The position numbers and the translations under genes were made by a program. Shown one piece after another: positions 1 to 64,000 of a stretch of 64,000 nt of DNA. Under the pieces are notes generated by a model, which made no database searches, was not told the origin of the DNA, and saw only the letters and a program-made list of their open reading frames with translations. How positions within the stretch are numbered: position 1 is the first letter of the stretch; every line of letters starts with the position of its first letter. Source of the DNA: Chaetoceros tenuissimus (Eukaryota > Bacillariophyta > Thalassiosirophyceae > Chaetocerotales > Chaetocerotaceae); contig BLLK01000038.1 of assembly GCA_021927905.1 (NCBI GenBank), forward strand, positions 248,001-312,000, read 5' to 3'.

Positions 1-2
1 GA

Positions 3-548
3 GCATACGTCTCGTTGGGACATTACATTGGAACTGGATACGATAGTCCTGCAAGAGACGGAAAGGATCGACTTACTCTTGAGATTACTGATACTCAAGG
101 AAGCTTTGTTGGTGGCAGTGGTTGGTTGCAACATGTCTTGGACAAATTTATGCCAAGACCTGCTAGATTCCGTCTTGCTTGGTCTTTTACACAGGGGAAC
201 AACCCATTTTATGCTTGGGAGCCAATCCCTCCAAGTGATAAATTTGTTGCTCTAGGTTTCGTAGGAACAACAACGGAGAATCCTCCAGATGTTAGAATCA
301 TGAGATGCGTCTGCAAGGACTTTTTGCAAAAGAGTAGATTTGTGAAGAAGGTTTGGGATGATAGTGGTTCTGGAGGCCGTGAAGGAAGTATTTGGATTTT
401 TAATGATATGAACCTCGTAGGATTTGTAGCTGGGCACGATCCTCCATCTCAGCAGCCTTGGGACATTAGAAGCCACCGATTCTTCATTAGAGAGTACACC
501 AACATTCAGAATGGAGGTTCATTTGGGCCTTCAGGTAGAACAAGATAA
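3..548 (+). CDS. Vps62-like domain protein, C-terminal part (5' end outside window)
   Basis: The reading frame is open from the left edge and ends at 546-548, so only about 181 C-terminal residues are present; no in-frame ATG is a convincing start. The protein shows the pattern of the Vps62 / VPS13-associated family: a Trp-x-Pro-Ile-Pro-Pro stretch followed by a 'VALG' strand, an 'RCVCKD' segment, and 'DDSGSGG...SIWIF'. In this family these are beta-rich repeats found in proteins linked to vacuolar sorting or lipid transfer; the function of this protein is not known. The family call rests on motif pattern only, so the name should be read as 'contains a Vps62-like domain'. No intron is seen in the part present. 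Confidence 0.6.
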   Translation, partial: AYVSLGHYIGTGYDSPARDGKDRLTLEITDTQGSFVGGSGWLQHVLDKFMPRPARFRLAWSFTQGNNPFYAWEPIPPSDKFVALGFVGTTTENPPDVRIMRCVCKDFLQKSRFVKKVWDDSGSGGREGSIWIFNDMNLVGFVAGHDPPSQQPWDIRSHRFFIREYTNIQNGGSFGPSGRTR

Positions 549-1073
549 AATCGAATCATACGGGTACAAAATATGATTCGCTAATTGTAAATTTATTTTG
601 AGAATAAAGTTTTAAAAAAATATCACAATGACACAATAATCTCATTTAATTGTTTTCAAAGAGTGCATCGGCAGCCTGCTTTACACATTGATATGAATAT
701 GAATATTATTTGAATAAATTCAGCAGTTCCATATCACTTCTAGTGCACAAGTTTAAAGTCGTCTACTTCAGTTACATTGTAATACATTCGCAGATCAGAT
801 TTCATGTCGTAGGAGTAAAGCCGTTCTTCCTACTTCAACCTTTACTAACGGTTATATTCGACGTAACGGTTATGTAACAAAGCAAAAGCGTCATTGTATT
901 TGTCGTGAAGAAGAAGAGCAGAAGAGAGAGCAGCAAGAGTTATGCAAAAGAAGAGTGCACAGCAGCAGACAAATCTTTTTGCAGCATCGTTCGATATGAG
1001 ATAGAGAATATACCTTATCATTTTCCCTGATATCGATATTTACATACTTCGGTACATATTCTATCTAGCTACA
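549..1073. other. Intergenic region, AT-rich
   Basis: No coding region is seen. The second half holds two copies of a TAACGGTTAT motif and, at about 906-936, a purine-rich stretch just upstream of the LRR gene, probably its promoter and 5' UTR. Confidence 0.6.
844..874 (+). promoter_or_regulatory. Paired TAACGGTTAT motifs upstream of LRR gene
   Basis: Two copies of TAACGGTTAT lie at about 846-855 and 865-874, some 200 bp before the LRR start codon. The core AACGG resembles MYB-type (mitosis-specific activator) sites of plants. A similar motif is present near 4712 and in the gypsy LTRs, so it may simply be common here. A regulatory role is inference. Confidence 0.2.
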
Positions 1074-2696
1074 ATGAGAGTGGAGCAAGTCGATGGTCTC
1101 CTAACTCTCTTCTACGATGGCTCCATCATAGATAATGCCGACATGAATTACGAGCACTACTGTACTTTGGACAACGAGGAAGATCGATCTGAAGAATGTA
1201 AAAAATATGTGAGAGAGCGATATTCATGGCAGCAAATAATAGTCATGGAAGGGGTCTCTATAATTCCAGACGGTACTTTCTACTTGTGCAAGAATATCAA
1301 GAGAGTCATCTTTTCCAGTACGGTGATTAGAATTGAAGAATCTGCATTTTTACTTTGTTCAAGTCTTGTATTTATCAAGTTATCGATACATCTGGAGTAC
1401 ATTGGAGAAAAGGCATTTGACTTTTGCAATCTCAAGAATGTCTTTCTTCCTCCAACATGTGAATGCATTGGCAAGAATTCATTTGCACGTAACGAGAATT
1501 TGACAATCTTCCATGTCCCTCGCCGAGTATGTATATGTAAAAATGCAGTTAAAGATACAAAACTGAAAAAAATTGCTTCAACTCTTAGTGAGGAGGATCA
1601 AAAGAATTGGATCAAGAGCATTAATGATAGTCCCAAGTGTCTACTTCATAAAATCTGCTGCGCTTATCAACCGACAGCGGAAGCTATCCATCAGATACTT
1701 CAAGATAGAGGACTCGAAGCTTTCTATGAAAAGAACTCTATTGGTATCTCGCCTGTTGAGTACTTGCAAGAGAATCCTTTTACTGACATCACAGAAGTGG
1801 ACATTGTTAGAAACTACAAGCAAGGTATTATTCCACCAAACACAATAGAAACGCTTCCTTTCATGCAAGGTGGTCAGTATCTCAGTGTTGCATCCAAAAT
1901 GAAGGTTGGTTTCGTTGGTGGTCTATTTACCCTATTCTACGATGGTTCAGATATTTACGATTATGACTTGAGTACCGAGTATTTTGAACCAGGACATCCT
2001 GGAAATCGATCAGAATCTTTCAGAAAGTGGTGGCATGAACGGCAAACATGGCAGCAAGTAATTGTATTAGAAGGTGTCACAGTGATTCCAGAACAAGCTT
2101 TCTTCTACTGCAAAAACATTGAGAGAATAATTTTTTCCGACACTGTGATTCGGGTTGAAGATCTTGCTGTATGTGGCTGTTCTAGTCTTGTTTACATCAA
2201 GTTATCAAACAACTTGGAGTTCATAGGAGATGATGCATTTGTAGATTCCGCTCTCAAGAGTCTATTTATTCCACCAAGTTGTAGAGAAGTAGATTGTAGT
2301 ATGTTTCAAGGTGTCGAAGGGCTGGAAATCTTACACGTTCCTCGACAAACAGTTTTGCGTTGGAATAGAGGAATAGTCTGTCGACATGATCTGTGTGATG
2401 ATTTGTACCTACAATATCCAGATTTTGATTCTCTCAGCAAGGAAGAACAAGGTAATTGGATCAAGAATATCAATAGCAGTGACAAGCATACGCTCCATAG
2501 AATATGTTGCTCTTTCCAACCTACAGTAAAAGATGTTGTAGAAGTTATGCAAGATAAAGGAGTCAGAGCTTTTTACGAGGAGAACGATGTTGGTTTCACA
2601 CCTTCTCACTATTTGGATGCAAATCCTTTTGCAGAGATATCCGAAATGGAGATTATCAGAACCTACACAATGAGGATGATGGGTGAATGGAAGTAA
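1074..2696 (+). CDS. BspA-like leucine-rich repeat (LRR_5) protein, internally duplicated
   Basis: An intronless 540-residue protein starting at ATG 1074. It consists of two homologous halves, about residues 1-265 and 276-540. Each half opens with 'LxTLFYDGS', continues through 'WQQ(I/V)IV(M/L)EGV' and LRR_5-type repeats ('TFYxCKNI', 'SSLVxIKLS', 'AFxxxxLKxxFxPP'), and closes with a conserved tail ('HKICC/HRICC...AFYEEN...NPF'). The second half begins at a Met (276) where a free-standing copy would start, which suggests fusion of two tandem genes. This LRR class is large in diatoms and its role is unknown; binding or recognition is usually guessed. No signal peptide or membrane segment is seen, so it is probably cytosolic. 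Confidence 0.85.
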   Translation: MRVEQVDGLLTLFYDGSIIDNADMNYEHYCTLDNEEDRSEECKKYVRERYSWQQIIVMEGVSIIPDGTFYLCKNIKRVIFSSTVIRIEESAFLLCSSLVFIKLSIHLEYIGEKAFDFCNLKNVFLPPTCECIGKNSFARNENLTIFHVPRRVCICKNAVKDTKLKKIASTLSEEDQKNWIKSINDSPKCLLHKICCAYQPTAEAIHQILQDRGLEAFYEKNSIGISPVEYLQENPFTDITEVDIVRNYKQGIIPPNTIETLPFMQGGQYLSVASKMKVGFVGGLFTLFYDGSDIYDYDLSTEYFEPGHPGNRSESFRKWWHERQTWQQVIVLEGVTVIPEQAFFYCKNIERIIFSDTVIRVEDLAVCGCSSLVYIKLSNNLEFIGDDAFVDSALKSLFIPPSCREVDCSMFQGVEGLEILHVPRQTVLRWNRGIVCRHDLCDDLYLQYPDFDSLSKEEQGNWIKNINSSDKHTLHRICCSFQPTVKDVVEVMQDKGVRAFYEENDVGFTPSHYLDANPFAEISEMEIIRTYTMRMMGEWK

Positions 2697-3048
2697 CTTT
2701 ATTCTGATAAATTTTATTCTAGATTCAGTTCCATATATTCTATCATTATAAAGAGTCATTGATATCCACTCAGCTTTTACGAGCCTTATCGTTTTACTCT
2801 TCTCGTGTATTTCACGTCACCTAATAAGGAAGTGAATGAAAAGAAATCTTTCTAGGTGGGACCAAATCAGTATTGTGCTAAAGAATTCCATTGACAGATA
2901 GCGACAGACTGAAATAACAGTATTGACATGATCATAGAAGAGAGCAAAGTAACGTGAAACGTGAAGCAACTCCTCGTTCTCATCATTGATATACCTATAT
3001 CTAAATCATTGTATCATCATATTCAGTGCTGCAGTCCATCATCTAACC
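2697..3048. other. Intergenic region
   Basis: AT-rich, no coding or RNA feature recognised. It holds the LRR gene's 3' UTR and the promoter of the MYND gene. Confidence 0.5.
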
Positions 3049-4437
3049 ATGTCCTCTACAACAACTACTAAGAAGAAACCTAAAGGCCCATGTGCAGCCT
3101 GCAACAAGGAAGGAGCAGTACTCCGTTGCGCCCCTTGTCGTGTCGCCGGCGTTGATGTGTTTTTCTGCAACCGCTCCTGTCAGGCAAAAGGATGGAAGAT
3201 ACACAAATCTGAATGCAAGGTTCCTGGTTCTTCCAGTTCAATAGTTGAAAAGATTTGTAACAAAAAGGAATCAAAAATTATTATGAGAGATCTTCGGGAG
3301 TAGCAGGAAGACTCAATTGTATGTGCAAACTGTGCTAGATACGCTAGTGAAATTGGACAAAGATTGAGCATATGCTCCAGATGCAAATGTGAATATTACT
3401 GTGATCGAGATTGCCAAGTTGCCCAATGGCCTAAGCACAAATCTAAGTGCAACCGCAACAGTGACGCCAAGGAAAGGTTGAAAAGCAAATCAAATTCAAC
3501 TGAGATGAAAATTCAAAGTCTACTTGAAAAATGGGCACTGCAATCAGCAGCTATTATCGGTGCTGCCGTGTATCATGCCCTCAAGAAGAATGGTGTTCTA
3601 CAACAGCCGCCAGATAAAGCTGTATTCATACAAGCTGAATTCGATTACAATGCCGAAACTTTCGTCCTACTAGAGGAACCGAAGGCTGTCCTGATTTCTG
3701 AGTTTGGACAGACAAGGAAAGAAGGCATTCAAAGTTCATATAAAAATGGTAGGGATTGCTATCGTAATTACCCTGACAAGGTCCTCATACATTTTGCATT
3801 TTTGACATGCAAAGAATTGGGGGAAAAGTTTACAAGTGTAGCCCCTGTTGGTATACAAAGAACTGAACTTGATCATATCTCTAACTCCATCCACAGCATG
3901 AATGATGTCAGTGCATTATCTGCAAAGAATCGTCTGCATTCAAAGTTGTTCGAGGGGTGGAATGCTATTAGAGAAAGTAACATCTTGATTCAAGTTGGGA
4001 ATTTGAAACAAAGCCCAGCCTATTGTAAATTTGCACTCAATGCTTTGCAGCTATTCAGTAAGAAACACATGTACGAAACTCATCGAATTATTGTTCACTT
4101 CAAAACGGGAAAGGCGATTGGTCAAATTACCAAACTTTTGAAGTACGAAGTCATTCCAATTTCTGAATTCAATAAAGCAAATAACAAACTTGCTACTTTT
4201 GGTTCTAGAGAAGGTCGAGAAAAAATTGAAGAATGTCAAGCAAAAGGTGTAATTATGATATTGTTTGTAGCAAATGAGGTTCAATTTAGTTTCGTTTCTG
4301 ATGTACCTTGGGATGGGCGTGGAAGAAAAAATGCGTCCATCAAACAAAGCAAAAAAGAAGCAGACAAAAACTTTGAAAAGCTACAGCAGCTGGTCGAGCA
4401 GATGCCCTCAGATCAATTGGAGAAAGTTAGCTTGTGA
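3049..4437 (+). pseudogene. Tandem MYND zinc-finger protein with an in-frame TAG between the fingers
   Basis: The best start is ATG 3049 (context AACCATGTCC). A first MYND finger begins at residue 15 (CAAC, then Cys pairs, ending 'HKSEC'). At 3301-3303 an in-frame TAG follows; right after it in the same frame comes a second MYND finger (CANC ... CSRC ... YYCDRDCQ ... HKSKC) and about 320 further residues to 4437. The second finger starts before any downstream ATG, so two separate genes are unlikely. Either the stop is a real nonsense change or error, or an intron removes it: 3220-3306 is a GT...AG stretch of 87 nt in phase 0, but its GTTCCT donor is unlike the GTAAGT/GTGAGT donors elsewhere in the window. 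MYND fingers usually bind proline-rich partners. The C-terminal region is not recognised. Confidence 0.6.
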
Positions 4438-5015
4438 AAAAGGGGAATATTTTCAATAGTAGGATTCTTGGCAATGGGCTGAAGAATTCCATGTGAAGTA
4501 AAATAGTTGCGATGGTATGAGTCCGTCAACTCTTATTTGGGAATAGGAGATACTATGTGGATAGTCGTATTCGTGTAAGAAAAAGCAAGTACTGCATACC
4601 ATAATAATCTATAAAGCGTTTATCAAAAGAGAAAATATTTGCACCTACTCCAAGGTTAGTTACATTCATACATACAAAAACGCGAAGAAGCAAGGAAGAT
4701 TTCATAACTCATAACGGTTATATTTGCTTACCGGTTATTTTTTCCCTCACAAAACACGAATGAGGAATTAAAAGCATTGAAACATCCAACGCAGACAGGA
4801 TGATGCAACATCAAGCGAAATGAAACAAGATAAGATAAATGTAACTTGAAGAAAAGAATCAAAGATAGGAAATGAGTGGGGATTGAACCCGTTGACGAGG
4901 TCAAAATTAAAAGTATCATATCTCAATAACTATGAGCTCTATTCCTTTCGTTCTTTGCTCTATCGATCAAGGGCATCAAGAGCAACAAAAGGAGATGTTA
5001 TAAGGAAGCAAAAGG

Positions 5016-5020
5016 AAAAA
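5016..5020 (-). terminator. RNA polymerase III T5 terminator of the tRNA-Thr gene
   Basis: Five consecutive T on the minus strand (AAAAA on plus) lie just after the tRNA 3' end, the usual Pol III stop signal. Confidence 0.6.
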
Positions 5021-5025
5021 GTTTG

Positions 5026-5097
5026 AGCTCGCACCATGGATTGAACATGGGATCTTTTGATTACAAGTCAAATGCGTTACCACTGCGCCATACGAGC
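5026..5097 (-). tRNA. tRNA-Thr (anticodon TGT)
   Basis: On the minus strand a 72-nt cloverleaf can be folded. The acceptor stem is GCTCGTA with TGCGAGC (7 pairs, one G-U). The D arm contains AGTGGTAA. The anticodon stem is TTTGA/TCAAA around loop CTTGTAA, giving anticodon TGT. The variable loop has 5 nt, and the T arm is CCATG-TTCAATC-CATGG. No intron is present. A T5 run follows 5 nt downstream of the 3' end, as expected for RNA polymerase III termination. Confidence 0.9.
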
Positions 5098-5589
5098 TGA
5101 GCTGCTGATACATGCGATATTGCAAGATTTGATCTCTATTATAATTTTTACTAAATTTTGTCGTGATTTCCTCTTTATTTTTTCTTTCGGTTGAAAGTTA
5201 AATATTTCCAATATCAAGCTTCAACTCCAATTCGCAACGACTTGGATCCATTGAATACAGTTTTGTGAAGTGTTTGAGATGAATCCAGACCCCATCGAGC
5301 CTACGGTTTACTCTTAGCGGCTAGTCATTGGAATTTTTATGTTACATTTCTCATTTGGAACCAACTTTGTAATATATGTATACATATAATTGTTATTCTT
5401 TTACGCATTGTGATTTTACATGGGCCTAATTACTTCATATAAGTGGCTGAAACTCCTGTCTACAAACGAGTATGTGGAAACAATAGGATACCTTCCACTT
5501 GTCTAGAATCAGTCAAATATACCTACCTACTCTAACTCTCTATCTAGAGTAGTCAACAATTCAATACGTCTTCACAATTGAAAACTAGA

Positions 5590-6828
5590 TTAGTTATTAG
5601 CTTCATCTGCAGACGCTATTTTCTCTTCAAGCTTCCTCTTCTTCCGTCTCTTGTCTTTTTCCTTCTTCTTTAATTTTCTCTCTCCATTCAACCAAGGTTT
5701 GTGCTCTACATAACCCTCTCCTTCTTCCTTGATATTTTTCTTTAGTTTGATTTCACCTGTACTATCAGTCTCCAATATTGTTGCAGGCATCTCGACACCA
5801 CTTTCGCCTCCCGCTTTTTCAACTTTCTTGCTAATCTCACATGATTCCTGTGTACCATCGAATTTTCCGTCATTGGAAGTGAAACGAATCATATAAGAAG
5901 GTTCTTTACACAATACCAATAAATCTGAGTTTGCAAATGTAATTGCTAGAGGAGTCTCACAGGCTAAAGACTTGAATTTTTCCATTCCATAGCTGTCTTC
6001 ATTACTCGTAATATGAAAGAGATCGACAAAGTTTTCTTCATTGTAAATGACTGCAATCATTTTTCCATCCTTGGTAGCAGCCACGCGAACTGGTATCATC
6101 TTTTTACTGTCATCGCCATCATTTTGATTCATGCAAAACAATTGCTGACAGGTTTCATAGTTGAATAATCTAATGGAACCGTCTCCACCTGTAGTAACAC
6201 ATAGTTTGTCTTGCATAACTTCTACATCAGTAATATACTCCTCATTACCGAGCAAGAATCCATGAATATCATATGTATTTGGGAATCCCGAAATCCGAAC
6301 TTTTTCATCACGATCTGCAGTGAATATTTTGTTGTCATGAACCTTGATTGACGTCAACATACTAGCAGTATGACCAAGCATAAGCCTCTTTTTATCATCG
6401 CTGCTGGAATCAGTAGGGAAAGCATATACGTCACCTGCAAGATCTGCTGCAATGATTATTTCCAGTTGTCCATCTCCTTCATTAGGAATAGATGTAAATG
6501 TAAGCGCTGCTGATCGTTTATTTAACTTGTGTATGACATTAGGCTTGGCGTCTGAGTTCAATTTACCAACGTCTTCCATGGTGAAGTTAAATATAGAGAG
6601 CATTTTGCTACTTCTTGAGACCGCACATTGCAATTTCTTCTCCTTTTCGATATAATTTACAGCAACTGCCTGGATAGTATTTGGATCCGCAATGTTTTTA
6701 TCTGCTTCAAGATCAGGTGGGCATAGCTTCACGACTTGCACTTTATCGTTCAATTGGATGGCTGCAAAGGCTTGATCGTTGAGACCGACCACTGTACACG
6801 GTCCACTGTGTGAAATCAGTTCTTTCAT
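5590..6828 (-). CDS. WDR4: tRNA (guanine-N7)-methyltransferase non-catalytic subunit, WD40 (TRM82/WDR4)
   Basis: An intronless 412-residue WD40 protein with ATG at 6828. The signature of the WDR4/Trm82 family is clear in the middle: 'GHTASMLTSI', 'FTADRDEKVRIS', then 'FLLGNEEYITDV' and 'TGGDGSIRLFNYE' (residues about 150-230). In this family the subunit stabilises the catalytic TRM8/METTL1 and positions tRNA so that G46 is methylated to m7G. The C terminus (about 385-407) is very Lys/Arg-rich, like that of other WDR4 proteins, and may act as a nuclear signal or RNA contact. The catalytic partner is not in this window. The nearby tRNA gene is probably coincidence. Confidence 0.85.
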   Translation of the reverse strand: MKELISHSGPCTVVGLNDQAFAAIQLNDKVQVVKLCPPDLEADKNIADPNTIQAVAVNYIEKEKKLQCAVSRSSKMLSIFNFTMEDVGKLNSDAKPNVIHKLNKRSAALTFTSIPNEGDGQLEIIIAADLAGDVYAFPTDSSSDDKKRLMLGHTASMLTSIKVHDNKIFTADRDEKVRISGFPNTYDIHGFLLGNEEYITDVEVMQDKLCVTTGGDGSIRLFNYETCQQLFCMNQNDGDDSKKMIPVRVAATKDGKMIAVIYNEENFVDLFHITSNEDSYGMEKFKSLACETPLAITFANSDLLVLCKEPSYMIRFTSNDGKFDGTQESCEISKKVEKAGGESGVEMPATILETDSTGEIKLKKNIKEEGEGYVEHKPWLNGERKLKKKEKDKRRKKRKLEEKIASADEANN

Positions 6829-7172
6829 GGTTTGAAAATTTCTTGTAGGTAGGGAGGTCTGGTGCTTTTAATTTGATAAATAGGATGCTACTCGGGATTA
6901 GGTGGTAACTTCCCTATTGCAAAAGAAAATTAAAATCAATGGTCCACAGTCCACATTCGTTAGTCCCATCTCGCTTCCTGCCGATGAAAAAGGCCTTTTT
7001 CGACACCAAAAATATTGTTCAAAATATGTGAGAAAAGCATCCAACGATACTTTTGTTGGAAGTTACAACCTCTCTGTATCACCTATCAGATACTTTCCAT
7101 ATTCTATTGAAGAAAAATTCACTACTGGAATAGATCTCTTTGTTTCAACCAAAGTTTAAAAGAGCTGAAAAC
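6829..7172. other. Divergent promoter region between WDR4 and the CDK
   Basis: About 340 bp between two divergent starts. An open stretch at 6902-7159 begins with GTG and resembles no family; it is not called. No other feature is seen. Confidence 0.5.
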
Positions 7173-8320
7173 ATGGAGCGGTAAGTGCATATATGGAGCG
7201 TAGACTCTGATTATTTATCTTTTCATTGGAATTGCAACAGAAGCGTCATTTTTGCGAATGGTGTGCAGTCTTTTTGAATTTGGCCATTCTTTTACGCATT
7301 CTCTAACAAGATCTTTTCCATAGTTATCAAAAGATTGAAAAGCCAGGATCTGATCTGGGAGCAGGAACCTGTAAGTTATCATTTTGAAAAATGTTTGGGT
7401 TCGTTTTCATTTTGTTTCTTTTCAAACCAGCAAAACTAATTTTATCACACTCATATAACATAGATGGCGTTGTTTACAAAGCTACGGACAAGCAAACAAA
7501 TGAAATTGTAGCACTAAAAAGAATCAGACTGGAGATTGAAGATGAAGGAATTCCATCGACAGCACTGAGAGAAATTTCTCTTTTGCGTGAACTATCACAT
7601 CCCAACATTGTCGACCTTAGGGATTGTGTGCAGGAAGATGGAAGACTTTATCTCGTGTTTGAATTCCTTGACAAAGACTTGAAGAAATACATGGATTCTG
7701 TAAATGGATTGCTAGAACCAAATCTTGTGAAGAGTTATTTGTATCAGTGTTGTCTAGGGCTAGCATTTTGTCACGCTAGGGGAGTTATGCATCGTGATCT
7801 CAAACCACAGAATCTACTTGTATCGAAAGAAGGATGCTTGAAACTGGCAGATTTCGGACTTGCAAGAGCCTTTTGTCCACCAATCCGTCCATTGACGCAT
7901 GAAGTTGTAACACTCTGGTACAGACCCCCAGAGATTTTGTTGGGATCGCAAACATACGCTCCACCAGTAGACGTATTCGCCATTGGAACAATCTTTGTCG
8001 AGATGGTGTCCAAGAGACCGCTATTCCCAGGAGACAGTGAAATTGATCAACTATACAAAATCTTTCGGCAATTGGGAACTCCAAATGAGGAGGTTTGGCC
8101 AGGAGTGACAAGTTTACCAGATTGGAACGCAGCATTTCCAAAATGGTACAAATCTCCATATAGCAAGACAGTATTGGAGAATCTCGAACCAGAAGGATTA
8201 GATTTGCTCGAAAAGTTTTTGATGTATAGTCCAAAGGATAGAATCACAGCAAAAGATGCTTTGAACCATCCATATTTTGACGACTTGGATAAGGAATTCT
8301 TCAGCAATGGAATGAAGTAA
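7173..8320 (+). CDS. CDKA2: Cyclin-dependent kinase, A2 type (PSTALRE)
   Basis: Three exons give a 303-residue kinase: 7173-7180, 7324-7370 and 7464-8320. The first coding exon has only 8 nt (ATG GAG CG); introns of 143 and 93 nt have GTAAGT donors and TAG acceptors. The join restores the canonical N terminus 'MERYQKIEK' and the glycine loop 'GAGTYGVVYKA'. Further marks are the catalytic Lys in 'VALKRIRL', the cyclin-binding helix PSTALRE, '[10 protein letters not shown]', 'DFGLARAF' and the activation loop '[13 protein letters not shown]'. The T14/Y15-equivalent positions of the glycine loop are kept. PSTALRE rather than PSTAIRE is the mark of diatom CDKA2, which is linked to the cell cycle (often G2/M). 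An 'RPPE' replaces the more usual 'RAPE'. Length is normal for a CDK. Confidence 0.92.
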
Positions 8321-8696
8321 AAATGGGATAGGATGGGGCTATTACGACCACTGAAAGTTGTCATTACTAGCGTGATGAGAATATAATTTTAAATTTTATT
8401 AATAAGGTAGTTCTCATCATCTTGTAAGTAGTATCATACTACTTAGAACTCAGTAAAAATGTACGGTAAGATGCAATGGACAATGACGATGATGAAAGTT
8501 TCTTCTTATCTGACTAGGTATCTAGCCGAACCAAAAGAGCCGTTTTATTGATGGCTCATCATCTCACACAAACATGAGAGTAGTCTAGTGAGAAGTGAGA
8601 AAAGAAAAAGAACTATCACTCACTCTCTCATCTCTTTTCATGTTAATGTACTGATTATACTTCGCGAGATAAACCCATAACTTTGAGAGCCATACA
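8321..8696. other. Intergenic region with perfect palindrome
   Basis: It holds the CDK 3' UTR with a 21-nt perfect palindrome (8425-8445) and the promoter of the ankyrin-PP2C gene. No gene is seen. Confidence 0.5.
8425..8445. other. 21-nt perfect inverted repeat downstream of CDKA2
   Basis: Ten-base arms TAAGTAGTAT and ATACTACTTA surround a single C. It lies about 105 nt after the CDK stop codon. It could form a hairpin in the 3' UTR or be a dimeric protein site; neither is shown. Confidence 0.4.
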
Positions 8697-10754
8697 ATGT
8701 TTAGTAAGTGGTTGCATAGAGGGCTAGGTCAAATTGTGGCGCCCGACCCTCAATTCGAAGAACAAGAAGAAACAGCCGAGAGAGAATTGTTCGCAGGAAG
8801 GTTCTGGAATATAATTGCACCTGACCCAAACTTTGCTGAGACTTCGTCACCTACCCCGATACCACATCAATCATTACAAGAGTCACAATCAAAGAGTGAT
8901 GAACAACAAGATGGCGAGTTTGCAACACCAATGAAAGATGCATCCGAAAAGATGACACGACAGCCGTCGTTTCTCTCTCCATCATCCAGTAAACTGAAAG
9001 TAGAGCCTAAAGTGGAGAAACTGGCATTAGAAGCATCCAGAGGTTTGACATATTCGATGCATTCACCGACAGCCGTGTGGGAGGAGCGAAAGAATTTTCA
9101 TAGTTTCTGTGCGTCAGGTACGACATTGAATGAGAAAAAGCTCAAGAAAGTAAAGAAGATGCTGAAGAAAGATCATACTTTGGCCAATGCTCGAGCATGT
9201 AACATGGGGAATTTGGTGCCAGATGGCTTTACTCCACTTCATACTACCGCCTTGGTGGGAAATTATGAAGTAGCTGAAATTCTGATTGATTTTAAGATTC
9301 CTACTGTTGAACAAGAAGATGGTGTAGACAAAGCTTCTGTTGACGATGTGTATGCTGTTGATTTAGATGCGCGTGATGTACAAGGTAGAACGGCTTTGCA
9401 TATTGCAGGAGAACATGGTCATGTGAAAATTGTTGAATTATTAAAGGAAAAAATGAAGGAAAGGTATGGAGTGGAACCTTTGGGTTATCATGCGCCTACC
9501 GATTTGACAGGACGAACTCCACTTGGTTGGGCTGCAACTAGCAGAGATTCGAGGGCGAGGAAGAACATGGATCAGCTGCGCGATGCTCTCTTTAGTCCAG
9601 GAGATAAAAGTGTTTATGGAGAAAGGACCCCTGCTTTTCTCAGAACTGGTAGTGCTTCTCATCGGAGGAAGAGAAACCTGAGACCAATGGATCTTACTTT
9701 TGGATTTGCTGATATGCCTGGGCATAGAATTGATATGGAAGATGCTATCTGTCATGCATATCCTCTTATGCCTCCCAGCAAATGCGATCAAGTAGGTTTC
9801 TTTGGAGTGTTTGATGGTCATGGAGATGGAGGTTTATCTTCAGAGTATGTAGCAGAACGAATTATTCCATATTTCACTTCCACTTCTGAGTGGGAAAGCT
9901 ACAATGGTGACATTGAAAATTTGAAAGTTTCAATTACCAACGCTTGTGCTACTGCTGATACCAACTTGAAAGCAAAATTATGCAAAGGAAATAGCGTCAA
10001 ACATGGAGGATCGACCGGAGTCATGGCGATCCTTACTTCCGATCACATCATGGTTGCAAATGTAGGAGATAGTAGATGCATCCTCGTTCAGAAATATGAG
10101 GAAGAATCAAAAGAACCTGACGTTTCCGATGTTACAAAAGAGCTAGTAGAACTTTCCATGAAGAACGATAAAGATGCTTCTAGTGTTGCTCATAAAGAGG
10201 ATAATATCAGTGTAAAAGCTCTTAGTAATGACCATAAGCCAAGTAATGAAGGAGAAAAGGAACGTATTGAAAATGCTGGTATGCAAGTCCTAGAGGAAAC
10301 ATTTACAATTGATGGGGAAACAATTACTATATCAAAGATATTCAAAAGTCAATCGGACAAGATTGCAGTGTCTAGAGCATTTGGAGATTTCGACTACAAG
10401 AACAACGAAGATCTAGATGCAACTGCTCAGGCAATTATTGCAGAACCTGAAATAACTATTCACAAAAGAGATCATACTCGGGACATGTTCCTGATTCTTG
10501 CATGTGATGGTATTTATGATGTCATGTCTAACGATGAGGTAGGAGCATTCGTCACGGACAAAGTAGATGAGTTGAGCAAAGCTGGAGATGTCAATGGCAT
10601 TTTGCCAGAAGTAGGAGATTTGTTACTTCAGCATTGCTTGGAGATTGGATCATCTGATAATATGTCGGTTCTCATTGTTGCACTGCCGAAATGTGCTTCT
10701 GGGCAGGATGATCCGTCATCCACGCCTCGAGCGCTCAACTTTGCGGATGTATAA
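8697..10754 (+). CDS. Ankyrin-repeat / PP2C-type protein phosphatase fusion
   Basis: An intronless 685-residue protein with ATG at 8697. Residues about 1-150 are low-complexity, with two similar 'IVAPDPxF/IIAPDPNF' segments. Ankyrin repeats follow ('GFTPLHTTALVGNYEVAEIL', 'GRTALHIAGEHGHVKIVELL', 'GRTPLGWAA', about 175-280). A PP2C domain fills about 335-670: the metal-binding 'RIDMEDA', 'GVFDGHGDGG', 'GSTGVMAIL', 'VANVGDSRC', 'SNDHKP', 'VSRAFGDFDYK', 'LACDGIYDV' and 'SSDNMSVLIV' are all present, so a working Mg/Mn-dependent Ser/Thr phosphatase is expected. An acidic insert of about 45 residues sits between 'GDSRCILV' and 'LSNDHKP'. The ankyrin part probably chooses substrates. Confidence 0.9.
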   Translation: MFSKWLHRGLGQIVAPDPQFEEQEETAERELFAGRFWNIIAPDPNFAETSSPTPIPHQSLQESQSKSDEQQDGEFATPMKDASEKMTRQPSFLSPSSSKLKVEPKVEKLALEASRGLTYSMHSPTAVWEERKNFHSFCASGTTLNEKKLKKVKKMLKKDHTLANARACNMGNLVPDGFTPLHTTALVGNYEVAEILIDFKIPTVEQEDGVDKASVDDVYAVDLDARDVQGRTALHIAGEHGHVKIVELLKEKMKERYGVEPLGYHAPTDLTGRTPLGWAATSRDSRARKNMDQLRDALFSPGDKSVYGERTPAFLRTGSASHRRKRNLRPMDLTFGFADMPGHRIDMEDAICHAYPLMPPSKCDQVGFFGVFDGHGDGGLSSEYVAERIIPYFTSTSEWESYNGDIENLKVSITNACATADTNLKAKLCKGNSVKHGGSTGVMAILTSDHIMVANVGDSRCILVQKYEEESKEPDVSDVTKELVELSMKNDKDASSVAHKEDNISVKALSNDHKPSNEGEKERIENAGMQVLEETFTIDGETITISKIFKSQSDKIAVSRAFGDFDYKNNEDLDATAQAIIAEPEITIHKRDHTRDMFLILACDGIYDVMSNDEVGAFVTDKVDELSKAGDVNGILPEVGDLLLQHCLEIGSSDNMSVLIVALPKCASGQDDPSSTPRALNFADV

Positions 10755-11809
10755 ATAAGCTAAATATTCATATTAGACTAAAGTGAAAGTTGATAATCAA
10801 CCAATCAATATATTGTGCTTGAAAATCTGATAGTTGTAAGTAATACTGTATTTTTGGAAGAAATAATTCATATTTCCAAAGAAAGCTGACATCTTTTTGA
10901 TGTAGAATCGGATAGCTTGTAAAATTATTATTTTTTATTCTTCATTTGCCTCGTTCTGTCAATCGAATAGGCAGTGTTCTCTGTCGTCATTCAAACATTT
11001 TGTTATTTTCGATAAGGAAACAATGACCATGAGGCTGCCAACTAATTATGAATTCTAGATAATTATTCTCGACAAAATGTAGAAAGGACTGTAGCTTAAG
11101 AGGGAAAAGGTCCGGTCATCTGGCCTTATTTGTATTGAGACATAGACCCACATTCTTTTGCAGTGCTTGTCTTATTAGTTTCGCAGCTTTTGTCATAGAT
11201 GATGACCTGCAAAAATTTCCTTTTGACCTTTAGCTGTGAGACCTTGAGATCGATGAAGTCGTAAGGGTAGTGGATTCGGTTGATTCTGAAATTACTTTGG
11301 GCGCAATTATTCATCAAGTCTACTATCTGAGTTAGCTATATTTTGAACAAGATCATCAAAGAGTTGTATGATAATCATAGAGAGTTCTGGATCAGTACCC
11401 GAATGCTCTACCCAAACTCAACCTACATAGCATCTTATTCTAATCGTAAGAAACAAAATATTTCCTACAATATTCAAAAATCGACATTGTTACTTCTCTA
11501 TTGTACTTTGACTGCAGGGAATACTTGAATCTACTATAAGTGCGTGGATGTGACATTATCAAGTCACTTTGTGCATCGGACCTTAGCTCTACCCGAACTC
11601 TAGCTCATGCATCTTATTGTAATCGTAATGAAAGAAAAGATTTCCTACATACTTCATACAACCGAACCTTCAATTCATTACTTTAGACTTCGGGTTCTAC
11701 TCGGAAAATAATCTTCATTTGCATCTTTGTCGACGGTATGGAACACATCATAAAAAGATCAATATCTTTTTTACAAATTCTTCATAATTGCGATTGTTTT
11801 ACTTGAATC
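10755..11809. other. Intergenic region with two copies of a ~180-bp repeat
   Basis: No protein gene is recognised. From about 11405 to 11690 lie two head-to-tail copies of a ~180-bp repeat that recurs at 20643-20925, on the other side of the SET gene. The remainder is AT-rich and contains the presumed promoter of the SET gene. Confidence 0.5.
11405..11690 (+). repeat. ~180-bp tandem repeat, left pair
   Basis: Two diverged units start with GCTCTACCC at 11405 and 11586 (period about 181). Each continues with a 'CATCTTATT...AATCGTAA' segment and a run ending 'TTTCCTACA'. The first also holds 'TTGTTACTTCTCTATTGTACTT' -like sequence and 'GTGACATTATCAAGTCA', which match the right pair near 20.7 kb. 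The units are not coding. Confidence 0.7.
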
Positions 11810-11870
11810 ATGACTGGAACTTTAGTATCTTCCCATGCTGTTAAGACGCTTGCTTCTTTTCTAGGAAGGA

Positions 11871-11875
11871 ACTTT
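11871..11875. repeat. Target-site duplication ACTTT, left copy (copia)
   Basis: ACTTT directly before the left LTR, repeated exactly after the right LTR at 19569-19573. Five bases is the usual size for copia insertions. Confidence 0.9.
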
Positions 11876-12124
11876 AAACGGAAGGAAGAGATTATACGAA
11901 GCTTGGAATGCTCGAGTGTGGTCAACAATCAGTAGTGATAACAATATCAAGTGTACTTATATATCGAAGTCTAGTTGTTATGAGTACATTAGGTGAGTGA
12001 GTTTCTATTCACCACAAGATCTTTCTGCAGACGAGCGGCTCACAATCGCCGATTTTCTTATCCGTGTTCATACAAGAATTAGTTGACAGACGTCATTAAC
12101 CTAAATGACTTCCACCTCCCAACT
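11876..12124 (-). repeat. Copia LTR, left (3' LTR of element)
   Basis: 249 bp, seen again at 19320-19568 with no difference found by eye. In element orientation it begins AGTTGGGAGG and ends CCTTCCGTTT. Confidence 0.92.
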
Positions 12125-12132
12125 CTCCTCTC
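12125..12132 (-). other. Polypurine tract of the copia element
   Basis: On the minus strand GAGAGGAG lies directly before the 3' LTR, where plus-strand DNA synthesis is primed in LTR elements. Confidence 0.7.
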
Positions 12133-12140
12133 ATTTCAAG

Positions 12141-15100
12141 TTACCAACCCATTAATTTCTTTCTTGCTCTTTCGAATTTAATCTTGCCTAGTCCCTTGGT
12201 GAACTGATCCGCAAGTTGATCATCAGTCCCGATAGCCTTGACTAAGATGTCTTTGTCAACAATATACTTTCGAAAGAAATGATAAGGGATAGCAATATGC
12301 TTTGTACGTGGATTCATCTTCGGCATCATTGCAAACTGTAAGCAAGCATTGTTATCCTCATGCACAACCGTCGGCTTGAGTCTATCTTGTCCAAACGTCT
12401 TCGCAAAGAAAGTATAGTTGCTTTGTACCTTTGAGTCCTTCAATACTATTCCCTTAATCTCCAGGAGTATCTCGCGAATGGCAATAACCTCACGTAATGC
12501 AGTAGACAGGGCTATGTACTCTGCTTCCATAGTACTCAATGCTATCTGTGTCTGTAACTTTGAACTCCAGGAGAGAGGACATCCTAAGAACGTGATGAGA
12601 TATCCAGTCCGAGATTTGACTGATACTGGATCTTGGCTGTCTTCACTTTTCCATAAACCAGCAAAGTCTGCGTCCACATAACAATCAACACCTTGAGATC
12701 CATCTGGACGAAGCAATATACCTTTATCTTTGGTACCTTGGAGATATCTGATGATGCGCTTTACCCCTTCTGCATGAGAGGCTCTGGGATCGTGAGTAAA
12801 TCGAGCACATTGATGAACCGCATAAGCAATGTCAGGTCTGGAGTTGTTTGCTAGATACAATAGCATCCCTACAACCTCTGAGTATTTCCACTCCTCTGTA
12901 AAAGGATCCCCATCAACATCTTTCCCTAGTGGCTCCTCATTTGCTGGAGTGGGTTTTCCATTACATTCTTCCATACAAGCAGCCCTGATCACTTTCTCAG
13001 TCAATCCTGTCTGAGTCAATAGATACGAGTCTCCTTGTTTCTCAATGCGAATTCCAAGGAAATCTCCAACATTCCCTTCATCTCTTAATTCAAAGACCTC
13101 TCTATGTTCATCATCACTGACGCCAAGATCTACGATCAGCTTCTCTATTTCTTTTGAATCAGGACCACAAATAATTGTATCATCAACATACACTACAACC
13201 ATCATGTCCCTTTTGAGAAAGAGGCAGTGATCGACCTCGGACCTTGTAAAACCTCTTTGTTCGAGTCCCGCTCTAAGTTTGTCGTAAAATGACTTTGGCG
13301 CCTGTTTAAGTCCATACAAGCTTTTATTCAGCTTAAACACCGTGTCACGTTTATCATAACGAGGAAACCCTCTAGGTCTCTCTATGTAAACATCTTCTGC
13401 CAATTCAGCCTGGGCAAATGCATTTGTGTAGTCAACCTGTTTGGTAGTCCAGCCATTGACTAGAGTGTGTGTAAGTATTAACCTGACGGTCGACCACTGG
13501 ACAACTGGTGCATACGTCTCAAAGTAATCTACCCCAGCAGTCTGTAAATCGCCTCTAACACAGTATCTGGCTTTAAACTTCAATGGAGTACCATCTGGTC
13601 TCCTCTTGAGCTTGAAGGCCCACGTGCCTGGAAGGATACGAGATTTAGTACCTGACTTAGTAACAGTAGTTCTATCCAGCTCCGTCCAAGTTTGCTGCTT
13701 TAGGAGAGTACGTAGTTCTTTCTTCATTGCCTCCAACCATTGCAGACGCTCTGCACTTTTGCTTGCCATGTCAAAACTAGGCATATCAGGATCAATCTTA
13801 GTTTTGTGTTTTGCAGCATAAGCGCGATGATCCATGTCATTTGGCTGACCAGTGGTTAGATCAACAGAGCTGTCAGCTTGATGTAGAAGAACGTCGTCGA
13901 TGAGGATCTGATCAGTGATGGAGGATGTCTGAGCACGAGTATCAGTAGTAAGCTGATCCTGAACTGCAAGGTTGCATTCTGTAACTGGTGCAGGCTGACC
14001 AAGAAGATTGTATTCATGACTAAATTCACACCCAAAATTGGCAGATGGAGTAAAGGACTCGTATGATTTCTCCGAGACAGTGTGAACATTGAAAGGCTGA
14101 CGCAGCTTTGGAGCACGACCAGAGCGACGAAGAGGTGCAGGAGCACCAGAAGGTGCAACAGAAGGTGCAGGAGCAGGTGATGGAGTACTGTGAGAAGAAG
14201 GAGCAGGCACAGACGGAGCACTGGAATCTGAACTGGGAAGAGAAGAAGAAGGACCTAGAACCGGAGTTACTGTAGAAGATGGATCGATAGTAACTTGACG
14301 AATTCTACTGGAAGCATTCTCAAAGCGACGTTTCTCCTCTAATTCGTCAGGTGGTAGCCATACATCTTCAATTTCGATGCTAGAGTCAGATTCAATGGGA
14401 ATGCGAGTTACAATAGATGGAGAGGCATCATCCCAAGCAAGGCTAAGCTTCTGCCAGAAATCAGGGATTGCATCATCGGTGCCAAGTGAAGAAACTGTAG
14501 AAAAATCATCGTCGAAAACAACATGAAACTGCGGTGAAATGTGACCAGTTTGTAAATTCAAGATAAGTGGAACATCACTAGAGTGAACTGAACTGAAACC
14601 AACGAACATTCCGCGTCTAGCACGAGGATCCCAGCGTGGAAGCTTCTTTCCTTGTTGCAATTTAGGATCCAAGACATACACAGGACACCCCCAAGTATGC
14701 ATTTGAAAGAGCTTATGCCGAGGAAAGGTAGTGCCTGTGAAGAGATCAGCCGGAGCATGACCTTCTTTGTTTGGCAAATGGTTATGTTGATATGCAGCAT
14801 ATTGAACAGCCATAGGCCAAAGGGAGCTGCTGACTGCATCTTTCCAATGGATAGCAGCATGGAGGAGCATAGCTCTAGCTCTATCGGAGACTGTCCTAAT
14901 GTTTCTCTCTGCAATGCCGTTCTGGTGATGCGCATTTACACCACAGTATCTGATCATTTGATTACTGTCGCGGATGTGACGTTCGAAAGAATGTGCCTTG
15001 AAGGTACCATTATCTGCAAGGTACGACTGAATTGTTACGCCATGTGATCCAGCCAACTGCTCAAAGTTTTGTTTAGCTCGAATTGTTTCTGTGGCACTGA

Positions 15101-18100
15101 ACCCTACTTGAAGCTCTACATTGAGATAACCACTCATGTGGTCCACAAACACACATCCTCCTCTATATGAAGTAGCATGTTCTCCTCCAAACGATGTAAA
15201 GGTACGGCCCTTGAGCCGTGACTCAAAGTGATCAACTGATACTCTTTCTCCAGCTCTAAGAATATTGGATTTAAGGTGACCATCGACTGTAGGGTCAGTT
15301 GAAGATATTTTTCCTTTTGTAGTGGTTCTAGCTTGCTTGGCATATTGACAAATTTCGCAACGACATGGAGCACATTTTGCCAAAGGTCTAAATTTCTCCA
15401 GTTTACTGAATGGCAGGCAGCATAATAGGTGCTTTAACTTTTGCATACCAATGTGACCGAAGCGATAATGCCACCGAAGAAAATCTTTCTGAGGTTGTGT
15501 CAGGTTCCTATTATCTTCACTGAGAATACCTAGGTTGGCTTCAGGTGCATTACCAAAATTACGAGCCATACAGACCGGTAGATGTGATTCAGGGCTGTAG
15601 TTAATAAATAGATCTGGAAGTCCCTCTATTTGTAGGACACTGATATCCTCCTCCAAAACATACTTGCCATGGATTCCACGCTGCTTGCTAAAGATCCGTT
15701 GCGGAGATAAGAGTCGAGCTTTTGCATTTGGAACATAATAGCACCGAATCCGAAGAATTACATCTCTGTCTCCTCCAGTTTTGAATGTCCATTGAACAGT
15801 GCCTTCACCTTCTATAGGAAGTCCATTTGCTAAGCCTCCAAGATACCGATTGTGTAGCTTTACTATTGATCCGGGAACAAAATCATCCTTACAAGGTGAT
15901 ATGGCTAGACTAGCACCTGTATCAAAAACTATAGGAAATGCTTCTCCAATATTCTGAGGGAAGAGATCAACATTGCCAAGAAGACCTGCTGTACATGCCA
16001 AAGGAGACGGAGCACCAACATCATGGGAAGAGCCAAAGTCGCGACCATCCACCACCAAATATTTATCCAAGGAAGATAGATTGAAATCCCACGGTGAAAA
16101 GAAAGGCAATATCCCACCATCAGCATCAAAGAAAGTTTCAGCGGAGTCAATGTCAGAGACAGCATCAAAGAAGAAGTCAAGAGGTTCAATGTATTCTGAG
16201 AGAGGCATTGTCATTAACTGGTCCTCCTCCTGCTCTACCGGCGGAACAAATAAGGAGACAAGGTGAGCACCACGATGACAATGGAAATGAAGCAGAAAGA
16301 CTGGATCTGGATCAAGAAATGTAGAGAGACTGGTCTGACGATGCCATGTTTCCTGCAAAGGCTGAAGCAGATGTCGATCCACTGGTGGAGTGTAACCAAA
16401 GAGACGTGGAGCATTGTGTGTAAGTTGTAGACATGACAGAAGCATCCAAGCACGAGGGTATCTGCGAAGAGAGAAAGAAGAAACTTTGACTGGTGAAGAT
16501 TGTGATGAGAGCCATCCAGAGGCCAGACATTCCAAGGAGTCCCAAAGAACAGCGCTAAGGAACCAGGTGAGACGACAAGCAAAAGCATAAGCCAGCTGAA
16601 GTGGAGCTGTAAGGCACGTGAATACTGGCATGATCTCCTCCAAAAACCATAACTGTGGTGTAAAGTTAAAGTTGTTGTTGGAAGTATTGGCATCACATTC
16701 GATCTGTTCCAAAGCATCATGGAAAGTATCTTCTACATCATCTTCATCAGCAGGAGCCTGCTCCTCTGCATCAAAGAAGTGATCAGAGTCTGAACTAAGA
16801 CAACAGGAATAAAGAGAAAGAGCATTTACTTTATCCGTGATGTCTACAGTGCTATCCAACTCCTCCGATGTCTCAAACTCTGGAATACTAGAGACAGCAG
16901 TATCATCATCAAGGTAGCCAGCAGGAACGTCCTCTCGAGCAATCACTGGGGGATAAGTGACGAGGTGTTGACGGATCTGAGCCAAAAGAGTGTACTGAGA
17001 TTCAGTAGCAACCGGACATTCTCTGGAACTGAACAGATATTCAAGATGAACACCAGTGGAGAGATCATTTCCAAGGCCAACAGCAAGAAGCTGTCCACTT
17101 GCATCAGTGGGCTTCCATGCAGTAAGTAATGGAGGAAGCTCCATATTCGACCCAACCACAACAAACTTATCCCTACAACGTCTGATTTCACGGAAGCATT
17201 GCAATCCACGATCATACACTGACAACTTATAGAACAATCCACCGGACTTAGGAGGAGAGATAATCATTCCGTACAAATTCTCCTTCTTTCCTGTTGAAAT
17301 TTGAACCGAGTTCAGGATTCTGACATAAGCACCTTTGCTTGCTGGAATGGAGGACTCGTGTCCTGCAGTAGTTTGTGCCATGAAAGCAGTCCCACTCATA
17401 TCCCAGGTCTCAAACATCATCTCATCATCGACATCATCCCACTCAGCCATCTGTTTCTCCACAGCATCCTTGCTGGATGCATTTTGAATAATTGCTGGTG
17501 TATCATCCTCGGCATCGACGACTTCAGCCAAGAAACCAAGAGCTTGAGCTGTGAAGGCTCCAGCATACATCCCATTTGGATCAGAAGGGTCCAAGGCTGC
17601 ATCAGTGGCAGGCAATACTTCCCCGAGATTACCTTCAGAACCAGGGCTAGATGAGCCAGAATCAGTAGCAGCAGATGCATCAGCAGCGGCGCGATGCTTC
17701 CCATGGTCAGAAGTGGAATGCATCCTAGGGCCAGTAGTAAAGAAACCGACTTGACCAGTCTGACGATAGGTACAAAGAGCACAGAATTTGTAGATTTGAC
17801 CAGCAACCTCACAAGTAGCATTCTCATCTTTGGGATGGACGAGACGCCAAGGTGCCATTGGACGACGCTCTTTCTTATCTTTGTCTTCAGAGCTAGCACC
17901 AGGACCAGGCTTAGTTTTATCATGTCCACCTCCTCCTGCAGATCTAGAAGACTTAAACTCATGCTTGCCTTGATCAGAAGTTCCAAAGCAAGGACAATGA
18001 GAAGAGTTACAAAGATGAAAGAAACTGCCACAATCCCAACAAAATTTCCCATTTGGATTTTTCTGTGTAGAAACAGAACCAAGGTTGCCTTCAGCCGACG

Positions 18101-19268
18101 GAATACGCTCAACGATCCAACGTCCATGACCAACTTCTTGACGATACGTAGTTGACACCTTCTCACACAATTGCCAAATATTATAAGTTTGATAATGAGA
18201 ATGGCGCTGAATCTCAAGCGGAGACTTGTGCTGTCCTACCGAGTCCTCCATTTCTAATACTTTCTGAAGAGCAAGGGAAATCTGAAAGTTAAAGTTAGGA
18301 CAACAGGTGTTGTTCACTTTGTACAGAAAGGTGGACTGCACATTGTAAGGAAGGCAATAACCGCTGTCCATGATGCGAAGGTATTTGAGAACATCTTTTA
18401 CCAGATCACCCACATTTTCACCAGGATAAGAAATAAGCTTAAGTGCTTCGAAGGACTTGCGAGCTTCATCAATGTCATACGTAACCAGATTATTTGTGTG
18501 CTCTAGAGCCAGCATCAAGAGAACCTGCCCAGGCAAATAAGCAAATTGGGAGATGTCGGTATAGGCTGTCTGCAGGTCCGAGTATAACTGAGAAGAGAGA
18601 TAGGACTGTACAAGCGCATGGGACAAAGCAAAATCAGAAGTCTCGAAGATATCATAGCCACGAGCACATTCATTGGAGTATCTAGCACGAAAAACATGGT
18701 CATCAGTGACACATTTGAGTGTGAAGTCATGGATATTTTCAGTAATCAGCTTGGGTCTATTATCCAGAGCATGCGGAGAGAAAAGGGATTCAAGGCCATA
18801 CACTTTAATATCACCATTCAAACGCTGAAGAAATTCAACTTTCCCTAACTGCTTAGCATTTGCCTCTGTTTCCATGCTCCCATGAAACTGTAACCAATTG
18901 GAGGAATTGACACGGTTCCTAACACTAGATAGATGCTCATTGATAGTCTTCTGGCTACGAAGTTGGCCTCCACCACGATAGGTTGTCTCTCCAGCACGTG
19001 TTTTCAGGAGGTATGTTTTAGGATCGATGGATGCACCACCAACATATACAGCTCCAAGGAACTCGATGTATCCGCCTCGTAATGGCCTCGTTGCATCCGG
19101 CTTGAAGTCTGGGTCTTTGAAGTCTGGATTTAGGTCTATTCCACCAAATCCCTTCAAAACACTAGCGTAATCCTTGGTTTTCCTTCTGGACTCTAGTAGC
19201 CCACCAGTTCTGCCAGTGTCAGGAGTTGTAGTTGACGACTCACTCAACAAATCTTCGTTCTCACCCAT
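12141..19268 (-). CDS. Copia Gag-Pol polyprotein
   Basis: One uninterrupted frame of 2,375 residues. Rough order: gag-like region (1-400); a Cys/His-rich knuckle-like segment (about 408); a low-complexity linker; aspartic protease with 'FDTGA' (about 1117); integrase with the zinc-binding HHCC region (about 1266-1300) and the D,D,E core (about 1344-1460, 'ADNGTF', 'NGIAERN'); a Ser/Pro-rich linker; reverse transcriptase (about 1900-2100) with 'YVDD' (about 2026); RNase H (about 2200-2300, 'STMEAEYIA'). Integrase before reverse transcriptase is the copia order. All enzyme signatures are in place, so the element looks whole. Confidence 0.93.
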   Translation of the reverse strand: MGENEDLLSESSTTTPDTGRTGGLLESRRKTKDYASVLKGFGGIDLNPDFKDPDFKPDATRPLRGGYIEFLGAVYVGGASIDPKTYLLKTRAGETTYRGGGQLRSQKTINEHLSSVRNRVNSSNWLQFHGSMETEANAKQLGKVEFLQRLNGDIKVYGLESLFSPHALDNRPKLITENIHDFTLKCVTDDHVFRARYSNECARGYDIFETSDFALSHALVQSYLSSQLYSDLQTAYTDISQFAYLPGQVLLMLALEHTNNLVTYDIDEARKSFEALKLISYPGENVGDLVKDVLKYLRIMDSGYCLPYNVQSTFLYKVNNTCCPNFNFQISLALQKVLEMEDSVGQHKSPLEIQRHSHYQTYNIWQLCEKVSTTYRQEVGHGRWIVERIPSAEGNLGSVSTQKNPNGKFCWDCGSFFHLCNSSHCPCFGTSDQGKHEFKSSRSAGGGGHDKTKPGPGASSEDKDKKERRPMAPWRLVHPKDENATCEVAGQIYKFCALCTYRQTGQVGFFTTGPRMHSTSDHGKHRAAADASAATDSGSSSPGSEGNLGEVLPATDAALDPSDPNGMYAGAFTAQALGFLAEVVDAEDDTPAIIQNASSKDAVEKQMAEWDDVDDEMMFETWDMSGTAFMAQTTAGHESSIPASKGAYVRILNSVQISTGKKENLYGMIISPPKSGGLFYKLSVYDRGLQCFREIRRCRDKFVVVGSNMELPPLLTAWKPTDASGQLLAVGLGNDLSTGVHLEYLFSSRECPVATESQYTLLAQIRQHLVTYPPVIAREDVPAGYLDDDTAVSSIPEFETSEELDSTVDITDKVNALSLYSCCLSSDSDHFFDAEEQAPADEDDVEDTFHDALEQIECDANTSNNNFNFTPQLWFLEEIMPVFTCLTAPLQLAYAFACRLTWFLSAVLWDSLECLASGWLSSQSSPVKVSSFSLRRYPRAWMLLSCLQLTHNAPRLFGYTPPVDRHLLQPLQETWHRQTSLSTFLDPDPVFLLHFHCHRGAHLVSLFVPPVEQEEDQLMTMPLSEYIEPLDFFFDAVSDIDSAETFFDADGGILPFFSPWDFNLSSLDKYLVVDGRDFGSSHDVGAPSPLACTAGLLGNVDLFPQNIGEAFPIVFDTGASLAISPCKDDFVPGSIVKLHNRYLGGLANGLPIEGEGTVQWTFKTGGDRDVILRIRCYYVPNAKARLLSPQRIFSKQRGIHGKYVLEEDISVLQIEGLPDLFINYSPESHLPVCMARNFGNAPEANLGILSEDNRNLTQPQKDFLRWHYRFGHIGMQKLKHLLCCLPFSKLEKFRPLAKCAPCRCEICQYAKQARTTTKGKISSTDPTVDGHLKSNILRAGERVSVDHFESRLKGRTFTSFGGEHATSYRGGCVFVDHMSGYLNVELQVGFSATETIRAKQNFEQLAGSHGVTIQSYLADNGTFKAHSFERHIRDSNQMIRYCGVNAHHQNGIAERNIRTVSDRARAMLLHAAIHWKDAVSSSLWPMAVQYAAYQHNHLPNKEGHAPADLFTGTTFPRHKLFQMHTWGCPVYVLDPKLQQGKKLPRWDPRARRGMFVGFSSVHSSDVPLILNLQTGHISPQFHVVFDDDFSTVSSLGTDDAIPDFWQKLSLAWDDASPSIVTRIPIESDSSIEIEDVWLPPDELEEKRRFENASSRIRQVTIDPSSTVTPVLGPSSSLPSSDSSAPSVPAPSSHSTPSPAPAPSVAPSGAPAPLRRSGRAPKLRQPFNVHTVSEKSYESFTPSANFGCEFSHEYNLLGQPAPVTECNLAVQDQLTTDTRAQTSSITDQILIDDVLLHQADSSVDLTTGQPNDMDHRAYAAKHKTKIDPDMPSFDMASKSAERLQWLEAMKKELRTLLKQQTWTELDRTTVTKSGTKSRILPGTWAFKLKRRPDGTPLKFKARYCVRGDLQTAGVDYFETYAPVVQWSTVRLILTHTLVNGWTTKQVDYTNAFAQAELAEDVYIERPRGFPRYDKRDTVFKLNKSLYGLKQAPKSFYDKLRAGLEQRGFTRSEVDHCLFLKRDMMVVVYVDDTIICGPDSKEIEKLIVDLGVSDDEHREVFELRDEGNVGDFLGIRIEKQGDSYLLTQTGLTEKVIRAACMEECNGKPTPANEEPLGKDVDGDPFTEEWKYSEVVGMLLYLANNSRPDIAYAVHQCARFTHDPRASHAEGVKRIIRYLQGTKDKGILLRPDGSQGVDCYVDADFAGLWKSEDSQDPVSVKSRTGYLITFLGCPLSWSSKLQTQIALSTMEAEYIALSTALREVIAIREILLEIKGIVLKDSKVQSNYTFFAKTFGQDRLKPTVVHEDNNACLQFAMMPKMNPRTKHIAIPYHFFRKYIVDKDILVKAIGTDDQLADQFTKGLGKIKFERARKKLMGW

Positions 19269-19307
19269 AGTTTCTGTTAATACTTGTAGAATAAACTATG
19301 GTCGTTC

Positions 19308-19319
19308 GGGCTCATAACC
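19308..19319 (-). other. Copia primer-binding site, half-tRNA (initiator Met) type
   Basis: Directly inside the 5' LTR the minus strand reads GGTTATGAGCCC, the complement of GGGCTCATAACC. This is the anticodon stem-loop of a CAU (initiator Met) tRNA, not a tRNA 3' end. Drosophila copia and yeast Ty5 use such an internal fragment (half-tRNA) as primer. The match is seen; its use here is inference. Confidence 0.7.
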
Positions 19320-19568
19320 AAACGGAAGGAAGAGATTATACGAAGCTTGGAATGCTCGAGTGTGGTCAACAATCAGTAGTGATAACAATATCAAGTGTAC
19401 TTATATATCGAAGTCTAGTTGTTATGAGTACATTAGGTGAGTGAGTTTCTATTCACCACAAGATCTTTCTGCAGACGAGCGGCTCACAATCGCCGATTTT
19501 CTTATCCGTGTTCATACAAGAATTAGTTGACAGACGTCATTAACCTAAATGACTTCCACCTCCCAACT
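19320..19568 (-). repeat. Copia LTR, right (5' LTR of element)
   Basis: 249 bp, no difference from 11876-12124 seen by eye. Promoter of the element in element orientation. Confidence 0.92.
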
Positions 19569-19573
19569 ACTTT
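19569..19573. repeat. Target-site duplication ACTTT, right copy (copia)
   Basis: Exact match of 11871-11875, next to the right LTR. The SET-gene frame resumes right after it. Confidence 0.9.
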
Positions 19574-20270
19574 TCCTCAGACGCTTTTATCGAAGAAGAA
19601 AGTACTTTCTTTCCTCTACCTTGTCAACGCGCCTATAGCAACATTGATGGGCAAGGTTGGAGTATCAATACAACAGTAAGAAAATCTCAAATCCCTGGAG
19701 CAGGAAATGGGAGGTAAGCTTACTTGGAATATTCTACTCGTTCATGAGTATTTCATGAGTAATTTTTAAATGATTCTCTACTTCTATAGATTTTCGAATG
19801 AGAATGTTCCCAAGAATACCGTTGTTATGGAGAAGTATATGATTCCAATGTCTGAAGTGAAATCACTCTATGATGTAGGAGATGACGCTGTAATTCTTTT
19901 CAAGAATGAAAACGAAATCGAAGACTTCATTCATCTGTATCAAGAAGAAGGAAATCAAACTCGCGAAGATACCATGCATTGCCTTGCTCACTTTATTTGG
20001 TCTCTTGAGGAATTAAAGGATACGGTAGCATTGAACTTTTCTACATGGTCTGTAAATCACGGTGATCCCAAGAGAGGCGAAAACATTCGTTTCTATGTTC
20101 ATAAGCGTAAAATCCTTGCGAAGACAGTGAAAGATGTGAGTGCAGGTGATGAACTTCTAAATGACTATCGTTATTTCGATAACATGGATGATTTTTGGAT
20201 CCAGTTTTGCAAGAAAGAAGGAAAAAAGGATGTTATTACAAATTTGAGACAATTTGTTGATATTTCTTAA

Positions 20271-21172
20271 TGCAATGGCCTCCCCTCAATGCCGCCCAAA
20301 TCTATATAATACATACTTCATTTAAAATTAAGAAACTACTTTATTCTGTAATGCCAAGGTTATCTATTCCTATTTTTCAAAATTGTATTCTTCACGAAAA
20401 CTTTGAACTAAGAAGGTTGGAAGAAAAATTCAAAATCTCAACCTCAGAAGAGAGTTCAGATCAGTTTCAGTTCCCTCTGAATCTTCTTAAGTTTCAGAGA
20501 AATTCCAGGATTCTCCGAAAGAAGCCTATGAGGCAGATCGCACTAATACCATTATACGGGTATGTACCAAGATGGAGCTATGAATTAGTGAATGTATGTA
20601 CCTATTAGCTTCAGTAGCACTTTCTGAATTGTACCCTAGCTAGCTCTACCCGAACCCTACTTGCATAGCATCTTATTGTAGTCGTTGTTATATAGATAAG
20701 ATTTCCTACAGATTAAATATTGACAATTGTTACTTCTCTATTGTACTTACACTAAAGGGAATAATTTAATCAAGTGCGATGAGGATGTGACATTATCAAG
20801 TCATATGTGACCCTTGCTGCTCTGCCCGAACCTGCTGCATAATCTTATTCTAGTCGTTATATAATAAGATTTCCTGCAGAATTAACATTGACAATTGTTA
20901 CTTCTCTATTGCTCTTCTTCAGTGATGGCATCTCCATTTTAGTTTCTCATTCGAAAAAACATTTCAAGCCTTTCGTACAAATCAATTTTCTCATGACAAA
21001 ATTCAAGAATATTAGTAGATCTCTGTTGCCGGCCTCGAGTTTAGAAAAATTGAGTTTGCACAGGACGAGGTGAGAACCAATAATAAAATTCCTCGGTAAG
21101 GAAGTTTATTTTTATCACAACCTAAACCGTTCCTTTCGTTATCTTGGTATTATAGCTGCAATTCCTTTTTTG
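20271..21172. other. Intergenic region with ~180-bp repeat pair
   Basis: It holds the SET-gene 3' end, two ~180-bp repeat units (20643-20925) and the presumed upstream region of the EF-hand gene. At about 20994-21069 an ATG opens a short frame followed by a GTGAGA donor; this could be a 5' exon of the next gene, but the frames do not join cleanly, so it is not called. Confidence 0.45.
20643..20925 (+). repeat. ~180-bp tandem repeat, right pair
   Basis: Two units start at 20643 (GCTCTACCC) and 20819 (GCTCTGCCC), period about 176. They share with the left pair the 'CATCTTATT' segment, 'AAGATTTCCTACA', 'TTGTTACTTCTCTATTG' and 'GATGTGACATTATCAAGTCA'. The second unit ends in the region before the EF-hand gene. 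Confidence 0.7.
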
Positions 21173-22997
21173 ATGATGAGCTTTCGCATGTCCAAACAGT
21201 TTCTTTCGAGGTAGAGAATGCACAAGGTTCCATTTTCCAAAAGTGAAACCTTTTTTTAGCGCAAGAGAGAAATTAGTGCCTACTTCCAAAGAATGTTTTG
21301 AAATAGTTGATATTGAGTCTCCTGAATATATAACATCCGATACATTTCTAAGTTACAGGCAACTTCAAATGGTTTTAAGAAGACATGGTGAATTGTGTTC
21401 TACCCAAATGATGACAGCTCTGCAAAAATGGGTACTTACTCGTAGTAGTAGAAATAATGACCACAGTAAACACAGCAATGACATCGACATAGAGAAGGTA
21501 TCTCTGACACAGCTACAAGAATGCCTTCATAGTATTGTGCACGTTGAGGGAAATGTATCACGCTTCACAAGATTTGGGAGGTTGATGTGGGCAATGAGGT
21601 ACTTTGGAGGCTTGGACTTCTTGATAAATACGGTCTTATACATCGTTGCAGGTCTGCTACTCACAGTAGCAATCCTCATCCCAGAGTCAGTTGTCCCCTA
21701 CTACCCCCATCGAGCAAATATGGACATGACAGCTTCTTTGCTCTATATTCTCTGCAGTGGTAGTTACGTTGCTATTTCTCCAATAAAGGAGTATCGATCC
21801 AAATTGCACTCGGAGAGATGCATAGAATTGCTAAGAAAAGAGATGAGAAAAAGAGCAGGAGGAGAAAGTGGAAAGGACCGTTACTGCGAAAATTCTATAT
21901 CATCTTTTGTCCACAACAACTTGTTTGAAAATCATCCTCATCTTTCCTTGACCAAGCTTGATTTAGAAGCATTTTTATTTGAGGTTTTAGGTAGTAGATA
22001 TTCTGATAGGGTTGCTGATGATCTACTACGTGAGATCGACTTGAATGGAGATGGGAAAATTTCATGCGAAGAGATGCATTGTTTCATTTGTGCAGACGAT
22101 AGAAGATCTTTAGACCATTTGAAACTGTTCATGTCATCCATATATCACTCATTTATCACTCCAATGGTTCTATTTTCTTTATCCTTCATGCTTGGAAGCG
22201 TCGTTTCTGTGATGAAGAACATCTTGCTCCGAAGGAATGACTTTGATCTAGTTTGGCTTGTTGGTAACCGAAATCCTAGCTTACTAAGTGGATGGCTGTT
22301 TTTACTGGGATGCACATTCTTTGTGTTCAATGCATGCAGCACTATCAAGGCATCATACATCAATGAGACTAGAGCAAAAAGATTACTTAGAATTAGAATC
22401 AATTATGCTCCATATTACAAAGCAGATTCAAAGTTTTGGAGTGAGTTCTATTCAAAAGCAGCCTTCAGTAAAACAGACTTTAGGGATTTACTATGGCATA
22501 GTTCAATAGAAATGAGTGAAGACGAGGCCATTGCATGTTTCGACTTAATTGATACTGACAATGACGGCATGATAACAAAAGTGGAACTAGAAGAATTTCT
22601 CAATGTCACAAATAAGGAAAATATTACTATTTTGAATACTTGCTTTCGTAACTGGAATGTTTATGCTCAACTTTTCTGGTTCATTGGGACGTTTGGATAC
22701 TTATTACCTGGATACCAAGGAGTAAAATATCATACAGGATATGGAATGGTAGGTGTCTGGTCTTCCAAAATTTGTCACTTTTATCTATTGACTAACTAAC
22801 AACCTGAACTATAACGAAAGCTGGGTGGAATAGGGTATTTACTAGGAGGACTTTCATGCATAGGGATATCACTTCAAATGATTTCGAATACAAAGAAGCG
22901 ACTTGAAAAATTTGCACAAGTTGTTCTCAAAGCTATGGAGAACGAGAATGAGATACAATTACACGATCCTCGCATCCGCTTCATTCCACCACTATGA
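21173..22997 (+). CDS. EF-hand, multi-pass membrane protein
   Basis: The main exon ends at 22748; a 72-nt GTAGGT...AAG intron (22749-22820) leads to a last exon to 22997. The 5' end is uncertain: the long frame has no ATG at its front, and a 49-nt intron (21211-21259) would link it to a short exon with ATG at 21173/21176. The protein has about 570 residues. Two good EF-hand loops are visible ('DLNGDGKISCEE' and 'DTDNDGMITKVE'), so calcium binding is likely. Hydrophobic segments come in about six places: one pair before the first EF-hand, one pair between the two EF-hands, and one pair at the end (the last one in exon 2, 'GIGYLLGGLSCIG'). This suggests a calcium-regulated membrane protein; no channel or transporter signature was recognised. 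Confidence 0.7.
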
Positions 22998-23354
22998 AAC
23001 GTAAGGAAATTTTTCTAAACATTGATATCTTCACTTTTAGAACATAAAAACCTCATTACTATAAATGTGCCCAACTCTTGACGCCTGCACCTGCCGCCAG
23101 CCGAAGATATGCATACAAACACTGCTTCAAATAATATTTCGAATCGAATCGGTATGATGAGTATGTAACTAGCCAGTAGTACGTGGCTAGAAAGGTTTTG
23201 GATGACGTCACGCTTTCTCACATCATCATCGGAAAAACAGATACAGTAGAACCTTACGTATTACGTACCGTACCATTATAGATGATGTGAATCAAATCAT
23301 TAGATACAACTTATCCATCTCATCGAGTTAGTTTCAACTAGAAATATTCCGAAG
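22998..23354. other. Intergenic region
   Basis: About 360 bp, no gene seen. It is the upstream region of the thylakoid-lumen protein gene. Confidence 0.5.
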
Positions 23355-24029
23355 ATGAATAAGTTCTCCATCATTTCTCTTCTTCTGTTGGCATGTAGTG
23401 AAGAAGGATTGGCATTCGCCCCTTCTGCAGCATCCACCATCAGCACTACTTCGCCCTCAGGCACCACATCAACTCAGATTAATGTAGAATCAAGAAGAGA
23501 AGTACTAAAGAACTCTGCAGCAATCTTTGTATCTACAACAGCTGGATACTCACTACCTTCCATTGCTCATGCAGCGGAATCGCAGCAAGATAAATTGGAC
23601 AAGGAGAATCTTGTGAAAGGATACAAAAGACTTCAATATCTTTTGGATAATTGGGAAAAAGAGACAACAATTTGCGGAAGGACCGATAACCCATACATTG
23701 GATGCGAACGTACCCCAGAGAAAGTCATGGTTTATCTTGGCTTTAAGAGCATGAATGATCCTTTGTTCAGAGCGGATAAGGCAATGTTTCGTCTTCAAAA
23801 ATATGTTGACTCGGATTTAGAAATTGATTACATTGAGGCAGTTGAATTGTTTAGTGAAAAGGCGGAAGAAGCAAGTAATACTGCTTTTATATCCAGTTGG
23901 GGTGAAGCAAATCCTGGCGGCGGAAAAGACAGAGTTGAAATGTTTATTGAACGCTCCAAAAAGCAGGTAGAGACAGCAAAAGATTCGCTAGGGACTGCCA
24001 TCAAGCTTCTTGGACTAGAAATTAAATAA
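23355..24029 (+). CDS. Thylakoid-lumen protein of unknown function
   Basis: An intronless 224-residue protein, ATG at 23355. It carries a three-part targeting leader: a signal peptide (residues 1-20), the diatom plastid motif 'LAFAP' at the cleavage site, then a twin-arginine-like lumen signal ('SRREVL', hydrophobic stretch, 'AHA' cleavage near residue 74). The mature part is about 150 residues, mostly helical, with 'LLDNWEKETT', a pair of Cys ('ICGR' and 'GCER') and 'YLGFKSMNDPLFRADKAM'. This pattern recalls helical extrinsic proteins of photosystem II in algae, but I do not recognise it as a named subunit. Tat-type export into the lumen is inferred from the RR pair. Confidence 0.75.
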   Translation: MNKFSIISLLLLACSEEGLAFAPSAASTISTTSPSGTTSTQINVESRREVLKNSAAIFVSTTAGYSLPSIAHAAESQQDKLDKENLVKGYKRLQYLLDNWEKETTICGRTDNPYIGCERTPEKVMVYLGFKSMNDPLFRADKAMFRLQKYVDSDLEIDYIEAVELFSEKAEEASNTAFISSWGEANPGGGKDRVEMFIERSKKQVETAKDSLGTAIKLLGLEIK

Positions 24030-24068
24030 ATGGGTGCATTCTGAACTCATAAAGAAATGCATTAGTTG

Positions 24069-25268
24069 TTATTGTGAAGTCCATGTGAAGCATTTTTTAT
24101 CATAAAAACTGCAACTTGCTGCAGCTTCAAAACTATCTTTGGAGACAATCCAATCAGCCCCATATGCCATTGACTTATGTTCTGTGAATTTTTTTGTAAT
24201 ATGTGCATTGGTCTCATATTCTTCATCTATTATTGAAGATTCAATTCCTTCTATGTTGACTAATCTACACCCTCCATGCATAGCTCCAACCAAAATCCTA
24301 GAATTATCATGAGGATGCCACTTTACCCTCCACACACCTCCACCAACATGAATATTATTCAAAGGTTCGTCTGATATCTTTCTCATATCCCATACTCGGA
24401 CGTATTCATCATAGCTGCCTACAGCAAATACATGTTCCAAAGAAGGATGATACGAAACCGCAGTGACTCCAGCATCAAAACCTTTCTTGACTGAAGTAGG
24501 TGTCGAACACATTCGTAAATCCCACAACTTCATTTTACAGTCATCCCCGCCGGAAATGATCGTATCTTGATAAGTATTGTAATGTTTATTGCTTGCGAAA
24601 CAACATGTCCAGACTTCTGACGGACAACCAAATAGAGTATGAGCATCCCATCTTTGAGTTTCCTCTACTTTCATATTGGTCCATTCACCATTTTGCGTAA
24701 TTTCATGGATGGCCAAGCTTCCCTTGGAATAAGATGAAACGGTTCGAGGTGAACACGTTCCATTTTCTGTTGTGGCAAAATTGCATTCATCCCATGCCAA
24801 AGACAAAGCTAGCCCATCCACATCTGCGTCACCATCAGTTGCACAAATATGAACGAGATCGACATCTTCCCCTTCATCATTCATCCTATAAATATTGAGC
24901 GATCCTGAAGCATTTGCAGTCGCATAGATGTATGATTCTTCACATATTCCTTCCCCATTGTTTGCTTTGAAAGGCCCAGATTGTAACCATTTCCCATCTA
25001 GAACACCACTGTCCGTTCTGATTCTCTTCAAATCATCACCCTTGCTGAATTGAAAGTCACTTCCTATTTGATGAAGTAGCAGTTCTCCACTACGGGTTGG
25101 CTTCCCTTCTTCCTCGTCTTCATTTTTACTATCTGTTCCTTCATTCAATTGATAGCATCCAACAACCACTGGAAATGTCGTCTCATTCTTCTTTAATGGA
25201 GTGTAAAGTGTTTCAAGACTACATGCATTCAAATCTGTGTCTATTTCATCATACCAAGAAGAACTCAT
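24069..25268 (-). CDS. DPH7: Diphthine methyltransferase, WD40 (DPH7)
   Basis: An intronless WD40 protein of 399 residues; the ATG at 25268 is taken, not the GTG six bases upstream. The family signature is in the C-terminal half: 'RWDAHTLFGCPSEVWTCCF', 'SGGDDCKMKLWDLR', 'HPSLEHVFAVGSYDEYVRVWD' and 'GGGVWRVKWHP'. DPH7 removes the methyl ester from diphthine on elongation factor 2 in the diphthamide pathway, in the cytosol. The acidic stretch near residues 50-58 is lineage-specific. It stands divergent to the cytochrome c6 gene, 349 bp away. No other diphthamide gene is in the window. Confidence 0.85.
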   Translation of the reverse strand: MSSSWYDEIDTDLNACSLETLYTPLKKNETTFPVVVGCYQLNEGTDSKNEDEEEGKPTRSGELLLHQIGSDFQFSKGDDLKRIRTDSGVLDGKWLQSGPFKANNGEGICEESYIYATANASGSLNIYRMNDEGEDVDLVHICATDGDADVDGLALSLAWDECNFATTENGTCSPRTVSSYSKGSLAIHEITQNGEWTNMKVEETQRWDAHTLFGCPSEVWTCCFASNKHYNTYQDTIISGGDDCKMKLWDLRMCSTPTSVKKGFDAGVTAVSYHPSLEHVFAVGSYDEYVRVWDMRKISDEPLNNIHVGGGVWRVKWHPHDNSRILVGAMHGGCRLVNIEGIESSIIDEEYETNAHITKKFTEHKSMAYGADWIVSKDSFEAAASCSFYDKKCFTWTSQ

Positions 25269-25617
25269 CGCCACAAACTATCTCGTTTTACGGAATGAAA
25301 TCCAGAGAAGATTGAAATATTAGACTTGCAATATTCATTAACTTGACCATTGACCAGTGTGTCCGAATTTTGCACTCAATAGCTGTGAGAATGAATGGTG
25401 ATAAGAATGAGAAGATGCTTCAATTCATTCCTAAAAGCGGGACTCGATGCTCAAAACCTAAAGATGATAAGGAATTCACACATCAAACATCAAACATTAA
25501 AGATCCAAAAAGTATCTTGATGAGATTTTTCGGGCTTCGTAATTCCATACTTCATAATTACACAAATACCATTCTCAACATCATTAATCTATAACCCTTA
25601 ACTTTTTAATATATACA
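25269..25617. other. Divergent promoter region DPH7 / cytochrome c6
   Basis: 349 bp between two start codons. An open stretch at 25343-25594 has no ATG start and no family features; not called. Confidence 0.5.
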
Positions 25618-26234
25618 ATGAAATCGGCTTTGAGAGCTATCTGCATTCTTGCGCTAAGTTTCACAGAGGTCGAAGCGTTTTCTTTTCATTCTCTAATCAG
25701 GAGTACTACTAGTAACATTTCTTCAGATAAGTTGGACACTTCAAGAATCCATGACAGTTTGGAAGGGGGTTCAAAAACAGTACAGAATATTTTACAAAAA
25801 GTACCTGTCGTCTTTGCAGCTTCTCTAATACAGATATCAGTAATGGCATCTCCAGTTCATGCAGAAGTTGATATTGCGAAGGGTAGTGAGATCTTTACGG
25901 GTAATTGTGCTGGTTGTCATGCAGGTGGGATGAACTTCGTAAAACCAAATAAGGATCTCAAGAAAGAATCTCTGCAAAAATTTGTCAGTGCTTCTTTGGA
26001 TAAAGATGAAGTGAAGGATTGGGTTATGAAGTCTGGTCAACATTCTAGAATGGTGAGTGAAAATACTTTGCACACAAGAAAGCCACTTTTCTTTTTTCTA
26101 ATTAATTCAACGATGTTCTTAATGATGATTAGGTCTTTATGAAAGCTCCAAGTGGAAATGGAAAGTTGACTGAAGCAGAGTTTGCAGATGTTACTGCATT
26201 TATCGTTGACCAAGCATCTGGCGACAAGTGGTAA
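25618..26234 (+). CDS. petJ: Cytochrome c6, plastid precursor
   Basis: Two exons, 25618-26052 and 26133-26234, with an 80-nt GTGAGT...TAG intron in phase 0; 178 residues. The leader has a signal peptide ending 'VEAF' (plastid-entry Phe), a transit region, and a hydrophobic lumen signal ending 'VHA' before 'EVDIAKG'. The mature protein, about 90 residues, has the haem site CAGCH (His as axial ligand), and in exon 2 '[14 protein letters not shown]', whose Met is the likely second ligand, then '[11 protein letters not shown]'. Cytochrome c6 is the soluble lumen carrier between the cytochrome b6f complex and photosystem I, and takes the place of plastocyanin in many diatoms. The haem motif is intact. 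Confidence 0.9.
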
Positions 26235-26341
26235 ATTAGTAATTGAACATTCATAGTTTTTGCATGACATATAGAGATGGTCTTTTTGTGTTGTTCATAC
26301 ATTTCCCTTTAAATAATCAATGAGATAGCTATTACAATTAA

Positions 26342-26942
26342 TTAAATGTCATTGTCATCTTCTTCTGCAGGAGGATAACCTTTATATGCTTTGGCAGTAT
26401 GAATAGTGATTGGAGTTTTTGGTTTATCATCTTGATCGGTAGTTACTAGACCCATTCTTTGTACTACCGACATTCCAGAATATACTCGCCCAAATACTGT
26501 ATGTTTCCCATCCAAAAATGGCGTTGGCTTGAGAGTGATAAAGAACTGACTCCCATTTGTATTTGGACCACTATTTGCCATTGAAACAACTCCAGCACCC
26601 GTATGCTTCAAATTTCTAGTAATCTCATCTTCAAATTTTCCTCCATAGATACTTTCTCCACCTCGACCTGTTCCAGTGGGATCTCCTCCTTGTACCATGA
26701 AATCTCTAATTATCCTATGAAAGATTGTATTATTGTAATAACCACTATCTGCTAGAGCTGCGATATTATGACATGTTTTCGGTGTATGTCTATAATAAAG
26801 CTCAATTACAAATGTTCCCTTTGAAACAAAACGTGCACATAAGAGAATGTATGAATCATATACACTGAGTTGCTAAAGTTGTACTTACAATACTTGTATC
26901 AAATTGGACATGAGTGAAAGGTGTGTTTATTTGTTGAGCCAT
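26342..26942 (-). CDS. PPIL1: Cyclophilin-type peptidyl-prolyl isomerase, PPIL1-like
   Basis: Two exons on the minus strand: 26889-26942 and 26342-26818, with a 70-nt GTAAGT...AAG intron in phase 0, giving 176 residues. Exon 1 codes for '[18 protein letters not shown]'. Exon 2 starts 'GTFVIELYY' and has the cyclophilin signature '[20 protein letters not shown]', '[22 protein letters not shown]' (given here in parts) and '[12 protein letters not shown]'. The catalytic Arg (in FHRI) and the Gln/Phe/Trp-pocket residues are mostly kept. The short single-domain form and '[15 protein letters not shown]' fit PPIL1, a spliceosome-associated cyclophilin. It is divergent to the enolase-phosphatase gene. 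Confidence 0.85.
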
Positions 26943-27424
26943 TTAATGAAATATTTCTTTTGGTTGCTTCTGCTAGCCGCGTGATCTAATTGTGATCTCT
27001 TTTGTTTTTGTTGCTACTTGACCCAATCAAGTCCAAGCTAAAGAGATGAGATTGGTAGAGATGAAAAATTGTAATACCAAGTAAGTAGGCAAGTCAGCAA
27101 GTGCACATAGTAGAAGATACAACATAATAGATTGGTGTGAGTTTTGAGATGGACGATGAACCAATCGGATATGGATCAATAAAAGCACCCCTACCTTGGG
27201 GGGATTCCACGACTAAATTGAGAAGCTTTTGTTTATTGGCGTTGAAGCGTTGACGCTGAAGAATCTTTGGCTTTGATGAATGATGAATGATGCAGTGCTT
27301 GTGATTTGTGATGCTACCCTTCTTTCAAAGCTAGTTGGTTTAGAAGCAAGAAGACGCATACAATACTTGACTCCTCCCACATATAATCGCAATCTTGTAC
27401 TTACTCTGAACTTACTTTGAAAAT
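26943..27424. other. Divergent promoter region PPIL1 / enolase-phosphatase
   Basis: 482 bp between two starts, with a short GATGAAT-type direct repeat near 27275. No gene is seen. Confidence 0.5.
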
Positions 27425-28288
27425 ATGTCGGAGGAACAACCAATGAAAAAGCAAAAGTTAGATGAAGCAACTAATGGTTTCAACGCTGCCACCGATGTCG
27501 ATAACGCCGAGGACCTAAAACAAAACACTGTCCCTATTCTCCCTCGCGACTGTCAAGCGTTGCTCCTTGATATTGAAGGGTGTACCACTGCTATTTCTTT
27601 TGTGCATGATGGGCTATTTCCATTCGCTAGAAACAACGTTGCAAAATATCTTGATGAAGTCAACGAAGACGATTTGAAGTCGATCTCACAATCTTTGGAT
27701 GATGATATTGCTAATTTAAATGAAGACCACCCATCTCGAAAAGAAGTTGCAGAATTCAAAGAGCAAGATTTCAAAAAGAAAATTGTAGCATATGTGCATG
27801 CATTAATGAATCATGATGTGAAAGCAACAGGTTTGAAAGGATTACAGGGAAAGATCTGGAAAGCAGGATACGCATCTGGTGAATTGAAGGGACATATTTA
27901 TGACGATTTTAAACCTATGCTTGATTGGATGAAAAATCACGACGTTTCTGTAAATATTTACAGTAGTGGGAGTATAGGTGCTCAAAAGCTCTTGTTTGGA
28001 CATTCTACAGCGGGGGACTTGTGCTCATATTTCAACTCACATTTCGATACTACTTCTGGCGGAAAGAAAGAAGCTCAAAGCTACAAAAATATTGCGGAGG
28101 CGCTAAATCTTGAACCAAAGGACATTTGTTTTGTGAGTGATGCAGAAGCAGAACTTGTTGCTGCTAGAGAGGCTGGAATAGGTTTTCCTGTCATGTCTGT
28201 AAGGCCAGGAAATAAACCACTCACTGATGTCGGAAAAGAATTTCCAATAGTTTACTCTCTGTTGCAAATTTGTGGTTCTGGTAATTAG
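27425..28288 (+). CDS. ENOPH1: Enolase-phosphatase E1 (methionine salvage)
   Basis: An intronless 287-residue protein with ATG at 27425. It belongs to the HAD superfamily: the nucleophile motif appears as 'LLLDIEGCTTAISFVHDGLFPFARNN' (Asp and the following Glu-Gly-Cys-Thr are typical of E1 enzymes), motif II as 'VNIYSSGSIGAQKLLFG', and motif III as 'ICFVSDAEAELVAAREAG'. E1 enolises and dephosphorylates 2,3-diketo-5-methylthiopentyl-1-phosphate in the methionine salvage pathway. The first 40 residues are a Lys/Asp-rich extension without a targeting signal, so it is likely cytosolic. No other salvage gene lies nearby. Confidence 0.9.
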   Translation: MSEEQPMKKQKLDEATNGFNAATDVDNAEDLKQNTVPILPRDCQALLLDIEGCTTAISFVHDGLFPFARNNVAKYLDEVNEDDLKSISQSLDDDIANLNEDHPSRKEVAEFKEQDFKKKIVAYVHALMNHDVKATGLKGLQGKIWKAGYASGELKGHIYDDFKPMLDWMKNHDVSVNIYSSGSIGAQKLLFGHSTAGDLCSYFNSHFDTTSGGKKEAQSYKNIAEALNLEPKDICFVSDAEAELVAAREAGIGFPVMSVRPGNKPLTDVGKEFPIVYSLLQICGSGN

Positions 28289-28356
28289 ATTCAATTCTAG
28301 TTGTAATAACACTACATTATGATATTGTTTACAGCATACAGACATTCTTCAAGAGA

Positions 28357-29343
28357 CTACTTGTTTGACTCAATTACTTTGCAAATTGTGAAAGGTTCAT
28401 CTTTCAAACGACTTCTGTCGCTTATCCAGCCTTTTGTCAAGTCGAGGGACTCTTCACTACCATTTAGTGACGATAAATCACACTCAAGTAATTGTATTTG
28501 ATATCGCATGACTCCTACTAACTCATCGTCTTCAAACTCATCATCTCCAACATTGTTAACCCAATTTGCCTCTTCCAGTGGCGGGTCTAGCCACTTTGAC
28601 TGCAAAACTGGTCTTATATCTCCAACTTTTAATTTACCAATGACAACAGAATTTTCTCGTTCAATTTCACCATCTAAATGTGTGCAGTTGTCGTCTATAT
28701 CAAACTTGCTCCTTATTGTTGCACCATTTTTTGAAGTGATTTTTATAAAACTACCTAACGAAACATCATGTGCTTTCCAAGGAATATTCAAAAATTCTTC
28801 TTCTATAGATTGTCCATCTCCTCTAAAAAAATCCGCATTGTTTCCTTCACGCTTGTCTGTATCGACAACAGAATGAGATGCTGGTAACGCAAATGGACAA
28901 TTGTAGTTGTTTCTCTTGAGTTTTGATTTGATGTTTACAGTACCAAGAATCTTATGATGGATTGCTTCATCTACTCTTGTATTTGAAGATTCGTCTATTG
29001 TTTTCTTCCTTTGTTGACTTCTATTTTCTATGGAAGATGATATCTCATAATCTGTCATTGCTGCTACAGTCATGGGAGTTAGGCCAGTTTGGCGGATGTT
29101 CAGCAAATCGGAAACCTTTGGTAGAACAATCACATCGTCGAGGAATCCATCTGTATTAATTCTACTATTTTCATGTTTCTGAGTTGGGAGGGCTGAGTCT
29201 AGTGATCTTTTTCTCGAACTTCTGCTTGGTGAAAAGATTGCTGCTGCAATTTGACTCTGTGCTTGTTGAGTAGATGCTGTCGCATGATTCTTGCGACGGC
29301 GCTTGAGTTTTGACGGTCTGCTATAACTCGGATTTTTATCCAT
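28357..29343 (-). CDS. Hypothetical protein, basic N terminus
   Basis: An intronless frame of 328 residues; the ATG at 29343 is taken instead of an upstream TTG. The N terminus (residues 1-60) is rich in Arg, Lys and Ser with 'KLKRRRKNH', which could be a nuclear localisation signal. The middle is polar. The C-terminal third is acidic with 'DDEFEDDELVGVMRYQI'. No domain is recognised. The C-terminal segment 'DPPLEEANWVNNVGDDEF' looks more ordered than the rest. It could be a nuclear or replication/repair-linked protein, but that is only a guess from composition. The length and lack of stops argue for a real gene. Confidence 0.6.
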   Translation of the reverse strand: MDKNPSYSRPSKLKRRRKNHATASTQQAQSQIAAAIFSPSRSSRKRSLDSALPTQKHENSRINTDGFLDDVIVLPKVSDLLNIRQTGLTPMTVAAMTDYEISSSIENRSQQRKKTIDESSNTRVDEAIHHKILGTVNIKSKLKRNNYNCPFALPASHSVVDTDKREGNNADFFRGDGQSIEEEFLNIPWKAHDVSLGSFIKITSKNGATIRSKFDIDDNCTHLDGEIERENSVVIGKLKVGDIRPVLQSKWLDPPLEEANWVNNVGDDEFEDDELVGVMRYQIQLLECDLSSLNGSEESLDLTKGWISDRSRLKDEPFTICKVIESNK

Positions 29344-29790
29344 ATCTGTTATCAAAGAAATAGAATTTCCTTTGTATCAACATTATTTCCAGTATATGGT
29401 TAGATACAAAAATGAATGAAATAACAAAACTGGAAAAATGAGAGGAGAGAGGGTCCCGCTAGCTCGGAAAAGCTAACAAAGGGACTCACAACCTATTTTT
29501 GTACCTATGCTATGTTGTATTTACTTTTAAGAGTATTTCTTTTTCAAATAAATGAAAGGTGCTGATTTTCGGTATGTGTACTTCTACTAGTAGACTACTA
29601 GTGTTCCGTTGTCATTTTTAGAAGAGTTACCCAAATTCACATCAAAAGATAATCATAGGGCCAAACAATAGAGATGTTAAAAATTTTTCAATGTTGGAAT
29701 GCACAAGTTCAACTTGGAACTTTGAAGTGATTTTCTCTTTTTCGAATAATAAAATTGACAAAAAAATCAACAAATTCAACAATGAACAAA
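29344..29790. other. Intergenic region with a short perfect inverted repeat
   Basis: AT-rich. At 29586-29602 lies a perfect inverted repeat (ACTAGTAG, A, CTACTAGT). No gene is seen. Confidence 0.5.
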
Positions 29791-30497
29791 TTATTGAAAG
29801 CATTCATCTTCTACTATCAATCCGTCTTCAATGAAGCCGATAGCCCTCAACACTAATCCTGCACATCGGCGTCTACCCCTCTCAACATCATCTGTGTCAT
29901 ACCTTTATGTTGTTGAGTTATGTTAGAATATAAAAAATAAAAGTAGATCAAAAGTCATAAACCAATAGAAGTAAATACTTACCATAGCATATTCATGAGA
30001 ATTTTATCTTCTACATCAGGTTGAAGCCACATGTAACGCTTTTGAAGATCTTGCACTAAAAGTCTACTGTTTGCTTCATCGTCGTCATGTTCATACCTTT
30101 CCGCTTTAACTAGTTCATCAAGAACTTGCCCATATGCTTCTCCGTATAAAGCTTCTTTTCTAGCTTTATGCCATGCAAGAGCAAGGATAAATTTGATCTC
30201 TTCAAATGAAAGATTTTCATCTACTTCCTGGTTGTCGTATTCAATAAGTGCAGTTACTAACTCTTCTCTAGCCTCATGTGTGCTAAACTTTGTTCTACAA
30301 GCCGAAGCACATTGGTTAGCACAACCATCATCAGAACCCCATTTCCAATCAGGATCTTTCCATCCCTTGGTTGAGACACCAAATATTTCTTGGATATTTG
30401 TCCCAACCGAAAATGCTGCACTCTTCATGACTTGTGAGCATATTGCCAAAAGAGCAAATGTCAGTTTCCTTAGCGAATAAGTAGTAAGTCCTATCAT
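29791..30497 (-). CDS. Plastid-targeted protein of unknown function
   Basis: Two exons on the minus strand: 29983-30497 and 29791-29902, with an 80-nt GTAAGT...AAG intron; 208 residues. The N terminus is a signal peptide that ends in 'KSAAF' followed by 'SVG', matching the diatom plastid-entry motif (Phe at +1). The mature part has a striking 'GWKDPDWKWGS', then Cys-rich 'CANQCASAC', then a mostly helical region with many Glu and Ala. Exon 2 continues the helix with 'DDVERGRRRCAGLVLRAIGF'. I do not recognise the family. The Trp-rich motif and the three closely spaced Cys would be the features to search with. Confidence 0.7.
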
Positions 30498-30884
30498 ATC
30501 TATGAATTTTCTTCCGTGAATGTTTACTCTGAACTACAGTTCTGGTATCTTGATGGTGATGTTTCGAATCATTGGAGAAAGTGTTTTGTTTCACATACGT
30601 TGTCATTCTGATTTGCCTATGACGTTCTAAGTTCGAGAGAGTCTCACAAACCCCAACTTGACAATATTTTAGTCCCATCTCAGACCCAATCGAAGTGGTT
30701 TGTTTTCTGGTCAACCGCATTGTATGTGAAGAAAAGAGAGAGAGGATGATGACGATGATGTGATCCAAATACATAACGCTGGTTACAGAAACTCTTCATG
30801 AAACTGCAACAAAGTGCAATAGTGTAAATTAGAGATATACCCCTGCTTATTTCACTATAGCTAAAGGGAATAAGAAGCAATAAT
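30498..30884. other. Divergent promoter region (unknown plastid protein / Oxa1)
   Basis: 387 bp between two starts. No other feature is recognised. Confidence 0.5.
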
Positions 30885-32576
30885 ATGGCTTCTAGACAGT
30901 TAGTTCGAAGTTCTCTTGTTCGGACTTTCAAAAATGAGAAAGTTTGTCGTTCTAATTTTTCATGGAATAGAAATTTCCATAGAAATAAAAAGATTAGCAA
31001 TATACATTCTGTCAGATCACCAATAGCTACTTCAGGATTAAATGATAGAGAGGATGGAAAGAAAAGAGAGAGACAAAACATGACATACATGTTTCAATAC
31101 AATGGGGGAAATCTTGTCAATTGTAGATCGTCACTTGGATTATTGTCTGAGAGAAGGCAAGATTTCAATAGGCAAAATCAGATTCGAGAAATATCCTCTA
31201 TAGCAGATATTATACCAAGTGTACCATGGGGTGCAACAACACATATTTTGAATACATTACACCCACTAGGTATTCCATATTGGGCATGTATGTCTTTGAC
31301 AAATATTGGTGTGAGAACGTTACTATTACCTGTCGTTTATGCAGGTGCAAAAACAGCTGTAGAATCTTCAAAGGCGGCTCCTGAAATTCAATTCATATTT
31401 AGTAGTTTCATTCGTGATGCAGATACATTGAAAAAGGCAAATGCTAGTCCATCAGCTCGTTTGACTCTCCTAACTGCAACTTTTCAATCTATGAAAGCAG
31501 CATGGAAAATTTACAAAGTGAATCCTTTGGATACTTTCAAATCTCCTTTGTTGCAAATAATTCCATTGATGTACTTCTCGGTAGACGTTAGAAAATTGAT
31601 CAATGGTGGTGATCCTGAATTGGCTCAAGCATTGACCGAATCTGGATTGTTGTGGGTGAGTGACTTGACAGAACCAGATCCTTGGTATGGTTTGCCAATC
31701 ATGACTGGAGCATTGTTATATTTGCAAGTTGAACTTGCAATGGGTAAACGATCTTTGGCGGGAGAGACCGCGGCGAAATCAAATCTTGCTCGTATCATGA
31801 AGGATGCATTCCAGAGTAAGTAGTACAGAAATATTTTGTTGTCAATTCATAAAATGTGACGAATGAATCTCATGCATTTCACTGTAGGTTTGGCCATTTT
31901 TATGCCTTGTCTCATGTCACAGTCTCCGTCGGGAGTGCAAGTGTATCTCTTAACTAGTATGGTTTGGACTCTATTTCAGAGTGCAGCTCTACGTAATGAT
32001 GACTTTCGTCTCAAAATTGGATTGCCGTTGAAAAATGTTGATCAAGAGGATAAAACAGCACCTCTAGTAGAAGAATCTATTTATCGCTTTAAGTTACAAC
32101 GGGAAACACACGGTGTTTTATCTCCAAAATTTTACTATCAATTTAGACCATATGGACAGATTTTATCAAAGGATGATCTGAAGCGTATGGAAGAAGAAAA
32201 GAAAGAAGTTGAAGAGAAAAAGAAGAAGTTCAAGGGCGGTCTAGGAGTTTATGCACCTCAATTCCAACCAGATTATTATCAACAGTCTCCTATTTCATTA
32301 GTTGTAGTCTCTATTGAGGAAAGCATGAAACAACTAGAGGAACAGCAAAAGAGAGAAAGTGAATTAAAAGCTGGTACAAGAGTATCAAATAAGGAAGTAG
32401 TTGAAATTGGACCAACACTGGATGAGATCATGGAAGCTGCAAATAAAGGTGAAAGAATTGAAACCAAAAAGGTAATCATGGCTGATAAAAAGGAACCAGA
32501 GCAAAGCACACTGAACACTAAAAAGATGACGTTGAAAAGGAAAGCAAAAGGCAAGCCGGGCAAACGAAGAAGGTGA
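30885..32576 (+). CDS. OXA1: Oxa1/YidC/Alb3-family membrane insertase, probably mitochondrial
   Basis: Two exons, 30885-31815 and 31888-32576, with a 72-nt GTAAGT...TAG intron; 539 residues. The start is ATG 30885. The N terminus is Arg/Ser-rich without acids ('MASRQLVRSSLVRTF'), as in mitochondrial presequences. The insertase core runs from about residue 105: 'GIPYWACMSLTNIGVRTLLLPVVYAG', a segment with 'SPLLQIIPLMYFSV', 'DPWYGLPIMTGALLYLQ' and, in exon 2, 'IFMPCLMSQSPSGVQVYLLTS', matching the order of transmembrane helices in Oxa1. The tail is long and Lys-rich, as in Oxa1 proteins that bind mitoribosomes. Oxa1 inserts mitochondrially made proteins into the inner membrane. A COX18-type role cannot be excluded. 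Confidence 0.8.
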
Positions 32577-32673
32577 TGTACGAGTACAAGGCTCTTTCCC
32601 TGGACAGTCAAAGTTTCTTAAGCCTACGTAATGCAACATTCGACTTCCAGACAATATTACGTTATACCTATGA

Positions 32674-33336
32674 TCATGATTGCCACTTTGCTATCCAGCC
32701 ACTTCCATTACATTTTGTACATGTAGTTTCACCATCCTCATTGCAACAAGGGCACTCAATTCCTGTTCCTTTGCCACCATTTTTCTTTTCCATTCTATTA
32801 CCAACAGTACCACGACCATAACCTTCACCAAAGTCGACAAAGCCTACGCCTTTGCAAAATTCGCAAGATATCTTTCCTTTTCCTCGACACGTTTCACAAG
32901 GCTCAGAACAGCTTAGCACGTCTTCAGTATCACAATCCTCGGAAGTCTCTAACTTCCATTTCAACTCCAAATTCCTCAACTTGCTTTCTTCTCTTTCTCT
33001 TTGCTTCTGCTTTTCAAGTCTTTGTTTATCTTGCTGTCTTCTTAACTGCTGACCCATCGTTGCGAATCCTCTATTCACGATCCTATTTGCAAGATGCTGA
33101 GAAGTTTTAGTAGAGAAGGAATCTTCGAAACGTGTTGTGTTCCTAGGAATGAATTCATCTAAACTTCTATCTTCTTCACTGTAATATAGGCGCAAATTTA
33201 CTCGTTCCTGAGGTTGGAAACGGTATTTTGTATTGGATAGATCTAAAAATGACAAAGATTTTGGATCTAACGAAAAACCTTGCACATCACTGAAGAAGAG
33301 ATGTACTATAAATAGTTCTATGACAAACCGCCTCAT
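32674..33336 (-). CDS. DnaJ-type zinc-finger protein without J domain, probably plastid (BSD2-like)
   Basis: An intronless 220-residue protein, ATG at 33336. The N terminus is a signal peptide (residues 1-20) ending '...DVQGF|SL', which fits the diatom plastid-entry rule (Phe at +1). The middle has a Lys/Arg/Gln/Glu coiled-coil stretch (about 95-128). The C-terminal 75 residues hold four Cys pairs of the DnaJ central domain: 'CETCRGKGKISCEFCKGVGF' and 'CPCCNEDGETTCTKCNGSGW'. No J domain is present. Free-standing proteins of this kind include BSD2, a chaperone for Rubisco assembly, and other plastid folding factors; which of these it is cannot be told by eye. Confidence 0.75.
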   Translation of the reverse strand: MRRFVIELFIVHLFFSDVQGFSLDPKSLSFLDLSNTKYRFQPQERVNLRLYYSEEDRSLDEFIPRNTTRFEDSFSTKTSQHLANRIVNRGFATMGQQLRRQQDKQRLEKQKQREREESKLRNLELKWKLETSEDCDTEDVLSCSEPCETCRGKGKISCEFCKGVGFVDFGEGYGRGTVGNRMEKKNGGKGTGIECPCCNEDGETTCTKCNGSGWIAKWQS

Positions 33337-33710
33337 TTGCTGCTTTTTTTTCTTTCTAGTGCGCTTCTTAATCAGTTTCTTATACTCCTATTTCTCATTT
33401 TATGAAACAATTGATGTGAACACACACAATTCAATGGATAGAATTGCTCATCATCATGAAAGAAAACAGAAGAATTTTGCAGATGGTCAAGAACCAACAT
33501 CGTATATAACGTCCTCATTGGCTATTTGAGTCTGATTTATTAACCAACTTATAACGTCTCTCCGACACAAAAGAAAACTTTCATTTTTTATGGGGGAAAT
33601 CTAATCTGATCCTTGCTGAGCACCGAACCGCACAAATTCTTAAAGTCTCGTTTCCTCCCCCGGAATCACTAAATCTGGAGCTTATAGCCAAGAGATTGCG
33701 ATAGGCGAAA
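33337..33710. other. Divergent promoter region (DnaJ-Zn / NmrA-like)
   Basis: 374 bp between two starts. No feature beyond AT-rich tracts is recognised. Confidence 0.5.
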
Positions 33711-34788
33711 ATGGCCGCCGGTTTCATTACATGGCAACACATAGTTGCTCTTCTCTGGATGATGTCATGGACGTTCGTCGCCGGTGGTAAAACAAGCAAC
33801 AGCTCTTCTTCCTCGGCACAATTGCCCTCTTCCACCCTCTCTCCATCTATTCTCGTTGTAGGTGCTACCGGCACGACGGGTCTACGTGCCATTCAAGGCC
33901 TACTCGACGTGGGATACACTCCTTCACAATTAAAAATACTAACACGCAACAAATCAAAGTCAAAGATGAAACAACTAAAACAACTTGGTTTTAATCTCGT
34001 CCAGGCCGATTTGCAATGCCCCTCTTCATTGCGTAACATTGGAAAGGATTGTTTCGGCTGTTATATTCATGCCACTGGTGGAGATACCGCAGAATTGGAT
34101 ACCAGTGAAGTGAGCAGTGCACAAAACTTGTGTGAGCATTTACATAGTGATGTGAAGTGCATCGTGTACAATTCTGCAGCTGGTGCCAAAGCAAGATCAT
34201 GGTGTGAAACGAATTCAACAGAAGCATGACATCGAGAAGATTATAACTGAAAGCCGTTGGAACACTCATTTCACGAGTCTTCGTGCCAATCTTTTCGGAG
34301 AAGAGTTGTGGAAGAAGTACACCCGACCAGATATTCTGAAGGGAATATATCCATTGTCAGTGAATAGATGGCGTAAAATTTATTTGACGTCAGTTCGTGA
34401 CATGGGTCGCTTGGCAGGTACCGTCATTGCTAGAAATCATGATAATACACAAGAGAAGTTTCATCAAAGCACTACTCGAATTCTTAACGTTGCAGGTGAT
34501 CATTTGACTGCCCCTCAAATCGCACGCATATTTGGCACGGCACAGGGGATGAAATGTCGTCACTACAATAACCGGCAGTTTACTAAAGTGGCCAAGGAGA
34601 GTTTTCCAGAGTTGTATGAACAAATTCACTTCTTACAACATTCACGTGAAAAGACCAATATTAAGAGATTGAAGAAAGAGTTTTCTGGTTTAATTACGTC
34701 CTTTGCGGAGTTTGTTGACGAAACGCAATGGGCTGTTAGTGAAAAGGCATTTGAGGATTTGTCCAGGCCCGAGACATTGGAGTTTTGA
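33711..34788 (+). pseudogene. NmrA/NAD(P)-binding Rossmann protein with a frameshift
   Basis: ATG 33711 opens a frame with an N-terminal hydrophobic segment (residues 5-25) and a Rossmann motif 'VVGATGTTGLRAI' (about 48-60), followed by 'LTRNKSKSKMKQL' and 'VQADL'. The frame ends at 34229. The rest of the same protein is in the +1 frame and runs to 34788 ('HGVKRIQQKHDIEKII', then 'TSLRANLFGEELW', 'RLAGTVIA', 'NVAGDHLT'). The switch falls within about 34165-34200, near 'GCTGGTGCCAAAGC', and no plausible intron fits there. The match of both parts to one family shows a one-base change (real lesion, allele or assembly error). NmrA-like proteins are redox-linked regulators or reductases of the short-chain dehydrogenase superfamily. 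Confidence 0.75.
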
Positions 34789-34938
34789 CAAGCCAGAGAA
34801 ACCACTAATTTTGATTGTGTATCAATACTGCTGTTTGATTTTTTTCTCAGCAGCTCATATGAAAAGTAAGGATATCGTTTCAAGTAATATATAAATACTT
34901 AGAGGAAATTTCCCAAAAGAGAGGAACTTTAATATTCA

Positions 34939-37900
34939 TTAGGTAGACTTTTTCATATCTTGAAGCGCCATCAAAGAAATACTTGTTTCTGCCATCATGT
35001 TCATAAAGTATGACAAGTCCCCTCGCGAAAAGCTTGGTGCAATCTTTGTCTCGCGATCAGCCACAGTGTTTGCAAGTAAAAGAGCTTTTCTATACCAATA
35101 TTCAGGAAGGAAAGGGTTTTCTATGCCATCTGCCTCGTACGAGTCCTTACTTGTAATGCGTGCAATTACGTCATCTGCGTCATCCAAGAATGTCTTGTGA
35201 ATATCAATGATGAAAGATTCCATCCATGTTGCTGTTGAATCAAGAACACGGAATAGCAGGAATACAGTAGCAGGAAGCAACTTGGATCGTAGAGTAGCCA
35301 TTTCCTCAAGCCTTTGAGAAGCTTCTGAGTCCTTTTCGACAATCATTTGATTGTTGTCGACAAGTGGTTGAAGCCAGCCATTATCAAAGTCGAGAACATT
35401 CATGATAGCTTCCCTAGCTTGTTCAGCCGCATTGATGACTGCATTTGCAACACTACGTTTGTTCTTGATATAACTAATCTTCTCTAGATTCATTGCAACC
35501 TTCCACTCGGATGATTCTTCTTCAAATCTCTCGTCAATGTGAACAGCTATAGAATCAGGCGATGTTTGGACTACGTGTTTCCAATTGGAGTACATTATAT
35601 GTCCATCTAAAAATTGAACAAGAGCATTATGCTCAGAAATAGAGTCGTATACGAAGTGCTTTTCAAGTGAATACTCAAATTCTTCATCATTGGCCTCTGC
35701 AACTGATAAAAGATCGTCAGGAAGGAAACGAGATTCTATTACCTTTGCTGTATAAATCTTAGGATGGTCAGTCCAGTCATCCAGTGTATCTTCTGCATCA
35801 ACATTCAACGCTTTTGGTAACTCAAGCAGAAAAGATCGCATTAACATATTGGAGCAAACAATTGCATCAGCGTAGTGGCTTGGACTAAAAGTGAGCCACC
35901 GCAATGAGTGCATCTTTCTTACATCGTCATGAGTTATGCTTGATTCCAGTTCCTCGTCGAAGTAGACATCATTTTCAGCTGGATCCCCAAGCCATCCCGG
36001 TACCTCCAAATCATGGAATCCATCCATATTGTCGAAACTTTGTTTCACAACATTACGGAGAATCGTGATAGTGACACCTTCTCCAAAGTATTCACCAGCT
36101 TGTTTGACCAAGGTTCTACGATCCTTTTCTTCAAATACACATGATTTCCAGAATTCAGTACAGGATTCTGTTAGAATATCTTCTGGAAGCAGAGAAGCAT
36201 ACAGAGGAGTAAACTCCCACAATGGCTTTTGTTCCATTAGCACTTCGAGATATGTGGTGATGATATCATTTCGTTTGGATGCAAGAGTGTCCGAGTAGAA
36301 TGTAGAGACAACAGGGTCACGATCATCTACAAAGGATTCCATGAATAAAATCAAGTGCAATGTAAATTTGAGCAATGATTCAAAGTCGTCGATACTTTTG
36401 TCAAGATTTGATTGAAGTAAACGATCCAATGTGTTTGATAGCATTTTTTGCGATTCTGCTGAACTGGATAGGAAAGCATATGTTAACTTCTCCCATAAAG
36501 AAACAGGTCCAGAATTTCCATTTGCTTGGAGTCTTCCAATGAACGATGTTTCTTCTACATTACTCATTTCAGAAGTACAATGTAATTGCTGATCTTCTTC
36601 CAACTTGTACTGTGTCCCTTCCATCGGATATTTGGTGTTTTTAGTAGATATACTTGAAAACCCAAACGCTTGTATTGCAGATGTATTGCTAGCTGCTGCT
36701 TTTCGTCTATTTTCGTTATGTGCAGCATAAATGAGTTCATGAAATCTTGCTTGGAGACCATGGTAAAATACATAAACAGAATCCATCCAGTTGTTGTTTA
36801 AAAGAGGGTTTTTGGATGCGGTCTGGCTATCATCGGCTAAAATTGCCGATATTGCAGCCTCGTAAACAATCGAACCCAACGAAACATCTCCTTCTCCACT
36901 TTGCTGTAGAGTCTTGTGAAGTGAACGACTAATCTCCCACATGTTACGTTTCCACAATGCCCTTTTTGGATTTCCAACGCAGACCTTAGATTCTTCACCA
37001 TCTACAGCCATTTCACTATCCGTGTTGTTAATAGATACATAACCATGTGGAGAGTTCCCATTCCAAGCAGCCACTCTCCAAGGCTGACCAAAGACATGAC
37101 ATAGGTCCCACATCTCTTCCATTCTTCCCGCTTTCATCAATAGTAGACACTTTTGCAAAAATTCAACCTCACGATCACCATCTTTACCATGAAATGGCTG
37201 GATAACTCCACTTTGCGCCATCAAAAATGGTGCATCAGGATGAATCTCTTTCATTTTGCTAGAAGATTCATTTCCACCCATGAATGAATGCTGTTCTCTC
37301 TTCAATGCCTCCAAAGTGTCTTTCCACATGATGCCCTTTTTACCATTTTCTTTATCATCCAAAAATGATAAGTCATCTCTTGTCAAGGATCGATTATGAC
37401 AGGATTGAATCCAATCTAAAATAATTTGACGACGTTTCACGACAAGGGGTGGGGTTGGAACATCACTTTTCTCCTCTAACAAAGCACTTTCAACAAGATC
37501 CTTAATCGCAGCTGGATCCAAATGATGATTGTCCACCAAAATTTCTTGAATAAAGGATTGAATTTCTTGTTGAATCACTGATGCTGGTTGAGGGTTATGA
37601 AGAAGCATGTATTCGGATTCCGAGGCAAGTTGACCAATGAGTGCCCATAAATGTCCTTCTTGTTCAAGGTTTTTCTGAGCTGCTTCTACATTAGTTTTGA
37701 TTTGAATATTTTGGGATATATTTGGATCTATGGAAGAATCTTTTAGTTGGGAAGAGCGAGAGTAAACAGAGGTCATGAGTCTGTATATGTACTGAAGGGA
37801 AGGATCTTGTGAATGAATGGAGAGAGGCTTCGATTTCGATTGTAGAAGTGAGAGAAGCGCGTCGTGATATGGTCTATAGTCTCCGTCAAGAGATGCTTGA

Positions 37901-38250
37901 CGAACAAAGCTTGGGACTGACGATTTGCTCTCTGCTGCTGTTGCTGCAAAAGGCTTTTGTGCCGATGCAGGAGTTGGAGGGACAGCCGCTGGAGTTGACA
38001 TTTGTGTTGCTTGAAATGAAAATGGAGTCTTTTTTACAGAAGACATGGGCTTCGTTTGTAATCTTGTTGAAGCTGGAGTTTGCATTGGTGATTTGGCCGC
38101 TGATTTGAGAGGACTAAAGGCTCCACTTGCTCTTTTGGATACATAGCTGCTGGTATATGAGTCTGAAATATCCATTGTATTGTCATCATCATCTCCATAG
38201 CCCATGGCTGACAGTTTTGCGAACGCATCGGAAGTCCTTTCGGAAAACAT
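34939..38250 (-). CDS. NUP107: Nuclear pore protein Nup107/Nup84
   Basis: An intronless 1,103-residue protein, ATG at 38250. The first ~120 residues are Ser/Thr/Pro-rich and disordered. The rest is alpha-helical. The family signature is at about residue 365-395: 'LLLMKAGRMEEMWDLC' followed by 'FGQPWRVAAWNG', the best-kept segment of Nup107/Nup84. In other eukaryotes this protein is part of the Y-complex that forms the outer rings of the nuclear pore. Length is close to that of the animal protein. The call rests on that signature plus size and helical pattern. The neighbours have no link to the pore. Confidence 0.8.
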   Translation of the reverse strand: MFSERTSDAFAKLSAMGYGDDDDNTMDISDSYTSSYVSKRASGAFSPLKSAAKSPMQTPASTRLQTKPMSSVKKTPFSFQATQMSTPAAVPPTPASAQKPFAATAAESKSSVPSFVRQASLDGDYRPYHDALLSLLQSKSKPLSIHSQDPSLQYIYRLMTSVYSRSSQLKDSSIDPNISQNIQIKTNVEAAQKNLEQEGHLWALIGQLASESEYMLLHNPQPASVIQQEIQSFIQEILVDNHHLDPAAIKDLVESALLEEKSDVPTPPLVVKRRQIILDWIQSCHNRSLTRDDLSFLDDKENGKKGIMWKDTLEALKREQHSFMGGNESSSKMKEIHPDAPFLMAQSGVIQPFHGKDGDREVEFLQKCLLLMKAGRMEEMWDLCHVFGQPWRVAAWNGNSPHGYVSINNTDSEMAVDGEESKVCVGNPKRALWKRNMWEISRSLHKTLQQSGEGDVSLGSIVYEAAISAILADDSQTASKNPLLNNNWMDSVYVFYHGLQARFHELIYAAHNENRRKAAASNTSAIQAFGFSSISTKNTKYPMEGTQYKLEEDQQLHCTSEMSNVEETSFIGRLQANGNSGPVSLWEKLTYAFLSSSAESQKMLSNTLDRLLQSNLDKSIDDFESLLKFTLHLILFMESFVDDRDPVVSTFYSDTLASKRNDIITTYLEVLMEQKPLWEFTPLYASLLPEDILTESCTEFWKSCVFEEKDRRTLVKQAGEYFGEGVTITILRNVVKQSFDNMDGFHDLEVPGWLGDPAENDVYFDEELESSITHDDVRKMHSLRWLTFSPSHYADAIVCSNMLMRSFLLELPKALNVDAEDTLDDWTDHPKIYTAKVIESRFLPDDLLSVAEANDEEFEYSLEKHFVYDSISEHNALVQFLDGHIMYSNWKHVVQTSPDSIAVHIDERFEEESSEWKVAMNLEKISYIKNKRSVANAVINAAEQAREAIMNVLDFDNGWLQPLVDNNQMIVEKDSEASQRLEEMATLRSKLLPATVFLLFRVLDSTATWMESFIIDIHKTFLDDADDVIARITSKDSYEADGIENPFLPEYWYRKALLLANTVADRETKIAPSFSRGDLSYFMNMMAETSISLMALQDMKKST

Positions 38251-38629
38251 GATATCCTCAGATCAATTATAGTATTTAGGTATATATGATGTTGGCAAGA
38301 TAGCTCTTGAACATGTGAAGAAAGCTGTCAAGGATGTGTGGTGTTGTAACAATGAAAATGTTTATGCTCTCGTCGCTCTCCCTCTTTGGAAAAGGAGAGG
38401 AGAGAGATGAATGGCGATGGTGGGTGGAGATAAAGGGGGTCAGATTTTGTCCATGCTATAAACAATATCTTTTTGCTTTTCAATTTTTATCATATGCCAA
38501 AGCATGATCATCTACATTCTAATCTGAACTATTCCATTGGATACCATATATATTCATCTAATCAATATTATATTAAAATTCTAATTGATTCATATTAATT
38601 GTATGAAACTTTAATCATACATTTCTATC
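38251..38629. other. Intergenic region
   Basis: 379 bp between the Nup107 start and the end of the next gene. A purine-rich stretch lies near 38393-38410. No gene is seen. Confidence 0.5.
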
Positions 38630-39268
38630 TCATTCCCTTTTGCGGAGAATTCCTTTTATCTGTTCATGTTTGTCATTGTGAACATGACCTGGTCCTTTCA
38701 AATTAAAATCGAAACTAACCCTTCTTTTTCTAATCATCATATATTGATGTTTCCTATCCTCGATGCGTTCTTCACGAGTATCTAGTGCTTCTTCACATAC
38801 ACGAGCGAATCTTTCGAGTTCTGAATGGCCGTTATGTTTTCCATTTCTTTCACAATATACACTTTCACGAGATATTGATTTATTCTTCAATTCACTATAG
38901 TATTGAATACAAGAATCCCAATTATATGTAGCTTTGGAGGGCCTTGTGTTATTTGAATTCTTTGGTTGGAAAGAAGATCTGGATGATGCTCTTTTCCTCC
39001 TACGAAATAAATTATGAAGTGCCATATCGCAGGCCGAAGGCTCTGTAGAACAAGACTCTTTGCGACGAGATCTGGCTTCAGCAATCATAGCTGACGCATT
39101 TTCAAGAAGAAGAATGTCGTTTCTAAGGGTCCTAGATCTTCTTGGTTTGCAGTAACTCTTCTCCTCTCCACTACTACTGGCTGTTACTCGAAATGGATTG
39201 GTTTCATGACTTCTAGCTTTCGTACTACTGGCAAGGGAAGGAGTATTATCTATGACAGGTGCACACAT
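38630..39268 (-). CDS. Hypothetical basic protein, paralogue of the divergent neighbour
   Basis: An intronless frame of 212 residues with ATG at 39268. It is rich in Arg, Lys and Ser and mostly disordered in appearance. The C terminus has 'RKRRVSFDFNLKGPGHVH' followed about 8 residues later by 'GILRK'. The gene at 39973-40497 ends in a related segment ('NRVRFDLSFQGPHVH' ... 'GILL'). The two genes are divergent and share only this tail plus general composition. 'RRVSF' fits the RVxF consensus by which many regulators dock onto protein phosphatase 1. Function is otherwise unknown. Confidence 0.65.
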   Translation of the reverse strand: MCAPVIDNTPSLASSTKARSHETNPFRVTASSSGEEKSYCKPRRSRTLRNDILLLENASAMIAEARSRRKESCSTEPSACDMALHNLFRRRKRASSRSSFQPKNSNNTRPSKATYNWDSCIQYYSELKNKSISRESVYCERNGKHNGHSELERFARVCEEALDTREERIEDRKHQYMMIRKRRVSFDFNLKGPGHVHNDKHEQIKGILRKRE

Positions 39269-39525
39269 TTTCTTTTATATTAAAGTGTTGTTGCTTGATT
39301 GTTTCAGTGTTTTTTATGAACTGTTCTCTGAAGATCTGAAGGGGATCGCGGTTGTTGCAAAGGAAAATTTCACGAGTATCGGCCCAACTCAGCTTTTACT
39401 CGGAAAGCATTGGGACTCTTGCGGAATGCGAGAACACTTGTGTATCACTGCGTATGTACTATCAATAGGTGGTACCTACTCGTAAATTTTCCGTTTAGGG
39501 TACGAAAGCGAGAATGGGAGACGTA

Positions 39526-39531
39526 CACGTG
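39526..39531. promoter_or_regulatory. G-box CACGTG, copy 1
   Basis: CACGTG within TACACGTGTCACGTAG, followed at once by a second CACGT core. Such boxes are bound by bZIP and bHLH factors. It lies between the divergent paralogues; use is inferred. Confidence 0.3.
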
Positions 39532-39783
39532 TCACGTAGAACAGGCTGTTATCTGAAGTACGAGTAGCTCATTATTATTATCTACCGTTGAGAACGAGGC
39601 GTACTAGTCTATTTTGTCAAGGCAAAAGTTGGGGGAAAAAAATTAGGTGGTACGTATTCCATATTCAATGTTCACGGTATATTCTTACTTAGAACACCAA
39701 CCACTAAACATGTAGCTATTGAATTATAGAAGTAAGTAATGAAGAAGCGCAAGATAATAATATAGTATTGTTCCAAGGACAGA

Positions 39784-39789
39784 CACGTG
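39784..39789. promoter_or_regulatory. G-box CACGTG, copy 2
   Basis: A second CACGTG, in GACACGTGTG, about 185 bp before the plus-strand paralogue. Confidence 0.3.
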
Positions 39790-39972
39790 TGTTGCAGTAA
39801 GTACGTACGAGGTCATTATTTGTCCTGTAGACTCACTTCTCTCACTTCGCTGAGATACCGTAGCACTGCTCTCCACTCTCCACTTCCCACCACAGCATCG
39901 CATCGCAGAAGAATAAAATCCCCAAAGCACCTCTATAAAACAACTTCTTCAGTATCTATTAAGTGAATTCAA

Positions 39973-40497
39973 ATGAAAATGTTCATTCAGAGAAAGAAGT
40001 CATACGATGTGAAAGACCATTCTCTAGACATGAGTCAAAGAGGCCCTAGTCCAAGAGTATCTTCACATCTCACAGAGAAGAAAAACGATAATTTCTCCAA
40101 GAAGTCATCAAGAAATCATCTCAAATTCCTCTACAGTCTCCTCCGAAAAAGAAGAAATGGTGGAGATATTGACGATGATTCTACTGTTCTTGATGAGTCG
40201 CTAGATCTATCCTTACCTCGAAAGGGAAGAATCTCCTCCGATCTAAGATTGTCTCTTGAAAAAGCCCAAGGCGAAGATAGAGTAAATGAAATACAACTCT
40301 TCTTGAGGAAAATTCATACTCAAGTTTGTCAAGATTATGAAAAGCATCAGAGTGGTTGTAATAACAACCAATCTCGGAAGAGAGTAAGGCAAGTTTCGTC
40401 TAATAGAGTTAGATTCGATCTTAGCTTTCAAGGTCCGCATGTTCATAGCCAAAAGAAAATAGAGCCTGTTGGTATCCTACTTACTTCTAGCCCGTAG
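39973..40497 (+). CDS. Hypothetical basic protein, paralogue of the divergent neighbour
   Basis: An intronless frame of 174 residues, ATG at 39973. It is Lys/Arg/Ser-rich, with acidic 'DIDDDSTVLDESLDL' in the middle. The C-terminal end 'NRVRFDLSFQGPHVH' and 'VGILL' mirrors the end of the divergent gene at 38630-39268. 'RVRF' again fits the RVxF phosphatase-1 docking consensus. No other domain is recognised. Confidence 0.65.
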   Translation: MKMFIQRKKSYDVKDHSLDMSQRGPSPRVSSHLTEKKNDNFSKKSSRNHLKFLYSLLRKRRNGGDIDDDSTVLDESLDLSLPRKGRISSDLRLSLEKAQGEDRVNEIQLFLRKIHTQVCQDYEKHQSGCNNNQSRKRVRQVSSNRVRFDLSFQGPHVHSQKKIEPVGILLTSSP

Positions 40498-40931
40498 AAA
40501 TATGGAATAGAAATTTACTGGAATACGTACTCTTTCCATCCAAGTTGATGATTGTGCCAAAAGTGTAGAATAAATTTATAATAAAAACAATGTACTCACT
40601 TCTTCTCTTATGATAATCATGACGAGTATTCACATTTGATAATCGAGTTCCAGATCATGCATATAATATATATATATATATATATTCTCATGCGATTTGT
40701 ATTGTTTCCTCCAAGTGGCAGCAATGTGATAAAGATTGAATTCTAGAAATTTTGATTTCCAAGTCAACAGTCACATAGGTGGTCAGTGCTTTACTTATTC
40801 ATTTGCATTATAAGTATTTACTTGTATGTAATACCGCTATCTTAATATTAGCATTTATGTAATGAAGTAAAATAGAAGATTCGAAATAAAAATGATAGAA
40901 TCATCATTATTCAGGAACAACAATCATGATA
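40498..40931. other. Intergenic region with a TA dinucleotide run
   Basis: Between two converging genes. A (TA)n run lies at about 40666-40685. Nothing else is seen. Confidence 0.5.
40666..40685. repeat. (TA)n microsatellite
   Basis: About ten TA units without interruption, in AT-rich DNA downstream of the paralogue gene. Confidence 0.7.
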
Positions 40932-41369
40932 TTATGGCTTCTTCTTTTTCATTAACTCTTCAGCCATGAAGACTGCACTTTCCATTGCTGCTGCCTCAAT
41001 GCCGGCATCTGAGACATCATGTGCATCGTATACAGCAGCTTCTTCGGCATCGAAAGTTTCTTGGTGAGTAAAGGACTCGATTTCACCTACGAAATGTGTT
41101 GGTTCTACTTGCTCTGATCTCTGTTCTGCGTGTAAATTATGTTTCTGATTTGCTACCATGTCTTCTGCCATCATGACTGCTCGTTCCATTGCTGCCGCTT
41201 CAAAACCAGCATCTGGTAGATCATGTGCGTCAACTGCCGCTTCTTCTTCCGAGTCGAATATCTCTTGATGTGAATGACTTCTCATAGCAGACCTCGAATT
41301 CATCAAGACTATATGAGGAGCAAAAGATAATACTGTACCAACTGCAGATAATAGAATGATGAGCTTCAT
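40932..41369 (-). CDS. Plastid-targeted protein with two helical repeats
   Basis: An intronless frame of 145 residues with ATG at 41369. The N terminus is a signal peptide (1-15) followed by 'SFAP', the diatom plastid-entry motif. The mature part holds two copies of a ~37-residue repeat: 'HQEIFDSEEEAAVDAHD' ... 'DAGFEAAAMERAVMMAE' and 'HQETFDAEEAAVYDAHD' ... 'DAGIEAAAMESAVFMAE'. Each is acidic, Ala-rich and likely two short helices. It ends in KKKKP. No family is recognised. A gypsy element is inserted only 153 bp before the start codon (41523), so the promoter may be affected. Confidence 0.7.
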   Translation of the reverse strand: MKLIILLSAVGTVLSFAPHIVLMNSRSAMRSHSHQEIFDSEEEAAVDAHDLPDAGFEAAAMERAVMMAEDMVANQKHNLHAEQRSEQVEPTHFVGEIESFTHQETFDAEEAAVYDAHDVSDAGIEAAAMESAVFMAEELMKKKKP

Positions 41370-41517
41370 AATGTTAAGAATGAGAGTTTTGTAAATTGAT
41401 TTGTGTAAAGTATTGTTGAATTAATATGAGAGTTCTTGTGCTCCTTCTTCTTTTTGTTGCGTTGGTTGCCTGAATGAGAAGGGTGTCAAGTATGGTGTAA
41501 AATTTGCCTTGGGTTCG

Positions 41518-41522
41518 GGTTT
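41518..41522. repeat. Target-site duplication GGTTT, left copy (gypsy)
   Basis: GGTTT before the left LTR, repeated exactly after the right LTR at 46308-46312. Confidence 0.9.
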
Positions 41523-41738
41523 TGCTACAGATGGTAGCTAACGGTTAGGATAACGCATCCTGACCTGACATGGATTATGTTTAGCATTGGCAGAATTCTT
41601 TGGTTCTATTCTTCTTCCGTTACGTCATCAGAATTCTGATAAGAATTCTGTCTCTTTTATATTCGGAACAAACATTCTTTTAGGTAGCGATTAGTAACAT
41701 AATTCCCATCTAATTACTTTGAATCCTTCGTTGTATCA
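41523..41738 (+). repeat. Gypsy LTR, left (5')
   Basis: 216 bp, starts TG and ends CA. No difference from 46092-46307 seen by eye. Confidence 0.9.
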
Positions 41739-41757
41739 CTAGTAATTTCAAGTTGCA

Positions 41758-42246
41758 GTGAACCTTATGATGATTAGGTTCTGCGGAGGGCGTTCTGGAG
41801 GAGATGCTCTTCTAGAGTACCTGCGTTCTGATAAAGTGAGAAAGGAAAAGAGCAAGAGTGTTGCGGAGCATGTAGGGAGATTCTGTACTCTTGTAGGATA
41901 TGCCAAGGAACTCTTGAGAATCGTAGCGCCAAGACCTGATGATAACCTTGAGAAGAAGCTTGTTTTTGATTCCTTCCCATATCAATGGAAGTTGAATTTC
42001 ACCAATTCAGGAGCTGTGTATCATGAAAAGTCTATCAATGAGATTAGTGAGTACATGGAACGCCAGAAGAGTACTGCAGATGCTGATACTTCCAAGAAAC
42101 GTGCTCGTCATCAAGATCTGAAGAATCAGAAGTTCAAGCAGCGTAAGAAAGGAAACAGACGCGGTCAGACTGGTGGCTTCAGAAACCAGTGTACCAGACA
42201 TGAGCCTCCACATAATAATCATGAATGGGAGGATTGCATTCTGTAA
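41758..42246 (+). CDS. Gypsy gag-like fragment
   Basis: An open frame of about 160 residues directly after the 5' LTR, with a basic C-terminal stretch ('KFKQRKKGNRRGQ'), as in nucleocapsid regions. It is much shorter than a usual gag. Position is the main support. Confidence 0.45.
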   Translation: MNLMMIRFCGGRSGGDALLEYLRSDKVRKEKSKSVAEHVGRFCTLVGYAKELLRIVAPRPDDNLEKKLVFDSFPYQWKLNFTNSGAVYHEKSINEISEYMERQKSTADADTSKKRARHQDLKNQKFKQRKKGNRRGQTGGFRNQCTRHEPPHNNHEWEDCIL

Positions 42247-42639
42247 TCCAAGAAGTGCCAATTTCCGTGTCTTTACTGGTGAAGCAGAGGCCGAGGAGGC
42301 AGAGGCCGTGGCAAAAATATAAGGCAGAGGCCGTGGTAACGGTGGATGAAGAGGTCATCATCCACCACTAAAATAATTTGAATACTCACTCAAGGGGTAA
42401 CTCCGGAACAATCAAGGACATGGTACAGAAAGCAACTCAATTATCAAGGAACTCAAAATAATAACAAATGAATACTCGTAGCAATTCAATGAATAAAGGA
42501 CCAGACAGGGTTCGAATGGCAGTAATGAACAACACTTCCTCATGGAGAAGCACAATTTCTGATTCCGCACATCAGTTGTGCAATGATTAAGGTCCATGAT
42601 TAAATAGGCTCGAAGGTTATTTTGTGAGGACTGCTGTTG

Positions 42640-43740
42640 GAAACGAAAATTTCCATTATTTCTGGGAATTCAATATCACAAGTGGAAGAATCTCTTTCAG
42701 TTAATGTAATTTCAAGCAGTCTCATCCAATTTTATTGTCTGAAATGTTTATTAATGTGTAAACGCTTTTTCCTTTGTAACTTGGAGAATGCTTCTGGGGA
42801 TATGCAATTAGCGCAGTTCAGAAGACTCCTCTGAGACTCTTTACGACAGATGAATCCTCTGCGCTCGTTGTACAAAGAAGGATATTTGTATGACGCAGTA
42901 TTCTCCACCCGCGGTGGGAAGCTCTTCAGTGCGGTGAAGAAAAAATGAGTCTTCAACGAAAACTTCTTTAGTTGCTACAGAAACTAAGGAGATTTGCATC
43001 GCGATGCGAAATAGAAGAACTGAGCTAGTGTTCAATATGGACATATCTCCGTGAACAGTTACTATGAATCCTTGGCACACGGTCAGTAGATGGCTAATTG
43101 GACCATCAAACAATATGTGCGGAGTAACAAAATATGCCGTGACAATGGTTGATCAAGATACTATATTGTTGGAAGCAGTGCGCTTGAACATGATGGAGCA
43201 AATCATCAGGATGTTGTTTGAAAATAATTGGCTTCTTAGTACTCCTAGACCGGACAATGTCTTGGATGGACATCAGGAGGTGAATAGGTCGTCAGAGTTT
43301 AACCATGTTGAATAGGTTTAATATCATACCAAGTGGAGGATCACTACCAGAAAGTCCAAGTATAATAGTCAGGAAAAAAGTAGCAGATGCTCAATTCAAT
43401 TGATCTAACATTGAAGAACTACATCGTGTACTGGACGACTCACTACGCTATTTGAGATACTTTAGTATATCCTGTTTAGCATTGTTGAACTTGCTCAAGC
43501 CTGAAATGAATCGTCAGAGTCCCCTTACAAGGTTATATGCATTGATTTCCTTCAAGGAATTGTTGATCGTTTGGTCAGCAAGGTGTTCTTTCTCCCGAAC
43601 CGATCCATCTGGACTGCTCCAACTTTCATTATTCCAAAGAAGGACGGTCGGGTACGCTGGGAAGCGATTTTATTATCTAATTAAGAATTTATCGAAAACA
43701 AGTAAATTATAGAAGATTTGAGGGTCCGAAAGGAGAAAAA
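42640..43740 (+). repeat. Rearranged, decayed internal copy of the gypsy pol region
   Basis: The stretch at about 42685-43360 matches, in collapsed form, the integrase region at about 44785-45555 of the same element. Further on, fragments related to the front of reverse transcriptase and the end of pol appear. It is a fossil mosaic with many changes. Confidence 0.65.
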
Positions 43741-43748
43741 TTACAAAT

Positions 43749-46052
43749 TTGGAAACCAAGCTTGATATTTCGATGCAATATTCCACCTTCGAGTTGGATG
43801 AGGAAAGCAAAAACTTATGCACAATCACTACTCCATTTGGTATGTATAAGTATAACAGACTGCCAATGGGGATTCTGGAATCTCCAGACATTGCTCAAGA
43901 GATAATGGAAAATGTGCTACGTGATGAGGACTGTGAAATCTACATCGATGATATTGGTATCTTCTCCGATGATTGGAACGAACATGTTGGTAAGATTCAG
44001 CGTATACTTGAAAAGCTGCAGGATCACGGATTCACTATGAATCCACTCAAGTGTGAATGGGCCGTACAAGAAACTGATTGGCTCGGACATTGGTTAACTC
44101 CAAGTGGACTAAAACCTTGGTCCAAGAAGATCAAACCGCTTTTGGCCATGCAACCTCCTAAAAATGTGAAGCAAGTACGCAGTTTCATAGGGGCTGTAAA
44201 TTTTTATAAAGATATGTGGCAACGTAGAGCTCATTTGCAGAAGCCGCTAACAGATCTTTTAAAGACAAACAACTTCCACTGGGGCACAGAACAGCAGCAA
44301 GCGTTTGAGCAAATTAAAGCAACAATGGCGAAAGACGTTCTTCTTTTTTATCCTGATCATAACCAACCTTTTTTTATCTATACCGACAGCTCGGACTATC
44401 AGTTGGGAGCTACACTGGCTCAGCATGATGCTGATGGAAATCTTCGACCAGTGGCCTTCTTTTCAAAGAAGCTTAATGCAGCTCAACGAAATTATCCTAC
44501 TGGTGAAAAGGAATTTTTGTCGATCTTCGAGACATTAAAAACTTACCGTACTATGCTTCTAGGTGCTCAAATCCACATTTACACTGATCATAAAAATCTT
44601 ACATACAAGAATATATCATCCCAACGAATGCTACGCTGGAGAATGTACATAGAGGAATTCGGACCTCAATTACATTTTATTCCGGGCGAAGTCAATACTT
44701 GTGCAGATTATTTCTCACGTATGGAAGTTGACAGTAAGATTCTTGAGGAGAAGAGTAATGGTCCTAGTACAAAAAGAAACTTGGAAGAATCTTTCTTTCA
44801 GGATTTAATTTTTGATGATCTTCGGTTAGCAGAATGTTTTGCAAATTTACCTTTGTCTGAAATGTTTATTAATGTCGCTGAAAACGCTATTTTTCCTTTG
44901 GATTACAACAGAATAGCCTTAGCACAACAACAGGATATGCAATTAGCGCAACTAAGACAGAGAAGCCCAGCTGATTACTCTTTACGACAGATGAATCCTC
45001 AAGTGCAACTCGTGATGTACAAAGATAGGATATTTGTACCAACGCAGTATTCCGTACGTATCTTGCGGTGGTATCATAATGCTCTTAATCATTGCGGTGA
45101 AGAAAAATTGAAGAAAACCTTCAACGAAAACTTCTTTAGTCCCAGAGCTACAGAAACCATTAAGGAGATTTGTTCTAAATGCGAAATATGTCAAGTAAAC
45201 AAGACAGCTAGTGTTCAATATGGACATTTACCTCCAAGAACAGTTACTATGAATCCTTGGCATACGGTAGCAGTAGATCTAATTGGACCATGGAAATTCA
45301 AAGTGCAAGGAGTAACAGTGGAATTTCATGCCTTGACAATGGTGGATCAAGATACTAACCTTGTCGAAGCAGTACGTATTCAAAACAAACATGCAAATCA
45401 TATAGCAACGTTGTTTGAAAATAATTGGCTTTCAAGGTATCCTAGACCGGTTAAGTGCATTCATGATCAAGGAGGTGAATTTACAGGATCAGAGTTTCAG
45501 GAGATGTTGAATAGGTTTAATATCAGACCAGCACAAATCACTACCAGAAATCCACAGGGTAATAGTATTTGTGAACGAATGCATCAAACAATGCTCAATC
45601 AAATTCGATCTTTACTTCGTCAGCATCCACCACAGACAGTAGCAGAAGCAACTCAAGCAATAGATACTTTACTTGCCAATACTGTTTATGCATTGAGAAC
45701 TGCGGTACATTCGACGATGAATGCATCTCCAGGAGCATTAGCGTTTCAAAGGAATATGATTTTGAATTTACCTTTCATTGTTGATTTGAATAATCTCAGA
45801 GCTAGGAGGCAAGAAATAGTTGATAGAAGCAATCAAAGAGAAAATGATAACCGAATTGATTATAATTATCAAGTTGGAAATTGGGTATTGGTAATTGCAG
45901 ATTCATATCGAACTACAAGCAAATTGGATATAAGATTTGAGGGTCCGTTTCAGATAACGCAAGTTCATGTTAATGGAAATGTTACCATTCGTCGCAGACC
46001 AGGCATTTTGGAAAGGGTGAACATCCGTAGAATAAGACCATATCGTAGATAG
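43749..46052 (+). CDS. Gypsy pol, C-terminal part (RT end, RNase H, integrase)
   Basis: About 767 residues. Reverse transcriptase is seen from its palm end ('YIDDIGIFSDDW', residue about 67). RNase H follows ('FFIYTDSSDYQLGATL', 'IYTDHKNLTY', about 205-300), then the integrase zinc region ('HNALNHC', 'CSKCEICQ', about 435-480) and the integrase core with its acidic triad ('VDLIGPW', 'HDQGGEF', 'ICERMHQTM', about 500-620). The end has a chromodomain-free tail with 'RFEGPFQI'. Domain order is that of Ty3/gypsy. Confidence 0.85.
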   Translation: METKLDISMQYSTFELDEESKNLCTITTPFGMYKYNRLPMGILESPDIAQEIMENVLRDEDCEIYIDDIGIFSDDWNEHVGKIQRILEKLQDHGFTMNPLKCEWAVQETDWLGHWLTPSGLKPWSKKIKPLLAMQPPKNVKQVRSFIGAVNFYKDMWQRRAHLQKPLTDLLKTNNFHWGTEQQQAFEQIKATMAKDVLLFYPDHNQPFFIYTDSSDYQLGATLAQHDADGNLRPVAFFSKKLNAAQRNYPTGEKEFLSIFETLKTYRTMLLGAQIHIYTDHKNLTYKNISSQRMLRWRMYIEEFGPQLHFIPGEVNTCADYFSRMEVDSKILEEKSNGPSTKRNLEESFFQDLIFDDLRLAECFANLPLSEMFINVAENAIFPLDYNRIALAQQQDMQLAQLRQRSPADYSLRQMNPQVQLVMYKDRIFVPTQYSVRILRWYHNALNHCGEEKLKKTFNENFFSPRATETIKEICSKCEICQVNKTASVQYGHLPPRTVTMNPWHTVAVDLIGPWKFKVQGVTVEFHALTMVDQDTNLVEAVRIQNKHANHIATLFENNWLSRYPRPVKCIHDQGGEFTGSEFQEMLNRFNIRPAQITTRNPQGNSICERMHQTMLNQIRSLLRQHPPQTVAEATQAIDTLLANTVYALRTAVHSTMNASPGALAFQRNMILNLPFIVDLNNLRARRQEIVDRSNQRENDNRIDYNYQVGNWVLVIADSYRTTSKLDIRFEGPFQITQVHVNGNVTIRRRPGILERVNIRRIRPYRR

Positions 46053-46080
46053 TGATGACTGCCCAGCATTGGTCAGTCAT

Positions 46081-46091
46081 GAGGAGAAGAG
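46081..46091 (+). other. Polypurine tract of the gypsy element
   Basis: GAGGAGAAGAG directly before the 3' LTR. Confidence 0.65.
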
Positions 46092-46307
46092 TGCTACAGA
46101 TGGTAGCTAACGGTTAGGATAACGCATCCTGACCTGACATGGATTATGTTTAGCATTGGCAGAATTCTTTGGTTCTATTCTTCTTCCGTTACGTCATCAG
46201 AATTCTGATAAGAATTCTGTCTCTTTTATATTCGGAACAAACATTCTTTTAGGTAGCGATTAGTAACATAATTCCCATCTAATTACTTTGAATCCTTCGT
46301 TGTATCA
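46092..46307 (+). repeat. Gypsy LTR, right (3')
   Basis: 216 bp, no difference from the left LTR seen by eye; followed by the GGTTT duplication. Confidence 0.9.
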
Positions 46308-46312
46308 GGTTT
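46308..46312. repeat. Target-site duplication GGTTT, right copy (gypsy)
   Basis: Exact match of 41518-41522. Confidence 0.9.
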
Positions 46313-47181
46313 GCATGTCATAAAATTTTAGCTTGTCATTGCACTAAAAGACTCGGCTTGACGATTTCAACAATGATGTCATTGTCTTTGCTTCTTTTTC
46401 TAAAATTTTAAATTAAGTTTTACTTCGTAAAATTTTCCATATATATTCTTCATCTCTCAGGAAGACATTTGAAACAAAATAATAGAAACAATCTCTTCAA
46501 CATATAGAGAGGATAATATGTATAATTCAAATCTGAAAACGAATGATCATTTTTACGCACATCAAGTCAATTTTCTCAGTTTTTTGACATGCAACGACCG
46601 GAGACATTTATGAATAGATGCATCAAAAATGGCGAAGATTCTATCAGTTTGAATGTGTGTGGTGTTGACCATCGTATTGAAAAATATCGCATAATCAAAT
46701 GAAGTTCGGGAACAAATTCAGAGTCTGATTGTAGACTTCGTGATGTACTTGGGAATGACAGATTACTATTTCCTTCCCAGAGTACACTGATAATGAAGAG
46801 GGAAGATGACATGAAAAGAAACTGTAAAGTTGTTGAATAATAATCATTATAAGCATGATAAAATAATTCTCATCGCATCCACCTCCTCAGCTGTGATAAG
46901 TTCGCCTGAACATTCAAGAACATTAACGCTAATTTCGACAATTGCCTCTTCTCCGTTATTTAAGTCATGGACCTTTGAAAGCCAAGATTAGTAGTGGAAC
47001 AATCTTCATTTGTCCAAGCAATGATGATTCAACCCACAAATTTTCATACCATTTTTTCTACTGATTAGGGACATTGCAGAAAGCCTAGAGCTAACACTGA
47101 ATGAAAGGTACTTATAACTTCATTTCTTTTTCGAAGCTTTATTTGTTTAGGTTATTTGAAGAGGCTACTGGAGGGAAAGTT
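46313..47181. other. Intergenic region with one possible exon
   Basis: Before the gypsy insertion its left part was the upstream region of the plastid gene at 40932-41369. A possible minus-strand terminal exon lies at 46847-46972. The rest shows nothing recognisable. Confidence 0.45.
46847..46972 (-). CDS. Possible terminal exon of an unknown protein
   Basis: After a TTTCAAAG acceptor-like site the minus strand codes for 41 residues of ordinary protein composition, including 'NGEEAIVEISVNVLECSGEL' and 'TAEEVDAMRIIL', then a TAA stop. The composition and codon pattern look coding. No upstream exon could be joined in frame, and it does not join well to the EGF-like gene. Confidence 0.3.
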   Translation of the reverse strand, partial: VHDLNNGEEAIVEISVNVLECSGELITAEEVDAMRIILSCL

Positions 47182-48360
47182 TTAAGAAAAGAGTCCACAC
47201 GCGTGTCCAGTGAATCCTTCATAGCAAAGACAGAGTCCATTTTTGCGATCACATTTTCCTCTATTTCCGCACTCATATGAAATGTGAGAACCCGAAGTTG
47301 TAATTTGAACAGTTGAAAGCTGAGTAGCGTGCCAGCTTCGAAGATTATCAAGTCCAGTGATGAGTGGAGTACAACCATCTTCACATTTGTCAGCAAGAAC
47401 TTCCACTTTGTTCTGTGGTCCTTCGACATTATCTCCAATAAATTCGATTTCAATGGTTACTCCTGCAGGACCAGAAGATTGGTCTGTAATCACTGCAACA
47501 TCATCAATTACTCTGTTTGGAAGCTTCAAAAGAGCAGTTTCAATTTTAGTTGCAAAGGCAGAATCATCTGTATCCCAAGCAATTGGCTGAGTAGCAAAGG
47601 TCTGATTGTTTTTACTCGTAAACTGAAGAGCAAAAGTCTTCCCGATAAAGTTTGTGTTGTCATCGTTCATATCAAAGAGGGTAATGGTTTGCTTTTGTGG
47701 AACTTCGGGAGATGGAACTACATCCATAATATCGTTTCCAACAGGACACATTCTTTGCATACAGTCGATACCAGTCCATTCAGCATCACACACGCATGCA
47801 CGGGCACGATCACTATCCCAAGACAAGTCCTCAATCTTTTTACCACCAACTCCTAGTCCAGAAAGAGCCAGAGATGAACCATCGTTGTAATCATGATAGG
47901 AGTTACCAAATTTGATATCCTTCATGTACTGGCAAGTTCCATGTCCGGAACAATCATTCGGACAGGATTGGCGTCCACAAGCCTTTCCTTCGTAACCCTC
48001 AAAGCATGTACATTCTCCTTTCTCGCGATCGCAAACTCCCTTACCTGCACACTCAGCATAATTGTGGGTCTCACCTTCCACTGTTGGACCATCAGCCCAT
48101 GATAATTCATAAGGACAGAATCGATCAGAGCAGTCACCTCCTTGATTTCCGTCCATGCCCCATCCAAGGTAGCATGTACACTGAAGTAAAGAAATAATTA
48201 GAATTTCAATCGATTATCAATGATTAGAAATGACGATTCCACTTACAAGATCATCAACTCCACACGTTCCATGACCAGAACATGCACTCGGACAAGACGC
48301 CGAAGCGAAATTTGCGAATAAAGCGAATATTGAGGCAGAAATAAGGATGCTTCTAATCAT
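47182..48360 (-). CDS. Secreted EGF-like repeat protein
   Basis: Two exons on the minus strand: 48247-48360 and 47182-48180, with a 66-nt GTAAGT...CAG intron in phase 0; 370 residues. Exon 1 codes for a signal peptide (1-21, ending 'FASAS') and the first EGF-like module 'CPSACSGHGTC', which continues across the intron ('CTCYLGW'). More modules follow: 'CAGKGVCDREKGECTCFEGYEGKAC', seen in two parts, 'CPNDCSGHGTC' and near the end 'CGNRGKCDRKNGLCLCYEGFTGHAC'. Between them lies a beta-rich region of about 130 residues (about 190-320) without Cys pairs. The architecture recalls tenascin/teneurin-type EGF strings of diatom surface proteins. No membrane anchor is seen, so it is probably secreted or wall-linked. 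Confidence 0.75.
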
Positions 48361-48698
48361 CTTTTCTTTAGGAGAGTAGTGAAGCTTTTCGTTTTAGAAG
48401 TGCCTTCTTTTCCGAAAAATTATTCACAAATTTCAATTGATTTTGTGGCTCTGTACGTACTTTTGCAATAGACATGTGTGAATATATTCCTAATGTGCTT
48501 TACCGTTACACAGTTCTTCTTTTTTGTTGTAGATTTATTTCAGCTATTCGTAGTGATGATTAGATATATTTCTATGATACATCTATCTAACTCTGCATCT
48601 TGTGGTGATTAATCATATAAAAATTTAAATTTACTGCGTAATACTTGTACTAATGAAGGTATATTTTTCTTTTTCTTGAAAGATTGAGATCAAATGAA
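48361..48698. other. Intergenic region
   Basis: 338 bp, AT-rich, no gene seen. Confidence 0.5.
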
Positions 48699-51415
48699 TT
48701 ATTCCTCAACATCCCACTTCCATTCGGTGATTTCTGGCATATCGACTCCAAACTCTGCAATGTATTTCTTATGCTTCGTCAATAAGGTGTTCATTTCCTG
48801 TCTGAGGTAAACTGCAGAGAATTTGATTTCTGGAGATAATTTCTCGAATAATTCGTGCTCAATCTTGTCACATACATCCATCACCAAGTGGAAACGATCC
48901 AAGTTGTTCATTACAGTCATATCAAACGCAGTAGAGATGGTTCCTTCTTCGTTGTAACCACTTACGTCAAAGTTTCTTCCATGTCTCTTGTAGATGAGCT
49001 TTTCGACTAAATGAGGTACTCCATGGAACGCAAAGATTACTGGCTTTTTGGTGGTAAAGATACTATCAAAGTGATTGTCCGATAACCCGTGAGGATGTTG
49101 AGACTGTGGTGCAAGCTTCATGAGGTTGACAACATTGACGAAGCGAATTTTAAGTCCTGGTAACCTCTTTCTCAAAATACTGGTTGCAGCTAGAGCTTCA
49201 AGAGTTGGTACATCTCCTGCACATGCCATGATGATGTCCGGCTCGCTTCCCTTATCATTACTCGCCCATTCCCATACTCCTACACCAGCAGCACAATGAT
49301 TTCTTGCTTCTTCCAAAGTTAGCCACTGTGGCGCAGGGTGCTTTCCACAAACCACAACATTCACCTTATGTTCACTTCGCAAACAATGATGGAAAACGGA
49401 GAGAAGACAGTTTGCATCTGGAGGAAGATATACACGGATGATATTCGGCTTCTTGGATACCACATGTCCTAGGAAACCAGGGTCTTGGTGGGTAAAGCCA
49501 TTATGGTCCTGTCTCCACACATGACTGGAAAGAAGCATATTGAGACTAGGAAGATTGTTTCTCCAACTAATGTCATCGCACATTTTCATCCACTTGGTAT
49601 GCTGATTAAACATGGAAGTAATGATATGAATGAAAGCCTCGTAAGAATTGATCAGGCCGTGACCACCTGTGAGAAGATAACCTTCCAACCATCCCTCACA
49701 TTGATGCTCACTAAGCATTTCCATTACCCTACCATCAGAAGATACACGATCATCTCCTTCTCGTACCTCGCCCAAAAATTGTTTGGTGGTAACATCAAAC
49801 ACAGCTCCAAGACGATTAGATTTTGTCTCATCAGGTCCAAAAATTCTGAAATTGCGAGCCTTTGCGTTGAGTTCTACAACACGCTTGAGAAAGTATCCAA
49901 GATGGGTAGCATCTGAAGCAAATACCTTTCCTCTCTTTGGATCTTCAATACCGAATTCTCCGTAATCTGGAAGAATCAGTGGCTTGTAATGGGGATTGGT
50001 GTATGGATTATTACCCATTCTCAAGTCCTTTGGAGGCACTAGAGCCTTTAGTTCTGGTAGCAACTTTCCTTCTTCATCAAACAGAGTATGTGGTTCATAA
50101 CTTAACAACCACTTTTCAAGAACTTCTAGATATTCTGGATGTTCTTTTGGAGACGCCATTGGCACTTGGTGACTGCGGTAAGATCCTTCGATTTGTAAAC
50201 CGTCGACTTGCTTTGGACCAGTCCATCCCTTTGGAGAACGAAGAATGATCATAGGCCAAATTGGTCTCTTGACAGTTTGGCTATCGCACATTGCTGCTTC
50301 TTCCTTGATTTCTTTAATTCTATCAGCACAATAATTCAATGCCTTTGCAAACGCTGGATGCATTAGTCCTGGGTCGCTACCTTCAACGATGATTGGTTCG
50401 TATCCATAACCAACGAAAAGGGATTTCAATTCATGCTCTGGAATACGATCGAGAAGAGTGGAGTTATCAATCTTGTACCCATTCAAATGAAGAATAGGCA
50501 ATACTACTCCATCTGTTTTTGGGTTGAGGAATTTATTTGCATGCCAACTAGTGGCCAACGGACCAGTCTCTGCTTCACCATCTCCTACAACACATGCAAC
50601 GACCAAATCTGGTTTATCAAGCACCGCACCATATGCATGTGAAAGGGAGTAACCAAGTTCTCCACCCTCGTGCATACTATTTAAAAAAAAATCATAATGA
50701 TTGTGAAATCAGCTACAAGTCTGACAAATAGGAGCAAATGGAGTAATTTGACGACTCACCTTCCTGGAGTTTCAGGTGCTACGTGACTTGGAATTCCTCC
50801 TGGAAATGAAAATTGCTTGAACAGCTTAGCCATTCCAGATTCATCTTCGGAAATATTTGGGTAATATTCAGAGTATGTTCCTTCAAGGTATACTTGAGCA
50901 ACAATTGCTGGTCCTCCATGTCCAGGCTATGGTTTCATATTATAACAGCATAAGATATGGTTTCATAGAGAAATTGAAAACACGTGAAGAATAAAGAAAT
51001 ACTTACACCACTAATGTAAATCATGTTCAATTTGCGCTCGCAAATTAATTTGTTAAGATGACAGTAAATAAAGTTCTGTCCTGGTGTAGTTCCGAAGTGT
51101 CCAAGTAGACGAGGTTTCACATCGGAAAGCTCGAGCTTTCTTCTGAGCAATGGATTCTTGTCCAATAGGTAAATCTATGTAAAAAGAGAAAAAGTGAGTT
51201 TTTGCAAATTCATATGAAGAATTCAAACTCTTGGAGTTTCTGCAAATCCATATTCATCTCAATCTTACCTGTCCAACACTCAAGTAATTGGATGCTTTCC
51301 AATATTTATCAAGGAGCTTGAACTCATCTGGGATAGGTACCGGTCCTTCGTTGCTCTTTGCCTTCTTCGCGACCTGAGAGCCAGAGTTCTTCATCTGATG
51401 TTTAGCTCTTGCCAT
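48699..51415 (-). CDS. xfp: Xylulose-5-phosphate/fructose-6-phosphate phosphoketolase
   Basis: Four exons on the minus strand: 51269-51415, 51007-51174, 50760-50926 and 48699-50676; introns of 94, 80 and 83 nt with GTAAG/GTGAG donors. The joined protein has 819 residues, the normal size. ATG 51415 (AACCATGGC) is preferred over an upstream in-frame ATG at 51505. Family marks: '[17 protein letters not shown]', 'ISGPGHGGPA', '[25 protein letters not shown]' (spanning the last junction), the thiamine-diphosphate motif '[17 protein letters not shown]' and 'HLNGYKI'. The enzyme splits xylulose-5-P or fructose-6-P with phosphate to acetyl-phosphate plus a sugar phosphate, giving a short way from pentoses to C2 units. 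No targeting signal is seen, so it is probably cytosolic. Confidence 0.93.
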
Positions 51416-52035
51416 GGTTCTGTTATTTGTTTTTGCTTTCTTACTTTTTGTAAAAATCGATGTTGTTTTGTTCTTTTTGTTTTTATGAGAAAGAGAAAGA
51501 ATCATTGGAATATTCACCCATCAGACTTGCAATGAATACTTTTCCAGAACCCGAACCCTATTACTGAATGGGAATGAGAAGCCTAGATGTGAATCTTCTA
51601 TATTTTCGGAGAATCTTTACCAAGATATCCCACTTATGAGAAATATAAAGTAGATTTGTAATTCAAATAACATTGTAATAGGGGTTCTGATTCCTTATAA
51701 CGAAACCGGAGAAATAGCATGATGACGCGCCAACAAGAGAAGAAGAGAAAATCATATTGCCATATAAATAGTGTAGCCATATAAGGATTAAAATCTCTTT
51801 TCTTTCCCCTCCCCTTCTTTCTAAAAGGTAGTACGGGCTGCCCTCGCAGGTTTGTTTTGCACCTACTAGCAGAAGGGATGATGGAGAATGGGGTGCAAAT
51901 ACTTTCACTTTACTTTCACTCATTCATTTGGCGGGCGTTGCCTCCAATCTTCAACCAACTGACCTTCGATATATTTACTTGACGACATCTAGGATTGTTT
52001 TATGCACATAGCAAACAAGAGCGGAAAACATTGAG
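51416..52035. other. Divergent promoter region phosphoketolase / AP-3 delta
   Basis: 620 bp between two starts. It holds an E2F-like TTTGGCGGG at 51927-51935 and a GCGCCAA at about 51727-51733. No gene is seen. Confidence 0.45.
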
Positions 52036-55000
52036 ATGGTGTACGGAGAAAAAACATTAACGGACCTGGTAAAGGGAATCCGTGCTTCCAAGCGCGACAC
52101 AGCTTTATATATTTCTTCCTGCATAGCGGAGATAAAGTCAGAAATAAACTCAACAAATCCTAATACAAAAGCTAATGCGCTGCAAAAGTTAACGTTTTTG
52201 CAAATGATGGGATACAACATGTCATGGGCTAGCTTTGCAACCATTGAAGTGATGAGCAGTCCACGGTTCGCACACAAACGCATTGGATACCTTGCTGCAA
52301 CTCAGGCGTTTACTCAAGATACAGACGTCATCCTATTAACAACTAATACACTTAAAAAAGAGTTGAGAGGAGCAGTAGGTCCTGGAATGAACGGTGTATA
52401 TGAAGCTGCATTGGCAATTAACTGCTTGAGTAATATTGTTACTGAAGATTTGGCGCGTGAATTATTGGGTGATATAACAAATCTTACCTCGCATCCCCAA
52501 CCGTATTTGAGAAAAAAAGCTATTCTTTGTTTATTAAAAATGTTTATGAAGTATCCTCAAGCATTGAGACTGACTTTTCCGAGGATACAAGAGTGTTTAT
52601 TGAAGGATACAAACTCCTCAGTCACGAGTTGTGCAGTAAATGTGATTACTGAATTGAGCGATGCGAATGCAAAGAATTATCTAGTTTTAGCCCCAGCCTT
52701 TTTTGGTTTATTGACGTCGAGTAGTAATAATTGGATGCTTATCAAAGTAGTCAAACTTTTGGGGACATTGGTACCTGAAGAACCTAGGTTGGCTCGAAAA
52801 TTATTGGAACCTTTAGCCGGAATAGTAAAGAGCACTCAAGCAAAGAGTTTGTTGTATGAAGCTGTCTACACCATTACTTTGTGCCTTCCATATTGTCGAA
52901 AAGCAGACGGATCTATGCCTGCTAGTGTTCCAAGTATAGTCGCACTGTCTGCAGAAACTCTAAAAAGTTTTGTTGAAGAAAAAGATCAGAATTTGAAATA
53001 TCTTGGTTTAGTGGGTTTCGGGTCGCTCATGATATCACATCCAAAGGTTCTAAGTGCTCCAGGTTATCGTCCTCTTATTTTACAATGTCTCAGTGATGAA
53101 GATGTTACAATCCGTACTAGAGCATTGGACCTATTAATTGGATTAACTACAAGGAAGAATGTTATGGATTTAGTAACCCAACTGCTTCATCACGTTGACA
53201 TGGCGAGTGGAGCATACAAAATAGATTTAGTTGAAAAGATTGTTGAAATATGTTCATCAGAAAAATATACTTTGGTAACCGATTTTGCGTGGTACATTGA
53301 CGTCCTCGTAATTTTGTCAAGGACGAAAGGTATTGGGGGTCATGGGAATACTAGAAATCTAGGACCCATGATAAGTCACCAAATCATGGATGTGACACTT
53401 CGTGTCCTTCCGGTGAGATCCTATGCTGTAAGGAGAATGATTGGTTTCATTCTAGATAGTGGACGAGTTAACGTAGGTAGTTCTTTTGGACTTGAATCAA
53501 ACACAAATATAATGCCGGAAATCCTACCTGTCGCTGCTTTCATTGTTGGTGAATATTCTTCTTTGATTGACGAAGCACTATCTATGGAAAATGAAAGTGA
53601 TGAAGATGAACTCTCTCGATATAATTCGTTGTCAAAAGGAACGTACCATGCATTGATTCAAGCAGAGACGGATCCCTCCAACATTGCTTCCACAGAAGAG
53701 CAAACTCAAAGTGTATACATTCAATCAGCAATAAAAATATTTGCATCGGCTTCAAACTCTATCGAATGCTCCGATTTAGAATTAGAGGCATGCGTTGTTA
53801 CTTTGATGAAACATTTGCAAGTGTTTGTTCAAAGCATGGACACTGAAGTACAAGAAAGAGCATCGGCAGCATTCAATCTTTTGATAACCATGGGTTTGAA
53901 CACAAATTCGAGTAGTCAGCCAATCATAGAAACACAAACTGAACAAATTGAACAAACTGGTGATTTACTCAGCCTTGGACCTACAAAAGAGTCAAATATG
54001 AATAAGGTTTCAATCGATGCTCCTACTTTGGCGAAAATATCTAGCTCCAATTTGTCTAAAGCAACTAGAACACGAAATGCATCCGAAACGTTAGGCTATC
54101 TTTTTGTCCCTGATCATATGAAACCAATCAGCGGTAAAGCTCAAAAGAAGAAGATCACGTCTGTATCTACGCATGTGAAAAGTATTTTGAACAATGATAA
54201 TTCTCTTGTTTTTGACAATTTATTTCAAGAGGCACATCAATCCAAGAGAAATTCAGATATGACAATTGAATCTGTATCCTTTAATCAGCAAATGCAATCT
54301 AGGCCAGTGAAGAAAAGAGAAGACGTGCACCAATTTCAAACCCCGACGCATCAAGTGGAAGATCCATTTTCCATGAACAACGACCTTACAAATGTTTCGA
54401 ACAATATGAACACTATGTCCTCTACAATATCAAATGATGCATCCACATCATTGAATATAAAAAAGCAAGACCCATTTTACCTTAACAGCCAAAGTAAAGT
54501 CGATAACGATGCCTTGGAAAGGGGGAATAGATTCGGTGCCATCCAGCTAATGGATAGTGATGATTCAGATGGTGTAACAAAGAAAAAGAAGAGAAAAAAG
54601 AAGAACAAGAAGAATGAGAAACTTCCATCGATTGATCTCGAATTTTTAGAAGGTGTTGGTAGCTCCAATGCTGCTCCATCTATGCAACAAGGTTTCATTG
54701 ATAGCGACGACGATGATGAACCTGGTTTGGCGATTGGTCGTAAGGACAATAAATCTTCATCGTCCAAATTTAATAATCTTGCTCAGATAGACCTTACTAC
54801 TCCACTCCGAGATGACGAGTTCATTCCAGAACCAAAACATCATGTTGTTGCAGATCGTTCAACTGCAAATATGGAAGAATCACAGGCAAAAGGAAAGAAA
54901 AAGAAGAAAGAAAAGAAGTCCAAATCAGCTAAGAAGAACAAAGATATCCAAAACAATATTGTGGCACCAAGCAATGATGTATCCAACAATGTTGGTAGTA

Positions 55001-55827
55001 GTGATTTACTGGATTTCGGGGGAATGGGGATTTCAGCTCCTTCTCAGCCAGCAATTCAACCACAAAATACCATTTCCAGTGCGTTTGAGGACTTATTGTC
55101 CTTGGATGCACCTCCTATACTTCCTTCTCAAACATCTGCACCAGCTCCTATCGGTAAAATGGAACAGACAAAAGATCACAAAGCAATTCGTTTTTGGCAA
55201 AAAGCAGCAACAAAATCAACTGATGCAAGAATGAATGATGTGCAGGTTCTTTTCAAACTTCATTCTCCAAAATCAAGTGGCGTCAAAATGAGTCTTCGAG
55301 TGTGTAATAACTCAACAGCTGCAGTATCACAATTTTCTTTGATTCTTCCAGGAGTCGATCCAATCAGTATCAGTCAGATCCAACCAAATGACCATATTGA
55401 CCTTGGAAAGGTTGGACCATTTGCACTGGAATCCCTCGATTTAAAAGGAAAAATATCTGCAGATGGATGTAATGCACACATCACCATGTCTATTCCACTC
55501 ATAATGAATCCAGTTCAGTTTGAGCAAGATCAAGTTGTTTCCATGTTGGATTCCCAAGAATGGGCATCATCGTCAGCAAAAATCGAGGCAAAGAATCAAC
55601 TGGATCTTGGTACAGTCAAGGCTTCTTTTGAACAATTTTTGTCTGCGCAGGAAGTTGGTTATAGTATGGATAATTCCAATTACATGCTCGCATCAATCAC
55701 AAAAGAAGGCACAGTAGTTCTGTTCCTAGTTAAAACTTCAAAGAAAGGATTCAAAATAGATGTCAAATCTACGGATAAGAAAGTTGCAAAGAATTTAGCT
55801 CATGTACTGAAAACGGTATTCATTTAA
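52036..55827 (+). CDS. AP3D1: AP-3 adaptor complex subunit delta
   Basis: An intronless 1,263-residue protein, ATG at 52036. The N terminus is the adaptin head: 'LVKGIRASKRDTALYISSC', 'LTFLQMMGYNMSWASF', 'KRIGYLAATQAF', 'TDVILLTTN', 'PYLRKKAI', 'APAFFGLLTSSSNNWMLIK' all follow the AP-3 delta pattern. HEAT-like helices go on to about residue 640. A long hinge comes next, with Lys-rich patches ('KKKKRKKKNKK' at about 850 and 'KKKKKEKKSKSAKK' at about 955) that are typical of delta. The last 200 residues are beta-rich, like an ear domain. AP-3 sorts membrane cargo from Golgi or endosomes to lysosome/vacuole-type organelles. Other AP-3 subunits are not here. Confidence 0.9.
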   Translation: MVYGEKTLTDLVKGIRASKRDTALYISSCIAEIKSEINSTNPNTKANALQKLTFLQMMGYNMSWASFATIEVMSSPRFAHKRIGYLAATQAFTQDTDVILLTTNTLKKELRGAVGPGMNGVYEAALAINCLSNIVTEDLARELLGDITNLTSHPQPYLRKKAILCLLKMFMKYPQALRLTFPRIQECLLKDTNSSVTSCAVNVITELSDANAKNYLVLAPAFFGLLTSSSNNWMLIKVVKLLGTLVPEEPRLARKLLEPLAGIVKSTQAKSLLYEAVYTITLCLPYCRKADGSMPASVPSIVALSAETLKSFVEEKDQNLKYLGLVGFGSLMISHPKVLSAPGYRPLILQCLSDEDVTIRTRALDLLIGLTTRKNVMDLVTQLLHHVDMASGAYKIDLVEKIVEICSSEKYTLVTDFAWYIDVLVILSRTKGIGGHGNTRNLGPMISHQIMDVTLRVLPVRSYAVRRMIGFILDSGRVNVGSSFGLESNTNIMPEILPVAAFIVGEYSSLIDEALSMENESDEDELSRYNSLSKGTYHALIQAETDPSNIASTEEQTQSVYIQSAIKIFASASNSIECSDLELEACVVTLMKHLQVFVQSMDTEVQERASAAFNLLITMGLNTNSSSQPIIETQTEQIEQTGDLLSLGPTKESNMNKVSIDAPTLAKISSSNLSKATRTRNASETLGYLFVPDHMKPISGKAQKKKITSVSTHVKSILNNDNSLVFDNLFQEAHQSKRNSDMTIESVSFNQQMQSRPVKKREDVHQFQTPTHQVEDPFSMNNDLTNVSNNMNTMSSTISNDASTSLNIKKQDPFYLNSQSKVDNDALERGNRFGAIQLMDSDDSDGVTKKKKRKKKNKKNEKLPSIDLEFLEGVGSSNAAPSMQQGFIDSDDDDEPGLAIGRKDNKSSSSKFNNLAQIDLTTPLRDDEFIPEPKHHVVADRSTANMEESQAKGKKKKKEKKSKSAKKNKDIQNNIVAPSNDVSNNVGSSDLLDFGGMGISAPSQPAIQPQNTISSAFEDLLSLDAPPILPSQTSAPAPIGKMEQTKDHKAIRFWQKAATKSTDARMNDVQVLFKLHSPKSSGVKMSLRVCNNSTAAVSQFSLILPGVDPISISQIQPNDHIDLGKVGPFALESLDLKGKISADGCNAHITMSIPLIMNPVQFEQDQVVSMLDSQEWASSSAKIEAKNQLDLGTVKASFEQFLSAQEVGYSMDNSNYMLASITKEGTVVLFLVKTSKKGFKIDVKSTDKKVAKNLAHVLKTVFI

Positions 55828-56152
55828 AAAATACATATGAATATCTAACATTACAACACGGAGTAAAATAATTCAAATAGATTTTTCACCTTTCACAGAC
55901 ACTGCATCCAAGTTTTTCCTAAGCACGAGTACATGGTTGGAGTAATAGTACGTACCTTACTCGAGAACGACGTCTTCCGACTTACGATACCATATCCATG
56001 TCTAAATTCTATGATTTTAATTTTTGACGCTCCTCAAATCAGGAAACGAGGAAACACTTCTTTCATGCAAACAGTGAAAAGGTCTATACTCGTACACTAC
56101 ACGAATAATTTTTAATATTAACTCAATACTTGTGATATATGTAGTTTTCAGA
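55828..56152. other. Intergenic region
   Basis: 325 bp. The last bases (TTTTCAG just before ATG 56153) look like a splice acceptor, so a 5' UTR exon of the MgtC-like gene may lie in or before this stretch. Confidence 0.4.
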
Positions 56153-57726
56153 ATGCAAGGGCAAGGCTCAGTGACCACTCAGGGATCGGCAAGTGCAGCG
56201 TCTGTAAAGATAAAGCCTCGCCACAAAATTCTCCCGTCGAAGCAAGCTCCTATCGAAGTAAGTTTCTCTGTTTCTTTTAAGTATCATGATTCTTGTAATA
56301 TTTGCTGGGGTGATGGCATAGTTGTCCAGTTGGTGTTTCGTAAAGTATCTAGCTCTTGACACTTACACATAAGTCTCATTTTTGGGATATGAATATGCAG
56401 AATCTACATATCTCTCTTTAACACAAATTTTGAACTGTACAGGAAAAAGCTGCCCCATACATATCCATAGCATTGGGGACAGTATTGACATTCATTGTTC
56501 TATTTGGGGAATATATTCTATTACCAAAGGATGAATCCAAATGGTGTAAATTGAGATCTGTAATGAATCAGAAAGAATATGAAAATCCAGATTATAACAA
56601 AGATTTGTGTCGACATGTCCAAACACCTTATTTACTATACATGACAGTTGACGAGTGTGATTACGCTCGTCGGATGCTTGTAAGCGTGATTTTCGGTGCC
56701 ATCATAGGATTGGAAAGGAGGGCTGCGGACAGACCTGCAGGTATAAGAACAATGTCTCTTGTTTCGTTGGGAAGCTGTTTTTTTACAATGTGTGGAATGA
56801 ATGCTTTCAAAACTTCGACTATGGGTTGGGATGCCGCTCGTGTATCCGCTGCAATACCGTCCGGAGTTGGTTTTCTTGGAGCTGGCTTGATTTGGAAGGG
56901 GACAGTCCCTGTTGGACCCGATGAAAGACATCAAGTTCATGGATTGGCTACTGCAGCTGGTGTCTGGTTATCTGCGGCTATTGGAGTTGGAGTAGGTGGA
57001 AGATTGTATATTCCTAGTGCTTATGCGGTTGTCCTCGTCATATTTCTGCTTAGGCTGGGACCTCACCTATTTTTTGAAGGAAATAGTGATGCTACGGAAA
57101 CATTCTGGAGTGAGGGGGATTGGGATACAGATGATGACAAAGAAGATGCTTACAGTGATTACGAATCAGATGATTATAATAATGATGGGGATGATGGTGA
57201 CCAAAAGAATGTTGTAACGCAAGATGAGTTTCAATATCTACTTGAACAGGAAGGAACTTCAGATGTTGACATGAGAGATGCATTTCTCCGAAATTATCGA
57301 ACGATGAATAGCCAGAGATCTATGCGATCCGTGCGCTCGATGAAATCTACAAAAGAGTCACAGTCAAATGATACAAAAGATTTGAAAGCAGAATTGAACA
57401 ACAACATGAGTTCGCATTCTTTACCAATGGAGAAGACTGCACATTTCAACGACGACAGTTCATACAATGGGATTGACGGCATGGGATTCTTTGAAATTGA
57501 AGGTATGAGACGAGTGTTCTCCCAGCCCAATCTCATAATAAGTGATACAAGGACATCTCCAAGCGAAGGAGATGGAAGAAGAAGTAGAATGAGGAAAGTG
57601 AAGTCAGAAGCGGAGTTCTTTGTGCCTTTGTCAGGTAAAAGATCAAAGTCGCGCGCTCGAAGACATCGTTCTAAAACACCTAGAAAAATCAGAAGGCCAA
57701 ATCAGGAACCTATATTTATTGATTAA
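56153..57726 (+). CDS. MgtC/SapB-family membrane protein
   Basis: Two exons, 56153-56257 and 56443-57726, with a 185-nt GTAAGT...CAG intron in phase 0; 462 residues. After a basic N terminus and a hydrophobic segment ('TVLTFIVLFGEYIL'), the MgtC domain runs from about residue 105 to 230: 'FGAIIGLERRAADRPAGIRTM', given here in part as the signature, 'SLVSLGSCFFT', 'GVGFLGAGLIWKG', 'VHGLATAAGVWLSAAIGVGVGG' and a last helix. The C-terminal half is acidic and then Lys/Arg/Ser-rich, presumably cytosolic. Bacterial MgtC proteins matter for growth at low magnesium and for inhibition of ATP synthase; eukaryotic members are of unknown role. It may be an old gene transfer from bacteria. Confidence 0.85.
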
Positions 57727-57827
57727 GAAAGATAACAAGTTCTTCTGTTTTTCCGTCATTTGATATGATTTTCAAGCACATTGCTTTTATCCTCGAAACT
57801 GGATATACGTTGAAAATAAAATATAAT

Positions 57828-58297
57828 TTACTCAATTCCGAGAAGCTCGACTTCAAAGGTCAAATCAGCATTTGGTGGGATGACACCACCAGCACCACTT
57901 GGTCCATATGCATAATCCGATGTGATGGAGAGTACGGCTTTTTCGCCAATCTCCATGTTCAAAAAGCCCTCATCCCATCCTTTGATTACTATTTTTTATT
58001 GACAGAAGATAGAAAATTAGAAGCAGTCAGTATGTGAATTCAAGTGAGGGTTACTACAGAAATATCAATGTCAATCCAAGCGCAACTTATTCAGTACTAA
58101 ATCATAACTGCAAAATAAAGTAATGGTACCTTACCTTGTCCCATACCGACCTGGAATTTGAAAGGACGACCTCTTTTGTGGCTTGAATCGAAAACACTTC
58201 CATTTTCTAGTGTTCCTGTGTAGTGAGCAACAACTGTGTCGCCGACCTTCGGCTTGGTTCCATTGCCTGGCGAAATCTGTCTCTTTGTTACTCCCAT
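57828..58297 (-). CDS. FKBP12: FKBP12-type peptidyl-prolyl isomerase
   Basis: Two exons on the minus strand: 58135-58297 and 57828-57988, with a 146-nt GTAAGG...TAG intron; 107 residues, the size of FKBP12. ATG 58297 is used; an upstream TTG is ignored. The fold is plain: '[22 protein letters not shown]', seen as 'HYTG' and 'FDSS', then '[10 protein letters not shown]' / 'VIKGWDEGF', '[18 protein letters not shown]', '[14 protein letters not shown]'. The residues that line the drug-binding pocket (Tyr, Asp, Val-Ile, Trp, Tyr) are present. Probably a cytosolic isomerase. Confidence 0.9.
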
Positions 58298-58668
58298 GAC
58301 CAATGAATTCTAAACTTTTTTAGTTAGGTTATTCCTCTATGGGATTATCAGATTGTAGGAGTTAGGGCTAACTGAAGTGTGAATGGTGATAAGTATCTTT
58401 TGAGAAGTGTGATAAGTGATTGGTGATTGCAGTGTCCTTGGTACGGTCATTCTTTTCTGTGTCAGCTCCGAGCTAAAGTAGGACTCCTCGAGAATGTATT
58501 AGTCCCGAATCGATTCATGTCCAAAAGTTATCATGTCCAAAAGTTATCGCCAATTTTGAAATTTCATGTTCAAATTACGTACTTATGTACACCCACACAA
58601 ACATATTGCATTCAACTCTTATCAAATAGAAGGTATATATTTACTTACCCCGCATTCTACAATCAATA
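58298..58668. other. Intergenic region with a 16-bp tandem repeat
   Basis: 371 bp. Two exact copies of CATGTCCAAAAGTTAT lie head to tail at 58516-58547. Nothing else is seen. Confidence 0.5.
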
Positions 58669-60102
58669 ATGAGAGCATTATTAATAATTACACAAATAAT
58701 AATATTACTGTCGTCTACGAAGGCACAGTCATTGTACAAACAAATCGGAGCAAACTTTGTTACATTGGACGAAGACAGGGATCATTCATCTTCAGTTGAT
58801 ATAAGTAACGATGGAAACTTTATCGCTATTGGGTCACCACATGCAGGAACTAGTGAACAAGGAGAGGTGAAAGTTTACAACTCTGTACTGGAATCAGATG
58901 GATCTGTCAGCTTTCAGCAAGTAGGCGACATTATTACTGGGAAGATCGAAGGTGCACATGTGGGTCTTTCAGTAGCTTTATCGGAAGATGCAAAAGTGCT
59001 AGTCATTGGTGATCTACTCGATGATATTGATCAAAAAGGAAGAGTTTCAATCTATACTTTGAGTGATTCCATCTGGAAATTGATTGGTGAATTTGAAGGC
59101 CAGAATGCTCGAGATTTCTTTGGCTTCAAAGTTGACATATCTACAGATGGTAAAACAGTTCTTGCGAGCGGTTTCAATTTTGTTCAAATATATCAATGTA
59201 CAGAAAACGAATGTATTTCTAGTAGTGATATGATATCTTTTCCAAACATGAGTATTCAAGATGCAAGGTTAGGAAATGAAGGGAAGACATTTGTAGTTGG
59301 TGCGTTCGACACTGATCAAGAGGCACCAGATGGAGAAATATTTGTCTACACATTTCAAAATGATGTATGGGTAAGATCGCAGGTGTCATTTGCTGGAAAT
59401 GCAAGAGATCGAGCTGGATTTTCTGTAGCTGTAATAGAAGAAGGAGATAATATTTCAGTAGCCTATGGGTCACCACGTTCAAATGGAATCGCCGATAATG
59501 GTGGGCAAGTGACAGTTGTTAAATCTGACGATGCTGCGCAAACATTTGAAGAGCCAAACATCATCAATGGAGAAAGAATAAATGGAGTGTTGGGACTGAC
59601 ACTTGACATTTCTATGAATGGTGATGTACTGATTGCAACCTCCCTTGCTGAGAATGGAGCAAGTCAGTATAATGTTTTTGAAAGGCAAATGGATACTGGT
59701 TCTTTGGAATTAATTGAAACCTTTCAACGTGAACGAGTTGACCAAGGAACAGTTCGCGCTCTTGGATCAAGACTTAATGCATCTGGACGAAGATTTATTA
59801 TATCTAGTCCGGATGTTGAAAATAGTAATAATATTGCAAGGGTCTTTGAGGATGGTAGATCTATGAAGCCATCTGTATCTCCGTCACCTTCGATATCTTT
59901 AAGTCCTTCATTTTTCAGCAAGTCCTCAAAGTCAAAGGGTAGCAAGGGGAAAGGTAAGGGAACAAAGGGGAAAGGTTCAAAGGCCTCAAAGTCAAAGGGT
60001 AGCAAGGGGAAAGGTAAAGGTGTCAAGTCTTTCAAGTCAAAGCAACCGTATAGCTCAAAAGGGAAAGGAAAGTATAGAAATTCCAATGATTATGATGAAT
60101 AA
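58669..60102 (+). CDS. Secreted beta-propeller-like protein with Lys/Ser/Gly-rich tail
   Basis: An intronless 477-residue protein, ATG at 58669. Residues 1-19 are a signal peptide ending 'STKAQ'. The body (20-390) is a string of propeller-like blades with 'VDISNDGNFIAIGSPHAG', 'VALSEDAKVLVIGD', 'VDISTDGKTVLASG', 'LDISMNGDVLIAT'. After 'SPSPSISLSPSFF' comes a tail of about 70 residues made of SKGSKGKGKG-type units, including a 60-bp tandem DNA repeat (59925-60044). Such Lys/Ser-rich tails resemble silaffin-like proteins and could carry polyamine or phosphate groups and bind silica; this is inference. The next gene downstream is a diverged relative. Confidence 0.75.
   Translation: MRALLIITQIIILLSSTKAQSLYKQIGANFVTLDEDRDHSSSVDISNDGNFIAIGSPHAGTSEQGEVKVYNSVLESDGSVSFQQVGDIITGKIEGAHVGLSVALSEDAKVLVIGDLLDDIDQKGRVSIYTLSDSIWKLIGEFEGQNARDFFGFKVDISTDGKTVLASGFNFVQIYQCTENECISSSDMISFPNMSIQDARLGNEGKTFVVGAFDTDQEAPDGEIFVYTFQNDVWVRSQVSFAGNARDRAGFSVAVIEEGDNISVAYGSPRSNGIADNGGQVTVVKSDDAAQTFEEPNIINGERINGVLGLTLDISMNGDVLIATSLAENGASQYNVFERQMDTGSLELIETFQRERVDQGTVRALGSRLNASGRRFIISSPDVENSNNIARVFEDGRSMKPSVSPSPSISLSPSFFSKSSKSKGSKGKGKGTKGKGSKASKSKGSKGKGKGVKSFKSKQPYSSKGKGKYRNSNDYDE
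59925..60044 (+). repeat. 60-bp tandem repeat within the Lys/Ser/Gly tail
   Basis: Two copies with a period of 60 bp, each containing CCTCAAAGTCAAAGGGTAGC and a GGGGAAAGGTAA run. It encodes the repeated SKSKGSKGKGKG unit. Confidence 0.7.
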
Positions 60103-60332
60103 GAATGAAACCATCAAAGATTTTTACTGAAATTTATGCAGCTGGCTAAAATAGATTGGTTTCAATGAGTCCCACTTTTCATGCTTCCCAAAAAAACATA
60201 CAGTCCCACTTTTCCACTCCTCATCCTCGCCAAAAAAATAATTAGCAAAGTTCTTCCCACCTTCCTGTTTTTTATCAATAACATACAAAAGTATTATAGC
60301 ATCGAAATTATTCAATAAATTATACATATACA

Positions 60333-61828
60333 ATGTTCATATCGAAAGCTTTGATTTCCCTACTTGCAATGCTTGTAACGCCATGCACGGCGGAAGAACT
60401 TTATACCGAGGTTGGAACTAACTTACTCTTTTCCGAACAAGATTCGACACCGTCTGATATTTCCCAAAATGGAAAGAGAATTGCTTATGCAAAGAAGATG
60501 GGTGATAATCAATATACATTGATGACTTTCTATCAGAATGTTGATGTGGTGGGAGAGGCACTAGGTGACGATGCCATTTTTGTAGATTTTGATGATGAGG
60601 TGGAGGGAGAGGCATGGACAGAATATGGAGATGACAATCCCATTGTTGTAGATGGTGTCAATTCCATAACTAGCTTGTCTTTGAATCAAAATGGCCAATG
60701 GCTTGCATTTGCTGCAGATGGCATTGTGTATCTTTATCACTACAAAAAGAATCTAAAGCAATGGGAGCTATTTGATGAAATTAAAGAAGATGGAAACAGT
60801 GATTTTGGCTCATCTTTGGATCTTTCTGCTAATGGTAAAATGATTGTAATTGGTTCTCCAGGTGAAGACAAAGGTAGAGTTTACAAATGCTGGAGATCGA
60901 ATCCAAAGAAGTGCGAGTTTGCCTACGAAGGGAAAAATGTTCCTGCAAAAATAGATGGTAGTGAAGTTGCAATTGGTGCGAAGGGAGAGTTTGCAATTGG
61001 TGGGAGAGCAGAAGTGAATGGAGGCCAAAGTGAAGTAAGTTTAGTTGGTGAAGAAATCCGTAAATTTGAAGTATCCGACACCGAAAGTATTGGAACCAAA
61101 GGTGAGTTTTGTAGAAAAATATTTGCAAAAAACGCTTTCTTACTTGAATTTCCGTATACTAATACAATATCACGTGATCTTGAAATAAAGTTGCAATCTC
61201 TGGAGATGCCAAATATTTTGCATATGGAGCGAGTATTGCAAAATGTCCTTCAGGTGATGATCTTTGTGGTTCGATCACCGTTCATGCAGTAGATAACAAT
61301 TCTATAGTAGGAAATGTTATATATGGAACAGAATTTCAGCTATTGGGAATTTCTGGAATCACAATGAATAATAATGGAAGTCGAATCGCTGCAACAGTGA
61401 TTGGACAGCCTGCGGATAATGAGGATCTTCTTGCCATAGTTCAAATTTATGAATTGCAAAATAATACTTGGAATATGATTCATAGGATTAAAAGTCGAGG
61501 AGCTCTCCCATCCAGCCTGGATGCAAATACTTATACTAAAAGAGCAACGGTAGCATTTAGCTTTTCGTATCCTGAAAGACTTTTGTTCACTGCTCCCGGA
61601 AATGGAGTACGTAAAGACGAGTCAAGAGTATTTCAATTCAGTGGCAATGATGTTGAGCCATGCCAAAATGACGCTGGTTTTAAGTTCAAGGTCAAGAAGA
61701 ACAAGAATAAATCTGTGAATAGTAGAAAAAAGCCTTGCGAATGGATTGATAGGAAGACACGAAGAGAGAAGTACTGCAAAGGAGATGTCTTGGATCGTTG
61801 TAAAGTTTCGTGCAACGTATGCACTTAA
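60333..61828 (+). CDS. Secreted beta-propeller-like protein with ShK-like C terminus
   Basis: Two exons, 60333-61101 and 61191-61828, with an 89-nt GTGAGT...AAG intron; 468 residues. Residues 1-20 are a signal peptide ('...VTPCTAEE'). The body has blade-like segments such as 'SLSLNQNGQWLAFAADG', 'LDLSANGKMIVIGSPGED' and 'ITMNNNGSRIAATV', like the gene upstream. The last 55 residues have six Cys in ShK order: 'C..DAGFKFKV', 'KKPCEWIDRKTRREKYC', 'CKVSCNVC'. ShK-like modules are common at the ends of secreted diatom proteins. The two genes are 230 bp apart in the same direction and probably arose by duplication. Confidence 0.75.
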
Positions 61829-61926
61829 AGCGAAAGGGGATAAAAATAAATGTAAAAATGTGATCAAAAAAGTTTGTTATTGAATCTAAATTTGCAGCTT
61901 ATTTTGGTACTCCTATTCATCAAACA

Positions 61927-62151
61927 ATGGTAAATTGGTCAAAGCAACTATATCCAATCCAACGCGCGAATATGGAGAAGAATATCATTGGTATCATGCG
62001 TGATACATCTGGCAAAGGAGCTGGACTGACTAAAAAGGAGACTTCTGAAAAATTGACAGAGCATATTGATACTGCATTGGAGGGGCATGGATTTGCGAAA
62101 GGAGAAGCGAGTACCACGGAGGAGGCAATAAACCGTGCTAACAGAAGCTAG
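61927..62151 (+). CDS. Short hypothetical frame or gene fragment
   Basis: 74 residues from ATG 61927; the frame is open for about 20 codons further up. It is helical and charged ('LTKKETSEKLTEHIDTAL'). No family is seen. Given the decayed DNA around it, it may be a scrap of an older gene. Confidence 0.2.
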   Translation: MVNWSKQLYPIQRANMEKNIIGIMRDTSGKGAGLTKKETSEKLTEHIDTALEGHGFAKGEASTTEEAINRANRS

Positions 62152-62446
62152 ATTTTTTGAAAAATCTTAATTGTGTCCAGAGCATGGAGGACCTAAGCCC
62201 TCTAAAAAATGTCAAAAGGTGTTGTCTGATGGAACGACCTGTTGAAATTACAATGCGCCGAACTTGTAGAGAAAAACAGCGGAAGTTGTCAAGAAAAAGA
62301 AAAGGTGAACTACAGTGACATCATCAAAGAATTAACGCAAGAAGAAATAGAGAAAAAGGTGAAGTGAGTACTTTCTATTTTAAGAGTTCTAGCTAGGACT
62401 GTTGAAAGACTCCAAAGAAAAGTGAAAGAACTAAATAGGAAGAATA

Positions 62447-62535
62447 GAAGAGAGAATTATTGCAAAGGAGATGTCTTGGATCGTTGAAAATTTCGGCAAC
62501 GTATGTACGTAAAGCCTAAGGGTGAAAAAATGAGT
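62447..62535 (+). pseudogene. Decayed copy of ShK-like tail
   Basis: The stretch matches 61762-61850 (end of the ShK gene) over about 85 bp: 'TGCAAAGGAGATGTCTTGGA' and 'CAACGTATG' are shared. It differs by several substitutions and small gaps and no longer codes for the Cys pattern. Confidence 0.6.
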
Positions 62536-62625
62536 GCAGAGTAGTAAATTGTTTATAAGGTGTTTCCGTTTATGCCTTCTTATCACAAGTATAAATACGC
62601 ATTACCATGTAAATCAAATTGAATC

Positions 62626-64000
62626 CTATGCCTTGCGCTGTTCAAGTAAAAATTCAGTGACCGTAGGGTACTCGAGGAGAAGACTATAAGCTGTAGTCAG
62701 ATTTGATTTTGGATTCGAAGCATAAAGAGCAAAAGGGTAAAGACCACATGCACCACAAGGCTCAGAAACCACTTCGGCGTTTGCGTTTAATATTTCAAAA
62801 AAGCCTTGCTTTGTTGAAGTTCCTCTTTCAGCTGCTTCATGCAACGGATATCGGCCACTGTGGTCGGGGATGTCGGCACAGCTCAATAATTCGCCTGTTT
62901 CCTGAACTTCTTTCGAAAGTAGCTTATTACGAATGTACTCAAAGTATGATTTTTCCACTGACTCTTCCGCTAACTTGTCAAGTTCAACGTTCCTCTCCCG
63001 AATAAATGCTCGCACCCTTGTCGACATTTCATGGTTAACATGAAAATGATCCCCATTAGGTTCTCTCATGACATTGATGAAATCATCCAAGTCATCATCA
63101 AGTAGTATGTTCAAACGATCTCGAGCATGTAATCTTAATCTTCTTAGTCGCTGCATTTGTCGTAAGGCAGGAATCCGTCTCTGGTCTGCAGGATGGCGAG
63201 CATCTCCCCTCAAGAAATCATTTTCAGCAGCATCTTCCATCATGATATCGTCTTCTATAGCAGCCCTTGCTAATCTTTGTCGCATGAACATACGGCGGAC
63301 GTGTGCTGCTCTTTCATTTACATTCTGTGGTCGTGGTATAAGTCGTGGCAAACCTCCTTCTTCTTCTACAGCAGGATCTTGGTTAGCAGGTTCTACGGCA
63401 TCATTATCTACCATCGCATCAGCAGGTTCGACAATGTCCTGGTTGTCTTCTGCGACTGCAGCTTCATTTCCAGCATTGGCCTGAACTTGGTTTTCATTCT
63501 GGGGTTGTGCCTCTGCTTCATTTTCATTTCTGTTTGCTTCAAGAAATTCCACCAATCTCCTCAAAGAGTTTGGTCTTTCTTCGTTATAAAGAATCCTCTG
63601 GTCTTCAAACTCTTCGTTGCTCATCAAGTCCCTCTCTCGATCCCAGAGGTTTTGTGCTAATAATTCCAAGTCAGGTCTGTCAAAGTTTCGATTGTTATCA
63701 GCGTCTCTTCGAGCGGCCCGGGCCACTGCTTCAAGTTGGCGGGCGTCAATTCCATTCTCCATTTCCTGCATTTCCTTCTGTTCTTTCAAAATCTGGTTCG
63801 TTGCAACATATCCCTCTTCTGGTCTCTCGGTGATGACTGAAATGTAATGGAAAAGTGCAGTTCTACCCTTCTTGTCCTTTTGAAAAGTACAAGATCCATA
63901 TTTTTCCAGTATTTTATCGAAAGTAGAAGTACGGACGATACCTATCGATGCATGTAAAATTGGAATGTCAACATCGACTTCGTGTGGTTTCTTCTTGAAT
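62626..64000 (-). CDS. Ankyrin-repeat protein with long disordered insert (5' end outside window)
   Basis: The frame is open to the right edge and ends at 62626, leaving about 458 residues. Near the edge it has 'DIPILHASIGIVRTS' and 'KKGRTALFHYISVI', an ankyrin-like pair. A long Glu/Asn/Arg-rich region follows (coiled-coil or disordered, with 'NENEAEAQPQNENQVQAN'). Near the end a further ankyrin unit is seen: 'DHSGRYPLHEAAERG'. It closes with 'LLLEYPTVTEFLLEQRKA'. This form (few ankyrins around an acidic spacer) recurs in diatoms. The function is unknown. The start codon is not in the window. Confidence 0.6.
   Translation of the reverse strand, partial: FKKKPHEVDVDIPILHASIGIVRTSTFDKILEKYGSCTFQKDKKGRTALFHYISVITERPEEGYVATNQILKEQKEMQEMENGIDARQLEAVARAARRDADNNRNFDRPDLELLAQNLWDRERDLMSNEEFEDQRILYNEERPNSLRRLVEFLEANRNENEAEAQPQNENQVQANAGNEAAVAEDNQDIVEPADAMVDNDAVEPANQDPAVEEEGGLPRLIPRPQNVNERAAHVRRMFMRQRLARAAIEDDIMMEDAAENDFLRGDARHPADQRRIPALRQMQRLRRLRLHARDRLNILLDDDLDDFINVMREPNGDHFHVNHEMSTRVRAFIRERNVELDKLAEESVEKSYFEYIRNKLLSKEVQETGELLSCADIPDHSGRYPLHEAAERGTSTKQGFFEILNANAEVVSEPCGACGLYPFALYASNPKSNLTTAYSLLLEYPTVTEFLLEQRKA

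What the first reader, a model, noticed from the sequence alone, without database searches (positions are those of the whole stretch)
11810..20270. SET-domain gene split by a very recent copia insertion
The host frame enters the left ACTTT duplication and continues in the same phase just after the right one; the intron and last exon downstream are intact. The LTRs look identical. The gene therefore was whole until very recently and may still be whole on the other haplotype, giving a presence/absence polymorphism in a possible methyltransferase. The element lies in the opposite direction, so antisense effects are possible too.
Basis: partly seen in the sequence, partly recalled or inferred. Interest (0 to 1): 0.75.

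Follow-up and report, generated by a model that had tools for sequence, protein, structure and literature searches.

The report
Young copia element splitting algal gene
A complete jumping gene has landed, apparently recently, inside the first coding stretch of a small gene with a weak SET-domain match, probably in a diatom; this is an ordinary kind of mutation, and whether an unbroken copy survives on the sister chromosome is unknown.

Summary
A 7,693-bp copia-type LTR retrotransposon (11876-19568, minus strand) has two 249-bp LTRs without a difference, a 5-bp ACTTT target duplication (11871-11875, 19569-19573) and one open 2,384-codon gag-pol frame with protease, integrase, RT and RNase H motifs. 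Without the element and one target copy, the frame from ATG 11810 runs in phase through 19574-19713, a predicted 76-nt GT-AG intron and 19790-20270: 228 codons with a weak SET match (Pfam E 3e-4, 0.9 bits under the curated cut-off). 'Very recent' is softer than it sounds: zero differences in 249 bp allow up to about 12.6 million generations (95%) at the measured diatom rate. The empty allele is untested but plausible; one-haplotype copia insertions are published for a diatom. The 22 codons left of the element are not clearly coding (another frame scores higher) and no homologue was found, so the 5' gene model is inferred. Ordinary insertional disruption; interest is local.

The parts
11810..11875 (+). 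5' part of the interrupted coding exon (22 codons, ATG start), including the left ACTTT duplication
   Evidence: in phase with the right part; first ATG after an in-frame stop. Weak: codon score +2.7 bits in this frame, reached by 18 of 58 non-coding ATG-started open 66-mers; one minus-strand frame scores +9.1
11871..11875 (.). left target-site duplication ACTTT
11876..12124 (-). 3' LTR of the element (249 bp)
   Evidence: identical to the other LTR
12125..12137 (-). purine-rich stretch (GAAATGAGAGGAG) directly before the 3' LTR, probable polypurine tract
   Evidence: sequence; place of a PPT as stated in PMC8515867 (passages)
12141..19295 (-). gag-pol frame, 2,384 codons stop to stop: PR (DTGA at residue 1125), INT (HYRFGH 1276, CxxC 1308 and 1313, DNG 1428), RT (YVDD 2036), RNase H (DADFAG 2208, EAEY 2257)
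   Evidence: (RVT_2 E 1.3e-47, gag_pre-integrs 2.7e-8, SH3_retrovirus 3.2e-8, Pol_BBD 1.9e-4 below its cut-off); motif-to-enzyme labels recalled; no CCHC knuckle by simple pattern
19300..19319 (-). probable primer-binding site directly after the 5' LTR; its complement resembles an initiator-type tRNA-Met anticodon arm (half-tRNA priming, as in hemiviruses)
   Evidence: GGGCTCATAACC at 19308-19319; 0.10 expected in shuffles with up to 1 mismatch; the tRNA comparison is recalled
19320..19568 (-). 5' LTR (249 bp)
19569..19573 (.). right target-site duplication ACTTT
19574..19713 (+). rest of the interrupted exon; encodes the glycine-rich GxG-like SET motif (IPGAGNG)
   Evidence: codon score +9.6 bits in this frame, negative in the five others
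19714..19789 (+). 76-nt GT-AG intron (predicted)
19790..20270 (+). last exon with stop codon; SET-like core (SVNHGDP, DELLNDY)
   Evidence: PF00856 E 3.6e-4 for 19773-20267 alone

Best explanation
A complete, potentially autonomous copia-type LTR retrotransposon integrated in antisense, by ordinary integrase-made 5-bp staggered cuts, about 66 nt into the coding sequence of a two-exon gene with a weak SET-domain match, in an alga that is probably a diatom. On this haplotype the normal transcript would meet a stop 57 nt inside the left LTR and give a 41-residue peptide. The SET-like part lies downstream, cut off from its start codon. The assembled allele is therefore most likely a loss-of-function allele, with an empty allele likely but not shown on the other haplotype or in other strains. 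Shown: LTRs, TSD, phase, truncated reading. Inferred: gene start at 11810, splicing, loss of function, polymorphism, host group.
For: Identical 249-bp LTRs and TSD. Uninterrupted gag-pol with the PR, INT, RT and RNase H motifs looked for. Gene frame in phase across the insertion and open through exon 2. Weak SET match in the joined frame (E 3.1e-4) and in the last exon alone (3.6e-4). No in-frame ATG between the last in-frame stop in the LTR (19550) and the intron, so a start must lie left of the element if 19574-19713 is translated. Read-in peptide of 41 residues ending at 11933. Codon score in frame +9.6 bits for 19574-19713 (other five frames negative) and +42 for 19791-20267. Precedent for one-haplotype copia insertions in Phaeodactylum tricornutum (PMC2806351 and PMC8147415, passages).
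Against: The 22 codons left of the element are not distinguishable from non-coding open stretches (18 of 58 score as high), and a minus-strand frame of the same 66 nt scores higher (+9.1). A 90-nt window at 19604 within the right part scores only -0.1 in frame. A first exon further upstream joined at 11864 or 19580 is possible on paper; joined at 19580 it would put the element in an intron. The SET score is below the Pfam cut-off, and no homologue was found to fix the N-terminus. The fold of the last exon was too poor to use (mean pLDDT 46).
Confidence: 0.77

Rival explanations
1. The insertion is intronic: the true first coding exon lies upstream and is joined at the acceptor ACTTTTCCTCAG|ACGC (19580) just right of the element, so the element only lengthens an intron and the gene still works.
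For: 19580 is preceded by a pyrimidine-rich tract made of the LTR end and the right target copy. Three upstream ATG/donor pairs with at least 4 of 6 donor matches keep the frame to 19580: donor 11236 (ATG 11199), donors 11446 and 11503 (ATG 11403).
Against: The pairs at 11446 and 11503 start beside and run into a dispersed repeat (11405-11649, also at 20643-20878); the pair at 11236 does not, and stays open as a possibility. The upstream 1 kb shows no sustained coding signal (one 90-nt window of +7 bits at 11240, a 31-codon stretch bounded by stops). This rival leaves the in-phase ATG at 11810 to chance (7.4% of control positions).
Confidence: 0.08
2. The gene starts after the right LTR: the piece 11810-11875 is a chance frame.
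For: An ATG at 19770 in the intron opens 19770-20270 (166 codons), and 19773-20267 alone matches SET (E 3.6e-4).
Against: 19574-19713 has positive codon usage in frame only (+9.6 bits) and encodes the glycine-rich stretch at the start of the SET match, but no in-frame ATG. A start at 19770 would leave that exon untranslated and read intron sequence.
Confidence: 0.09
3. The copy is already a pseudogene for other reasons, or the joined structure is a misassembly.
For: One assembly only; no reads and no second strain available.
Against: No stop in 206 codons right of the element; exact TSD and LTR anatomy is not expected from a misassembly (inference).
Confidence: 0.05

Closest known systems
CoDi copia-like LTR retrotransposons of diatoms (PMC2806351)
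   Same: Copia domains, length within the reported 5,182-8,062 bp (7,693 bp here), LTR within 153-844 bp, LTR identity in the reported 94-100%; many insertions on one haplotype (passages and section 18).
   Different: LTRs here start AGTT and end GTTT instead of TG...CA; the paper reports TG/CA in 23 of 26 families. The paper's cloned new-site sequences were not inside genes; this one is in a probable coding exon.
Hemivirus-type (half-tRNA-primed) Pseudoviridae
   Same: PBS resembling the tRNA-Met anticodon arm rather than the tRNA 3' end; [quoted passage not shown]
   Different: The profile lists fungi, plants and animals as hosts; the tRNA identity was not tested.
Haplotype-specific copia insertions in Phaeodactylum tricornutum (PMC8147415)
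   Same: Copia insertions often confined to one haplotype and ongoing (33 novel insertions reported; abstract passage and text passages).
   Different: Here the empty allele has not been observed.

Membership tests
Ty1/copia LTR retrotransposon (Pseudoviridae) | Two LTRs flanked by a short target duplication | tested here: met
   249-bp identical LTRs, ACTTT on both sides
Ty1/copia LTR retrotransposon (Pseudoviridae) | Order protease, integrase, RT, RNase H with RVT_2-type RT | tested here: met
Ty1/copia LTR retrotransposon (Pseudoviridae) | LTR ends TG...CA (usual, not universal: absent in 3 of 26 diatom families) | tested here: not met
   AGTT...GTTT
Hemivirus-type priming | PBS complementary to an internal (half) initiator tRNA-Met | tested here: inconclusive
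   GGGCTCATAACC abuts the 5' LTR; no host tRNA-Met in the window (one search found one tRNA, Thr)
CoDi lineage | Phylogenetic grouping of the RT with diatom CoDi elements | not testable with these tools
   no eukaryotic collection held; an RT scan of viral contigs confirmed none
SET-domain protein | Profile match at or above the curated Pfam score | tested here: not met
   21.5 bits vs 22.4 cut-off, E 3.1e-4; hence 'SET-like', not filed as a certain member
SET-domain protein | Motifs GxG, NH, ELxxDY in order | tested here: met
   IPGAGNG, SVNHGDP, DELLNDY seen by eye; motif roles recalled; the usual NHxCxPN cysteine is not seen
SET-domain protein | SET fold | tested here: inconclusive
   single-sequence model of the last exon, mean pLDDT 46, not used

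The most novel reading that the evidence does not exclude
The interrupted allele is not dead: the antisense LTRs supply a new intron. A donor in the left LTR (11916, GTGTGG, 3 of 6 consensus bases) joined to the acceptor right of the element (19580) would keep the frame from ATG 11810 into the SET-like part, so the element would be spliced out as part of a 7.7-kb intron.
Probability: 0.04. Interest if true: 0.5.

Novelty: new member of a known kind. Interest (0 to 1): 0.22.

Why it matters
A full-length copia element with identical LTRs in a probable coding exon is a good marker locus for asking whether such insertions persist in the heterozygous state in a planktonic alga and what they do to a possible methyltransferase. 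In kind it is expected: a published diatom genome shows many haplotype-specific copia insertions (PMC2806351, PMC8147415). The extra value lies in the exact break point, the antisense direction and the probable half-tRNA primer site.

Tried and rejected
Homologues to fix the N-terminus: the joined 228-aa protein against viral contigs (2 stretches matched a pattern, 0 confirmed), the last exon against prokaryote genomes (25 stretches, 0 confirmed), and PDB sequences (five chains at E up to 10; three are named EZH2, E 0.15-0.36, one is a further chain matched in the same stretch, E 0.24, and one is UBX domain protein 7, E 0.23; none significant). RT piece against viral contigs (1 stretch, 0 confirmed). 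These scans use short exact peptide patterns, so distant relatives would be missed, and no eukaryotic collection was held.

Structure: AlphaFold on 19770-20267 alone gave mean pLDDT 46; no fold search was run on it.

Coding test of 11810-11875: one search looked favourable at first, but its three minus-strand values were one frame, trimmed. The corrected run shows a minus-strand frame with a higher score (+9.1) than the gene's own (+2.7). I lowered the main confidence from 0.80 to 0.77 and raised two rivals by 0.01 each for that reason.

Host: a nuclear cytochrome c6 gene (25615-26139) and copia plus gypsy elements suggest a diatom; no tool named the organism. The protein at 23352-24029, at first taken for a PsbQ-like subunit, had no PDB hit up to E 0.01 and no Pfam hit up to E 1, so that label was dropped. 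A literature lead to Chaetoceros (3 papers listed) gave nothing to test; passages of PMC7466962 and the listing added nothing decisive.

A 19-mer containing the putative PBS complement has 0 exact matches in prokaryote genomes, which neither supports nor excludes a eukaryotic tRNA.

Full report
What is there. The window carries two exact 249-bp direct repeats, 11876-12124 and 19320-19568 (confirmed identical). They are bounded by ACTTT at 11871-11875 and 19569-19573. Between them one stop-to-stop frame of 2,384 codons is open on the minus strand (12141-19295). Pfam finds RVT_2 (E 1.3e-47), gag_pre-integrs (2.7e-8), the retroviral SH3-like domain (3.2e-8) and, below its cut-off, the Pol beta-barrel domain (1.9e-4). 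Motifs appear in the order DTGA (residue 1125), HYRFGH (1276), CxxC (1308, 1313), DNG (1428), YVDD (2036), DADFAG (2208), EAEY (2257). That is the copia order protease, integrase, RT, RNase H (motif labels recalled). A purine-rich stretch abuts the 3' LTR. A sequence whose complement contains GGGCTCATAACC, like an initiator tRNA-Met anticodon arm (recalled), abuts the 5' LTR. The LTRs do not begin with TG or end with CA. In published diatom copia families TG/CA is present in 23 of 26 (PMC2806351, section 18 read).

The interrupted gene. ATG 11810 follows an in-frame stop by two codons. 66 nt later the element begins, and after the right ACTTT the frame goes on at 19574 in phase, through a predicted GT-AG intron (19714-19789), to a stop at 20268-20270. 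The joined frame, and the last exon alone, match the Pfam SET domain at E 3.1e-4 and 3.6e-4, slightly under the curated cut-off (21.5 and 21.3 vs 22.4 bits). The motifs IPGAGNG, SVNHGDP and DELLNDY fall in SET order (recalled). PDB sequence search gave no significant match; the best was an EZH2 chain at E 0.15. 'Possible methyltransferase' is the most that can be said.

Does the gene begin left of the element? Codon scores were trained on 12 host ORFs of the window (6,680 codons). The part 19574-19713 scores +9.6 bits in the gene frame and negatively in the five others, although a 90-nt window at 19604 is flat (-0.1). The last exon scores +42. The 66 nt left of the element score +2.7 bits in the gene frame, -24.7 and -6.7 in the other plus frames, and -14.3, +9.1 and -7.0 on the minus strand, so the gene frame is not the best there. 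In stretches taken as non-coding, 697 of 2,760 open 66-mers (25%), and 18 of 58 with an ATG start, score at least +2.7. At 6,214 such positions, 7.4% have an ATG-started frame of at least 22 codons reaching them in a given frame. The better argument is negative. Right of the element the frame has a stop at 19550 and then no ATG before the intron; the next ATG in frame is at 19770 inside the intron, and starting there would leave the glycine-rich stretch untranslated. A first exon further upstream, spliced at 11864 or 19580, is possible on paper. Of the three upstream ATG/donor pairs with at least 4 of 6 donor matches that keep the frame to 19580, two (ATG 11403) run into a dispersed repeat (11405-11649) and one (ATG 11199, donor 11236) does not. 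The upstream kilobase shows no sustained coding signal. I give 0.77 to an insertion in a coding exon and 0.08 to an intronic one.

Consequence. Translation from 11810 would run 19 codons into the left LTR and stop at 11933, giving a 41-residue peptide. The element lies in antisense, so its 5' LTR, the right one, would transcribe away from the SET-like exons, across the element towards the left flank. Antisense RNA over 11810-11875 and beyond is conceivable; no transcript data were at hand.

Age. Zero differences in 249 bp give a 95% upper bound of 0.006 substitutions per site per lineage. At 4.77e-10 per site per generation, measured in Phaeodactylum tricornutum (PMC6604790, abstract seen), that is about 12.6 million generations. 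'Very recent' is thus compatible but not shown. The second pair of LTRs in the window is also identical (216 bp, 41523-41738 and 46092-46307), with a GGTTT duplication, so both LTR elements with paired LTRs found by the self-comparison look young.

Polymorphism. No genome is held and no reads were at hand. In P. tricornutum, copia insertions often sit on just one haplotype (PMC2806351, passages; PMC8147415, passages), and 33 novel copia insertions were reported there (PMC8147415, abstract passage). An empty allele is therefore a reasonable expectation and the first thing to test.

Host. No tool names the organism. The window holds a nuclear cytochrome c6 gene, a phosphoketolase, an ankyrin-PP2C, Nup84/107, adaptin, MgtC-like and BspA-type LRR genes, and copia and gypsy elements. 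A diatom is my inference.

Verdict. Its interpretation is right in kind, somewhat overstated in age and in the SET assignment, and untested on polymorphism. It is a normal insertional mutation by a known kind of element.

Noticed in passing
41523-46307 (+): Second young LTR element: 216-bp identical LTRs (TGCTACAG...GTATCA), GGTTT target duplication, gypsy-type RT/RNase H/integrase frame 43722-46052. Inside it, 42735-43369 and 44853-45566 are 72% alike, so its internal part looks rearranged.
   Followed up: partly
19300-19319 (-): Putative primer-binding site of the copia element resembles the complement of an initiator tRNA-Met anticodon arm, directly after the 5' LTR: probable half-tRNA (hemivirus-like) priming in an alga. 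Among the titles and abstract openings listed (15 of 19 papers; 12 of 255; 3 of 3) I saw none that reports this for diatoms; full texts were not read for it.
   Followed up: partly
11405-11649, 20643-20911: Related non-coding repeat units (CTCTACCCGAAC...CATCTTATT...GATTTCCTACA...TTGTTACTTCTC) lie on both sides of the SET-like gene, two per side, 75-85% alike; origin unknown.
   Followed up: partly
11240-11335 (+): Short protein-like stretch of 31 codons between stops (a 90-nt window scores +7 bits) in the otherwise non-coding gap upstream; perhaps a gene remnant.
   Followed up: partly
11810-11875 (-): One minus-strand frame of the 66-nt left piece has a higher codon score (+9.1 bits) than the gene's own frame; taken as chance over so short a stretch, but not tested.
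   Followed up: no
1005-2696 (+): BspA-type leucine-rich-repeat gene with two alike halves (70.7% and 68.1% DNA identity in two pairs of stretches).
   Followed up: no
61749-61847, 62435-62531: About 99-bp repeat, 85% alike.
   Followed up: no
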